Origin: Schizophyllum amplum
Taxonomy: Eukaryota; Basidiomycota; Agaricomycetes; Agaricales; Schizophyllaceae
Assembly (NCBI GenBank): GCA_007026445.1
Contig: VDMD01000027.1
Coordinates: 62,001-126,000 of the forward strand
Direction of reading: 5' to 3'
DNA length: 64,000 bases
Shown here: in pieces, positions 1 through 64,000 of the stretch
Numbering within the stretch: the stretch's first letter is position 1
Layout of the letters: each line of letters opens with the position of its first letter
Program-made: the position numbers and the translations under genes
Notes under the pieces: generated by a model
What the model was told of the DNA's origin: nothing
The model's database searches: none
What the model saw: only the letters and a program-made list of their open reading frames with translations

Positions 1-2133
1 CTAACTACCTGGTCGACAAGGAGCGGGTCGTTCGGAAGCATGCAGATTCTGGGTATGTCATCTTTCCGCTTGTCTGTATCAATGACTCACGTTGTTCGCA
101 GTCGCACTCCCCTCGCAAAGCTCAGAGCGCCGGCGGACCCATCGAACGTATCTGGCAAATCTGCAGATGTTGCGATCAAGCCGCAGGAGCGCTTAACAGT
201 GTCATGGCCAACGTCGAGCATGAACTACACCGCCACAAAGAGCGCGACAAGCACTGGCAGACGAGGTCGACGTGAGTGTCTCGCGTCCTGATGGCACAGT
301 TGACTGATGTCTGGCAGTCTCCGTATCAGCAACCGTCCGCTACGTGGGGACGCCGGTGTTCAAGTACTTCCTGCGGTTGAGGAGGGTACCCAACGGACGG
401 ATCGCGCCGTTCGGACCGATATGGTCGGGGCGGCCGGCTGCTTGTCGACCGCCGGTCTACTGCGGTACGGCGCATCGACGCGTCTGCACGTCGCTCGGCG
501 ATCTTCCCTGATATTGGGCTGTCATCATTGGCGTCGACGTCGCAGTCTACCTTGTTTGGTTCCATCACCGAGGTACAAGACGAGCAGCCAGACGCGGACG
601 ACTCCGGAGAGACGAGCGACGACAGCAGGTCAACCACGCTTGTTCCGCACCGCCGAAGGAGACACCATGGCCGTTGATGTGAAGCCTGCCGGTGACGCGA
701 CGGTGCCGCTGAACCCCTTGTTGACGATGGGGATGCCGGTGTGGAGGATGCCGGTGTGGCGTCTCCAATCAAGACGTTGAGCGATCAGAAGAAGCCAAGC
801 ACCGTCTCCTCCCGTTGCTATCCCCGACGCGGAGACACCCGACGATCGCCTGCTCGCTCAGTGGGCCTTTGACGTCGACGACACGCCCGCTGTAGGCCCG
901 GAGGGCTTGGAAGAGCAGGACCGTATCTTGCTGGACGACTTCTCCTCTCGGTACGTTGCGATCTTAGTCGCCCTTCTCTCTGACTGACGTTCCTCTTAGG
1001 AACTCAAGTTCACTAGCAGCATATTCCACGAGGCCGATGTCATGAACTTGGGCACGCATGCGGCCTTCCATTACATGAACGCTGAAGGTCGGGAGGTGGA
1101 ACGTCCGCTCCTGTTCATGCCAGCGCTCCGGCCGCAGATCCGCGACCCGAGGATAATGCAGCAGGCCATGCTGGCACGGCGGGCGGGCGCGGCCCAGGCT
1201 CAGCAGGCTGCGCAGCCGCCGGTCGTCACCGCTCAGCCAGTGGGCATGCAGACTGTGGTTACCGGCACCCAGAAGAACGGTCAAGGCCTCGCTGCAGCGC
1301 CGGCGCCACCGATGGCTCAGCAGGCTGCAACGCCGCAGCCAGGTGCCCAGCCGCCGCACGTCGCCGTCCCTCATCACCAGCGCGCGCGCCCACCGCCTAT
1401 ACAGCTTCCCAGCAATGTTCTGGCGGCACCCCGTCCCGCGTCCACCAACCCCGCTCCGGCCCAGGTGCCCACCGTCTCGCAGCAGCAGTCCCCACCGAAC
1501 GCGAGCGCACCTATTGCGGCGCCGCGGCCACAAGCCATACCGATACCACATGTCGACAACCACGTAGGGGGTGGTCTGCCGACGATACAACGAATACCCA
1601 GTCAGCAACAGCAGCATGCGTCTCTGCCCAATGCCAACGGCAGCCGTCTGTGGTCAACGGATCCGCGTCGCGTCCGCCGTCCCAGCAGCAGCTTGCTCAG
1701 CCTCACAGCAGCGGTGCCGTGCAGCATGCGACCGGCAGCCAGCCTCACACGAACGGCGTGCAACACCAACGAACGGGCTCAGCCGCGAACGGCTACACCC
1801 CGGACATGATGGCCGCGTACGCATACATGCAGGCGAACGGGCAGTTCAACGTGCAACATGCGCCTGGGACGAAGCTGCCTACACCGGCGCTGCGCCCAGC
1901 GGCGGCTGCCCCCGTCGTACATGCATCTTGCCGCCGCGAACTTCCCAAAGATGGCGCCGGGGCAGTGGGCGCACGCATCTCCGCAGGTCAACGGGATGCA
2001 CGCCGCCCGCCCCGCCCAGCAGCCCGTGCAAATGGACAGCCCCAGCACTCCGTGTCACCGTCCGCCCGGTGGCGACGACCTCGCAGCCGCAGCAGGTCCC
2101 GTTCATCACGGTCAGGCGCAGAACGGGTACTGA
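1..2133 (+). pseudogene. Epl1-like (enhancer of polycomb-like) gene, 5'-truncated by window, frames broken
   Basis: Seen: successive coding-like blocks in changing frames. They include a basic stretch VEHELHRHKERDKHWQ (about 205-260), KYFLRLRRVPNGRIAPF (about 360-420), an acidic Asp/Ser block (about 560-620), WAFDVDDTPAVGPEGLEEQD (about 860-920), then a Gln/Ala/Pro-rich tail (1042-2133) ending in AYMQANGQFNVQ and a stop at 2133. Introns look normal (e.g. GTACGT...TTAG at about 950-1000). At least four single-base frame changes are needed, at about 620-640, 820-835, 1630 and 1915. Known: fungal Epl1 is the scaffold of the NuA4/Piccolo histone acetyltransferase and has a long low-complexity C-terminus. 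The assignment rests on recalled similarity of the WAFD..D block and Q-rich tail. It may be a decayed paralog or a real gene with sequence errors. Confidence 0.42.
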
Positions 2134-2576
2134 GGACACTCCTGGTCTGCGGTCTGTCCATGCCCTTATTTATGTTCTTTCTCCGTCGCGCGAGCGACTA
2201 GGAGGAACGTCGCTTATATTCTAGATAATTTTACTACCATAAAGACGTGTATTATAGCATATCCTTCGTGTATGTCGCAGGCTTTCGAAGGGAGGACAGG
2301 ATGGGTTTGTGGGGGCGGCTGGCCTATGATTATTGCAGCGACCATGGACACCGTATGCATACATATATGACAGTTTCATGCGATTTATGCCCTCCCTGCT
2401 CACGGCCAAAAACCACCGACGGACATCTATTGCTTTGAGTCCTGAAGGCGTCTTGAGCGGGCTGCTGCTTGCCACACGTGGGTCATGGTGACGTGGCTTC
2501 GGGAAATGCCGACCTACCTATATAAGGCCATCAGATGCGATCCCTCTTTCCTCCGATCCGCCATGCACTCAGCTCA

Positions 2577-3060
2577 TGTCCTATGAAAGGACGCCCGACA
2601 GGCCCGCGCGCTCCTCCGATGGTCAAGACTCCAGTAGCCCGCTCGACATCTAGAACGATGTCCGTACAACACTCGCAGAAGAGGTTGGGAAGCAGCTAGC
2701 AGCTACTTCCACCCCTGGTCTAAAGTGGTCGTTACGACGGCCACCCGGGTAGCTCAGGATGTATATCCTGGGCGCAACGGAGAAGATCTGATCTTCTCCG
2801 ACAGCGGGACAGAGCGGATGGCTCGACGTGGTGCGCGATGGGAGGAGCTCTGTTTTGCAGACCGCGGCTGGGCGTGTTGTTGAGGTCCGATCCCTCGCTC
2901 ACGGCTCGTCGCTGACTGCGAGACATCTCCTCGACCTTCAGCATACGGTGGTCGTCGCGACAGGTCCGATCCCTGTCGTCGAGACCACCACGACCATCTC
3001 TTGCTTGGTCCTTAGCGTCGATGCGACGATAACGCATGGGCGGGAGGCCGGCGAAAGAAC
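2577..3060 (+). other. Decayed coding-like stretch behind a TATA-like box
   Basis: A TATA-like CTATATAAGG lies at about 2519. About 50 bp downstream an ATG (2577) opens a frame reading MSYERTPDRPARSSDG, then LAEEVGKQLAATSTPG and EDLIFSDSGTERMARRGARW. This frame is interrupted by stops at about 2652, 2748 and 2880. The composition looks like protein, but the stops and lack of splice signals suggest a dead gene or element remnant. No family recognised. Confidence 0.2.
2779..2799. repeat. Perfect 10-bp-arm palindrome
   Basis: GGAGAAGATC, one T, then GATCTTCTCC. Could form a hairpin or bind a dimeric protein. No function inferred. Confidence 0.6.
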
Positions 3061-4674
3061 CGACCTGGAAAGCTACGTAGGATCAGTTTTCGGGCCCCAT
3101 AACAGCAGGGTGCAACGAGGCGGGCGCAAGCCCGCTATCGGCACGCTCGTTCCGCGTGCTGTTTACAGTACGCGGGAGTGGGGCCTCTGGAAACTGGTCC
3201 GCCCCGGGAGCGCCATCTATGAAAGACGAGAGGGCCATACAAGGCCGCCACATGAACGGCAAGCGCGACGACTCAATCGCTCCAGGACCACCATCATACG
3301 TCGGGCGGCGGATCCCGTCCTATACACAGGACGACCGGCTAAGGCGCACGCCTGGTCGGTGGGGAGTGACCCATACGGGCGCCACCCCAGAGCGGGTATC
3401 TCGTACGAGGACTCCACTCGCTCCCTGCTCTCGCTCTCGGCGTGCAGGAGAGCACCCCGCGATCGATCGATCCGGGATAGCCCGTTATGGGCTAGCTGCG
3501 CTTGCTCGCAGCCAGAGGTAGCGTCACGCACCTCGCTGGGCTGACGCCCATGCTCCCGCCCGCTGATGCGGCGGAGTCCCCGGTATCGGGACGCTCATGA
3601 CGAGCAGGCTACGACGTAGCCAGAGGTCCATCCTCGCACCGCACACGCGGTAGGGCGCACGCCCTTTAGCTGGTATCAGCACTGGCGAGTGCAGGCTCGC
3701 ACGAGCTCACTCTGCCACGGGCGCACGCCCCATTCCTGTCGCACGACAGAACAGGTGCACCTTCGTTGGTGTCATCTCGATGCGCGCAGCGCGCTCGACG
3801 TCGCCCACGAGACATGCTCGGGGCTGATCGACCTCCCGCACCCGCGTCGCTCGTCGCGCCGGGTCACAGTCGCGGTTCACGCAGCGGGCAGCCCATTCTC
3901 ATCGCATGCCTGCAACATACGCGGCACAGCTCCCCTCTCGTTGCATGCCAGCTGATACGCGGTATTGCCTTCGTATCGCTTCTCGCGAAGAGCTGGGACA
4001 TCATCCTGCGACTGCGGCGCCTGCCTGCTCCGCGGCGGGAGTCGTCGCGGCTCACCGTCGTCATATGAGCGCCGGGCATCTGCTCGTCTAGCTTGCGCAT
4101 CGCTGCGACTGGCATTATTTGTTAGTTTCGCATCCGCGGGTGGTGAGATTGGGGCTTGCCTCGGTCTTTCCACCCGTCGGCGAGCATCGAGCTTCGTGCT
4201 CGGTGCTCGTCCGCGACTCTTCATCGGGTCGTGGACAGCGGTTCGGCACCTGCTTCGTTTGGTGTCGTCAGCGGCGCTGGGCTTCGTGCTCGGCGTCGTC
4301 GTATCCGCACAATTTTTTCCTCCCCTTCTTCCTTCGTGGAGAGTTCTCTTCTGACTCTATCTACGTAGTACTTGATGTATCTTAGAGCAGCTCGGTCAAC
4401 AATCCTATTTGCTTTGCTTCGAGGAAGCTGCCAGTTCAACTTGAAGTTCCAGTTGGATGTTCTGTGCTTCGTTCCCTGGTTCGAACTCGGCACTCCACTC
4501 GCGGTCACATGCAACGTCACCTTCGCACGCTCGCGTCTACTTATACAGGAGCCCTCAGCTCGCAGGTTGACCAACAATTTTCCTTCTGCACTTCCGCTGC
4601 TACAGATCGTCCACCGGCGAATACCTACCACACAAGAAGGAAACCTTCTCGACACGAAGACATCTAACAGCACC
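3061..4674. other. Intergenic, no gene recognised
   Basis: Open frames exist on both strands, but none has splice logic or recognisable protein character. The stretch is peppered with short self-complementary motifs of the form GGGCGCACGCCC or GGGCGCAAGCCC (about 3120, 3660, 3720). Confidence 0.4.
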
Positions 4675-6206
4675 ATGGCCTCTCGTCAGCGCTCGCCCTC
4701 TATCGAGATCGTGTCTGTCGGCCATCCCAGAAAAACCGCGCTTGTAGAGTCGACGAGGACCGCGAACAACCAGTCTCCTAGCAGAACGGGGCTTGGACGA
4801 AGGGTGTCACTGCGCCGATCGCGAAGGCTGCGAAGGTGCAGGACGAGTACACGAAGGCAGGCGCGGTCGCTATCGCGCCGGCGACGAAGGTGCGTTGAGA
4901 TAAATCCCCCTTGGAGACGTGTCGCTGACGACTTATAGCCCGCTGCGCCACCAGCTGCGGCGAAAGCGTCGTCGTCAGCAGGCGCGAAGCGCAAGTCCCT
5001 CGACGCGCCGACCTCGGCGGCAAAGCGCACCAAGACGACTGCCGCGCCCAAGGAGAACAGCGCCAGCGGGTCCAAGGTCGAGGAGAAGAAGGACCCCGCG
5101 GTGCGCTGGAAGTGGATCGACAGTGCCCGGCCTGAGTTGTGCGTGTGCCGTCGTCTTTCTCCTATGGAATCTTGAGCCGCTGACGACGTCTTTCCCGCAC
5201 GCATCCTGACATCTTGCCAACCTATCATATCATTGTCCTCCCTCCCCCTCTGTGCAGCGAGATGAAGGGCACCAAGATCGAGGCCTTCAACTGCGGCGGC
5301 ACGTTCTTCAAGTCTACGGCCAAGGTGCGCCGTGCTTACGACGCGTCTTGTGGAACCTGACTTAAGACACGACCTCGCCAGAACGTCGCAGACAGGCTTG
5401 ACAAGCTCGAGGGCTTCCTCGCCGAGTGCGAAGGGGACGAGACATGCCATCCGTCCTACGGCTACCCGGAGCGCTACAAGCCCAAGCGCGTCACCAAGAA
5501 GAAGGGTGAGCCGGAGGACACGCGCTGGCAGTGGATTGACAAGCGGCGCCCGGAGATGTGAGTTCTGGCGTTATTTACTTGCTCACTCCTTTTCGAATGT
5601 GCTTCTTCCTCTTCGGATGCGCTGCCCTCTCCGCTCGGTTGTTCTCCGCTTCGTCAATTCCTCCTCTTCCGTCTTCACCTCATCTGAGGAGGCTAAGATG
5701 AGATTGAGCTGATGCTGACACCGTCCTGCAGGCGCTTCAAGGGTACCAAAATCGAGGCGTACAATTGCGGCGGCGCGTTCTGGAAGGCGACGGGCAAGAC
5801 AGTCGCCGACCGCCTGGACAAGATGGAGAGCTTCTTCGCCGAGTGCAAGGGTGACGAGGCGATGCACGATAGGTATGCGAGGACTTCTAGGTGGTTGCCC
5901 TACGAGATATCCATCTCGCGCCTGCAACGAGACGCTAATCTGATGAACGAGCCTCTTGCTTACCTTGACTCTCTGTCCGCCCATTCTTCTCCACTATTCG
6001 TTCACTGCTCAGACTATCATGTCTACTAGTACTAATATCGAATCTAACCTACTTACCTGTACTGAAGTCCGACGTGGACACTACGTCGTGATCTACTACT
6101 TGTACACTTTCTTGTTGCCTGCTTTTAAAGTTGATTTCTCCCTGCCTTTCGTCACACCAAACATCACCTCCATTGCAGACCCAAAGAAGAACGGAGCAAG
6201 AATTGA
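4675..6206 (+). CDS. Nuclear-type basic protein with two copies of a KWID...CGG...RLDKLE domain
   Basis: Exons by splice logic: 4675-(uncertain donor), 4782-4889, 4939-5138, 5258-5324, 5382-5557, 5732-5872, 6179-6206. The N-terminus (MASRQRSPSIEIVSVGH) is polar. A Lys/Ala/Ser-rich linker follows, with AKRKSLDAP and AAKRTKTT stretches that look like nuclear localisation signals. Two repeats of about 60 residues follow. The first has RWKWIDSARPE, GTKIEAFNCGGTFFK and VADRLDKLEGFLAECEGDE. The second has RWQWIDKRRPE, GTKIEAYNCGGAFWK and VADRLDKMESFFAECKGDE. The repeats are clearly homologous and are split by introns at equivalent places (after RPE). The junction between the ATG exon and the exon at 4782 is unclear; a frameshift there is possible. 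I do not recognise the family. A chromatin or DNA-associated role is only a guess from the basic linker. Confidence 0.6.
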
Positions 6207-6240
6207 GCGAGAACCTAGATGAGAGCCCCCTGGCAGGCTG

Positions 6241-6365
6241 GCAAGAACGGAAGTTGAGTGGCGGTCCGGACTCCGAAGAATGCAATCAACTTCATAGCCC
6301 CTGATCGGTCTCCTTTAGGAAGCCTTTGTTTTCAAACGGAGGGATAGCAACAGTCAATCTGATTC
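6241..6365 (+). repeat. Left copy of a dispersed repeat, inverted relative to 8185-8310
   Basis: Shares TCCGGACTCCG, ATCAACTTCA, CCTTTAGGAAGCCTTTGTTTT and GCAACAG in the same order with the reverse complement of 8185-8310, with a few small gaps. The right copy has an open frame (VRTPEDINFTATDPSPLG), so the repeat may derive from a coding exon. Confidence 0.65.
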
Positions 6366-6878
6366 TTACTCATGTCTGAATTTTCTCTGATGCCTCCTCC
6401 CCTGGCTCTCCTGAAACGCAGCATCTTAAGTATGGGGTCAGTTTGGGGTACAAGAGGATCTGAAGCCTCAGATTGAAACAGGATTGAAAGTTCATTGAAG
6501 GAACCCTCGAACATCGCCACGGCCACCTACCATCAACATCCTGTCATCTCGGCCTCTGAAACTTGTCTGAAGCGGTCGGCGCTTTCCTGGCGCTCTCCGT
6601 AAGTTAAAGTAAATCTTGTTATGTGCAGTCATCATCACATTCGAGTTTCCCCAGTCAGTCGTCTCTTCAGCTTCTCTTGCTCTCACTTGGGCACTCATTG
6701 CTCCACCGACATCGCGAACCCACAGCAATATTCAGCTAAATCGCGCCGGTCTACACTGGCAGACGCGTATTACTGTCATCGTTTTGCATAGGTTGTCTAA
6801 GTACAGCTCTGCGGCTTTTCATCCCGTTCCGTTTGCCAGTGCCTGCACGAGCGCTAGCACTCAAATACCACATTACCA

Positions 6879-8008
6879 ATGGCCGGGAGACATATATACA
6901 CCCAGGCGCGCCACCTCCTGACCACACAACCCCGACTACTTCGCCGCCCCGCCGTCGCAGTACACGTCGCCCTTCCCGCAGCCCCAGGCCGAAGCACAAC
7001 CGCCCTTCCGCCAGCCAGGTGCAGTGGATCTCTGTCCTCCTCAGCCCACGCCACCTGCGGAACCATACGAGGTGCGTATCCCATTCAGAGAGCCTCTTTC
7101 AATCGCGCTCACGACGCGGGTTGCAGTTCGAGTCACGCGTTCTGCCCGCCGACCCACCGCCAATAACCCAAATGTCGCACAACACGCCCTTCCACCAGCC
7201 ATCTCCCTTGATGCAGTCGCAGATGCCGCTTCTTGCGCACGAGCCATCCTCTGCCCCCGTACACAGCCAACCCGCAGCCAAGGAAGGCATGATGATCATG
7301 CCCGGCAGCGGTAAGCTCAACGCGAAGAATTTGCCCTTGGACGGTACGGGACGCAGGCCCTGGAGCAACGGGACGTGCAGCTGCTTCGGCGACTGTTCTA
7401 CATGTGCGTCTAGTTAATCTCTCCGTATACCTAGAGCTTGGGCTTACATCTCCCTCTCCCAGTCTGCCTCGCATGCTGCTGCCCCTGCATGGTCTACGGG
7501 CAGAACAAGCGGCGCTACGAACACCTCAAGGATCATGGCATCCCTGATCCCGAGGCCGGCGGCTCCTGCGGGGGCGACTGCTGGGTGCACTGTTTGCTCA
7601 CGTCCTTCACCGGGTTTGGATGGATCTTACAGGTATGTCATGCACGCCTGCCTCCTCAAGTCCTACGATGCTTTCCCCTCCTGCACCTCTTCAACCACCG
7701 AGAACTCTTGTACTACCTGGAGCTCTTCTCTTTCTCACTCTTCTTCCTTCTGCAACTATCCATTCACCCGTACCGCACCCAACTCACCCTCCCTCCCCCA
7801 GATCCCCCTCCGCGGCAGCGTGCGCAACCGGTACTCCATCCAGGGTGGCACCTTCGGCGACTGCTGCAGTTCGTTCTGGTGCAATCCCTGCGCGCTCACG
7901 CAGGAGAGTCGTGAGATAGAGCTGGAGGAGAAGAGCGTGATGCCGGCCGCGCAGCGAGGTGGGGCTATGGGCAGCAGCAACATTACTGAGCCCCTCGAGA
8001 CGGTGTAG
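6879..8008 (+). CDS. PLAC8-family cysteine-rich membrane-associated protein
   Basis: Clear exons: 6922-7071, 7127-7403, 7463-7632, 7802-8008. Exon 1 is Pro/Gln/Tyr-rich (PDYFAAPPSQYTSPFPQPQA). Then come MSHNTPFHQPSP (7172) and the PLAC8 module: WSNGTCSCFGDCSTC, FCLACCCPCMVYGQNKRRYE, GGDCWVHCLLTSFTGFGWILQ, RYSIQGGTFGDCCSSFWCNP and CALTQESREIEL. The CCxCP and CC..xFWCxPCALxQ signatures are family hallmarks; such proteins are small membrane-linked factors in fungi and plants. The 5' end is unresolved. The frame of exon 1 is blocked by TGA at 6919-6921, while the neighbouring frame carries HPGAPPP just before it, so a single-base frameshift or missed exon is likely. Starting at ATG 7172 would still give the whole domain. 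Confidence 0.82.
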
Positions 8009-8949
8009 CCCGCCCCGCTGTTAGTCTGCTGCGTCGTTAGCGCACCGTGTCGAGACAACGCTATTACTTGCCCCAGTCTCCTGCGGCGTGGGGCAGCTTA
8101 TTTATTGACCTGAAAGTAGCTTACTGACTTTACGGTACTTACCCATACCTTGCACGAACACCGCGCGATGCTCTCATGATTCATGAATCCGATGTATTCT
8201 TCTCTGTTGCGAGTCCATCCGTAAAAACAAAGGCTTCCTAAAGGGGATGGATCAGTGGCTGTGAAGTTGATATCCTCCGGAGTCCGGACAACTTCTTGCC
8301 TTCGACCACCATCCAGCCACAATGTTCATTGTCCCTCGAGACTTGTCCGGAATGTCATACTTTTGAGCACGAGTCTGCTCTCTGTATATGTTGCTACTGA
8401 GTAGCGGCCGGCACTGACCTGCGGGCCGCGGTGGGCGGATCTAGTCCAGACACTGACGGGGTCTCAAAGCATCTTCTCTGCGTCGTAGACGCCTTTCACC
8501 GCCCCCGACCTCCTTCCAAACGCTCCGGGAACCTCCCCGCGGATGTTCTCGATTGGGACAGCACGCATGGGCAGAAATGACGTTTGCGCCCATTTCTCCG
8601 TGCTCAAGTTCTCGCGGACGGGCCCGCGTAACTCGTCCTATCCCGCTCGTCCCGACGCCTCTCGACATCGTTCCTCGCAGGTGACTGTTGTCGTCTGGAC
8701 GGATAGGGCTCTACGCGCACGTCGTATACAGTGTGCGCGTTCCTCTCCGACGTTCTTCCCCCGTTTACGCCATCGACCGTAGTGAGTCTAGTCCATAGGC
8801 AGGCTTCTTTCGCTCATGTGGTTCTATGCGGATGCTCCCATGTTGTATTTGACCGCGCGTCAATGCTCTGCTCGCAGCCTACTTAAGCCCAGCATGGCTA
8901 GGCGCAATGGCGCTGAGCCACCTCATCTCCCCCAGCTATAACAAGCACG
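8009..8949. other. Intergenic, holds the right inverted repeat copy
   Basis: No gene seen beyond the repeat at 8185-8310. The last 100 bp before 8950 are probably the promoter of the epimerase gene. Confidence 0.4.
8185..8310 (-). repeat. Right copy of the dispersed repeat, inverted relative to 6241-6365
   Basis: Reverse complement matches 6241-6365 around TAGGAAGCCTTTGTTTT and TCCGGACTCCG. Together the two copies bracket the PLAC8 gene. Confidence 0.65.
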
Positions 8950-11035
8950 ATGATGATCCTTCAAGCTCTCCTCACTGTAGGCCTGGCATGCGCAGGCGTG
9001 AAGGCGCAGGATGATGAATGGGTGCGTTGTTGGCCTCTTCGTGTTGCGTAGTGGCGCTGACCAGCATCCTGCTAGCCCTTCGATATAACGACCCTCACCG
9101 CGCCTGACGGCTCCGTGACGGCAAAGTTCGTGTCTCTGGGCGCGACGCTGACGGAGCTATGGGTCAAGGACCGGGACGGCGAAGCGCGAGACGTCGTTCT
9201 CGGATACGATGACAATGTACGCGCATAGCTCCAACCCTCATCCCCTTCGAGCTTCACCGGTACTCATTGTATCTGCTCAGTCGAAGCTTCTAACAGATCC
9301 CAATCACCCTTCATTCAATCCTATCATCGGCCGGTGAGTGGTAGTAGCCGAGAAGTGTATTGCTTGAGCTGACGCAAATATATTCTAGCTATGCGAATCG
9401 TGCGCGTCCTACTTAGCTGGACTCCGTGTGCGCACGTCGGTTGAGCCTGATATTTAGGCATAAAAAACGGCAGTTTCTCGATCCCGATCACGAAGGATGA
9501 GCAACCGGACGGCCCGGGCGTGTACCGCATCCCCACCAATGGTGAGTTTTAGCGTGCTTGTCCTTGATTTTGGTCTCACATCCCCTCTTCAGGTCAGGTA
9601 ACTAACTCTAGCGTTGGGACCAACACAAACGTCTGATCCCTCGTATGAAGTCCGCAGCGCTGCACGGCGGTATTCTTGGCTGGGACCGCCGCAACTGGAC
9701 GATCCTCGACTCGTCTCCGACGCATGTCTCGTACATGCACTTCGACCCCGCCAACGAGGGGTTCCCGGGGAATGTGACTGTCATTGTGAGTCGTGTGGTG
9801 TTTTGTGTTCGGGTGATGGCGTGCAGGGTTTGCGTATGAATGGGGTGGGAGACCAAGATCGCTCATACCTGCGCAGGCAACGCACACCGTGTACAACGGC
9901 GGCATCCTGGAGTCGAAGGTGTGGGCCACCGCGACTGAGAAGACGCCCATTATGACTACGCAGCACGTGTACTGGTAAGTTGGCCAGTCTGGGTCTCGTC
10001 TCCGAGCACTAGACGGGTCGGAAAAGCTGTGCTGCAATGATGTGTCGAGCTTCCTAGGGCATCGAGCTTCACAAGACCTTGAAGTTCATGAGACCTCGAA
10101 CTTTATACTCACGCCCTTATGCAGGAACCTCGACGCCTTCAAGGACAACAGCAGCAACATCCTATCGCACCATTTGCAGGTCGATGCGGACAGGGTCATC
10201 GCCGTCGACTCCAACCAGGTCCCGACCGGCGACTTCATTGACGTGTCCGGGACGGCGCTCGACTTCACCGAGGCGCGCGCGATCGATGCGAAGTGGAATG
10301 AGACGTACGACTTGTGCGGCGCTGGTAAGCAGGCTTTGACTTTCGTCTGTCCACTCGTTTCGACTCCTGTCTCTTGGCCCGCCTCTCGCGATAGCGCTTG
10401 ACTTCCGGCCCGCCCCTTCTCTCTCTTTCCCGATACGGCCCATCTGACGGCTACCTTCCCCAGGCTGCCAAGGCTACGACAACTGCTGGATCTTCAGCAA
10501 CGCCACGGACACTGGGACGCGGACTAGCCTCTGGAGTGACGCGTCCGGCATCCGGTAAGCCCATCCGTCACCGCGCCTGCCACCCCGTCACCCTTAACAA
10601 TGTTCTTAGCGTGGACATTTCCTCGAACCAGCCCGCCGTGCAGGTCTACACCGCCTACCAGCTCAACCTCCCGCGCAAGGTCGTGCACGGCGGGCCGGAC
10701 GTGAATTACACGGCCTGGTCGGCGGTCGCGATCGAGCAGCAGGGGTACATGGACGCCATCAACACCCCGGAGTGGGGCGTGGATCAGATGTGTGCGTGTT
10801 GTTCTATTGGTCTGGCTTGTAGAACTGGTATTGGCCGAAGTCGTGGCGCGTGGGAGGGCGTACTGGTGACCACTTGGTAGAGCGCGCTTCTGACCATCGG
10901 GGAGGTGGTCCACCGGAAATGGCGTGCTGCTGGTTTTCTGGGAGAGCGTTCTGCTGATCGTTCATGTTGTTAACAGATTACCCTGGCCGGGACTTCTTCT
11001 GGGAAGTGAAGTACGCGTTCTCTGTATTGGAATGA
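8950..11035 (+). CDS. Secreted aldose 1-epimerase (galactose mutarotase family)
   Basis: Interconverts alpha and beta anomers of aldoses. Exons: 8950-9021, 9076-9216, 9281-9333, 9389-9399, 9458-9541, 9658-9785, 9877-9974, 10125-10324, 10464-10554, 10610-10791, 10977-11035; all junctions keep frame. Start MMILQALLTVGLACAGVKAQ is a signal peptide, so the enzyme is probably extracellular or in the secretory route. Family landmarks appear in order: FVSLGATLTELWVKDRDG, VVLGYDD, NPIIGRYANRIKNGSF, NALHGGILGWDRRNW (first His), TTQHVYWNLDAF (second His), GYDNCWIF (Asp), VYTAYQLN and AIEQQGYMDAIN (Glu as candidate base), ending FFWEVKYAFSVLE. Length, about 370 aa, fits. All catalytic positions expected from GalM are present. 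An 11-bp micro-exon (9389-9399) is needed to read YANR. Confidence 0.93.
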
Positions 11036-11818
11036 AGTGAGTGCTCGGGATAAGGGATGGTGTGTAGGTATAGCACAAATGCGTTTGTCGAACAATGGGC
11101 AAAGAGATTGACAACGAACGACTGTGTTGGGCTGGATGTGGGAAGCGAAGAAGACGTACAGCGACATGGCGCGTGATCAGACCAGCAGAGGTGTAAGTAC
11201 TGTTTCCGCCACCTCATTGTTCTGAACTTCAGTACGTCAACAGCCTCGTCTCCACACTTCTTCATCCTCTTCTCCTGCTGACTGAGCCTGCACTGCTGCA
11301 GATCTGTCAACCTCGGCGCTCTGCTCTTGAACGTCACCATCATCGATTCCACTTGTGTGGTAAAGGCGTGGACCAAATTCCCTCCCCAAAACATCGCTCA
11401 TTTCGCCTTCTGAAGCTCCCAATCAAGTCTTGTGGTCTGCCAGGAGCGAATAGCAACCAGGAAACGGGTAGTCGCCCCCTCGTGCACTCTTCGCCCTCCC
11501 ATGGACCGCTTCACTTCCCCATTGAAAGCAGCCTTGACCTCATCCGCTCGCCGCTGATCGCGCAGACAAGCCTGCAACTCAAGCCCGCTGACATGGACCG
11601 GCGCGGGACCGGCGCCTTGGACAGCAGGCCGAGATGTAGTCCTATCACCATGCGACAATGTCGTCCGATTGAAGACAGCCACAGGTTTCCTGGCATGCCC
11701 GTCGCCGCTGGGGAGTCGGAACAGCCGAGAAGCTTTTATATACGGGCACCGATGGCGTCTGTGCATCAAGTTCTCCCCCTTTGCTAAATCCCCCAAGCGA
11801 CTTCCAAACTACGTGACT
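11036..11818. other. Intergenic/promoter of SDR copy 1
   Basis: No credible gene. The last ~250 bp resemble the 5' flank of copy 2 (shared GAGATGTAGTC and a TATA-like box), so the promoter was probably included in the duplication. Confidence 0.35.
11735..11742 (+). promoter_or_regulatory. TATA-like box of SDR copy 1
   Basis: TTTATATA about 80 bp before the ATG at 11819. Copy 2 has CTTATATG at 13523 in a comparable position. Confidence 0.4.
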
Positions 11819-13048
11819 ATGTCTCCTCGCGCGTCGCTATCATAACAGGTGCCTCTCGAGGCATAGGCCGCGCTGTCGCCCTACAGCTCGCCGACGACGG
11901 TCTCGACTCACATTGAAGACTTGCCACAGATGAAGGACAGCTGGAAGAGGTGCGCCGCGAGATTGAGGCCAAGGCAAGAAGACCCTCATTGTCCTCGGCG
12001 ACGTATCCTTGGAGCCGGATGTCGTGCGCCTAGTCGACGAGACTGTCGAGCACTTTGGTAGACTGGACGTCGTGAGTCGCCTACACCCAAATCTATCCAA
12101 CAGTATAGACTGATACCCATTAGATGATCGCCAATGCCGGGATCGTAATCGCCAAGCCTGTGGTGGAAAGTGCGCGCCCAAAAGCTAGCGCGATCCAGCC
12201 TCGACATACTGACACCTGGCCAGCGAGCGTAGAAGACTGGCATCGCATACACAACATCAACGGTCTCGGCCTCTTCCTCTGCTACAAGCACGCTGCGATC
12301 AAAATGCAACAGCTGGGAAACAAATCGGGCGCATCGTTGGCGCATCCTCAGTCGCTGGCAAATTGGGTACGTATCACCGACGCCCCGTTGTACGTGACAA
12401 CTGACAACCCTTCAACCGAAATTTCAGGCGAACCTTTCGCCGCCGCATACAGCCAGACCAAGTTTGGCGTTCGCGGTCTTACGCAGGCACTCGGTAGCGA
12501 TTTTCCCCATCCTGCGTAGCGCAGTCCTTGACAGCTTCCAAGCCGGCGAACTGGCGAATACGGGCATTACTGTCAACTGCTACTGCCCAGGTGCGTCAAG
12601 GGCGTGTATGGTATGTGACGGGCTTCCGACTTATGCACTTCAGGCGCAATCGACACGATCATGCGTAAGCCGTCTTCCATAGCGGGTCTTACCTAGTGAC
12701 TTACTGCTCATCCAGTCCGCGAGCTAGCTGAAGGTGCTGGTGGTGTCGACCCATTCTATGCTAAAGTACGTGTCCCATTCTATTCTTCTATCGTATAGAC
12801 TAATGCGGCCACAGGAGAAAGACAAGATTCTAGTAGGACGTCTCGGAACGCCGGAGGATATCTCGAACGTAGTCTCCTTCCTCGTATCGCCAAAGTCACA
12901 ATTCATTACGGGTGCGTTCCATCCTTGCTTGTCATTTGACCAACTGAATCGGTTACCGCAGGACAATCAGTACGTGTCTCCGTATCTTGGAGAACGAAGA
13001 CTGACGGACAAACAGATGCACGCAAACGGTGGACGGGTCATGGATTGA
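11819..13048 (+). pseudogene. SDR oxidoreductase, acetoin/diacetyl-reductase type, copy 1 (frameshifted)
   Basis: Spliced pieces match copy 2 throughout: IITGASRGIGRAVALQLADD, VLGDVSLEPDVVRLVDETVE, MIANAGIVIAKPVVES, DWHRIHNINGLGLFLCYKH, YSQTKFGVRGLTQAL, GELANTGITVNCYCPG, AIDTIMLRELAEGAGG, VGRLGTPEDISNVVSFLV, and the terminal HANGGRVMD. The TGxxxGxG cofactor site and YxxxK catalytic pair are present. One-base losses appear just after the ATG (codons 3-4), again in the stretch after DDGLD, and before IVGASSVAGK (about 12330), so no intact frame exists. Known members reduce diacetyl or acetoin with NAD(H). I read it as a decaying tandem copy, unless the assembly has indels. Confidence 0.75.
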
Positions 13049-13587
13049 ACTGCGCATCCGACGCGGTTGTAAAAATACTTCTTTGGTACTTCAGTCTTCA
13101 CTCTCTGTCCTGGTGCTTATCGCAGTCGAGCTTTCAAACCTCCCAGTCGCGGTCCGCACCGATGCTCTTGACTGTCGTCATGATTATCGATTCCATTCCA
13201 GTGGGAATTGCTCACCACGTTTCTTCCCACATCATCGCCTATTATTCCTCCATAGGTAACTTCAGCAGGCCCGCAGTCAATCCTTGTGGTTCGTGAGAGG
13301 CCGATACCACCCAAGAGATGGATCATCAACCCTCGTGCGCTCTTCATGTTCAGATCGGGCACCTCGTTTCGCCCACTGACCGCACCACATTCACGCTTCC
13401 TTGATCGTGCAGATAGACCTGAGGCTGAGATGTAGTCTCGCCATCATTTTCCTGCGGACGACGATGCATCCATTGATCTCCGGCTTCAAGACCTCCGTGC
13501 CCGTCGTGGACAGATGATATGCCTTATATGCGAACACTCACGGCACCTGAGGCTGTGCACGCCCTTTCCCTTCCTACGTTCATCATC

Positions 13588-14863
13588 ATGTCTTCTTCGC
13601 GCGTCGCAATCGTAACGGGTGCCGGTCGTGGCATAGGCGCGCCATTGCTCTCCAGCTCGCCGACGACGGCCTCGACATTACGCTGTACGACCTGCCGCAT
13701 ATGAAAGATCACCTGGAGGGGGTGCGCCAAGAGGTCGAGGCGAAGGGCAGGAAGGCTCTTATCGTTCTCGGCGACGTGTCGTCTGAGCCGGACGTTATAC
13801 GCCTGGTCGACGAGACGGCCGAGCATTTTGGAAGACTGGACGCTGTGAGTTGCCGCTGCTTATATGTTAGCAGGGACTATCGAAGTGCTTACCTCGCGCC
13901 AGATGATCGCCAATGCGGGGATCATGTTTTCCAAGCCTCTGGTAGAAAGTACGTGCCTCAGAGCTAGGGAATCTTCGCGCTCCTTGCACTGACATCCTAA
14001 TCTGCAGCGACTGTAGAAGAATGGCACCACGTACACAAGATCAACGGTCTCGGCCTCTTCCTCTGCTATAAGCACGCTGCAATCAAGATGCAACAGCTAG
14101 GGACCGAAAGCGGACGCATAGTAGGCGCGTCTTCCGTCGCTGGTAAAGTCGGTACGTATCTCTAGCTCAGAGTCCCGCATAGCATGCAGCCACTCAGCTG
14201 ATGTTTACTAGGCGAACCATTCTGTGCTACATACAGCCAGACCAAGTTCGGTGTTCGTGGTCTAACGCAGGCGCTCGGTAAGGACGGTGATTGTCCTGCA
14301 AGCGGTCGTGGTCGCTAACAGCTTACAAGCGGGCGAATTGGCTAACACAGGCATCACTGTCAACTGTTATTGCCCAGGTGCGTCAAGGGAATATACAGTG
14401 CGCGGCATGGTTTCTTACACATCCCTCGGATTCTAGGTGCAATAGACACCAACCTACGTGAGGCGTCCCTTTTGTCAGGTCTCGCGCCTCGTGACTGACT
14501 GCATTGCCTCCCGTACAGTTCGCGAGCTAGGCGAAGGTACTGGCGACAAAGACAAGCTCTATGCCGATGTACGCGTCCAAGTACTTTCACCTTTCGGGGA
14601 AATTGACTTCAATCATTCTAGGAAAAGAACAAGACAATGGTAGGACGTCTCGGGACGCCCGAGGATATCTCGAACGTCGTTTCGTTCCTCGTGTCGCCCA
14701 AGTCGCAGTTCATCACGGGTGCGTTGGCTCGTTTGGTTGGTTTTCATTGACCGCACATCTGAACCGACTTTTGCAGGACAATCGGTACGTAGGTTTGCAT
14801 GTCGTGGAACAGGAATTGACGCATGGACAGATACACGCAAATGGTGGACGGGTCATGGAATGA
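13588..14863 (+). pseudogene. SDR oxidoreductase, acetoin/diacetyl-reductase type, copy 2 (one frameshift)
   Basis: Ten exons by splice logic: 13588-13844, 13903-13948, 14008-14151, 14212-14277, 14330-14377, 14437-14457, 14519-14568, 14622-14718, 14777-14784, 14831-14863. Key parts: MSSSRVAIVTGAGRGIG, LYDLPHMKDHLEGVRQ, MIANAGIMFSKPLVE, GLGLFLCYKHAAIKMQQLG, GRIVGASSVAGKVGEPF, YSQTKFGVRGLTQAL (catalytic Tyr/Lys) and VGRLGTPEDISNVVSFLV. Everything is in frame except one missing base directly after the Gly motif (about 13640, GGCATAGGCGCGCC where copy 1 has GGCATAGGCCGCGC). That would abolish the protein. With only this lesion, a sequencing error or allele is quite possible. 10 exons for about 255 aa is very exon-dense. 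Confidence 0.78.
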
Positions 14864-15075
14864 ACGGGGTCGTCTAGGCTGTACTTACTGTACTTACTTA
14901 TAGGAGCCAGGGCGTCATAAGCGTTCTTCGAAGCTGGAATACTCCTGCGCAGTACTCTGATGAAGCCGGCGAGGTATGGTGTGTATACCAGATGATATCT
15001 GGCCATAGTACTCGCGAGGTCTAGCTGCCGAGTTCAGTGAATGGTGGCAGACAGACTGTATTAGTTCGTCGTATA

Positions 15076-16197
15076 CTACTGGAAAATCCTAGCGACTGGG
15101 ACCTCTTCGTTCGTGACGGGATCCACGACACCCAGAGACTTCCAGACGTTGTGCCAAGTATCCAGCCACGGCAAAAGTGTCTGCGACTCTTGCAGTTCCG
15201 CCTCTTGCACCAGCCACAGCGACCAACTCAACCACTTGTCGTACGCCTCCTCAGGATGCTTCCCGCGATTGATGGATCCCTCGCGGCTGTTTTTTGTCAC
15301 GAGGTTCCTCAAGAAAGGCATAAGGGTCTCCGCGACGTTCTCCGCATCCTTGTCCCCATGTTGGCGACACGCCGCGACGAGGATGCTGCACGAGACGAGG
15401 TCTGTGGCGACCGGGGGGAGGTCGTACACCTTGTACAAGGTGGTGACGGCGACGATGTTGGAAATGGAGTCATGAAGGAGGAGGGAGTAGAGCAGTGTCC
15501 GGCCGCCTTCGAGAGTGAGGGGCATGCCGTACCTGCCGAAGTCACCAAAGACCTTGACAGCGAGGGCGGGGCACTGCAACTCGTGGCACCGGCCTTAACT
15601 GTCGTAAGCATAGGTTCAGCGGGTAAGTCAAATTACGCACGGACGAACAGGTCACTAATGGTGCCATTGATATCGCGTCCACCGTCCTTCCACTGCGAGA
15701 GCAGCTCGACCACCTGCTCGAGCTGCTCCGTCTCCGTACTAAGCTGGATGAGGTGGTTCCACGCCGTCCGACGGATCTGCTCCTTCGCAATTGCAGGCCG
15801 GCGTCCTATTCTGGGCTTGACGTAGTTGTATAGCTCGTCGAACCGCTGCTGACGCGCTGCCGGCGAGAGCTTGCGCGTATTCGCGACATGCTCGTGCTTC
15901 CTGTCCACTCCTGAAGTGGCATGCTGACCCTCTACGCCCTCCATTGCGCTCTCCGCGCCGGCGCCGGCGAATAAGGAGTCTCCAGAACTGGTGTCCTCGA
16001 ATGAGAATTCATCCTCGAAAGCGGCGATTTTGCCTTTGCCCTTCTTCTTGAGCGCTGTATATCTTCTCAGTATATGTTTTCCATATTATATTACAGTGAT
16101 ACATACCAGGCGCGCTGACATGCAGCGTTCTCCGAGGAAATATACGCGCCGGACGGAGGACTGCGCGCACGGAGGCGCGCGCGATCACGCTTGCCAT
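15076..16197 (-). CDS. Putative mitochondrial helical (PPR/TPR-like) protein
   Basis: Exons (minus strand): 16197-16107, 16054-15641, 15593-15076; introns of 52 and 47 bp. The start MASVIARASVRAVLRPARIF, followed by PRRTLHVSAP, is a classical Arg-rich, acid-free mitochondrial presequence. Then come an acidic linker (FEDEFSFEDTSSGDSLFAG), a basic helix (RQQRFDELYNYVKPRIGRRP) and repeated helical units, e.g. WNHLIQLSTETEQLEQVVEL, DLFVRRCHELQCPALAVKVF, GRYGMPLTLEGGRTLLYSLL, VAACRQHGDKDAENVAETLM. The pattern suggests an alpha-solenoid protein of the mitochondrial matrix, perhaps linked to the mitoribosome or RNA. No specific family assigned; about 340 aa. Confidence 0.75.
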
Positions 16198-16814
16198 GGC
16201 CGGAGGAGGAAGGACAAAAGTGGCGTTGTTTGTCTCGGAGGTTACCGTTTCTGCGCAAAGACGCTTGGACACTTGAACTTCGTCTCCCCGTCCGCTCATC
16301 TGCGTCAATCTCCATCCACAGAAAGACAATGAATAGGTATGTCCGCGAGAAACTTTGAGCGACGCATAATCGGCTGACGACTCTCAGGGGACCTTTGATA
16401 CTTGTTCGCTGATAATTTATACTTCTTACAGGCTGAGAGCTGATCAAGCATTGTCGAGTAGACGATAGACGAGGCAGAGGTTCGTGTGGCTGCGCTATGT
16501 CTGTCGGATTCAAGCTGATCAGAGAATATACAGTACTTGCTAGATCAGATGGTAGGTCTCTCACAGCTCCACAAATTGTCAGCGCAGGAGTCCTCACATC
16601 GTCTTCAGCCGCCACCCTCCGCCGACGATGACGAGCTTGTTAAAAAGCTGCGACAGCGCCTAAAGGACCTCTTGACAGACCTGCGCACCGGCGCCGAGGG
16701 TGTGATCAAGTCATAATGCATAAGTAAGGGTCCCAGAGTAAATGTCCAGAGCAGTGCTAGTGATTAATGGCAGCTTTCTAGTTTCAATATTTTAGGTCTG
16801 TATCAACTGTACAT

Positions 16815-18821
16815 CTACTTCTTACTCAACTCCGTCTCCCTTATAAACACGGAAATAACGAGCGCAAGCCCCGCGCTGCACGTCATCACCCAGAACGTCA
16901 TGTTCAACGCGTGCTCGTACGAGTAGCGCACGATGCCGCGCGCCTCGGGGTCGAGCTCCTGGAGGTAGTCGAGCGACTCGCGGACGCGGTTGATGATCTC
17001 GTCCACATCCTGTCCGTGGAGCTTTTCGCGCAGCGTTTTCCGGAGCACGTCTTGCATGATCGTGCCTGCTATGGCGAGGCCGGTGACCTGGCCCAGGGAG
17101 CGGAAGAGGTAGGACCCTAGCGATGACGGGTCAGCGAGATACGCGGAAAACAGAATATGAACACCCACCTGCGGTCGCTATAGCCTGGTCCGCTGCACCC
17201 GCATTGGCGATAAGGGCTATAAGGTTGGTCGTCGAACCGCAACCTTGAGTAGCGCATGAGCAAACTCGCTTAGTAGCACCACAACTAAGTATCCCGACTC
17301 ACCTCCCCCTAACCCCTGCACCAGCAACCCGACCGCAAACCACACGACCGAGTGCTTCACCGTCCCCGCATTGACCGCTATCATCGCCACCCCCGCCGCA
17401 AACATCGCATAGGCACCCACCGTCAGCCTATAGTACTTCCCCGTTTTCTGAATGATCAGCCCGCCGACCAAGCTCCCCGTCGTTGACGCCGCCACGCTCG
17501 GGATGAGGTACACGCCCGCCCGCCCCGCGCTGCAGCCCATCACGGCCTGGTAGTATAGCGCGAGGTTGAAGAGCAACGGCGCTGCGGTGAAGAACTGCCA
17601 GAAGGGGGTCATCAGGCTCGCCATGAGCGTGCTGTTCCCGACGAGCCGCAGCGGCACAAAGGGCTCCGCGGCGACGCGGAACTCGATGTACAGGAACACG
17701 GGGAACGATACGGCGAAGGCGGCGAAGGAGGCGACGGTGTACTTGTCCGTCCAGGAGATATTGCCACCGCGGTCGAGGCCGAAGAGGAGGGCGAAGATGG
17801 TGGAGATGAGCATGATGGCGCCGGCGAAGTCGACGCGCTTGAGCTTCTCCTTAAAATGGGAACGGTCCGCGGAGGGGAGGTGGAGGAAGATGGCCACGGA
17901 GACGATGGCGATGGTGGCCATCGGGACTTGGATAAGGAAGCCCCTAAGCGATGTCAGTCAGCAAGCTCTCGTCCTTACGCAAAAGCTCACCATCGCCAGC
18001 CAATGCTGTCAGCCAGGATCCCTCCAAGCGGCGCACCCGTAACAGAGCCGGTGGCCCAGATGACGTTCAGGATGCCCTGCCATGTCCCGCGGGAGCGCAG
18101 GGGAACCACGTCGGACATGATGATGCTGACTACGCTGTCATGTTCGTGCAATCAGCGATGTGCTGCGCTCAAGCAATCCCAGCACGCACGTCGTCATCCC
18201 GCCACCTCCAGCGCCCGCGAACGCGCGCGCAGCGATCAACTCGGTCATGTTCCTCGCAAGACCGCAGAAGAGACAGCCTAGCGCGAACACGCTATACGCA
18301 AACAGAAGGCATGTCTTGCGCCCGAAGATGTCGCTGAGTTTTCCGTACAAAGCTCTAACGCAAAGGTAAGCCTGCCGAGGGGGGAACAGAAACGAAGGTA
18401 GGGGGCGCACTGGAAACTGGTGGCCGTAAGCATGTAGCCCGTTGCTACCCAACTAGCGTTCTGCAGCTGTTTAAGATCGCTGCCAATAGCCGCGTACGCT
18501 ATCATTCGCGGCATTAGAGGAATTGTATAGGATAAATTATGGGAGGTGTCGCACCAGAAACGACGATCGTTGTGTCCATCGCTGCCAAGAAGATTCCCAC
18601 TATCATGGGCACGATCTACACATAGCAAAAGTGCGCGTTAGCGAGCTTCGGACGCGTCGCAGATTCAATAGACGCACGATAGTGACCATAGCCGGCCTTT
18701 TCACCTCACCCGAAGCAGCGCTCTCGACATCCTCGGCTTCTGGGCGTGATGGCAGCGGCGCGGGCTCCGTGTACGATGGTTCTGGCTCAGAAGGCAGCAG
18801 CGGGGCGCGTTCCCCTGACAT
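16815..18821 (-). CDS. MFS multidrug/amino-acid transporter, DHA2 (14-TM) type
   Basis: Eight exons (minus strand): 18821-18678, 18615-18555, 18498-18411, 18354-18190, 18134-17991, 17944-17303, 17243-17169, 17116-16815, all in phase. The cytosolic N-tail is acidic (MSGERAPLLPSEPEPSYTEP, with ERAPLL resembling a dileucine vacuolar/endosomal sorting motif). TM1 IVPMIVGIFLAAMDTTIVVS carries the DHA2 motif D1. MFS motif A is LYGKLSDIFGRKTCLLFAYS; motif C-like GSVTGAPLGGILADSIGWRW is also present. Then come MATIAIVSVAIFLHLPSADR, more TM helices, and a final NMTFWVMTCSAGLALVISVF before a short basic tail. Known homologs are drug/toxin exporters and vacuolar basic amino acid transporters. The substrate cannot be told; no biosynthetic cluster is next to it. 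Confidence 0.92.
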
Positions 18822-19583
18822 CCTGCTCTTATTCTCGGAGGCGTAAACGAATTGGAGGAGGGAGGATAACGAAGAGAAGGGAATGGCGCCGCAAGATGCT
18901 ATATATCATCGCATGAGTAAGCAACGATGTCTTGCAGACGATGATGTCTCATAAATAGTATACCCATCCCGGGCCCTCTCATGTCGAACTCGAAGAAGTA
19001 GAAGACGAGATGCAAGAAACGATTTCTGCGGTGGTTCCGAGTTGCAGCCATGAGAGGAAGGAGTTGACTTACCTGGAAAGGAAAGACTCAAAAGGGCAAC
19101 CAGCGCTTGTCGCTGCTTTGGCGGAGCCGCGAATGAGCGGACTCCGTCCGACGGCGCGCGGACTTTACGTAATTTCAATGAGGCAACGGATCCTGCCGTC
19201 ACCGCTGGTTAAGTAGACCATCTCCGCGCAAAGCAGTCACTATGGTCATCATTCCCACGCCCCGCCGCCGAACGCGCCGACATGCAACGTCGCCTCAAAT
19301 GGCCGTTTTTGCAGCCGTAAGATCCCCAATATCATGTTATATGGAGGTCCTTGGAGAGGATATGAAGGCCTACATAGCACGTAAATGACACGTTGTGGTA
19401 GACGAATGGGCGGGACCTGTCGGCGCGTCCGGCGGCGGAGCGTGGGAATGATGTGGTCTTTACGTTGAGATGGTCTACTATTTTGCAAACCGCTGGAACA
19501 AGCACATTCGAAACCCATATCTTCCAAGTAAACCCATAGAGTATTACAGAACGAGAAATGGTACCAGCAAATGAAGTTGACGT
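18822..19583. other. Intergenic, no gene recognised
   Basis: Probably the promoter of the transporter on one side and the 3' region of the duplicated gene on the other. No convincing reading frame. Confidence 0.4.
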
Positions 19584-21526
19584 TCACGCCCCCCAACCAC
19601 TGCGACTGTTGGAGCGCCCCTTCTTCGGCATCCTCAAGATCTCGCGATACACACGCTTCATCTTGCTCATCCTCCGCTCCTCCTGGCTATGCACCTCGCG
19701 CTCGACCGCCTCGCGCGTCTGCTTCGCCGCATGGTACGTCTCCATCGCGCGCTGGAACTCGCCCAGCGCGACGCTCTCCTTCATCCGCGCGACCTCGAGC
19801 TTGCGCCGCGCGTTTTTCAAGTCGTCCTCCTCGTCGCTGAGCGACTCCGACTCGACGGTGACGCCCTGCTCGGAGCCGGAGCCGCCGTCGGTGGGGTCGG
19901 AGCCCCCTCCATCGGTCGGGTCAGAGCCGTCCGTGGCGTCGGATGTGCGTTGCGCGTGTGGGGTGTTCGTGCGCACGTAGAGATAGGATGATGACCGGGG
20001 GTGGCTGGCAGAGGCAGTGGTGGAGCTGCAGAGGATGTCAGGAGCAGCGACAGGGGTGACACGTCCCACTCACGCGAGAGAGACCGCCGTAGGGCTTCCT
20101 GAGGCGATGTCTGCCGTTGCCGCACGTCTGGCCATCTGCGAGGCCGACCGCGCCTCCGGCCTGACGATAGGTATGCGCATCGGCGCCGTGCCTTCGCCCG
20201 TGCGTCCCTCGCCGTCCTGCCTGACGTGAGACGGCCGCCTGCTAGACGGTCGTCCTGGATAGTCGCCGTCGAACTCGTCGAACGCGAACACATCGTACTC
20301 GTCCTCATTGATCACCTGGAAGGAAGCATTGTTCGCGGAAGACGACATCGACGCCGTGCGCGTGCGTGTCGGTGGCTGTGTCGGCGGTGGCGCGGACCGG
20401 CCATTGGTGGATGAAGCGACCTTGGCGCTGGACGAGGCTGAGACGGTGCGGCCGTTCGGCGCGAGGGAGCGCGCGAAGGATTGGTAGGGTGTGTTGCTGC
20501 GGGATGCGGTGGAGTTGGCTCGTGGCCTGCCGAGACGGCGCTGCTGCTCCAGTAAGTAATCTTGTTCGGGGGAGATGGATGGTGTCCAGATCTTGTGGTC
20601 GACAGACGAGCGGCTCTCGGGTCGATGCGAGGATGGGCGGGGGGAGTCTGGCGATCGAGTCGATCAGGACTTGGATGAGTGACGCAGCACGGGGAACTCA
20701 CGATACGAGGGGTTATGCCGCTGGGAGTAGCTGATCCCGCGGCGATGGCTGTCCTGAAAACTGCCCGAGTGCGTGTAGGAGTGGCCGCCGCCGTCCCCGC
20801 CGCCGGTCAAGCGCGCCATGCGTCGTTCCTCGCGCTCTCTTTGAATCTCGGCCTCGATCTGCTCCTCCCTGATCGTCCTGAGATGCGCGATGCTGTCGTC
20901 GAAGACCTCCTGCACGAGATTGCGCTCCAAGTCAGACCCGGCGTTCTTCAGGCCCAGCTCGCGGTCGAGGTAAGCCTCTTGTGCGAGCGAATCGAGGTCC
21001 TTTTGCACGCGCTCGCGCAGCTCCGCTTTCCACGCATCATCTGGCTCAAACTCCGCGTTCGGCTGCTGCATGGCGCGTGCGATAAGGGGGAAGGGGACAG
21101 CTGGCGAGCGCAGACGGTTATGTGGGCCGAGTAGGAGGATGCCAGCAGGCTAGTACTGGGATGGCGCCGTGACCAGCATGCAGTCGTGACGAAAGTCGGA
21201 CGCCGATAGCACGGTTGTGCGAGCCGGACAAACACGACGCGGACACGTGTGTGGAAGGTGTCTGGTCTCCCCGGGTGAGCGTGAATGAAGGCGATCGACT
21301 GATGATAGATGCACCGTGCTCAACAGCAGCGATGCTGGCGGTGGCGCGGATGCGTTTCCCATGGCACCTTCGCTCCTCCTCCTCGGTTCTATCTTGGGGT
21401 CGGACGTGCCGCATGGCTGGCAGCTGGCTTACACGATCGTCAGGAAGCGACGACACTGGGGCGTGCGCTACCCGTACTCATGATGTTCGTGCGACGACGA
21501 CGGCGGCGAGAAGGAACGTGTGCGTC
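19579..21526 (+). repeat. Segmental duplication, copy A
   Basis: Nearly identical, base for base, to 32461-34433 in direct orientation 12.9 kb away. Differences seen: 9 bp extra in A near 19605, scattered substitutions, one base less in B near 33118, and a ~21-bp insertion in B near 34040. Similarity fades after about 21526/34433. Confidence 0.93.
19584..21071 (-). CDS. Coiled-coil protein of unknown function, duplicated gene copy A
   Basis: Exons (minus strand): 21071-20702, 20647-20074, 20025-19584, in phase. About 460 aa. The N-terminal charged helix region (MQQPNAEFEPDDAWKAELRE, then DDSIAHLRTIREEQIEAEIQ) is followed by a Ser/Arg/Pro-rich disordered middle (SFARSLAPNGRTVSASSSAK), an acidic patch (FQVINEDEYDVFAFDEFDGD), tandem GSDPTDGGGSDPTDGG, and a C-terminal helix with KNARRKLEVARMKESVALGE and RRMSKMKRVYREILRMPKKG. 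The start PDDAWK..LRE resembles PDDEWKRRLRR in the gene at 59235-61265, so the two may be distant relatives, but the C-terminal domain seen there is absent here. Function unknown. Confidence 0.78.
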
Positions 21527-22319
21527 GCCCAGCTCGCCGCGCCGCCCGCCCTGGTTGCGTACCGGTCACTGGCGTGGTCACGCACTGGCTGCCTGATTCG
21601 GCGGCGTGACACCGATGTCTGTTGTTTGGCGTGTTTCTGCAACTTCTTCTTTTTGGCCTTGTCGACTTGACGCGCCGAACATCGTACGCGTCTCGGATAG
21701 TTACCAATGCACTCTAGACATGAATCTCTACAAGTTCTGTTTCTTGATCAACTCCCTCCCTTCACTCTCACTCTCGCTATGCCCTCCACCTCATCCTCCT
21801 CACCAGACATCTCGACATGTCACTTTACGGCACCCGTTACCTATACCGCCGGACTGTCCAGCTCTCACTGCATGCCACTCTCTTTACCTACCTCTCTGCA
21901 TTTATTCTCTGTGAATGACAACATATGCATCCCACACCATCTCCACTCTCAACACCCTACCTCTCCACACTCACTCTCCTTGCCTCCAACCCATTATTTC
22001 TCTCTTCCCTGTGACTCCCTCGTTTTATGATCGTTGCTGCCGGAACAAGCCCTCTGACACCACGGAACATACCATCACAGCAGGTACAAGGTCAGACACA
22101 TAGCACGAGTGTTTGTCGCAAAACCCATTGTATTCCAGCTATGGTACTGTACTACGTAGCTACTTTATTGAATCCGAGTGCCGCCCGCGCCACAAACAAG
22201 CTCTCCCTCGCGCACGCACCTCACATCCCGCGACGTCAAAGGCACCTCAAATGACACCGCGAACCCACCCAACCTCTCACGTCTCCGCATACACTGACTC
22301 ACCTCGAGTTGGGCGTGCA

Positions 22320-22970
22320 CCGGACGCCCGACGTGGAGACGCCGAGTCCATAACCCTGAGTGAGAACACCGATCGGCGGACGTCGATACGTTGCCTCACG
22401 ACTTGGTCGGCCTCTCGTTCGACTCGCCCGCCTCGTCCTCCAGCTCGCCGGACGTCGATCCGTCACCTCACCGCCTGTCGACACCGCTCGCGGGAAGCCG
22501 ATCCATTGCTTCGCGAGTTAGTCGGCCGCGTCGCGCCGCGCCCGAGCTGACCACCGAGTCGATGCCGTGTGCCTGCCGCCGTCCCCGTTTGCCCGCCGCC
22601 GTCCTCGTCTGCGAGCCGCCACCCTCGTCCTCGTCTGCGTGCCAGCCTTCGTCATCGTCTGCGAGCGAGCCCGCCACCGTCGTCGTTGTCTGCGAGCGAG
22701 CCCGCCACCGTCGTCGTTGTCTGCGTGCCAGACCCCATCATCCTAATCCTGCTCGCGGGACGTCGATACATTGCCTCACGAGTCGCTCGACCTCGCTCGC
22801 CGGAGTCGATACGTTGCTTCGTGAGTTAGTCGACATTGCCCGTGTCGTCAGTCGACATCGCCCCTGTCGTCAGTCACTCGACATCGCTCGACCTCGCCCG
22901 GCGTCAGTCACTCGCCGGCCTCGCTCGCGGGACGTCGATACATTGCCTCACGAGTTAGTCGGACACAGAG
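22320..22970. repeat. Degenerate array built on GACGTCGATACATTGCCTCA ... GAGTTAGTCG
   Basis: The unit GACGTCGATACATTGCCTCACGAGTTAGTCG recurs in variant form at about 22379, 22447, 22493, 22754, 22805 and 22934, separated by Cys/Asp-codon-like CTCGCC runs. Spacing is irregular, which suggests an old minisatellite with rearrangements. Confidence 0.7.
22640..22735. repeat. Minisatellite, about 33-36 bp unit
   Basis: Near-identical neighbouring units of TCTGCGAGCGAGCCCGCCACCGTCGTCGTTG; a third unit is partial (TCTGCGTGCCAG). Confidence 0.7.
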
Positions 22971-23017
22971 CGCGAGACGGCATGTTAGATGCGTACTCAC
23001 CACCCCCACCACCACCA

Positions 23018-23195
23018 GGAGGCGTCAGCGGCGCTCCGCGCCGCTCGCCCCGGCCCCAAATCCTCGAAAGCATCCGCTAGAATTCCCGCGCGGGTCTCAG
23101 CACAGTTGACCTCCATTTCGCATATATTTCGCCCTGGAAAGTTGGTCAGAACGTCCTCCGCTTAGACCGGTAAATCGGCTTACAGAGGTACGTGG
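23018..23195 (+). repeat. GC-hairpin repeat family, copy 1
   Basis: Begins GGCGTCAGCGGCGC TCC GCGCCGC (7-bp stem, 3-nt loop). Continues CGCCCCGGCCCCAAA, CCGCTAGAATTCCCGCGCGG, TTGACCTCCATTT, CCTGGAAAG, GGTCAGAACGTCCTCCGCTT and AGACCGGTAAA. Direct neighbour copy at 23243. Confidence 0.8.
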
Positions 23196-23242
23196 GACGG
23201 CGAGAACGCGTCGGGGAAACGTCAAGGTGCACCGCGAGCACT

Positions 23243-23420
23243 CACAAGGCGTCAGCGGCGCTCCGCGCCGCGCGCCCCGGCCCCAAAACACTCGAAGCTG
23301 TCCGCTATAATTCCCGCGCGGTTCTCAGCAGAATTGACCTCCATTTTGCATCGAAATCGGCCTGGAAAGTCGGTCAGAACGTCCTCCGCTTAGACCGGTA
23401 AAATAGACTTACAGGGGGGT
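23243..23420 (+). repeat. GC-hairpin repeat family, copy 2
   Basis: Same order of blocks as copy 1, about 225 bp downstream, with about 85-90% identity judged by eye. Confidence 0.8.
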
Positions 23421-23609
23421 CGGGATGTGGAGTAGAGGCTCGGGGGAGGACGGCAGATGACTGCCGGGGCGTCATCCGCGCAGTCGGCGAGGGTGTTGTT
23501 GGTCGGCGGCGTCGCCGTCCATGTTCGCAGCCCCTTGGTATTCGGAGAAGTCTAGAACGTTGTCAGTGTCGGTACGGCTTGGACTGAATACAAAACTCGC
23601 GAAAATACC

Positions 23610-23735
23610 CGGGTGCAAAAAAGTTCTCGGCGGCACTGCGCGCCGTCCTCGAGAATTCCCGCGCGGAGGTCGCACATTAATGATGTTCGGTATGCCTGCA
23701 AAGGTCGTCAGAATCGATGCCGCGTGGACATCGTA
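23610..23735 (+). repeat. GC-hairpin repeat family, diverged copy 3
   Basis: Retains GGCGGCACTGCGCGCCG, CTCGAGAATTCCCGCGCGG and AAAGGTCGTCAGAA in the same order as copies 1 and 2. The middle is diverged. Confidence 0.5.
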
Positions 23736-24234
23736 GGCGACTCACCGAGAGCTCGAGAGCGAGGGCGCCAAAAGGGTGCTGAGGTTGGAGGAGTACGACA
23801 CGACAGGACTGAGGAGAGAATTAGTAAGAGCCCGAACCTTGAAAATGAATAGAGGGTACTCACGATGCATAAGACGCGAGCCGTCGAGTGCGAAAAGGAC
23901 GTGGATGGCGTTTCTGGTGTAGCGGGCTGTCACTCTTAAAGTGCAGCGAGTCGGTCGTCGGCAGTGGTGTCGCAAGCGTGTCGACCAGTGCGAGAAGGAC
24001 GAGGATGGCGTTCCTGGCGTAGCGGTGGAGCTGACGCGCCGTCGCTCCTGGAAAAGTTTAGTCAACACAAATCAAGCAGGGCGCGCCCTCTTACTCACCA
24101 TGTTGAACGAAACAAAGTCGCGAGGAGCGGGCTCTGCGAGAAGGCGAAGCGGGGCATTGAGGCCGGGAGACGACGGGGAAGCAAAACTTACGAACCACGC
24201 ACCAGACCGGTATATATGGCCGGGGCGCTGCGCA

Positions 24235-24763
24235 TCAAATGGCAACGCCCATACAAAGATCCCGCCGCGACCGATCGCACGCCCGCCGCTCGGGAAATCC
24301 GCATCCTTCTGCTTTGGGACCTCGCCCGAACTTCGTGAACCCTGCGTCCGTGGGACTTGCATCGTGGGCGTGGGATGCGGGTGGTGTCCCGACGTGAACG
24401 ACTCGATCCGAAGCATCGTCATCCAACGTGTAGTCTGAATCATCCTGGGCGAATGAATACAATTTTCACCTGTCTGCGACGATAGGGCGCTTCCCACGTT
24501 ATGCCTCCTCCCAGCAGCTGGTTCGCGCTTGCCGGGCCGTCTGCGGTACCGTGAATGCCCGGTGCGATGAGCTCTCGAAACGGTCCCGCAAACGGCACGG
24601 CGGGCGCGGCTGAGCTGTCCGCGCTCCCGTCTTTGTGTGACCACCGAAAAGCAATGTTGTGGTTGAACATCCTCCCATTTTCGTTCATGTACAGCGACGC
24701 GTCTGGAGCGAATGAATACATGGGACGCCCGCGAGGGTCAGTGATGGTCGAAAGGAACTTCAA
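24235..24763 (-). other. Coding-like block with duplicated YSFA.D.S.Y motif
   Basis: On the minus strand the frame LKFLSTITDPRGRPMYSFAP, then DASLYMNENGRMFNHNIAFR, ends at about 24440. An overlapping frame then reads LYSFAQDDSDYTLDDDASDR. The repeated MYSFAPDASLY / LYSFAQDDSDY suggests a real protein origin. No start codon, no clear intron and no family recognised. Confidence 0.25.
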
Positions 24764-25159
24764 CTTGACGAAATTCGCATGCGCACGCGACGCGGAGGGT
24801 CGGTCCGCTCAGCTTTCGCACGCCACGTCCTGCGCTTCCACTTCGCTTCCCGCTCATCGCATGCTTCCCTCCTACCACCAACGTCAAGATCTCTTTCAGC
24901 ATACTCATAACAGCGTATCCGTGAACTTGGGACGCAGGACACGCCGCCGATCCTCCGCCATTCGCCGAATACCTTACGGTGGCGCGCAAGTCTACGGCGC
25001 GACCTTTCGGAGGCCGTCCGCGGGCTACCTAACGCCAGCGATGGGTCAAGCAGCGTCAGTACCAACCTACTGTGCCATATGAACATGCTCATCAACTACC
25101 GATGAGCGAGATCAGGGTTCTTCCTTATCGTTCTGGAAGGTCGAGCTACTTTGCATGTA

Positions 25160-27745
25160 CAGTCGAAATTCTCGGAATGAATATTGTCAAAATGAATATT
25201 TCTCATAATGGATAGGATCTGGGCGAAAACGAGCGGCACCCCCTCTTGTATGCGGGGAAAATCATGTATCATGAATAATGAATAATGGATAGGCCGTCAG
25301 GGGCATTATTCATTCCGGTGGACCGGACCGCGGGCGCCAATCAAGTGATCGGCTGCCCGCGAAGTCGAACAATGAGCCTTTTCTGAGCGTCGACGATGCC
25401 TCAGGTCAGCCGCAGCAAAAAGCCAGCTGCTGGAATGTATAAATATGACATCAATGGAGAGTGCTCTCTTCCTGCTACCCCTCATCCCCCTTCTGCCGCA
25501 GCTCCCGACGTGCAATGCCCCGCGACGATTCTGACGCCGCTGACGCTGAAAAGCGCCGCAAGGTTCGGACCTCTCACGCTCCGTACAACATCACGAAGAA
25601 GGTGGGCCGTCCACCGAAAGGTGATGCCTCTCGCCCGAAAACCTCCGCGATTCCTGCTGCAAAAAGTACTCGAGAGCAGCTTACCACCTCGGACTGGCTC
25701 CTTGTCTACGCTTTCCGCGACGCCAATCCTGGTTTCACGCAAATGAAAATCGTTGACCACTTCAAGAAACGTCCGGAGGGCGCTCTCATCTTTTCTCAGG
25801 CAACGCTCGCCCGCAAGCTGAAGGAGCGAGAGGCCGTTGAGGCGCGCGCAGTGGCAACACCTAACGGCATGTCCTTGAAGCGTGACCGCGTGGTGACAAG
25901 CCCTCTCGTCGAAAAGGCGCTCGTTAAACTCATTCGCCAATTCGAGGAACGCGGTGATCACTACACGGGCGACATGCTTTCGGTGGCGAGGGGCAACTTC
26001 GAGAAGCAGCTCAACATACCCGAGGAACAACGCCTGGGCTTCGGCAGTTCTCGAGAATCTAAAGGCTGGATCGCGTCGTTCAAAACGACGTACGGTATTC
26101 GTGAATACAGGCGACACGGAGAAGCTGGATCGGTGGATCTCGCTGCAGTCGCGAAGGAGAAGAAGCGTCTGGAAGCCGAGCTGGCACCCTACGCACCCGA
26201 CGACTCCTTCAACGCCGACGAAACCGGCTGCTTCCTCTACGCACTGCCGTCCCGTGGTCTCGCAACCCAGCAGATGCCTGGGAAGAAGGAGAACAAGACG
26301 CGCATCAGCCTGTTGTTCTGCGTGAACGCGAGCGGGACGGAGAAACTTGAGCCTCTGTACATTGGCAAGTCTGCGAAGCCGGTGTCCTTTGGGACAAAGT
26401 CTCCGCGCTCGGCCGGCTTCGACTACGAGAACAACGAGACCGCCTGGATGAATGCGAAGATCTTCGAGGCGTAAGTCATGTACATCGCTATTCAACGACA
26501 TGCTCATCATTTCCTAGATGGATCATCAAACTAGACCAGCGGATGCGCGCGCAGAAGCGCCACATAGTCCTCACGCTCGACAACTTCCGCGGACATTACG
26601 TGTCCTATGCGCCCAGCAACGTGAAGATTATCTTCTTTGAGCCCAACATGACGCCCTTCGTCCAACCATGCGATGCCGGCGTCATCCGATGCTTCAAGGC
26701 GATCTATAGACGGCTATTCTGCCTCTACGCATTGGAACAGCACCGAGCCAACCCCGCAACCAAGGACGTCTGGAAGCTGAACTTCAAGCAGGCGTTGCTC
26801 ATGATTCGCGATGCGTGGGCGCAGGTCTCAGCGGACACAATCAAACACTGCTGGGATCACACCGGAATTCGTGGCGCGCGGGATGGCGGCGCATCGGAGC
26901 CCACCAATGAGCGTGCTCGAGTCGATCCTGGTGCATGGGCCATCATGCGAAGCTACGCAGAAGGTCATCTCGACCGAGCTCAGTCCGAAGAACGGTTGAA
27001 GACTCGCCTTGGGCTGCGTTACAAGACTGAGGACTGGACACGCGCACTCAACGCCGTCACGGAGAGCGAAACAACGGAGGAAGCGCTAGACGCGGTCGAC
27101 AAGCTCGAGCACTCGGCCACGATCCCGCCGATTAAACTTCCGGCCCTCCGTGCGCGGCTCAGTGCATTGGACCAGGCCGAGAAGGAGCTCGGTGACTGTT
27201 TGGCTGAACTCAAGGAGGTCAATCGACTTGGCAGCGATGCCCCGACCGTCGACGAGATTCTGGACAGTAGGGAGGAGCAGGAGGATCCCGAGGCTAGGTT
27301 CATGACTGACGAAGAGATTGTTGCAGAGGTGCAGAGGGAGGCAGCGGGCATGGCGGTGGACGATGAGTCCGAGACAGTGGAGGAGGAAGTGCCGCTGAAG
27401 TACAGCACGGACGCGGTCCTGAAGCTTTGCTCCGACTTGGAAGAGGCATGCATCGAGAGGCTGACTTGTGCAGATGATGACAAGGCCTACCAGCTGCACA
27501 ATTTACTTAGAAGATGGAAAGGGGACTTGAGGCGGGATCAAGCAAGTCACATGTCGCAGTCTACCCTTGATACATTCTTCGCTAAACAGTAGTTACTCGA
27601 ATACATCGCGCGGACGGCCGGCGTGACAGATTCTAGGCGTGTGTCACACCCGTCACATATACGTGACATTCGCGGAATGAATAATCGCTCATAATGAATA
27701 ATTTCCGGGCGGCTCAACCTCTATCCATTATGAGAATTTCGACTG
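25160..27745 (+). mobile_element. Pogo-type (Tc1/mariner superfamily) DNA transposon
   Basis: Flanked by TA on both sides (25158-25159, 27746-27747), the target-site duplication expected for this superfamily. Outer inverted repeats start CAGTCGAAATTCTC, identical over 14 bp at both ends. Inside, the motifs ATAATGGATAG and AATGAATAATG recur several times near each end (25180-25300, 27675-27735); these are likely transposase binding sites. One apparently intact transposase gene fills the centre. Length 2,586 bp. Confidence 0.88.
25515..27592 (+). CDS. Pogo/CENP-B-like transposase (Tc5-type HTH + DDE)
   Basis: Exons 25515-26470 and 26518-27592 (intron 47 bp; GC|A joins Ala codon). About 676 aa. 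The start at ATG 25515 gives MPRDDSDAADAEKRRK; the longer frame upstream lacks an ATG. N-terminal half: basic PYNITKKVGRPPKGDASRPK with an AT-hook-like GRPPK, then helix-turn-helix DNA-binding segments (PGFTQMKIVDHFKKRPEG; LIFSQATLARKLKEREAVEA; LGFGSSRESKGWIASFKTTY). The catalytic triad is FNADETGCFLYALP (first Asp), IVLTLDNFRGHYVSY (second) and PFVQPCDAGVIRCFKAIYRR (third). An acidic C-terminal tail follows. Catalyses cut-and-paste transposition of 25160-27745. No stop or frameshift seen, so the copy may be recent. Confidence 0.9.
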
Positions 27746-27979
27746 TAGAACTCGACGTCTTCCCCTGCATAAGTGGTCACCCAACCCAAAAATATTCGCA
27801 AACCGAATTCGATCCGCGCAGTCTACTCGGATACGTTTCCGCTGCCAGAAACTCCATCACCGGCCCCGAACTTGTTGTGGAACGCGCACAAGGGTCATTT
27901 TTGTATGTGGCGTCGTTTTTGGTGCGCGAATAGCGTTCTCTCCCGAGCTCTCGCTGACCCGCCACGTGTTTAGTACTTG

Positions 27980-28960
27980 TGTATGGACATGTCCCTCGAC
28001 GCCTATGAAGCCGGACGCTCTCCAGAGCTCTCCTCACCGCGCAATGCATCACCCCTTCCCCGTCCTCGCCTTCCCCGCCGCGACCCCAATCTTCCACCTG
28101 CCGACACCTCTGAAACCGTGCCTATTTCTGAACGCCGCTTCAGCACGTGGGTGACGACACGCCGCGCGCCGCGCACAGTACGCGGTCGCAATTGCGCTAC
28201 GAACCAGAACATCCCACCCGCCCATCCGCATCTTCCACCGGCGACCGGTCGAATTCTGCTGTCACCGACTCGGACCTGGGCGCCAATGTACTCAATCGGA
28301 ATGATGGAAACGTGATGGGGGTCGACAGCGACCGCGCTGCGCAGGCCCTCGCCCTGCGCTATTGCACTTCACTCGCACAGCGCATATGCCGCTCATTCGA
28401 CCTGAAAACGCCGGGGCGACGCGCCATTCAATCCATTATAATATTATTTGTTTACGCCCCAGCGAGGGAGGCGGTCGACGAGGCGGGCGACGCGCGCCAG
28501 CGGCGCGCCGCCTTTAGGACCGCCCAAGGACTTCCCAATGGGGTTTGGGCCTGATCTCTTCGTTCAGCTTGCACTCGATTTTCCTGGCGCCTTGTCGCGG
28601 GCTCGCGGACTTTGTAACGCGTTACATGTCACTCATGGCCCGTTGTGGGATGCATATGGCGCTCTGTGCTCGACGCTGCGCGCGACGAGGACAGTGCAGA
28701 GCGACTTGGACTCGCTGTGGCGCGTCGCCCACAGACCGACCTCCCGAACTTCCACCCTTCCGTCATCGACTCTGCGCACGGCCGTCCCTGACCGCAGCGG
28801 TATGTTGCCACTGAATGGAGTGGCGACCGGGCTGACGTGCGGCCCAGGACAGCGTTGGCGAGTAACCATCCCAGCAGCGCCCAATCTTCCGCTCTTGAGC
28901 GCCCAGATTTTGGCCCCAGATTCGCGGCGGCTTATCGGGGTGCGGCCGTCATGCTTCTGA
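27980..28960 (+). other. Coding-like remnant, unknown
   Basis: From ATG 27986 the frame reads MSLDAYEAGRSPELSSPR and PADTSETVPISERRFSTW. It then continues, one frame over, as GDDTPRAAHSTRSQLRYEPE, VTDSDLGANVLNRNDGN and RAAQALALRYCTSLAQRICR. After about 28540 another frame gives PDLFVQLALDFPGALSRARG. Third-position GC is high, as in genes, but the frame changes and no family emerges. CATTCGACCTGAAAACGCC at about 28396 is shared with the repeat at 30890-31095. Confidence 0.25.
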
Positions 28961-29039
28961 CGTGTTCACTGCGGATTAGAATGGGACTCGTAGCGAGGTT
29001 ACGCGCGCGCGCGGCTGGACAGCCGTCTCGCGATGTATA

Positions 29040-30110
29040 AAAGGCGGCGTGTGTAGTGATTTTCTTCAGGCTCCCAACACCTTCTCCCCTTACCATCCTC
29101 TGTCTCCCGTTCTGGCTCCTACTCGCCGTCGCTGGAGTCGCCGAGTGACTTTGACGTGAGCTCGGTATGTAATGTTTCGTTCTCGGTTTCTTTACTGACC
29201 ACATTATTTTAGTGTCTGATACGCCAGACTCCTTCTCCTGTCACTCCCAACACGCAGTATCAGCTTTTGTCTAGTGAGTGTCTCCCATCGGTTTCTCGCC
29301 GATATCTGACCACTCTGAGCTAGTTCTCGCACATCAACTTTGCAAACACCTAGCTTTCCTGTCATTTAAATACGAGTCGAGGTAAGTCAATTTCATCTTA
29401 CTTGTCTTTTACCCTTCGCTGACTCTCTACGCAGGCCTGATGCCCTGAAGCCTATTCAGTAAGTAATTTTATTCAACTCGTCGACTCATCACTGATGCTC
29501 CCGCAGCTTGGCTCTCACCACCATCATCGGCATTCCCCTGCGCCGTCCCAGGCGACCTCGAGCGCCCAGTCATGGCGATATACGTTGGCGAGCTCGACCA
29601 CGTCGTCGTCAAGCCCGCGCAGGACGATGCTGACGGCCAGCTCGCCTTGCGTTGCCATGGCAATACAGACGCGTGCAGCGTCGAGCACCCGACTTTGCTC
29701 GTGCGTCGGCCCCGCGTCTGTCGAGCGCTGCTCGACGTCCTTCGGGACCTCGCGGATGACTTGCTGGCCTCGGGGCTCTCGCCGGACATGCACTGGGCGA
29801 TGAGCTCGACATGCGCACCGATGTCGACGAGCGTCTCGCCGTCGTGATCGATGATTACTCGGAGCCGGCGACCAACTTCAGCGGCGTTGAAGAGGGCGCG
29901 CCACGCGTCGAGAGCGAGCTCGCGATCTCAAGGTACGTCGATCTGACTCACGACATTGATCTCCCGCCGTACACTCATGCTAATTCCTTTTGTAGACGTC
30001 ATGTGCTAGATGCCGCGCTGATTCATCGCGACTCGCCTCTGCTGCTCGCCGTCGACCGCGTCGACGGAAGGGTACGTGCTGTCTCTCATGTGCCGCATCC
30101 CCGCTGACCG
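29040..30110 (+). other. Possible multi-exon hypothetical gene or remnant
   Basis: A TATA-like ATAAAAG at 29037 precedes exon-like pieces bounded by good splice sites: SGSYSPSLESPSDFDVSS (to 29166); CLIRQTPSPVTPNTQYQLLS (about 29214-29271); LAHQLCKHLAFLSFKYES (about 29323-29379); PDALKPI (about 29434-29458); HLALTTIIGIPLRRPRRP (from 29507). Downstream a different frame carries DERLAVVIDDYSEPATNFSG and RHVLDAALIHRDSPLLLAVD (about 29811-30070). No start codon is found in a sensible place and no family is recognised. Confidence 0.3.
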
Positions 30111-30889
30111 ACTCCCCAGACATCGAGATGGTGCCCTCATCGCGTCTCCCGCCCTCTCCCACGGCATCGGGGCTTTGGCGTCGTGCAAGACGACGAGGCG
30201 ACTACTCATGATGGCTGGCAGAATATGCAAGGTACTTATGTCCCTCCAATATCCTGAGCACGACGACGGTGGCATGTCAGGTGTCTCGGCGTCCCGGTCA
30301 TCGTCCCCGTGCTTGCTATACGTCAATGCTGACCATCATTGTAGATTTTCACGACGGCGTGTACAGCCGATTTTACCCGCCGCAGCCGCCGCAGCCGCCG
30401 CCGCCGCAGCCCGCCTTCGCTGCTAGCCGTTCGACACAGCTACGGGACGGTACGTCGCTGCGCCTCGCCGCTGAGGCGCTGCCATACAACAATTTTACTC
30501 ACTCGCCTTCGCAGACAGCGAGGGTCTTGGGCTCACCGCTTTCTTCGCGGGGGACGCGCTAGGCGACGACGAAGAGGGGCGGGAGACAGTCGGCAAGGAG
30601 TGGTCGATGTCGCGTGCGTTGAGGATGAACGAGAAACGAGGTGGCGGGCGCTCTCAGCAGACGTGCGCGGCGGCCCCGAATTTGCGCCTTCGGCGTGGGT
30701 CAAGGGTGTGCTCGAGCTTGAGCGAGTCGACGGCCGCGTCGCAGTGCGCGCCGACGAGGGGAGTGAGTGAGATGGGTGTGGCCCGAGCAACACGCTGGCG
30801 AATATTTTCTGGCGCGGGGCGACGTCAAATTCATCGCCGTCGCCATGAGGCGATGACGAGCTTCGTACCCGCTATACAGGACCATGACC

Positions 30890-31095
30890 AGGACTGTGGT
30901 GAGGCCATGCACCTAATTTTCGCCTGGCTGGAGATCCAAGCGGAGGCGTTTCTGACGGCGTTTTCAGGTCGAATATGAATGTAAATGGAGGTCAATTGCG
31001 CTGGGATCCGCGCCGGGGTTCTAGCGGACAGCGTCGCCTGTCGGGAGAGGGGTCTGGGGAGTGCGGCGGGCGGCGCGCAGCGCCGCCGCCACTCA
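30890..31095 (-). repeat. GC-hairpin repeat family, inverted copy
   Basis: On the minus strand the order is GGCGGCGC TGC GCGCCGCC hairpin, GTCCGCTAGAACCCC, AATTGACCTCCATTT, TTCGACCTGAAAA, GTCAGAAACGCCTCCGCTT: the same block order as 23018-23195 and 23243-23420. Confidence 0.72.
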
Positions 31096-31939
31096 TCTTA
31101 CTGAGGGAGGCGTCGCGGTCGAGGCTCGAGCAATGATTGCGAGTCGAGTTCATCGTATTACGGTAGTGGGTAAATTACGCTCCATGTAATAGATAGAAAA
31201 TACAATGGATTTCTTTGAGTACAATGGACGAGACTTGCGTGAAGGGTCCCAGACCCCAATTATTGAAAGCCCTCTAACGGCAAACACGACGCTACTTACT
31301 CACGGCGGCATGCCGTCTTGGACATTCCCTCCTACTCCCTCGCTCTCCTCATGCGCGGGGTGTCTTGCAACTCTCGTACCCTCTCACCTTCGTAGTCTAC
31401 GCCGGCTCTCGCCTCTTGTGTCATTGTTCTTTTACACCTCAGTCAAGATCGCAAGTTCCGTCACTCCTTTGTGCGTGCACAGTCTACGACACCTATCCGC
31501 CCATATAATCCTTACTAGTGTTTGTAATCTCGCTGTTCACTCACCCGTAACTCGCTGGCCCCCTCCCGCCCACTCACGCCGCGTGCACACGTAGTTCATG
31601 GAAATCAACTCATATTGGGGCTATATACTCGTCTACATTGTGGTACACTACAGACGCGCTCCCGAGGCGATGTGTAATGCGACGCGAAGGGACGAGTTGC
31701 GCGGCACGAAGGTGGAGGGAGACATGAGAGCGGGGGGACGTACCTGGTCGCGCAGCCGATGAGTAAGGGAGGCGGGGGAGCGAAGGGGAGATGAGGGAGG
31801 AGACAGGTGAATGAAAACGGGTTGAAAGGGGAGCGCGCTCCCGTCGCCCCCGCCTCCCTCACTCTCGCCTTCGATTACCCCTCGTCGAGCACGCGAGGAG
31901 GGATGAGGGCACGCGGGGAACAAGGGCGAGCGCGAGAAG

Positions 31940-32060
31940 ACAGCTGCGCTCCACGCGCTGTCCTCTCGTCCCCTCCTTCGTCCCCTCCTTCCTCCTCCCC
32001 TTCGCCCCCTCCCCTCCCCTCCCCCTCCCCTCCCCTCCCCTCCCTCTCCCCGCCGTCGTC
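31940..32060. repeat. Polypyrimidine (C/T) low-complexity tract
   Basis: About 120 bases of nearly uninterrupted CCCCTCC-type runs, able to form triplex DNA or to cause replication slippage. Confidence 0.85.
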
Positions 32061-32179
32061 GCCCCTCCGTATTCCCTCACACCGAGCGCAGGGGTCGCCA
32101 TCAACACGTCTCGACAGCGTCGCAGACGTCGTCTTTGCTTCCTCGCGTACGAAAGCGACGGAGGAAGGGGGTGGAGGGG

Positions 32180-32195
32180 CTAACCCTAACCCTAG
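32180..32195 (-). repeat. Interstitial telomere-like motif 1
   Basis: CTAACCCTAACCCTAG equals about 2.5 units of the fungal telomere repeat TTAGGG read on the minus strand. Confidence 0.7.
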
Positions 32196-32314
32196 CTCCC
32201 CCCTCCCCCCTTGTCCGAAGCCCCACGCTTGTCTCGCCTGGCGCGACGTCTGTAGCGGCGGGAAGGCGTCGTAGCGGGCGCGTCTCGATACAACAGCCAC
32301 GAAGGGGAGGAGGG

Positions 32315-32332
32315 CTAACTCTAACCCTAACT
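32315..32332 (-). repeat. Interstitial telomere-like motif 2
   Basis: CTAACTCTAACCCTAACT: nearly three TTAGGG-type units with two substitutions, 135 bp from motif 1. Confidence 0.65.
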
Positions 32333-32460
32333 CCCTCCCTCCCTCGCCCCCCGCCCCCTCCATCGAGCTGTCTGGCCGGTCGTGTATGGCGGTTCGGCGG
32401 TGTTGTACTGCGCTGCGCCCGCTGGTCGAGCGCGCGCCTCCCTCCGCCGCCGTTGCCTGT

Positions 32461-34433
32461 CGTTCACGCCCCCCAACCACTGGACGGCCCCTTCTTCGGC
32501 ATCCTCAAGATCTCGCGATACACGCGCTTCATCTTGCTCATCCTCCGCTCCTCCTGGCTATGCACCTCGCGCTCGACCGCCTCGCGCGTCTGCTTCGCCG
32601 CGTGATACGTCTCCATCGCGCGCTGGAATTCGCCCAGCGCGACGCTCTCCTTCATCCGCGCGACCTCGAGCTTGCGCCGCGCGTTTTTCAAGTCGTCCTC
32701 CTCGTCGCTGAGCGACTCCGACTCGACGGTGACGCCCTGCTCGGAGCCGGAGCCGCCGTCGGTGGGGTCGGAGCCCCCTCCATCGGTCGGGTCAGAGCCG
32801 TCCGTGGCGTCGGATGTGCGTTGCGCGTGTGGGGTGTTCGTGCGCACGTAGAGATAGGATGATGACCGGGGGTGGCTGGCAGAGGCAGTGGTGGAGCTGC
32901 AGAGGATGTCAGGAGCAGCTGGTAGGGGTGACATGTTCCACTCACGCAAGCGAGACTGCCGTAGGGCTTCCTGAGGCGATGTCTGCCGTTGCCGCGCGTC
33001 TGGCCATCTGCGAGGCCGACCGCGCCTCCGGCCTGACAATAGGTATGCGCATCGGCGCCGTGCCTTCGCCCGTGCGTCCCTCGCCGTCCTGCCTGACGTG
33101 AGACGGCCGCCTGCTAGAGGCCGTCCCGGATAGTCGCCGTCGAACTCGTCGAACGCGAACACATCGTACTCGTCCTCGTTGATCACCTGGAAGGAAGCAT
33201 TGTTCGCGGAAGACGACATCGACGCCGTGCGCGTGCGTGTCGGTGGCTGTGTTGGCGGTGGCGCGGACCGGCCATTGGTGGATGAAGCGACCTTGGCGCT
33301 GGACGAGGCTGAGACGGTGCGGCCGTTCGGCGCGAGGGAGCGCGCGAAGGATTGGTAGGGTGTGTTGCTGCGGGATGCAGTGGAGTTGGCTCGTGGCCTG
33401 CCGAGACGGCGCTGCTGCTCCAGTAAGTAATCTTGTTCGGGGGAGATGGATGGTGTCCAGATCTTGTGGTCGACAGACGAGCGGCTCTCGGGTCGATGCG
33501 AGGATGGGCGGGGGGAGTCTGGCGATCGAGTCGATCAGGACTTGGATGAGTGACGCAGCACGGGGAACTCACGATACGAGGGGTTATGCCGCTGGGAGTA
33601 GCTGATCCCGCGGCGATGGCTGTCCTGAAAACTGCCCGAGTGCGTGTAGGAGTGGCCGCCGCCGTCCCCGCCGCCGGTCAAGCGCGCCATGCGTCGTTCC
33701 TCGCGCTCCCTTTGAATCTCGGCCTCGATCTGCTCCTCCCTGATCGTCCTGAGATGCGCGATGCTGTCGTCGAAGACCTCCTGCACGAGATTGCGCTCCA
33801 AGTCAGACCCGGCGTTCTTCAGGCCCAGCTCGCGGTCGAGGTAAGCCTCTTGTGCGAGCGAGTCGAGGTCCTTTTGCACGCGCTCGCGCAGCTCCGCTTT
33901 CCACGCATCATCTGGCTCAAACTCCGCGTTCGGCTGCTGCATGGCGCGTGCGATAAGGGGGAAGGGGACAGCTGGCGAGCGCAGACGGTTATGTGGGCCG
34001 AGTAGGAGGATGCCAGCAGGCTAGCACTGCGATGGCGCCTATTAGACCCCACGGCGCACCGTGACCACCATGCAGTCGTGACGAAAGTCGGACGCCGATA
34101 GCACGGTTGTGCGAGCCGGACAAACACGACGCGGACACGTGTGTGGAAGGTGTCTGGTCTCCCCGGGTGAGCGTGAATGAAGGCGATCGACTGATGATAG
34201 ATGCACCGTGCTCAACAGCAGCGATGCTGGCGGTGGCGCGGATGCGTTTCCCATGGCACCTTCGCTCCTCCTCGGTTCTATCTTGGGGTCGGACGTGCCG
34301 CATGGCTGGCAGCTGGCTTACACGCTCCTGTATGCCAGGAAGCGAAGACACCGGGGAGGCGAGGAGCACGGTGAGCTACCCGTACTCATGATGTTCGGGC
34401 GATGGCGACGGTGGAAGGAACGTGTCCGTCGCC
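32461..34433 (+). repeat. Segmental duplication, copy B
   Basis: Direct copy of 19579-21526 (see there). The left breakpoint is sharp (CGTTCACGCCCCCCAACCA in both) and lies about 130 bp after the telomere-like motifs. Confidence 0.93.
32464..33942 (-). CDS. Coiled-coil protein, duplicated gene copy B (altered reading frame in the middle)
   Basis: Exon 1 (33942-33573) and the start of exon 2 (from 33518) match copy A. Near 33118 a base is missing relative to A (after DGDYPGRP), which shifts the frame. The shifted frame stays open (LAGGRLTSGRTARDARAK...) and runs straight through what is intron 2 in A. There the intron is 49 bp rather than 48, so the frame is restored at exon 3 (STTASASHPRSSSYLYVR). 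One continuous frame therefore reaches the normal stop. About 95 residues, including the segment with the MRIPIVRPEA motif of copy A, are replaced by unrelated Arg/Ala-rich sequence. It may be a dead copy or a protein with a new middle. Confidence 0.6.
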
Positions 34434-35995
34434 ATGAATCAGCGCGGGCCGCGGCGCGCTGTCGTAAGGCAAACAACAGCAAACAAAGTCGCGCCTTCAC
34501 AGCGCCTCATTGAAAGTAGCGCTAAGCACGTATATGCTCCACGTGGATCCCTGAGAAGTGAAGTCAGATGCATGAGAGAACGAAGGGAAAGGCAGAGTCA
34601 CGCTCTCACCGAACATAAGTGAGCTCGAACACGGGTTGCCCATCGAAGTGGCTGCTCTGTTCCATGGCCGGAGGAAAACTTCGGACGGCAGGTCGGTACG
34701 ACGCCCACTGTAAAGCTGGGAAGAGGTTGCGGACACATAAATGTCCTAATTAGCGCTGCTGAGCCGCGACCGACACCAAAGAGGACGTGACCACGCACAG
34801 CTGAGTCAAGGTCCACCTCCGATGTTTGGAACCGGGACAATGAATTGGCCAGTGTGTGCTGTATAACGTGGCGTGCATATCTGAGATACCTGCCGTTAGG
34901 CCTGGCAGGATAATGCGCGTTACGCTATTAGCCACAAGTTAGTCTCTCGTGAAGCAGAAACGCAGGCCAACGTACATGGGACCCTCGGACGCGCTACAGC
35001 AACGTGAAAGATATCACAGAGACAGTAGTTCCTGGAGCCTTCACTCTGAACAGGTCGACGTGTATCAACAGAGAGCTGCGAGGGCGGAGAAAGACATGTT
35101 GCGCCAGAGGAGTTTTCGCGCCCGTCCGATATTGCTTGCAGATGGCCAACTCGTGCCACGTAGGCGTCACAACATAGTAGGCGTACAAGTCGCAGTGAGG
35201 GGCCCATGGAGGCACGTTTGTAGCAGCGGCTCTTGCCGTGCCTTCTGAGGGGCCGAGATGAGAGAGCTTGTCGAACTTGGCAAGGGAGAAATCTCGTCAC
35301 GGAGTCAGTCGCAGCCCAGAGAATATTGAGTCGAGACAAGAGTGCAAAGCTGAGCCTGAGAGAGCACATATACGAGGAGAAACATGGGTGTATGCAGACA
35401 AGATGATTATATTAGCCTAGCAGACGCGACGCGACGCGGTCAGGTGATCGAGCCACATGTGGGAAATACAAGGCCGCGGGTCCCGCGGTGTTTGTTGGCG
35501 CTGGCCATGGGTGCGTCTGCCAGCGTTGAACGAAGCGTCAAAAATGGCAAGGTATGCCGGTCCCCTCTTGAAGCTTTGGCGACATCCTGAGGCCTCATTT
35601 GTCTCAAGTCAGCGGGCGATATCGGTCAGGCGTGCGTCGAAGTGATGAAGAGGATCGCGCTCCGGTGCCACCGCTGCAAAACTGGGAAATGAGAATGTAG
35701 GGCATTCAATCTATCGTTATTTGAACAGTCAGGTAGTCACGTTACATACTATGGAGCTGGTCAGTAAAGAAGCAGTCTCGTTGGCGGTTCACTGGCGTGA
35801 GGAGGATTCGACATGGCGCGATATGTGAGATGGGATGTGATACGTGAGGTGGGATGCGATACGTGAGGTGGGATGCGATACGTGAGGTGGGATGCGATAC
35901 GTGAGGTGGGATGAAAGAGACCAGAAAAGCATATACATAGTAATCAGCATATCAATGCAATGTCGTCGCATGAGGGTAAAATGTTGCGCAGATCG
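34434..35995. other. Intergenic, no gene recognised
   Basis: Several frames are open on both strands, but none has recognisable protein character. Contains the 19-bp tandem repeat near its end. Confidence 0.4.
35818..35912. repeat. Tandem repeat, 19-bp unit, about 5 copies
   Basis: Unit GCGATACGTGAGGTGGGAT. The first two copies are slightly diverged (GATATGTGAGATGGGAT; GTGATACGTGAGGTGGGAT), the rest identical. Confidence 0.9.
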
Positions 35996-37048
35996 TCACA
36001 GAAGAGCCTGCTCCGTGTTGTGGCGCTTCAGAGCGTTCGCCTTCTCGCGCGCCCAGTCCGGTGGGAACGGAAGGTGTGGCCGTAAACCTTCCTGCGCCTC
36101 CTTGTCGAGGTTGAGATAACCCTTCCAGCTCGCATGTCGGCCAGGCTGCGTGGGTGGAGGGGTTCCCGGTCCGTCATCCTCCGGCTCCGTCTCGTTGCCC
36201 TCGGAGCTCGTCTCCATGCGATCGTCTGCAGCAGAACCAGACGCACCAGGAGCTATGGCGAGCTCAGCTTCGTCGCCTGCTGCGCGGGACCCCTGGGATA
36301 TGCGCCTTGTTGTCACTCGGCTCGAGCTCGCTTCGCCGCTGCCGCTGGTCTGGCGGGACGACACGCGACGGGTGGAGGGCCGTTTGCTGAGAGGAACCTG
36401 CGAGACTTTCTTGCGTTCGCGCTCCTTCGCGCGCATCTCCCGCGACGGCGGCTGCTGCTGCGACTTGCGCGCCTGCTGCCGCACCTCCTTCTTGGCCTTC
36501 GCCGGCGCCTTCGCGCGCGTGCGACCGCCCTGCGCGGACTTGGCGGGCATCTTCTTCGGCGTCGCCTGCGCGTCGAGTGCGACCTGGGACTCGTCGGACG
36601 TAGAAAGCGCGGCCTCCTCGAAGCTGCGGAGCAGGGAGTGCGTCTCGGAGAGCTTGGTGTGGTACTTGCTGAACGTCCGGTGGCTCTCCAGGAGCTGGCG
36701 CTCGTTGCGCTGCCGGGCGAGCTCCTCCTCCGAGCTCCCCACTGCAGGGTCCGTCCCGATGCGTGCGGCGAAGTAGCGCTGGTTCGGCGCGGGGCCTAGG
36801 GGGCGACCGCGCCGGGGCGGTTGGGGAACGAATATCTCATCTTCTGAGATGAGCTCGGTGGCTTCGTAGATGAGTGGGCGTCCGCCGACGTTCGGGTGGC
36901 CAACATCGGGAGATGGGATGACAGACGTGTGGGCGGCGGCGATGCCACCAGGTCCAGCAGCAGTAGCAGGGAGAGGGACATCAGAGGAAAGTAGAGCCAT
37001 AGTTTGCTGCGGCGCAGAGACGGGGGGAAGACCAGTAGGCGGGAACAT
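35996..37048 (-). CDS. Disordered, AT-hook-bearing protein of unknown function
   Basis: Single long frame, 350 aa from ATG 37048 (MFPPTGLPPVSAPQQTMALL). The frame stays open to 37090, directly behind a splice-acceptor-like TGCTAG, so an upstream exon is likely. Features: PPRRGRPLGPAPNQRYFAAR, where RRGRPLG resembles an AT-hook; a helical segment ARQRNERQLLESHRTFSKYH with LSETHSLLRSFEEAALST; a Lys/Arg-rich stretch (TRAKAPAKAKKEVRQQARKS); an Arg/Ser region; and a conserved-looking C-terminus GYLNLDKEAQEGLRPHLPFP. Nuclear or DNA-associated by composition. Family unknown. Confidence 0.65.
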   Translation of the reverse strand: MFPPTGLPPVSAPQQTMALLSSDVPLPATAAGPGGIAAAHTSVIPSPDVGHPNVGGRPLIYEATELISEDEIFVPQPPRRGRPLGPAPNQRYFAARIGTDPAVGSSEEELARQRNERQLLESHRTFSKYHTKLSETHSLLRSFEEAALSTSDESQVALDAQATPKKMPAKSAQGGRTRAKAPAKAKKEVRQQARKSQQQPPSREMRAKERERKKVSQVPLSKRPSTRRVSSRQTSGSGEASSSRVTTRRISQGSRAAGDEAELAIAPGASGSAADDRMETSSEGNETEPEDDGPGTPPPTQPGRHASWKGYLNLDKEAQEGLRPHLPFPPDWAREKANALKRHNTEQALL

Positions 37049-37093
37049 GGCGAGTGAGTTCAAGGCGGGCGGTCTTTCAATGTCTAGCAAGTG

Positions 37094-37405
37094 TTAGCGG
37101 AAAGGATAACGAGGCAAAGAGATCAAAGGAGAGACGCTTTTATACCTGAGGGCCTTTATCCAATGTGGATCCCAAATGCGCTTTGTCCGGTCATAATGCG
37201 TAAAGATCAGAAAGGCCATCTGTTTGTTTGGGACGCCCATTGTTATCGACTTCAAGTAGGCGTGCGTCCTGCGCGTTGCCTCCGTGTACCTGTGACGGTC
37301 CCGCCCATGACAGTCCACAAAGAAATATGAATGCAGGTCGTAGTGATCGAGATAATAAAGGGTAGGACTCTTGAGAATGACCGTTAAGAGCAGGTTACCG
37401 GGCAT
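37094..37405 (-). other. Coding-like block, possible upstream exon
   Basis: Frame reads MPGNLLLTVILKSPTLYYLD, then HSYFFVDCHGRDRHRYTEAT, AYLKSITMGVPNKQMAFLIF and DRTKRIWDPHWIKALR, followed by a good donor (AG|GTATAA). It looks like a folded protein. Joining it to the acceptor at about 37083 gives a frame clash (ACATTGA), so either it belongs to another gene or one base is wrong. Confidence 0.35.
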
Positions 37406-38410
37406 GATGCATGAATGCCGGCGTGTGCCGGGCCTGCCGGCCGCGGCAAAATCCGATCATCTGGATACCACGTGTCGAAGTCCATTCTCCATCCGGAATT
37501 ACTCTTGTTTTCAACCATACCGTACAAGTTGCAGGTTTCCCAATCTTTCCGAAGGACCATTGATGGCTAAACAGTCATCTGCAACTTGGACGTCTAGTAA
37601 TAAATGCATACTGTCCTAGCTCCATCTCGCCTGGCAAGTGCCTCAAAATTCGGAGCTCCAGCTTGAGCCGCACATTGCGTAGGACTTAGACGGACAAGGT
37701 TCGCGACGACAAATCAGCGGCCACCGGTTTCTCTCGGGGATTGTGGCAGGAGCTCGTACAAACGGCAGCTGACTTGTGCGTCGACTGCGCTTGCTTGCTT
37801 TGTTCTTGTTACACGTGCAGAACGGCCGCCGTACCTGCTCGGTGGTAGGTGAGTCAACGAGTCTCCTCCATGGTGAGTCCACAAATAACTTGCCTTTCTT
37901 GAACAGCACCATCGGTGTGCACAAGGACATGCCAACCTGTATGTGCCAGGTTAGTGCTCGGAAGGCCGAGAGGGAACGACGCATACGGTCTTTCGAACCT
38001 CGTGTTCTCCTGTGATTTTCGTCTCCTCTGCGTCACATACGCGATTCCCATCTCCTATCCCTTTCCGGTACCGTCAAGGGCATCTTACATCGAGCATATG
38101 CCGGCCTATTGACAGTGCCTACCTCGCTCCAGACGTTCAAGTGCTCCCGGTGCGACGCGGTGGCGTAACAAAGCCCCCCATCTACACGATGCACACCTCC
38201 TGGTACGCCCGCCCCTACGGCTATCAAGATGCCTTTATACCTCGTCCATCGACAGCGCCAGACATCTCCTCATGTCCGGCCTCATGCGCGGCGGCGGCCA
38301 CGATGCTGACGACAAAGGCGATTGCTTGTTTATAGAAGGTAGTAGTGGTCGTGCAACCCTTACTTCCCCAAGAGCGCCCGTCGGTTTCTGCGCCTGCCTT
38401 TGTTGCTGCT
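37406..38410. other. Intergenic, no gene recognised
   Basis: No convincing coding sequence. The last 70 bp before 38411 are probably the leader of the next gene. Confidence 0.4.
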
Positions 38411-38968
38411 ATGCTCGCTCTGACCAACTCTCAACGGCGCGTTACTAGGCGCGAATATGCCCACACCTTCGCCGACTCCCAGCAGAAAGACCATCAACCA
38501 CATTCCTCCAACGATGAGCCCCGCCACTCCCCGCCCTCGTACACCGCCCTTCCTCCGCGCGCCAACCCTCCTGCTGCGCTGTCACATGACGAGCCTGCGC
38601 CCTACACCTTTCCGCGCTCGCGCGAGCCGCGTACAATGAACATGTCGGAGCTCCCCGGCTGCAACGGATACTGGGAAGAGCGCGACCGGCGGTGCTCCGA
38701 CGGCAGCCTGTTATCGGACGCGTCGGAGGACGGCCCTCAGCCAGCCTGGTGGGGCGTACCCTGGCTTGCGTTCCAGCCGCCGCCGTACGCGTCCGAAGCG
38801 TGCGTGCCTCAGGTCCATGACGCGACAGCGGACGACCGCTGGTACCGCGACTTGGTCGATAAACTGGCGAGGGGAGAGTCAGTGGATGGCGTCGACGCGG
38901 CAATGTCTGCCATCGACGCGCCGCTGGACGTGGGGAAGACAGAGTCATCCGCCTCTGGGAAGGTCTGA
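38411..38968 (+). CDS. Small hypothetical protein, Pro-rich
   Basis: 185 aa from ATG 38411 (MLALTNSQRRVTRREYAHTF). The frame is open upstream to 38345, but that part has no ATG. Pro/Ser-rich N-half (PPSYTALPPRANPPAALSHD), central NMSELPGCNGYWEERDRRCS, aromatic stretch PAWWGVPWLAFQPPPYASEA, then DDRWYRDLVDKLARGESVDG and a polar tail. No signal peptide or membrane span. Family unknown. Confidence 0.5.
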   Translation: MLALTNSQRRVTRREYAHTFADSQQKDHQPHSSNDEPRHSPPSYTALPPRANPPAALSHDEPAPYTFPRSREPRTMNMSELPGCNGYWEERDRRCSDGSLLSDASEDGPQPAWWGVPWLAFQPPPYASEACVPQVHDATADDRWYRDLVDKLARGESVDGVDAAMSAIDAPLDVGKTESSASGKV

Positions 38969-39849
38969 GCGAGGTGTATAACAGCCATGCGATCATCTCT
39001 CCGATTATGGAGGAGCTGGGAGGCATTTTTGGGGAGTTTTCTTTTGTATCCGGACCGCATGCCACATATTACGCCCTGTGTACTTCTGTTGTCCTTCTAT
39101 GACTTTTTGCCGTGCCGCTCAGAACCACCTTGAAGGAACCTGCACTCTCTACCAGCTCCCGGCCTGCTTCGCCAGCTTATCATCTCCATGCCCCGGAGTG
39201 CGCGCATTGCACCCGACCTGTTGCCTACGCAGGCCCTACGCCAGCTGCCGCGTTCGACAGAAGGTGATACCGGACCAGTGATTGCGCGGCCCGCCCCGAT
39301 AACCTCTTAGGCTTCGACTGTATCGCAAAGTCAAGATCTCCCTCGGGGCTTCTGGAGGTTCTGCACAGAACGTCCTGCACACGCACCTGTCAGTCTTGCT
39401 GATCGTCGGGATCAACATCCCAGGGTGCACAGGGGTGTACGCGCAGGCGGACAGCGAGGCGGATACCGCAGCTCGAAAGCGAACTCGGTGGAGCAGCGCG
39501 CGCCGAGCGCGTCGCAGCGCCCGACGGCGGACGCACTCGATGACTGCGAAATATTCCATTTATATAGCAGGCATCCGGGATTCCGATACAGTATGTAGTA
39601 GACCAATGTTCTACAGCCGTGGTATAGAAGAACAGTGCAAAGGAATGACGACGTTGAGGAGATTATGTAGTATGTACAAATCGCAGGAAGTGTCCGTGGC
39701 AAAGGCGCAACTACGTGTCAGACTTCGACTGCAGCGGGGCTGTCTGTCTCTGTCTGGAACGCGAAGCGGGGTCACAGAGCTCCCGATAATGTAGAATGTG
39801 CGTGATGTGAGCTAGGTATGCCAAAGGGGAACCGACACAAAGGCCAGTA
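38969..39849. other. Intergenic, no gene recognised
   Basis: Nothing beyond short overlapping frames. Confidence 0.4.
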
Positions 39850-42255
39850 TTAGGATACCAGAATAAGAATACTGTACAGCCTGGTCAAAGGAAAGTGGAT
39901 GAGCGCGAGTGAATACGGATAGACATAAACACGAAAGCGAAGGCCGAAGAGGCAAGAGGATATATACAGCAACGAAAATGGCTGGGGGATGAAAATGGCT
40001 GGGTAGATGGGCAGGGGAGCTGTCGGCCTACGACCAAACAGAGCTCTTGTTGTTGCGGCCCATCTTGCGAAGGCTGGAGAGCCAAGTTTTCTGGTCGTCA
40101 TCGTCCGCATACCACTGAGAGGACGCCTGAGAACCCAGTCAGGAATGAATGCCATAAAGGAAATGAGGGTAGGACTGACAGGTTCCTTTGCGCTCTTCGG
40201 GGGCGCAGGGAGGTCTCCGGACTGCTTCATGCCCTCGGCACCGCCGCCAATGAGCGAGCGCTTGCGCGTCCGGATGGCGCTCTTGAATTTATCCAGTGTG
40301 TTGCTCCGCTCACGCGTCTTTGGCCGTTCAGCATGGTCTTCGAAGAACGAAGACGGAGTGGACGGTCCCGGTGAGCGGGTGGGTAGCGACATCGTGCCAG
40401 AGAACGGCGACGGCGGTATGGAGGGCGACATAGGGAAAGAGGAGTAGGGCAGAGAGGCAGGGGAGCTCGGTGATTCGCGCGCCTTGCTGGACGACGTGGA
40501 CGGCCGTGAGCTCAGACGCGAAGGCGGAAGCGGCGCAACAAATCTTCGCCGTCGTCGGCATCCGGAATGGGTGCGGATGCAGGCTTCCTAGACAGCAGCG
40601 GTCGCGCCGGCTTGACAAGCTTGGACGTCGAGGCACGGGGGCGCATCGTGGGGCGGACGACCGCAGACGACTTCATATCACCGAGGGAGAACGTATTGCG
40701 CACACTCTTCGACATTGGCTGACCAATCTCGGGCTGCGAAGTCTGCGATTTAAGGCGGTGACTTGACTGCGATGCAGAAGGAGAGGGGGCGTCGTCGTCA
40801 TTCCAGCGCGAGGGGAAGGACTTGGGTGAGTCCGAGGGCCCTGGCCCGGCACGATGGGCGGAGCGGGCCATAGACCGTAGCGACGATTGCCGCGAGATAG
40901 CAGGTGAGTGCATGGGCGAGTCGAAGTAGGAATCGGCGATCTCGTCGATGTAGTCGCCCTCTACCCCCGGCGCCGGTTCCGCTGCGTAGTAGATATGTTC
41001 TGCAGGCGGGGGAACAACCTCTGGCTCTGGAGAAGGACGAACCTCCACAGGCAGTACAGACTCCTGATCATCGGCGAGCGACTCGGGACGGAAATGCTTG
41101 CCCTGAGTCCTGTTGATCATCATTGACGGATCTACGGGGTCCACAGAGTAGCAAGACGAAGTCGGTTCCCGGCTGATACCCAGATACGAATGTTCGCGTA
41201 ACGTCGTAAGTCGTGAGATAGGCTCCTGCTCCGCTGGCTTCGAGAATTGTCTTCGGAAAGCCGTGCGTGGCGCGGACGCGAAGGTCGGCGTCGACAGCTT
41301 TGCCGGGGACTCTGCTCGTCGCAGTGCAGGAGAGGACGACAATATATCCACATGCAGAACCGGGGCATCTGTTCGCAAGGTCGGTGGACGCGAGGCTCGC
41401 GCAGGAGAGACACGCTGTGCCGCGACATCCGGAGGTGGTACGAAGGATGGTGGTGGGACCGGCCGGTTCAGTCCACCCGACTGCAGAGCTTGACGGGCCT
41501 CTGAGCCACCGCCGGGTCTCGGTGAGGCAGGAAGTCCCGGGGAGTGACGGACGGGTGGCGATCGCGGTGCAGCTCGAGGGGGGGATGGTAAGACATCAGA
41601 GTCCATGCTTTGGCGAGGCGTACTGTCTTCGACACCGACATGGGGTCTCATGGGCGAGTCCGTTGACTCGTCATCCAAGTCGCATACGTTGCGCAGAACA
41701 GAGAAGGAGGATTTGCCCTTGTGGGAAGGCGAGACGGCCGGGGAATCTGTCGCGTCCACCACATCACTCCCAGTATCCCCTCCGAACACGTAAACCGCGT
41801 TACGGAAGCTGGAGCTCCTACTGCGAGGGGTGACAATAGATGAAGAGACAGATGGACTGGGGGAGTGTGACGAGAGGGAAGGAGGCGCGATGGACGAAAT
41901 AGACGGCGAAATGGAATGCGTTTTCGCGCTTCGCGGGGAAGTTTTATGTGTCGAACGCGCGTCAGACTCGCCTGACAGCCTTTGAACAAGGCGATTGTTG
42001 TAGGCAGATTCGCGTTCCTGGTGTCCACGGTGTGGGGGAGCGGCAGGTTGTAGGTCTGCAGGCTCTTGCGTGCGGGAAGACGTGCCGGCGTCGCATCTTC
42101 AAATGTAGGAACATGGGAAGAGAGGTGCGAGGGAGAGACGGGCGCTCCATGGCGCGGCAAGTTGGACGAAGGAAGGGCGGGATCCCCCTGTATGTCGGTA
42201 GACACAGCGGATATCGACGATATTGACGAGGCAGGTGAATGTCCCGAGCCTCCAC
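39850..42255 (-). CDS. Long Ser/Pro-rich disordered protein, frame breaks
   Basis: Three successive frames look like one gene. (1) Minus 42205-41990: STDIQGDPALPSSNLPRHGA, FEDATPARLPARKSLQTYNL. (2) Minus about 42080-40512: NNRLVQRLSGESDARSTHKT, SSFRNAVYVFGGDTGSDVVD, HSYLGISREPTSSCYSVDPV, YIDEIADSYFDSPMHSPAIS, VRNTFSLGDMKSSAVVRPTM, PIPDADDGEDLL. (3) Minus about 40530-39850: LPPSRLSSRPSTSSSKARES, NTLDKFKSAIRTRKRSLIGG, SFMAFIPDWVLRRPL. Links 1-2 and 2-3 need frame changes with no plausible intron. The motifs SLGDMKSS and SAIRTRKRSL look like short linear motifs of a cytoskeletal or signalling scaffold. Family unknown; the gene may be intact if the frameshifts are errors. Confidence 0.5.
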
Positions 42256-44967
42256 GACGCGTCTGAGGGGGAGGGACGCGTCAAAGGTATACTACATACC
42301 ATTGCAACTGGGACTCACGTTGTTCGCATGCTGAATCGCGAGATATCGCGAAGGGTTGTAGAGGGCATCCACTACGTCCGACGCGTCGATGTCGAGGGCG
42401 CTAGAATGTGATGGGCAGGGCTCGTCCTGAAGGCCCAGGAGAGGAGAGTCTGCCCGCGCCATTGACAACGATGAGGGGAGAAGAAGAGGAGGCCTTGCGG
42501 ATGCACAAGACTACCAGACAAATCACGACGAGTGATGTATTTCCGTTCCTCGCGCGTCGCCTCGCGACATCTTTTTACGCCGACGTGATCTGATCGGGTT
42601 GATCGCTGTATGTCTTTCCGCCGTCTTTCCGGTTGTCGGCGTGCAAGCGTGCCCGGCGGGCCCCTCGAACTGCGAAGGGCCGAAGGCCTAGAAAGGCAGG
42701 ACTGGACGAGAATGGGGTTGGCTTCTGTACTTCCGTAGTGCGCGCCCCCGGCGCAGGGCGGGCTGCCAGGATGGTCCCTCCCTTCTTCAAGCGACCACTG
42801 ACATTGTTGTTTTTCTCCGGATAACGCGCTGAAACCGTCCCGTGCGAGTGAATTGTACCATTATCTCGTCCTTACAGCCAATCCAAAGCTGCAGCCGCCG
42901 CCGAGCGCAGGAATCCCGTGCGGTCAGTGTATACGATAGTCTGATAGACGCAGCTTCCATCAGTTCGAACCTTGGTATGCTCGCCGGGCACCCTGGTTCC
43001 TCGTGTCACCGCATGGTCGTCTCGGTGGGGATTTAGACGACAACAGGTGGAAATAAAACTCTTCTCTTCGCATGGCACGGCAATCCCACGGGTCAATCCC
43101 GCTAGTGACTCACATAGCGCCTCTCGACTCAACATCCCAACGTTCAGAACCTGCTGAAAGTCTTCGGGGAGTGGTCACAGAACGAATGATCTTATACCTC
43201 AGTGGTCAGCACTGTGCTATGCTCATAATTCAGAGCCAGCATTACGCACCCGTCCTCCCGGGTGCAGGCGCTTTGACAGATGCCTATGTCTTCCTGTGAG
43301 TCGCGAGGCCTCGATCTATAGTACATGTGCAACGCTCGCGTGCAGTTAAGTTCGCACCCCTCACGTGCGATGTGTCGGTCCTTGCAGGACGAGAAAAGCA
43401 TGCGGATGGCACCGACTTCTAATTGCACGCGGGAGCTGCGCTATGTAGGTTGCGCTTCGACGGTCGCACTGACAAGCGAAGGACCTGTTCTCTGCACAAG
43501 TTGAAGATGAGCTCGATGTCTTCACCATGGTCGACGGTCAAGCAAAGATATGTAGGTACGTACCAGAGCGAGGCCGGTGTCAATGGTCTCGGGCGCTGTT
43601 CAGCTCTCAATCTCAGTCTGTTCAACAGCACGCGGGCTAGCTAGAACTTGATACTCCTCGGAAGAATATCGCGACTCAACCCCTCTACTTACGCCCCGTA
43701 AGTAGCAGGTAAGTAGAGAATTGAAGATAAGGCGCATTGCTTTGTGGACATGCACAGTGATTTCAGCGCCCGTGAAGGCCTTGAGATATGTGCATTATTT
43801 GGTCGTATTTACTCGAGCAGGCCCGAAGATAACATTCTCACGGTCACGGCTGTTGCTTTTGTCGCCAGATCGTGTCCCGCAGAAATTCCGAAGGAGTCAA
43901 GGACATCTTGAGGCCATTTGTGCAGAGGCCTGGGAAAACGCAGCAGTGAGCACATCTTCCAACGGGTCGTGCGGATGGCCAAACGGAGATCGTCACTATA
44001 TATTGCGAGTCCGAGCCTCCGAACGTTTGAGGCTACCGCAAGCGAAAGGCGACTGACACATACATCTGCCATGGCATACTTATTGACTGAACAGTATCGT
44101 CCACTCGTCGTTGAAAAGAAGGCCTCCAGAGTATTGAATGGATGGAAGGAAGGTGGAGGAGCTTGGCAACGGGAGCCAAATAGTGCTAAATAGTCACATT
44201 CGAACCGGACTACAATTTACTGCTCAGCCCCTCCCGCGTACTCAGACCTGTCACAAGGAAGGGCGCCTTCGCTATGCGTGCTTGAAGCTTGAAGCTTGAA
44301 GAACCTTGTTGCCAGCATCGACTGAGTTGGTATCACAGTACAAAATCATTATGTCTCGACGATGAAAGAAGTCGTGCGGTGACGAAGAATGTCGCCCTCT
44401 CCATGCAGCCGCCAGTCAAGGGGTAAAAGGACGTTAGATTCGTGAAGGTCGTAATCTAAAAGTACGTGAAGTGATCGTCTACAGGCGTCAAGAATTACTA
44501 CTCCTACAAGTAAGCATACTTTCGGGTCCAAGATCAAATAGTCGCGATAAGTTAGCGTCTATGGTGCTCGAAAGCGGGGAATAAGAGGGAAGAGGTATGA
44601 AGTGACGATAGATAAGCTCTGAGATGGAAAGAAAAGAGACGGAAGGAAGGACGGTAGGTACTAGGTACGACAGCGGAAAGAGGAAGAAAATGTACATGAT
44701 ATACAGAATATGATATTGCTCGAAAGCGAGAAAATAAAGATGATGATGAATGCTCGAAAGCGGAACAGCAAAAGCGATACAGAAAGCATGCACTAGCAGC
44801 ACGTACCAAAGCACAGCCGGGCCATCCACAGGGACGCTGGTCACGACGAATTAGTGATACATCGCGGATGCGCCGCACCGCGCGCGCACACAACAACTGC
44901 GCGTTCTTCTCTCGCCCCTCTCCACTTCACTACGCCGCCCTGAAATCGCCCGGCATCCGCGCATCCT
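42256..44967. other. Intergenic, no gene recognised
   Basis: Short features only: an imperfect palindrome CTCTACTTAC ... GTAAGTAGAG (43683-43718) with an inner CTTACGCCCCGTAAG; GCTTGAA repeated three times at about 44282; and TGCTCGAAAGCG three times at about 44567, 44717 and 44751. Confidence 0.4.
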
Positions 44968-47900
44968 CTACACCGCCGAAGGTGGCTTGCTCCGCTGCTG
45001 CTTCAGGTTCTCGATAGCCTCCACGGCGTACCACTGCAGGTCCTCGCCGGACTTCTCCTTCCCGGCCTGCGCCCGCTCGGCGCCCTGCTTTTCTGCGCCG
45101 GTCCCAGGCATACTCGCTCGTGCCCGCATGGCCGGTCGCCCCTGCGGCTGCTTTCCAGCGCCCTGACGCACGCCTGGATCAGAGAGCTGCAGAGAGGGCG
45201 CCTCCGCCGCCGGACTGGCGTTGCCCATCACGTTCGGCGTCCATCGTACGTGCTTCGCCTTGCCGTCCTTGCTGTCCTTGCCGTTCATGCCGCCCTTGCC
45301 GTCAATGGCGTCCCCGCTTGCTTGAGCCTTTGAGCCCTGAGACGGCGCCTGCGCAGATGACGCACCGGTCCGCTCGTCGTAGTCAAAGATCTGGGTGAAG
45401 GCATGCGGGGGAGCGCTAGGGCGCGGCGCCACGGTAACGGGCTCGAGCAGTGAACGCGCATCAGATGGAAGGACGTTTCGTGGCTCGCCCTCATCGTCAG
45501 GGATGACCTCCACCGGAACAGCGCGCGGCTTCTTCATGTTGGCCTGGGGCTTCGCCGGCACCTGCCCCTTGACCTTCTTGAGAATGCCTTGCACTGCAGG
45601 CTTGGTCGGCGGTAGGACATCGTCGTCGGCAGGAAGCGGCTTGCGATCGAACATGCGCGGGCTGGGCGATACCGGGTCGGACATACGACGTAGACGGGAA
45701 CCAGCGAGAAGAGGCGTTGGCTGAGCGAGCTGCGGCAGAGTCACGCTGTGCTGGAGGACGGGGGAGCCTGGGACGGTCAAGGAATGCTGATGATTTTGCG
45801 GGCGAGCGACGTTCTGCGGAAGCCAGATCTGGTGCTTGTTGTCGACCGGAACGGGAGCCTTGACAGACGCCGAGGTCGGCGCCTTCGACTGGGAACGGTC
45901 GCAGGAGGGATCTAGAAGCAGCGGCGACAGGCGCAGGAGCTTTGAGCGGCGCCGATTTCGAGGACAACACGATCTTGGGCTTCTCCACCTCCGCAACGGG
46001 CTTGACCTTGGCCTTCTCCAGGTGACTGGCGAGCTGAGGTGCAGAGGCTTGTGGCCTGGCCTCCACCTTCGCGACAGGCCTCGCTTCAGTGGCCCTGGGT
46101 GCGGCCTGCGCCTCCGGTACCCTGGGCGCAACCTTCGCGACAGGCTTGGGCTCCGGCTGCTTGGGCTTCGGCTCCGGCTGCTTGCCCACCGCCCTGACTT
46201 CCGGTCTGCTCTCGTCTTGACTCCGCCTGCTTCGGGACCGCCTTCACCTCAGCGGGCTTCGGTGCGACCTTGACATCCGCCTTCTTCACCTCCTTCGCTG
46301 ACCCAAGCTTCGGCAGCCAGATCTCGTGCGCCTGCGGCGGGCTGAACGACCCGGGGGGGCATGCGGCGGACTATGATGACCGGATGGGATGCCGTTGTTC
46401 TGCGAAGGGACGTAGTGGGCTTGCTGAGGGAAGGATCCCGGTTGCGGAGGCATCATGGGCTGAGCATGAGCGTACGACGCGGCGTGGCTCGCCAGCTGCG
46501 GCGGGCTGTAGTGGCCTGGGATGTGAGCAGGGCTGTGCGTGCCGGCACTGTGGGCTGGGCTGATCCCGCCCGGAGCGTGCGATGGGCTGAGGTGTCCAGG
46601 GATATGCGACGGGGAGCCCGCGCCGCAATTGGCGCGTCCATTCCGTAGTCCTGTTGCAAGGCCGCGCAGCCAGCTGCTCGAGAGACCATCCGTCATCGGT
46701 CCTTCTTGGACTAGCGAGCAGTCAGTAATGTAGAGAAGTGCAAGAACATGAAGCATACCTCTGGCCAAGAGCTCCCCGACGGCCTCCACAGACTCGGCTG
46801 CTGGACATGCTGGTACGCCTCGGTCCGCCGACCTCTGATCCTTCCTCGCCCGGCCACGCGCGCATAAACTCCTCCACCTGCGCACGCGTGTCGGCCGGGA
46901 AGTCCGCCAACGTCTCCTGCGCCTGCGCGCGAAGATCCGCAACGAGGGCCTGCCGCGTCATAGCGTCATCCGCGCTCTCCTTCGCCTTCCCCTTCTCCTG
47001 ACTCGTTGGCGCCTTCGTCTCCTCGCCGCCCAGGGCCGTAGACAGGGAGCCCAGCATGGAGCCCCAACCCCACGACGCCTCCTGCGCTTCTTCTCGGCGG
47101 CTGCGCGCTGATCAGCCTCCACCGCTGCCGAGAACGCAACCCGCTTGCCTGTCGCCTTGCCCTGGCTGTCATTGATTGGATGCTTGAGATCATCAAGCGA
47201 GTCTTGCCGCGAGGGAGCTGGCGTTGTCAGCGTCGTGGACGTGGACGAGTCGTGTTGGACAGAGCGACGACGTGGACGAGGACGTGGACAGAGATGGCGA
47301 AGAAAGCGAAGGCGAAGGGGCGGGGCTTTGATCGGCGTGGCAGCGCAGTGGTGGCCTTCGCCGGCGTCGAGCAACCGCGGTGGCCTTCTTCGCAGCCTTC
47401 TTGCCCTTCTTGGTGACGGGCTCGACCTTCTTGACGGCGCGGGCGCGGGCTCGACCTTCTTCGCCAGCGGCGGCGTTGGGTCGACCTTCTTGACAGGCTC
47501 GACCTTCCTGACGACGACGGGCTCCTTCTCCTTCGTCGGGCGGCAAGAGGAAGACCGCCCGGCATGTCGAGAACCTCGCCGAGCTGCTTGTTGGTCTCCG
47601 CGGCTGCGTCGTCGCACGGCGGCGGCGCACTGCTTCGTCCAGCCGCCTACCATCCTCCTCGGCGCGCCGCAAAGCTTCCTGAGGCGAGCCGCCTCAAGCG
47701 AAGGCTCCACCGCACGAGGTATCCACGCCATGCGGCACCTCCTGCCTGGCGGACTCCGCACGCGGGGCAGGACCCTGGAGCTCCATAAGTCTGGCGTTCC
47801 CCGGACGGGCCCTGTCGCTCTCCCTCTGCCTCTTCTCCTCTACTCCCTCCATCGCCTTGCGAATGCTCTCCGGCGTCGGCGTCGCGAGATGCGCGCGGCT

Positions 47901-49149
47901 CTCGAGCGCCCTGCCCTCCAGCGCGTGCTGCAGCTGCGTGCGCCGCATGATCTCCGCCCGCCTCTTCTCGCGCTCCTCAGCGACCAGGGTGTGCCGCTCT
48001 GTCTCCTTGCCGTGCTGCAGGGCGAGCATGCGCGACTCGTGCTCGAGGACTAAAGCGCGCTCCGCCTCCTTCGCCGTCCGCGGTCCGTTCCGCGACGCTT
48101 GTGCTCCTTCCGAGCCTGCAGAACCTTGATTGCGAGCTGGATATCCTCCTGCGCAGCGGCGTCGTGGAATTCGAGAATCTTGTTGATGCGAACCTGGATC
48201 TTGAACTCCTCGAACTCCTCCTCCTCCTCGCTGTGCGCCTCCTCGGCCAGAACAGGTCCCACGTAGCGCACATTCCTGTGCTTGTGGGGGCGGGAAGACG
48301 TGGCGGCGGCGGCAGAGGCGGAGCTTGCAGTGATCGCGTGGAACGAGAAACTCGGCGGAAGGGGCACGTGTCCCGACGACGGCGATGTTCGTGCAGACGA
48401 CGGTGTGGAAGAGTGCGCCGAGGACGGCAGAGGTATAGTGGACAGCGACACTGCCGATGAGGCGGCGGAGTCGATGCCCCAGTTGGCGTAGCCTGGGATC
48501 GTGTGGTTCCAGAGTGCGGCGTCGCTGGGCGCCGGAGGGAGGTGTGGGTTTGGTAGGTCTCGTACCCTAGTCGGGATATTCTGGCGAATGAGTCAGTTCC
48601 AGCGCGCTCGTTGACAACACAGAGTAGGTCACGCACCTTCTTCGCGTCTTCCCCTTCGTCATCGGACAGGGCCTTCGGGTTCACGAACGCAAAGCCCGCG
48701 AGGGGACTGCTCGCTGCGGACGCCGCCGCTGCCGCCGCCTGCCCCTCGACGTCTTGACCGTCGCCTAGCAACCTCTCCACTGCTCGCGTCTCGGCGACGG
48801 ACATGTCGTCCCAATCCTCCGCACGGAACCCGGCCTCACCGAGCCGCCGCTGCCATTCGTCCCGTGCGGTGGTCACCAATTCTATGTCGATCTCCCGACC
48901 CTTCTGCTCCTTCGCCTTCTCCTGCTCAGCCTTGCTTAGCTTGTTCTTTTTGTTGGACTTGTGTTGTTTGTCGAGCGTCCTGAACGCCTCGACGCGTTTC
49001 GCATCGGCCGCGCCCTTGGCCTGGCCGTGCCATTGCTCGAAACCCGCCCAGAGCTCACGGATGCGACTCTGACGAGTGGGTGGGGGAGGGGCTGGAATTC
49101 TAGTGTTCGATGCCGATGGTGGGGCCTTCGCTGCACCCCATGAAAACAT
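44968..49149 (-). CDS. Very large low-complexity/coiled-coil protein, frame broken several times
   Basis: From ATG 49149 (MFSWGAAKAPPSASNTRIPA) exon 1 runs to 48637 (QSRIRELWAGFEQWHGQAKG, DIELVTTARDEWQRRLGEAG); intron 48636-48581; exon 2 continues NIPTRVRDLPNPHLPPAPSD and RVNKI-type helix EEFEEFKIQVRINKILEFHD. Later parts change frame: HESRMLALQHGKETERHTLV (coiled coil), KVEPVKKVDPTPPLAKKVEP (Lys/Pro repeats), QDSLDDLKHPINDSQGKATG, RTQAQ-like ADLRAQAQETLADFPADTRA, SHIPGHLSPSHAPGGISPAH (repeat), AHEIWLPKLGSAKEV and HQIWLPQNVARPQN (internal duplicate), and HVRWTPNVMGNASP with ENLKQQRSKPPSAV at the end. Frame changes occur near 48090, 47700, 46365 (at a G7 run), 46205 and 45915. Function unknown. 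Either decay or homopolymer/GC indels in the assembly. Confidence 0.5.
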
Positions 49150-52045
49150 GATGACGATGACTGTACCGCGGACGGTGGTGGTGGTGTCGCTGTCTTCGCG
49201 GGTATAGTTTAGAGATAAAGTAAGAAGCAGGGAATCGCTGCGCCCGTCGGCGGCGCTTGAAGTGCGCGCTCGTGAGATGAAAGTTCTGGTCAACAGGTAT
49301 AGCTTCTAAAAATTTCGTCAATGAGGTATAGACCGAGATTGGCATCAGGACCGGCCTCGTGTAGACGACGCCGCCTCGTGCACCAGAAACGCAGTCTCGC
49401 GTGTGCTGATGGGTGCTGATTCCTTCTCCCCGTAATCGATCCGGGATCTGAATGCTGTTGAGGGAGCTGCTGCCTGGTGTACTTGTGCAGTTTTATGCGC
49501 GCTGGACGGCGACGACGATGGCAAGAGCCAAGTTAGCTGGCATTAATTGTGCTGATGCCACGAGATAAGAGCCCCGCCATCATTTCCCCTCTGCCCAGTT
49601 GCTGATGGCGGGGAGTCTGCGTTCCCCTCTGCCCTACGCGATATTCCGCATTTCTCCTCGCTGGCACCCTTTGCCCTGGTCACAGTCCCGCGCCCCACCC
49701 GCACAGGTGCCTCTTTGTGATACATTCTCTCGACGAGACACATGATTATGCCCTCCAATACAGCTGATTCGAACCGCAACCGACCTCTCTCCTGCCACGA
49801 AACGTGCGAGTTGGCATTGACGAAGTGACCACAAACAGGGCACGTGATGTTGAAGTTGATGTTCGGTCACGCCAAAACGGTCTTGCTTATGAACTCGTTT
49901 CGCAGGATGCACCCATTAATCTCGACGAGCACACAATCCGACAGCTCACTTCGCTTAGTAGACCGCGTCGTGATCACTGCTGTCGACGCATGCAGTCGCA
50001 TATGTAAGAACGCCAGCAATCCATCGACGGGATGGGTGAGAGCGACGAGACCGTCCACGTCTACTGCCGACCGCGGCCGCGCGCTTTCATGCATAATCCA
50101 CTGGCCCAGGAACAGTCAGCTCACTGCGGAACGTTCGTTTATTTGCGGAACATTGTTACGTTTGCGCTACGTGAGCACGGACGCTTTGTATCCCAATAAG
50201 GAAGGACTTGTGTCCCCGTGAGGGCGAAGCTGGTAGGCATCGGCCGAACCGCGCCTGCGGGAGTAGCCCGGTCCTAGAACATTGTACGCTTGCGTAAGTA
50301 TTATTCTCCAAAATGTATGGCCGAGGTACGAGAAGGCTCACCAGTTGGGTAGTCAAGGAAGCGGGGGTCAGAAAGCGGGACCGTGGGACGCGCCGGACAA
50401 GAGTCGGATCCCAAAGCACGGTCGGCGCTGACAGTATCGGGATTAAATCCAGTAATCTCGCGACCATCAGCGTCGTGTAGCCAGAGGAGGCTAAAGGCAG
50501 TAGTTCCTGTGTAGTGGCGAGGATGGCCACGGCCCGTCGTGCTTGACCGCGACCGCGCGGCGGACCGCCCTCGACGAAAGCCCGGGGAGGGTATTCATTT
50601 CGGAACCAGAACGCTGCTGATGGGTCGAAGGCGCGCTGAACCATAATTGGCCGGTCGCGGGTAGGCGTGCCATGGGTATGGCAATCCACGGCAGCCAAGC
50701 ACCGATCGGGCGGGACAAAGCTTGCGACATGTCGCCGCGCGAAGGGTCCCTGCTGTCGGCGCAGTCAAGCAATCGTGTCGCACGGCCGCGCTGCTAGACA
50801 CGCATCGTACGCTTGCCGTAGACCTCGGGTTCGATGGCCGTGGTACGCGCATAAATGTAGGGAATTCTTTCTTCGGCGTCCCGCATCCAAGTGCACAAAA
50901 TAGTCTCGTGAATGTCTAAAGCGGCCCGCGGGCCACAAATTCCGCTGCTAAGGTGCTTCCTGAAGAGGAAGATCGCGCCAATCAGTTCACATCTGCCGTA
51001 ATGGATGGGGGTCGATGGGGGACGTTACGACCAGTTTCCCAACTATAGGTGGGAATGATGACGACAAACATTGCCTTTGCGCCACACGCCACACCGGTGG
51101 GACGATGTAGGCTGATGTTGGTTGATACTTCGAATCGTCTTGCAGGCACGGAAGACGCGACGGATCAGAGAGGGAAGGATGACGTTGGCACACGAGCAGC
51201 AAAGAGCCTTCGACTGGCCTATCGGAGGCCGCTCTCGCATGATTTCGCAGAGGGTGCCCGTGTATGCCGCGATCCTGGTGTATAGTCTGAGCGGGTAGTC
51301 CCGGGTCGATGGGAATCCAAGCCTATCGACGTGGGAACAGTCTAGACATGTCCGTTATAGTGCGCCACCTCCCACGTATTGAGATCGTCAAAAAGGCCGG
51401 CGGTCTGTAGCAACGGAGTTCCACAGAGGACGGGGGTGGGGTATTGCGGGGTAAAGCATTGCGTGGATGGCTAGGAAATTTATGAGCACCGCAAAAATTG
51501 TCACAAAGACTTCTGAGAGAAGACGCACTCACTAGATCGCTCAAACGACCGGAGAATGAGCGAGACCTGCAGAAAAAGAATCAGTTGAAGCAAGTCGAGG
51601 AAGGGATGCGAGCGGGAACAGGTACGCGGACTCGCGCGGCATGAATTCATAGCCTGAGCATCGGGCCCTGGAAGAGTTCATGAAGGTCTCCTTCCGCAAG
51701 ATAGAATTCAGTAGACACCGCGAAGCAAGGCGATCTAGAAGACCGAAGACCCATCGCACAATTGCTGAGCACGCCACCCTATCTCGTCGCTACCTCAGCC
51801 CCGTCGAGAAGTTCACCTCATGTCCATCCATGAGTGCGAGCGATACCGGGCCGGCCAAATCACGTCGACACCGAACCCTCTAAGTTCGTCCGCGTGAGGA
51901 GGCCGCGTCCGCGTCGGATATGTGTGCCACATATAGTCAGCCTGTTCCAGCGTCGATCGGAGACGCGTCCCAGGGTTCATATGAGAGTCCATAGCACCGC
52001 ATAGCACGGTCGTAGGCGGAGTCTCCCTTAGACTCGTCCCCGTCA
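49150..52045. other. Intergenic, no gene recognised
   Basis: No coding sequence with splice logic or family features was found on either strand. It is the left flank of the transposon at 52054. Confidence 0.4.
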
Positions 52046-52053
52046 GCGTCGAC
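52046..52053 (+). repeat. 8-bp target-site duplication, left copy
   Basis: GCGTCGAC directly abuts the left terminal repeat. The identical octamer abuts the right end at 56770-56777. Confidence 0.85.
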
Positions 52054-52171
52054 CAAGGGGTGGTCGATCTCGGAATCGGGCATAGAAGTATGCTCGCGTG
52101 CGCGCTCCACGCCGAGCCATCGGCACGCCGGCAGTTTCGGCAGGCGTGCGGGGCTGTGACGCCTCGTCACG
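52054..52171 (+). repeat. Left terminal inverted repeat, 118 bp
   Basis: Starts CAAGGGGTGGTCGATCTCGG. Matches the reverse complement of 56652-56769 at 115 of 118 positions by eye, without gaps. All three differences are C/T or G/A transitions at the inner end. Contains small hairpins (GCCGA-GCCA-TCGGC; GTGACG-CCT-CGTCAC). Confidence 0.93.
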
Positions 52172-52262
52172 ACCTCTTCTCTGTCGTCATCACCTACTTT
52201 CACCGCCGAGTCGCTCACCAACCGCTTGCTTTACCCACTGCGCGCAAGCGCAATTGCCCGCC

Positions 52263-55200
52263 GTGAATCCCTACAATGTCAACTACCCTGTAAATAATGT
52301 ATTAAACCCGTTCTCGCAACAATCGAGCTTGCCCGGTCCACGCACACCTCTTGCCGGTGCTTATGGACACGGGTTTCGCTCCCCTCTCGCTGCTTACCCT
52401 CCGGCTGCCTTCTTCAATCATGCACCCCTTCCTCCTCCGCCCTTTCCGTTTTCTCTACAACGACCTGCGCAACCTGCATGCCCGGGTGTGCGTCTTGGTT
52501 GGGATCCGTCGACGTTCTATACGTCGTATCCCTTCCCCGAGCACGTCGAGGGCCATAAACCGAACCCGGGCTACTATCTGAAGGAGATTGGACGTGATCC
52601 ATCTCTGGTCACCATCGCCGCGGACCGCTGCCTTGGAGTCGCTTCCGAGCACGGAGGACCGTGCAAGCGATGCGCTAATCTCTCAGCTGCTGTCGAGTCA
52701 ATGAAGCATCGAGCGACGTACGTTCAAGGCGGAAGGCTAGCAACTCGCTCGCATGCAACATTGGTACAGAACCTCAAGGATGCGCAAGCTAAAATTGAGG
52801 CTCTAGAGCTCAAAGTAAGTGCGAAAGCGTAGATACAATGCATTGTGGCACCAAACTCACTTGTCCCCAGGTATGCAACCTCGAAAGTTCCACCTCAGCG
52901 GAAACTATTGCCAAATGGAAGCAACTCTATGGGTTGATGGCGAGGAACGAGGTTCCCGCGCTTCAGCGGCTCCTCGCGACTGCGTACAAAGAGGAAGTCG
53001 GTATCGACGGCCTTCTCTCGCGCGTACAGCTGGCGATAGATGGCAAGTACCGCCCGAAGAACTATACGCGCAACGACATCGACATAGGGATGACGTTGTA
53101 TGAGTTCGGAGGTGCTGGTGCTGTCCATGCCGCGCATAACTCGCATCTCGCACTACCAGCCCTCAAAACCCTGCGCAAATATCGGCAGGACTTCACGTTG
53201 CACGCCTCTACCGAGCAGTCAGACATCATCGGCGACGCAGGTGACAATATCGAGGTCCAATTCGCCCCGCGGGATGATGCTCCTCCTCGCGTGCGCGTCG
53301 GACACTCCTTGGCTGTTGACGAGATGGCGGGGGATGGGCGCGTCTGTTATATCTGCAAGAAGGACGCCATCGGGGGACTTTGTCGGGAGCACTCGGGGAA
53401 TCTCAGCTCTGTGCGAGTAGGCGACGATCTTGCCAACTCTATGGAAGCTGCCGAGGCCGTCAAACAAGGCAAGGTGCATATCGGGAAGGAGTTTACCTGC
53501 GCCGCGATTCTGCCACATTCGAGGACGAACTATGGGGCTCGGCCAATCATCATTTCCCCGACATGCAAGCACGGCCTCGTCTCTGACAGCGTTCAGCTGC
53601 TTATGTCTGGTATCCGCGCTTGGCAACTCTCACCCTTCGGAGAGCGCGCGTCAGGACCGCTCTGGTATCTCACGTCGGACGGTGATGCCACACGACGCAA
53701 TGCCATGTACAAAATCTGCATGCGCAAACCACTTGATCCCAAAGGCGAGCTGTACCGACGCCTTCGCGGCTGCGTGGGCCTGAATTTGTGGGTCGGAGAG
53801 GGTGATTTGACGATGGATTTCGACTACAAACACATCTTCAAGCGTGAGTATTGTGCCGATTTGTCATGTACCATGCTGTTTTGCTTACTCAGTACAGGTA
53901 TCTGTACTCTTCTCTGCTCGAAGGATGGCCTCTCTATTGACAAGGTCGTCATCAACAAGGAGCTTCTCTCTATATGGCTGGAGAAACTCACAGGTTACGA
54001 CTGGTCGGAGGCCAGCATCCACGCTCTGCTTCACCCGAAGGACGCACAAGACGTGCCTCGCGCGATCAAGCTTCTGTCACGAGTCGCCGAACTACGACAT
54101 CTCGATACGTCCACCTTCACACCCAGTGAGAAGAACACCCACCGAGTCCTTTCGCTGCTTGGCGAAGCGCTCCACTCGCTGCTTGAGCCGTTCATCAACC
54201 CCGACATGGACCTACCGGAGCAGGTGACGCACCTCGTCAAGGCGTCGCATCTATTCTGCGCGCTCTACTCCCATCACGGCGGCACGGCATTCATGCCCAA
54301 CCAGCTGTATGCAGACATTCAGTGCATGATCAAGAACGCGGTCTTCTGTGTCGCGAAGTCGCAGGTCCTCGATCCCGAACTCGACGTGTACATCTGCCTT
54401 CTCGGTGATGACCAGCTTGAGAAGCTCTTCGGCCGTGTCCGCATGCTTGGAGGGCACTCGCCAAACGTCGATGTGTCGGAGATGGTGACGCGCTGCCGTG
54501 GGGCGCTGAATCTGGCCGACATTTTCAGCAGGCAGCCGCAGTACGAGCGTGAGCCGGAGCGCCTCAGGATGCATCGGTCGAGGGACTACGACCACCTCAG
54601 CCCGCGCGACTGGAATCGAAGAGGAACCAACGTTACCGGGAAGTATTGCAACCTCGAGCTATGCTGGCGGAAGGGCGTTATTCTGGCCACCGGAGTGCTG
54701 CGTCGGCTTGGAGTTGTCGTCAACTTCGCGGCAATGTTTAGGGCGCACGATCACGATCTCATGCGACCCAAAGGCGGCGACTATCCAGGAGTCTCCAAGG
54801 ACATCGACCGATCTCTCGCCGAATCGGAAGCAGCGGAGTCATCCAGCGCGGCCGGTGAACTAGCGTCGCAGAGCGAGGAGGCGACGTCAGATGTGCAGGC
54901 AGTAGAAGCGGCCCTCACTCACGCGTGGACACGCTTGCAGGCGCGTACAGCAGTCGAGCATTCGGTGTGGATGAAGCTTGATGAGGCCGGCCGCGAGCGC
55001 CACAAAACTTCCATCCTTCGGGAAGTCTTCGATTTAACGCACGACATTGACTATCACAAGACGCACGACCGCATCCTGCGCATCCGCTGTTTCTCCATCG
55101 GAGGCGACAGCTGGGATCGCACCACTGGGCTGAAGCAGGGGAAGGATCTACCGTCCGAAGAGCGCTTCGAGATCGGTGATCTATTTGCTACTCTAGTTCG

Positions 55201-56529
55201 CCTGCGATCTGGCCAGGTCTCGCTAGCTATCGCGCAATGCACGGGCATCAAGACCAGTGACTCGAAATCATTAGCTGGGGCGCCTCGCGCTGAAATCGCG
55301 CTCACCGACTCTGCCTACACCATCTCCGGCCAGACGCTGGCCCTCCAACCTTTCCGCGACGACGAAGGCGAGATACGATGGGCGTGGGATCGCTCTTTCG
55401 TCGCGTTCGAAGCCGTCAAAACACGACAGTCCACCGTCCCGCTCGACGCGTCCGCCGTGATTAAGAAGGGGCAGCTCGTGCTCAACACCCCGTCATCACT
55501 CGTCATCCCTCTTCGAGATGAAGCCGAGAGCGCCACTGTCCCTGCGGAAGTCCTTGGCAGCGTCGATGAGACATGGGTGCTGAGTGAGTCCACTATGGCC
55601 AACCTTCGGCAAAGGCTGTGGGCGCGTATTTGCAAGCCGGACAGTCAATTAAGGGAGCGGGTGGCGACCTACGGAGCCGTACTTGCTGGTAGCTTCCCCT
55701 ATTGCGGCTCTTCGACGAAAGGTGAGCCGCTCTTGTTACTCTATGTACGCCGCATATCTGATGTGATCCTAGAAGATGCCATAAGCGCGTCCCACATCGC
55801 TGGCGTTATCGAGAGGGCCAGTACTAAAGACGAACAACGTCTGCCGTGTCGTGTTTGTGGCCAAAACGTGAGCGGTCCGGACAGACAGACGCACATGGGC
55901 AAGCACATATTCCTCGCGAGCACTGGGCAGCCCGACGAGTCAGCAACGGAAGCACCGGTAAGCTCGACTCCAACTCAACTCTATGGCTAGTCCTTCGTCG
56001 TCTTCTGACCTCAATACAGGTATCCCGTGCTTACCCATGCGGGTTTTGCGGTGGCCCGTCGCGTACCGAGCAACAGGACGGCTGCTCTGTAGGATTCGGA
56101 GCGAAGAATACGGCAGTTTCAACATGCTCTCAAGCACATTCCTTCATGATCAAGTCTGCTGCGAAAGCGAGCAGAGCGAAGCCATGCACGAACGTGCCGA
56201 TGCGCTGCAGGCTCTGCCCGATGATCCAGTGGAAATACAATATGTCCACTCACCTGAGGGAACGTCATCCGGGCTGGAAGCCGCGCGACGTGGTGGACGA
56301 CGAGTTCGTCAAGGCACTCACCATTTCCGAGCAGGAAGCAACGGAGCTGCCATTGTTTGGCAAGGCAACTGCTCAGGGTAAGGGATCTAGTAGGCTGAAG
56401 AGACGACGGTCGCCTTCGCCTTCGGTAGAGGAGGCCACTGCGAGATCTGCCAAGCAGCCAAAGACGGCGCATATTAGCTCTTTTGCACCTCCTGCTGACG
56501 CTTGGGACCCGTGGAGTAGTCATTTGTAG
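52263..56529 (+). CDS. P-element/THAP9-like transposase with C-terminal zinc fingers
   Basis: Exons: about 52263-52814, 52871-53843, 53898-55721, 55773-55957, 56020-56529. The start is unclear: the first exon is open from the inverted repeat but has no early in-frame ATG, so a short upstream exon (ATG 52090 inside the repeat?) or a non-AUG start is needed. Domains: Pro/aromatic N-region; Cys cluster DRCLGVASEHGGPCKRC; coiled coil (LVQNLKDAQAKIEALELK). Candidate RNase H-fold residues: Asp in AVDEMAGDGRVCY (53318), Asp in TSDGDATRRNAMY (53678), Asp and His in DFDYKHIFKR (53822), and Glu in GDDQLEKLFGRVRMLGGHSP (54419). The last matches the D.LE.fFg.iR..GG pattern of P transposases. The ~175-residue DYKH-Glu insert sits where P elements carry their GTP-binding domain. 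C-terminus: CRVCGQN...H...H, YPCGFCGG and CRLCPMIQWKYNMSTHLRER zinc fingers, then a basic segment (LKRRRSPSPSVEEA). Confidence 0.75.
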
Positions 56530-56651
56530 CGCCTCCAATTATTACATAGCTATATACAAAATTATCACTGGCTGGGAATACAGGCTTCCTACTAGCATTG
56601 GCATGGCCACAATGACGCGCGGGACGTACGAAAACGAACAACGGACCCGAG

Positions 56652-56769
56652 CGTGATGAAGCGTCACAGCCCCGCATGCCTGCCGAAACTGCCGGCGTGC
56701 CGATGGCTCGGCGTGGAGCGCGCACGCGAGCATACTTCTATGCCCGATTCCGAGATCGACCACCCCTTG
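56652..56769 (-). repeat. Right terminal inverted repeat, 118 bp
   Basis: Reverse complement of the left repeat with three transitions. Ends CCACCCCTTG immediately before the right octamer. Confidence 0.93.
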
Positions 56770-56777
56770 GCGTCGAC
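56770..56777 (+). repeat. 8-bp target-site duplication, right copy
   Basis: GCGTCGAC, identical to 52046-52053. Confidence 0.85.
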
Positions 56778-59234
56778 GAGCCTGCCTCAATCCGAGGGGC
56801 GGGATTCCGGGCCGATCATGTGTTTATTGATGTTGGGGTCTATTTATGCGAGGGAGGCGAGGCTCGCCGAGCGACTGGGGCAAACGGCCGAGATTTTGGC
56901 GGGCGGCTCCTGGCGTGACCCGGACTTAGAAAAATCAGCCATCGCGTCGACCACCCGCGACCAAAATTGTCCACTGTGTGCGCTGCTGTCGTCCCCCTCA
57001 CTCGAAAATGGTACCGCCTGGCAGGCAATGTCTGCAGTAAATGGAATTGGAACTCATACATAACAATATAAGAGTAGTGGCATATACCAAGCCAAATTCG
57101 GCTCAAATGTGCGAGTTGGCCCAAGATCCATTGTAGCCTCGCACCAGCACATCCTACATTGCACCTGGGGGCCCTATACACATATAGTGGCTCTTCAGTA
57201 CCGAATATCATGCATCGAAGAAGGACTCACGAAGCTTGACCATGCTGCACGAGGAAGTACAAGGTAAGTTGAGCCTACGAAAACACATTCGTCGCAGCAG
57301 GGACTTATGGGACACAATCCAAAGAGTGCACACGAGAGAGAGAACCAGATGTGATGGGCGTAGGGACCGTAGAAACACGTCAGACTGCGGGACGGCCTTA
57401 GGTGAAGTGTTGTTGTGCGAGATATGGGTGTCGGCGTGCCGAGGACCGTGTTCAGTGGCGCACAGTGAGCACATGCATTGAGTCGTAGTGTATGTGAGTC
57501 GCCGTCGTTCGTCGCGAGAGACAGACACGCCGCTGGAGGAGCGAGAGTTGTAATCAGAGATGGGTGAGAGCCTGGTGCACCGTTGTGATCGTGAAGGAAG
57601 ATGTTGGCGTTATGAGCACCCCAGTGCAGCGTTGTTGGTATTTCTAGTGGCTTGGTGAATACACGGCCTATCTTGCAGCCCAGAACGCCCCCCGCATATG
57701 GACGGGATGACGGTAACAACAAGACGGGACCGGCCTCTGAGATGTCGCGGCTGCGCTCCCTCGGCTTAGCCTTTCTCCCTTAGTCTGCAGTGTGATATGA
57801 GCATCGTCCAAGACGTGCAACACGACGACGCACCGGTCAACACGCTTCTCATGCTTCATCGTCATATCAGCGGCGAGCGCGGTCGCCTGGCCCGCGCGCA
57901 ATGCGTCACCGAACACCGATTCGCAGCCCGAAAGTGGCCAGAGGGGATCGGATAGCGCACATAAGCACCTCTGCTGAGACTGCTGATATTGCCAACGGGG
58001 GGAAGGTACAGAGAGCGAGTCAGAGGTTGGTAAGAGGTAACAGCGAAGGCAGTCGTCGAAATCTTTCTAAGTCCGAGTCACGCTTTACGTGACCCTGCCA
58101 TGTGACGGCCCGTTCATCCCAGCCGCTTCGCTGCACTCAGCTTGCCTCTGACGTCAGCGAAGCGGTTGGTCGAGCCTAAGTCTCCCTCGCTGCGACGGCG
58201 ACAATCCTGAGTGTGGCGGAGATGAGGCGCAACCAACGGCCGGCGACCAAGGCGAAGCAGAAAGCGTCTCGCCTGTATTGTCATTTTGAGGGCTGTGCGG
58301 CAGAGTATGCAGGAGCCGGCGGCAGCGCAGAGGTGAGCCGAGGGCGCAGGAAGGATTGCGGTCGCGCGCATGGAACTGGGATAAGCGAGATGAAGGGGTC
58401 GGCTTGGGCGGTGATGGGTTGAGCGCTGCTTAGCCTTTGACGTAGGGATGCATGAGCAATGAGTTTGAAGTCGGACAATAAGACGTGTTGTACAGTGCGA
58501 CTTGACGTCGTCAGCCGCGAATACTCGTTCATACGACGGTGGCCGTGAACTGTATCATTCGGTGATATCATTGTGAGGAAACGCACCCGTAAGCTCACGC
58601 AGCGCAATGTCAGAGCTTGTTGCATCGCGGCGTGTAGGCCGACAGTAAGCATACAGTTCCAAGGTTCAGATGCATACGAGGAAGTTCGGGACAAGCCGGG
58701 CGTGAGAAACGTTGTTACTATTTGTTGTTGTTTATCAAACGTTGAGAAATTCGGATGTTCTGTGTGAGTCATCTCGTTCTTCCTCTGGCAAGCCAAGATG
58801 TTTCTCATAGATAGGATCTATGTTCGAACGCCGCCGCTCCTAGGTCCTTTCGATGCGCAAGCCAATGCATAGGGCGATTCCTCAGGGGTTCAACAGATAA
58901 ACGCGAACTTGAAGCTTCGACTGCAAAGTCATTACATGGTACGTACTTCATATCTAACAGCGAGCATAAGTAGATCCAGGCGGCCTGCCACCAAAAACAC
59001 CGTACGGGAAACGCATTACTACTACTATAGCTGCAGGACGGCGGTGACTAGATAGAGATACACAAGTAGCGTAGGGCGGAGATCCAAACTATATGGAGGT
59101 CTTGTAAAGGTATATCAACTGGGAGAGATCATACAACAGCCACAGCCCAAGCACCACACCTTCCACAACCGGCAACGAAAACGAACATAGATAACATCAT
59201 CACTCAACCTCAGCCAGCACCCAACGTCAACGCA
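56778..59234. other. Intergenic, no gene recognised
   Basis: Right flank of the transposon. Short frames only; none carries family features or consistent splice sites. Confidence 0.4.
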
Positions 59235-61265
59235 TCACTCGCCCGAGTTCAACCTCGTCAAACACTCATTCAGCGCACGCACAACCGCCCCTGCCCCCTC
59301 TTTCACGCGCTCCCGCTCCTCCTCCTCCACCAGCGGCAGCAGCTTCGTCTCAAACCGATCCGGATGCCACCGCCTCAACAGCTCGCGCACCCGGTCCCTC
59401 GCCGTCCGCCCCTCATCCGGCGCGCGCACATACGCCTCCACCGCGACCCCCGTAATCTCCTCCGCCCCCGCAGGCGCCCGCAGCACCGGCCACGGCAGCG
59501 TATCCCACCCCAGCCGCACGCTCGCCGGCAGCGTCATCCACGCCGCGTCGTGCTTCGCGATGAGCGCGACCGCCTCCGCCTTGGAGATCTGGGGCGCGCC
59601 GCGCGCGCGGGCGAGGCGCTCCTGCTCGCGCTTGAAGGCCTCCTGCTGACTGCGCACGAACTCTTCCTGGCGCTTGGCCCAGTTGGCCCATTGGGGTGGC
59701 GGAGGCGGGGGAGGTGGGGGTGCGGGCGGCGGCGCGGTGGCGCGCGACGTGCTTGCAGACGACGTTGTTCCCGAACGCGGAATGCTGCTGGACCTGCTGG
59801 AAGGCTGGCTCGCCTGCTGTCGGGGTATACTGGCCGACGCGCTGCTCCATGTTCCGCTCCAGCCCCGTGGCGGCGGCGATTCCTTTGCGCTGGTTGGCTT
59901 GCTCGCCGACGAGTAACCCGACGAGTGCTGCGCAGCCGCGGCACTCGCAGACGAGAAAGTCGGATACGCCGACTTGCCCGCCGCAGCCGTGCTCGCGCTT
60001 GACACGCGTGAGGACGCCGTAGTCGCCGCTGTCGATGCGCTCTTCGACGAGAACGCGCTCCAGGCTGACGATGCCGATGCCGCGGACGACGCAGACGAAA
60101 TCGATGACGTCGACGACGTTCCCCAGCTACCACCACTGAGAGTCCGCGCTCGTCGTGGATCACGATTCTGCGCCCGCGCGCGCCGGACCTCATCCTCCTG
60201 CAGCTGCCGCGCCAGTGCTTCATCCCGCCGCTGCACCTCCTCCTGGAATGACCGCCCGATATCGTTATCAGCGCGCCCGCTGCGCAATACCTCCTCCCTA
60301 CGCGTCAACTCGGCCTCGCGGCGGCGCAGGTCCTCCGCAAGCTGCTTCAGTTCGCGCTGCTGCTCCCGCAGCTCCTCCTGCTGCTTCAAGATCAGCTCCA
60401 CGCCGGCGCCTATGTGCATATCGCGGCTGATCTGGACGCGATCTTCGCGTGTGGGCCGCTTGGCGATCTCCTGGGTGCTATTTGACTGGCTCTGCAGGAA
60501 CGCGAGACCATCCGATCTGCTTTCCACCGGCCAGTGAGAGAGCACTTCCGTCCGTTGGCGCACCTCGTCTGCTAAGCGCTCATTGACAGCGCGCGCCTCG
60601 CGGATGTCCTGCGCCTCCTGCTTCCGCGCCTCCGCCTCGCGCTTGCGTAGGCCAGGGTCTGGGGCAGCCGCGGGCGCCTCCTGCGTTGCATACCGGGAGG
60701 CGCTAGACAGCGGTTTCGGATGGTCACCAAGTCGACCGACGCTGGACGAGGTGCGCAAGTGTCGGTAGCCTGACTGTGTGGCGCGCGAAGACGCAGATGC
60801 GCTCGCACTCGTATACCGCGGAGTATAGTCTTCGGCTCGAGGGAAGAGGGGAGGGGATTGAGAGTCCGGGCGATCGAGAGGTTCTCTCGGGTGGTTGAAG
60901 GTGTTCATAATGGACTGCTGCTCGTTCTGCAGGTACGCGGGTGCCGTCGAGCCTGTGGACAAGCGGCGCAGGTCGCGTTCGTACTGTAGCTTCTGCTCGT
61001 ACTCCTCCTCTGCCATCCTGCGAAGTCGCTCCTCGCTGTCTTGGTACTCATTGATGTACTTAGCTTTGCGCGTGTAATCCGCCCTGCATTGTTCCTCGAG
61101 ACGAACTTTGGCATCATTGAGCATAGCGCGGAAGTTATCCTCTATTTGGCGGCGGAGTCGCCTCTTCCATTCATCATCTGGCTCGGGCGATGCAGACCGC
61201 GTGCTGGCATGCCGGGAGGAGAAGTTGTTGGGCCACAAAGAGTGGTTCCGCGGAGCAAACTGCAT
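59235..61265 (-). CDS. Coiled-coil protein with NFKBIL1-like (HPD-containing) C-terminal domain
   Basis: Single-exon frame of 676 aa from ATG 61265 (MQFAPRNHSLWPNNFSSRHA). N-terminal charged helix PEPDDEWKRRLRRQIEDNFR; further coiled coils (DSEERLRRMAEEEYEQKLQY; KQQEELREQQRELKQLAEDL; RREAELTRREEVLRS); a Ser/Ala-rich region; a Pro run (PPPAPPPPPPPPP); and a helix KRQEEFVRSQQEAFKREQER. The C-terminal domain is LGWDTLPWPVL, then RDRVRELLRRWHPDRFETKL and EGAGAVVRALNECLTRLNSG. Known: NF-kappa-B-inhibitor-like 1 proteins end in a W.tlpWP...RWHPDRF...eg...vvraLn module. The HPD tripeptide resembles a J-domain, but the fold is not assumed. A role in nuclear RNA or signalling processes would be an extrapolation from animal relatives. 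Confidence 0.75.
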   Translation of the reverse strand: MQFAPRNHSLWPNNFSSRHASTRSASPEPDDEWKRRLRRQIEDNFRAMLNDAKVRLEEQCRADYTRKAKYINEYQDSEERLRRMAEEEYEQKLQYERDLRRLSTGSTAPAYLQNEQQSIMNTFNHPREPLDRPDSQSPPLFPRAEDYTPRYTSASASASSRATQSGYRHLRTSSSVGRLGDHPKPLSSASRYATQEAPAAAPDPGLRKREAEARKQEAQDIREARAVNERLADEVRQRTEVLSHWPVESRSDGLAFLQSQSNSTQEIAKRPTREDRVQISRDMHIGAGVELILKQQEELREQQRELKQLAEDLRRREAELTRREEVLRSGRADNDIGRSFQEEVQRRDEALARQLQEDEVRRARAQNRDPRRARTLSGGSWGTSSTSSISSASSAASASSAWSAFSSKSASTAATTASSRVSSASTAAAGKSAYPTFSSASAAAAQHSSGYSSASKPTSAKESPPPRGWSGTWSSASASIPRQQASQPSSRSSSIPRSGTTSSASTSRATAPPPAPPPPPPPPPQWANWAKRQEEFVRSQQEAFKREQERLARARGAPQISKAEAVALIAKHDAAWMTLPASVRLGWDTLPWPVLRAPAGAEEITGVAVEAYVRAPDEGRTARDRVRELLRRWHPDRFETKLLPLVEEEERERVKEGAGAVVRALNECLTRLNSGE

Positions 61266-63267
61266 GACAGACCAGCAAGCTGTGGGGTACTAGAATATGG
61301 AGGCACCGGACGGTATTAAATGCGGAGTCGACGAGGTTTTTCTTGAGCAGAACACGGAGGAGCGCATGAGGGTTGCAGGAGGCTCGATTGTTTGATCAGC
61401 CTCGTGTTGGTCGCCAGTTTGCGCCACACGCGGACCGTAACGCCGGGTGACGTAGGGCCACGCGCGACGTTCAGCAGCCAGCTCGGAGCCGGGTTCATCA
61501 CAAGTAACTTCGTCTCGAAAACCAACCTCTTGAAAGCAGGGAAGTCTACCTCCACGACTCGACTGAAGCTCCGTGCACGCGCGGCGGGCTTGAATGAATT
61601 CATCTCAAAGACAAAAGGGAACTGCATAACTTCCCAGTAATGCAAGTCCTCACGTTCACTTCCCCGGCGTGGTCACACATAGAGGTCGACGGAGAGACAA
61701 GACAATACCAGCCAGTGAGGTTGCATCGATGTCGAATCGATATCTATGCAGAAAATTCACTGAGGAGTGATCGGGGGCTGCATCGTCCGACAACGCAGGT
61801 AATCAAACTATGGCGCGGACTGGACACGACAAAGAGCGTTCAATTTACGGGCTTGTACATGTCAGAGCATGCAGCTCAAGAAACAAGCACGCTTGCAGGA
61901 TTGTCTGGGCGCGTTGACGGTCTTCAGACCGCGTCCGGGGGATGGGACAAGCTTGCGATGGTTCAAGCCGATCAAGCATCCGGGGCAGGGAGGCGAACAC
62001 ATCCACGCGAAAAGGACATGTCAGGGATAGATCGGTGGAAGTTGTGAAAGCCTATTTTTCAGAATGAAGACATGAGCACGACAGCGGTGCGGCCATTGAA
62101 CGATAAGCGAAGAGCATGCGGGCCAGTTCCATGATGGGAACGTTGAACAAGTACTTAGTCCTGCAGGGAAACCTGTCCGAAGAAACAACGAAGATCGACA
62201 GTCCGCGATTCAGATGAGCGCGTCGGAGCCCGACATATTTGGGGGACTGTCTGCCGTCACGCAGTCCAGTACGCAGTCGAGCAGCATCTGATGGAGACTG
62301 AGCGCGAAGGAGCTGAGCTGGAGCACGGATCCGGGATGACTCCGCATTTTATGCGATGTGTATAGCCATGGGGACGCAACATATACATGAGCTGGGTCGG
62401 CCGTCGATATGATACCTGTGTTACCTACGCATCGTGCTGAGCGGGAAGCACAATACGCGCAGGGTCATATCGATGCTGGCACAGCCGTAACCTGAGCACG
62501 GCACCGTATGTCATGACTCCATTGCACAGGCATCACGGAGAAATAGACACTGGGAAGACATTGGCGAGGAGCACGGAGACGCAGGACATCGACGGCATTC
62601 CATCACTTCGACTTGAAGCTTGAGAGTTCGAGGCAAGGCATGAATTGAACTGGCGTTACGGACGCGATCGGTCACATAGTAACGGGTCGTTACAGCTACG
62701 GTCACTTACTCGGTTCAGTCACATATACACCTTGCTCCGCACTCCAGTCCCTTCGAATCTTGGGTCTTTTGCTGATGGATCACTGGGCGCTGGGCCCCTG
62801 GCGAACCTGATATAACGGGGTGCTTTGGGAGGTCTCTTCTGATTGCTTCTCCCGCGAAAGACCTGCCCGCTCGCCACTCGACTTTTGGGTGTGCGGAACG
62901 GCGTGGAAGTCATGAACAAGTGACCATCTCTCCATGTTGGATGGAAGTTCCTGCGCAGCGTGCATTGCAGGTGCATTGTATTCATCGACAGATCACTATG
63001 AACCGAACAAGGCACGCAGTCTTTGCCAAACAAAAGGCCGACCTGTCCCTACATGATATCAAGCTTCTCGGACATTGCTCAAAGCGGCCCCCGCCCGCCC
63101 GTGCTCAATCTATATTGCATTATTATTACGACAACTGATCGCTTGTGCTCCGCTATAGTGCCCGAGAGTTACAGGGTATATATAAGGCTCGGCCTTACTC
63201 TGTTTTTCTGCCCACCCCCTCCCCATCCTACTCCTCGCTGTTTAAGGCGAACTAATTCACTTCCTCC
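61266..63267. other. Intergenic, weak coding-like frames only
   Basis: A plus-strand 135-aa frame (61640-62047, MQVLTFTSPAWSHIEVDGET) and a minus-strand frame (61640-61316, with PFVFEMNSFKPAARARSFSR) are open, but neither is recognised. A TATA-like TATATAAGG at about 63178 fits the promoter of the next gene. Confidence 0.35.
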
Positions 63268-64000
63268 ATGGCATCCTCAACCTCGCCCTGCGTCACCATG
63301 CCTGCTACGAAGAGCCTTCAGCCCCAGTCGCGTCTGGGACTGCTGTCTTCGCTGCCCAGCCCACGAGCTTTGCTCGTATCTCTTGGTACGTCGACCCCGT
63401 TCTCCTCGTAGACAGCACCGCTCATCATTCCTCTCAGCCCGCTCCTCCATCCTCTCCGTTCTCTCCGAAGCTATCAAAATCGGACACCTCACCATCGCCG
63501 ATGCGAGCGGCGACACGCAGTACGGTACCTTCGAGCCGGGCTGCAACGATGTACATCTTCGCGTCGTCGACGACACCTTTTGGTTGCGTCTCCTGACGTA
63601 CGTCTTCTTCCGTCCACATCTGCCCGTCCGATGCTGATTCTGCCTCGATGTACAGATCTGCCGATCTAGGATGTGAGCTTGCTTGCGCTGCCTTCAATTA
63701 CTGAAGAAGTCTCACGGAAGTTCCTTCCTTCAGTCAGCGAGGCCTATATGATCGGTGACATTGAGATCAACAGCCTTCAGGGCGCGATGAAGGTGAGCAG
63801 CCTTACGGCATATGACGGGTCATGCGCGCTGACAGGTCCCTATGTAGCTCTGGTTGGACAACCAGTCGTCTATGGAGGCGACGCTATCCTCCACGGTGTC
63901 GCGTATCTCATCAACACTATCCGCTTTCTACAACAATGTCCTTGGCCAGTCAAGATCCAACGCGCGCCTAAACGCGATCGCAAGCTACGACCAGTCTAAT
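63268..64000 (+). CDS. Cyclopropane-fatty-acid-synthase-like SAM methyltransferase, N-terminal part (cut by window)
   Basis: Recognisable exons: 63412-63594 region (SARSSILSVLSEAIKIGHLT, ADASGDTQYGTFEPGCNDVH, LRVVDDTFWLRLLT), a short exon SADLG (about 63655-63671), SEAYMIGDIEINSLQGAMK (to about 63792) and, after an intron ending about 63836, LWLDNQSSMEATLSSTVSRI, TLSAFYNNVLGQSRSNARLN and IASYDQSN at the edge. The aEAYM.GD(v/i)...L and IasYDqSN signatures are typical of fungal CFA-synthase-like enzymes, which methylate lipid double bonds; some related enzymes methylate sphingolipids. The N-terminus is uncertain: ATG 63268 or 63298 opens a frame (MPATKSLQPQSRLGLLSSLP) that does not splice cleanly into the next exon, so a frameshift or missed intron is possible. 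The SAM-binding core lies beyond the window. Confidence 0.8.

Follow-up and report, generated by a model that had tools for sequence, protein, structure and literature searches.

A 4,716-bp element with the hallmarks of an apparently intact P-superfamily transposon in a dispersed repeat of Schizophyllum amplum

The Drosophila P element (PDB 6p5a/6pe2; PMC7776569) is described as having 31-bp inverted ends, 8-bp duplications and internally deleted copies, and its 751-aa transposase as a DDE enzyme in which an RNase H fold with the order D-D-[C/D]xxH-E follows an LPxxxT motif and carries a helical insertion before the catalytic Glu (PMC7776569). D, D, [C/D]xxH, E is also the RNase H signature that PMC8230255 gives for the P superfamily, and the THAP9/P-like elements of zebrafish and human, described as an animal lineage with a THAP domain, carry the same string; the zebrafish element has 13-bp ends and 8-bp duplications (PMC8230255, PMC7776569). 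P-superfamily elements in fungi are already known and are not new: P-1_PSt and P-1/P-2/P-N1/P-N2_MLP are named for rust fungi, the Melampsora set being described as having autonomous and non-autonomous copies and 8-bp duplications (PMC3164196), and in tables for Pleurotus ostreatus the RepeatMasker label "P-Fungi" covers 10 DNA transposon copies totalling 46,557 bp (PMC12387193, PMC6136362, PMC8594854).

Here we describe an element of the wood-rotting mushroom Schizophyllum amplum, found in a 64-kb stretch of genomic DNA (the window). Taking all of the evidence jointly, including the mechanism proposed below, we are highly confident that this is a cut-and-paste DNA transposon of the P superfamily, 4,716 bp long, autonomous and apparently intact, that has inserted into a dispersed repeat. 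Like the fly element it has inverted ends, 8-bp duplications, internally deleted copies and a DDE transposase of the same motif order, but its ends are 118 bp long, its protein is about 1,275-1,346 aa, and a strand-rich domain and C-terminal Cys/His clusters are additional. It resembles the rust elements, by description only, in superfamily and basidiomycete host, and the Melampsora set also in duplication length and the presence of two kinds of copies; rust fungi are not represented among the 67 named relatives of its protein. The mean size of a "P-Fungi" copy is near that of this element, a comparison by table label and size alone.

Table 1. Features of the element, its gene and the interrupted host repeat (positions within the window).
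Feature	Positions	Strand	Evidence
Host repeat, start (TAGACTCGTCCCCGTCAGCGTCGAC)	52029..52053	+	100% over 25 bp to C280 copy
Left 8-bp target-site duplication GCGTCGAC	52046..52053		Direct comparison; single octamer in 7/7 inspected empty sites
Left 118-bp terminal inverted repeat, first letters CAAGGGGTGGTCGATC	52054..52171	+	Alignment; terminus common to 5 short copies
Transposase gene, first conserved Cys (CPGVRLGW) to stop	52479..56529	+	Spliced open frame, five exons
Intron 1, 56 nt, GT-AG	52815..52870	+	Splicing reconstruction
LPALKT motif, helical region before RNase H fold	53153..53170	+	Pro, Thr align to P187, T191 of P-element transposase
D263 codon, first catalytic Asp (P-element D230)	53318..53320	+	D in 29/29 rows; strand 1 of homolog model
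D383 codon (TSDGD), second catalytic Asp (P-element D303)	53678..53680	+	D in 29/29 rows; directly after strand 4 of homolog model
D431-Y-K-H434, [C/D]xxH motif (P-element D339)	53822..53833	+	D431: D in 21/29 rows, gap in 8; directly after strand 5 of homolog model
Helical insertion domain (approximate), at the position of the P-element GTP-binding domain; contains intron 2	53834..54406	+	Profile alignment, homolog model, fold match
Intron 2, 54 nt, GT-AG	53844..53897	+	Splicing reconstruction
E612 codon (DDQLEKLFGRVR), catalytic Glu (P-element E531)	54419..54421	+	E in 28/29 rows, gap in 1
Strand-rich accessory domain	55163..55720	+	Predicted model me6c7c73cec04, residues 201-386; only weak fold matches
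Intron 3, 51 nt, GT-AG	55722..55772	+	Splicing reconstruction
Cys/His cluster 1, C1071-C1074-H1086-H1090 (P0001 numbering), reads as zinc finger	55847..55906	+	At least 90% conserved, 29 rows
Intron 4, 62 nt, GT-AG	55958..56019	+	Splicing reconstruction
Four-Cys cluster C1114-C1117-C1129-C1143	56038..56127	+	At least 90% conserved, 29 rows
Cys/His cluster 3, C1170-C1173-H1185-H1190, reads as zinc finger	56206..56268	+	At least 90% conserved, 29 rows
Right 118-bp terminal inverted repeat	56652..56769	-	Alignment and inverted-repeat search
Right 8-bp target-site duplication GCGTCGAC	56770..56777		Direct comparison
Host repeat, remainder	56770..58178	+	99.0% over 1,409 bp to uninterrupted C280 copy

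Direct alignment of the left end against the reverse complement of the right end gave 118 bp without gaps and with mismatches only at columns 93, 110 and 113 (115/118 bp identical), and the same octamer lay directly outside both ends, in agreement with a preliminary description of this DNA. An inverted-repeat search scored the pair at 119 nt and 97%, one position longer because the next outer base pair matches too. The next inverted pair within 51500-57400 was 28 nt at 75%, and elsewhere in the window only two pairs reached at least 40 nt (107 nt at 75% and 48 nt at 90%); we judged significance by this gap to the next-best pairs rather than by a formal chance probability.

The surrounding genome provided both the empty sites and the further copies that the preliminary description had proposed looking for. 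The interrupted host repeat is dispersed in the genome, and in the best 7 of its 15 matches other than the window itself, all uninterrupted, we observed a single octamer in every case, within the shared sequence TAGACTCGTCCCCGTCA. Five short relatives share the terminus CAAG[G/A]GGTGG, each bounded by its own perfect 8-bp duplication of a different octamer. All six elements with paired ends, this one included, thus carry perfect duplications, and the six octamers show little self-complementarity. The termini of the short relatives and the single-octamer empty sites independently confirm the element boundaries. These relatives moved recently; since their ends are only 82-84% identical to those of this element, a sister element may have been what moved them.

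Splicing reconstruction of the single internal gene predicted a protein of 1,275 aa if the count starts at the first conserved Cys, or 1,346 aa if it starts at an NPYNV segment, which fits the length of about 1,350 aa given previously. The public model P0001 matches the reconstructed protein exactly over its last 1,254 aa but begins in another frame. The frame is open upstream of 52479, and the stretch from the nearest preceding stop to the conserved N-terminus has no in-frame ATG. These start-site observations count in favour of a P-type element that is now a dead copy, with ends and frame that look intact while no functional transposase is made; we also found only one full-length copy in the genome, whose other relatives lack detectable ends. 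On the other hand, 1,275 codons spread over five exons are open, no motif or Cys/His position has been lost, a start codon could come from a short upstream exon, and the related short copies moved recently. We consider a dead copy somewhat unlikely, and the apparently intact element could still be mobile.

The other relatives are encoded in four genome regions: one each on contigs C294 and C113 and two on C279. Their catalytic residues are kept wherever the matches cover them, and stops were counted in those at C294, C279:24754 and C279:59599. None of the four regions contained convincing inverted repeats or short repeats with 8-bp duplications. The inverted pairs seen on C279 (78 nt at 86% in 55000-64900, and 63 nt at 76% in 19500-29400) did not enclose the relative, and in the search for short repeats with 8-bp duplications every pair returned had 3 mismatches in 12, a kind of pair also seen in the positive-control window.

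Database searches did not identify the protein. A Pfam scan of 29 family members listed 22 families at E up to 1 with no convincing transposase match, the best being PF21789 (E 0.093, in one member), a profile that had no matches when searched against this genome. The lowest E (0.00056, in 2 of the 29) belonged to IcmR, a family that describes the middle region of a bacterial protein, and we took this match as chance. Precomputed Pfam annotation was empty for all 73 relatives, further Pfam/NCBIfam scans showed only matches below the cut-offs (none at all in a scan of 4 proteins), and phmmer and hmmsearch against PDB sequences found no transposase. Profile-profile comparison was needed, and it is only at this level that homology to P transposases becomes visible: hhalign, run with negative controls, matched the P family at 98.3% and E 1.1e-14. 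A good full-length structure model was available for a Mycena homolog that is 46% identical to the window protein, rather than for the window protein itself, and the best fold match of this model was the P-element transposase, helical insertion domain included. Both the profile and the structure comparisons had been suggested in the preliminary description.

Long inverted repeats and 8-bp duplications are not unique to the P superfamily. The element could in principle belong to hAT, KDZ/Zisupton or MULE, its likeness to P reflecting only a shared RNase H fold; indeed, Transib, RAG1 and Hermes were also among the structural matches. These scored Z values of 10.9, 9.6 and 8.0, respectively, with the P element far above all three, and the hhalign match extends into the LPxxxT region upstream of the RNase H fold. 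The KDZ domain PF18758, the hAT dimerisation domain PF05699 and the MULE domain PF10551 were not among the families listed for the 29 members at E up to 1, while the same profiles had 77, 17 and 6 matches elsewhere in the genome and none on contig C190. hhalign gave 0.1% against KDZ, MULE and hAT sets (8, 4 and 6 sequences), a weak control in that these sets also gave 0.1% against the P family. We set these identities aside, and regard membership in another superfamily as very improbable.

The P-superfamily assignment is borne out by the catalytic residues: profile alignment, with the fold taken from the homolog model, shows D, D, [C/D]xxH and E in order on an RNase H fold. The translation contains the motifs highlighted earlier (DEMAGD, here within DEMAGDG, DYKH and DDQLEKLFGRVRMLGG), but the second catalytic Asp is D383 in SDGD rather than the Asp of DYKH, a string that corresponds to the [C/D]xxH motif following strand 5. 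Counting against the assignment, these proteins have not kept four of the 13 columns that are invariant in the P family (W266, R348, S409 and N447).

The previously proposed P-element/THAP9 plan held for the catalytic core, but the THAP domain was absent from the 22 Pfam families listed for the 29 members at E up to 1, the N-terminus of the window protein being incompletely defined, and four of the eight GTP-contact residues listed for the P-element transposase (PMC7776569) have no conserved counterpart here. These residues bear on whether the enzyme works exactly like the animal P transposase, with an insertion domain that uses GTP as a cofactor. That domain has the corresponding position and superposes in the fold match of the homolog model; V401 is kept in 29/29 rows, D528 is D in 26/29 (N in 2, gap in 1), D444 is D in 12/29 and E in 8/29, and F443 is F in 12/29. 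Against this, K385 has no aligned partner, K400 is replaced by D or N and N447 by L, V or I in 29/29, S409 is S in only 4/29, and the window protein itself has H at D444 and L at F443. All eight comparisons come from a profile alignment, which is at its least reliable in the insertion domain. We consider GTP use of the animal kind unlikely. It is possible, and we propose tentatively, that a mushroom P branch kept the RNase H core and the helical insertion, lost the GTP pocket and lacks THAP, having C-terminal zinc fingers and a strand-rich domain instead.

By homology with known P transposases, the single gene would produce a DDE transposase whose RNase H fold (D263, D383, E612) is interrupted by the helical insertion domain. 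Its helical N-terminal region may bind the 118-bp ends and bring them together, probably assisted by the C-terminal Cys/His clusters. The RNase H site would then free the element and join its 3' ends to target positions separated by 8 bp, and repair of the gaps would create the 8-bp duplication.

A tree built from 25 of 87 relatives groups the window protein with two proteins of S. commune (support 100/100); Schizophyllum and Mycena each contain separate lineages, a pattern that would fit old lineages of transposons that have persisted. As anticipated in the preliminary description, a mobile element gives these orphan agaricomycete proteins a concrete function, in a family with 72 further clusters that carry no functional name. 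The element itself is available in complete form, with its ends and duplications, alongside natural empty sites and short derivatives. Several of the residues with which the fly enzyme holds GTP seem to be missing from the insertion domain, so that the element could serve as a natural test of why P depends on GTP. GTP use has been described as setting the P element transposase apart from all other transposases and integrases; if the proposed mushroom branch is real, this property would characterise the animal branch and not the superfamily.

The two ends of the element match each other as gap-free inverted repeats, with the left end identical to the reverse complement of the right end at 115 of 118 positions, and the octamer GCGTCGAC lies directly outside both, exactly where the preliminary description had placed these features. 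The next inverted pair within the 5.9-kb region spans 28 nt at only 75%.

Coordinates of the element, its surroundings and other features
Feature	Position	Detail
P-like element	52054-56769	
Inverted repeats	52054-52171; 56652-56769	
Octamer duplications	52046-52053; 56770-56777	
Host repeat	52029-52053; 56770-58178	begins TAGACTCGTCCCCGTCAGCGTCG
Start of P0001 (public transposase gene model)	52420-52485	MHPFLLRPFRFLYNDLRNLHAR; another frame
Direct duplicates	19610-21506; 32481-34414	~1.9 kb each, 12.87 kb apart
Tandem duplicate	12122-13050; 13901-14865	pieces 73-87% identical
Imperfect inverted repeat	6240-6340; 8218-8320	48-nt core at 90%
Diverged relative L025	C113:315500-325400	another contig, same assembly

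A search of the 49.65-Mb assembly indicated that the right flank is repetitive, with 15 other matches, while the 700 bp flanking the element on the left matched only themselves because the repeat covers just their last 25 bp. Reading the best 7 of the 15 other copies, we found the order TAGACTCGTCCCCGTCA - GCGTCG[A/G]C - GAGCCTGC uninterrupted in all seven, with a single octamer that was exactly GCGTCGAC in one and GCGTCGGC in six. In the window, the 25-bp start of the repeat stops at the left edge of the element and the repeat picks up at the right edge, with the octamer doubled. These uninterrupted copies, which the preliminary description had proposed looking for, are natural empty sites and show the insertion directly. 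On contig C280, the copy matched the window over 1,409 bp at 99.0% identity. The 5' boundary of the repeat was common to the seven copies read, and the 3' ends of the matches varied in position.

Other duplicated sequence was also observed in the window. The direct duplicates were reported as six pieces, 89-99% identical (five at 96-99%), and the tandem duplicate, by eye, resembles a short-chain dehydrogenase gene. The imperfect inverted repeat surrounds a Cys-rich gene, of which a 57-aa piece resembled PLAC8 at E 3.5e-06, a match that does not reach the curated cut-off.

The genome search with the element ends, likewise suggested at the outset, recovered five more paired-end elements of 688, 688, 336, 327 and 337 bp, all flanked by perfect and mutually different 8-bp duplications (ACCGTCTA, CATGTCCA, GCCTGCAG, ACCGAGAC, ACTGCCCA). 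Their ends were 82-84% identical to those of the window element, and the 688-bp pair shared a 66-bp internal piece with it (77%). Over the 12 ends, positions 1-4, 6-16, 21-27, 38-47 and 51-57 were invariant, and these blocks are likely transposase contact sites. The 688-bp copies shared 681 of 688 bases, and the 336-bp and 327-bp copies were the same at all 327 aligned bases, indicating that the group moved recently. With one solo end (contig C17) and one 49-bp fragment (contig C179), this is a low-copy family in the S. amplum assembly, the copy numbers being lower bounds. Separately, L025 is 30% identical and retains D263, D383, D431 and E612, with no stops in its matched pieces; a search of this locus for inverted repeats found none, and L025 may represent either an ancient copy or a gene recruited by the host.

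The transposase frame contains four GT-AG introns and, counted from the first conserved Cys up to the stop codon, encodes 1,275 aa. P0001 (Schizophyllum amplum BD626DRAFT_633076), whose numbering we use for the mushroom protein, is identical to the window translation over its last 1,254 aa; it lacks the CPGVRLGW segment common to relatives, and no in-frame ATG was found upstream of the conserved N-terminus. Scoring 7,997 candidates (E up to 0.001) gave 73 clusters of relatives including the window protein; 67 carried organism names, all of genera that we take to be Agaricomycetes, and the other six were metagenome or source entries.

A Pfam scan of 29 aligned members returned 22 families at E up to 1, among which the sole transposase family was TNP-like_RNaseH_C (E 0.093, one member). 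Since Pfam gave just this weak transposase match, we built a P-family alignment of 34 proteins picked from 120 listed homologs of the Drosophila P transposase. In profile-profile comparison, the mushroom family matched it at 98.3% (E 1.1e-14), and a second alignment headed by the window protein did so at 98.5% (3.2e-15). As controls, reversed alignments scored 0.8 and 1.1%, and 12 column shuffles at most 1.0%. Small KDZ, MULE and hAT sets from the S. amplum genome gave 0.1%, which says little because the same sets also score 0.1% against the P family.

In the alignment, D263, D383, D431, D609 and E612 fall opposite D230, D303, D339, D528 and E531 of the P element, of which D230/D303/E531 form the catalytic triad and D339 belongs to the [C/D](2)H motif that follows strand 5, as described in PMC8230255. 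D431, the Asp of the DYKH motif named in the preliminary description, is therefore not the second catalytic Asp; that position corresponds to D383. Asp was present at D263 and D383 in 29 of 29 rows and at D431 in 21 (gap in 8), and Glu at E612 in 28 (gap in 1). The P alignment has 13 invariant columns, of which nine were kept, the exceptions being W266, R348, S409 and N447. The D431-E612 distance is 181 residues versus 192 in P, and D263 and D383 lie 120 residues apart versus 73.

No THAP domain was found in the Pfam scan of the 29 members (E up to 1); PMC7776569 describes these domains as absent from fungi and lists eight GTP-contact residues in the P transposase (K385, K400, V401, S409, F443, D444, N447, D528). 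V401 was kept in 29/29 rows and D528 in 26 (N in 2, gap in 1); F443 was F in 12, and at D444 12 rows had Asp and 8 had Glu; in the window protein these two positions are L and H. S409 was S in just 4, K400 was replaced by D/N and N447 by L/V/I in all 29, and the aligned partner of K385 was missing. GTP binding is predicted to be lost in the mushroom family, a prediction and not a result because the alignment is weakest in the insertion domain. At the C-terminus, twelve Cys/His positions at least 90% conserved form three clusters that read as putative zinc fingers, without Pfam confirmation, and a strand-rich domain there gave only weak fold matches.

P-superfamily elements in rust fungi have been reported as 'previously unknown in any Dikarya', those of Melampsora with 8-bp duplications (PMC3164196). 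The label 'P-Fungi' has been used in published tables, with entries for Pleurotus ostreatus (10 copies, 46,557 bp), Phakopsora and Daphnia (PMC12387193, PMC6136362, PMC8594854); among the matches listed in the open-licence literature, no title or abstract concerned this mushroom P family. The reaction products are visible in the DNA, and homology suggests the biochemical steps: the transposase would pair the two element ends, its RNase H site would release the element, insertion would use target positions separated by 8 bp, and the 8-bp duplication would arise on repair. We place the element in the P superfamily as a new member that lies outside the P/THAP9 clade of animals.
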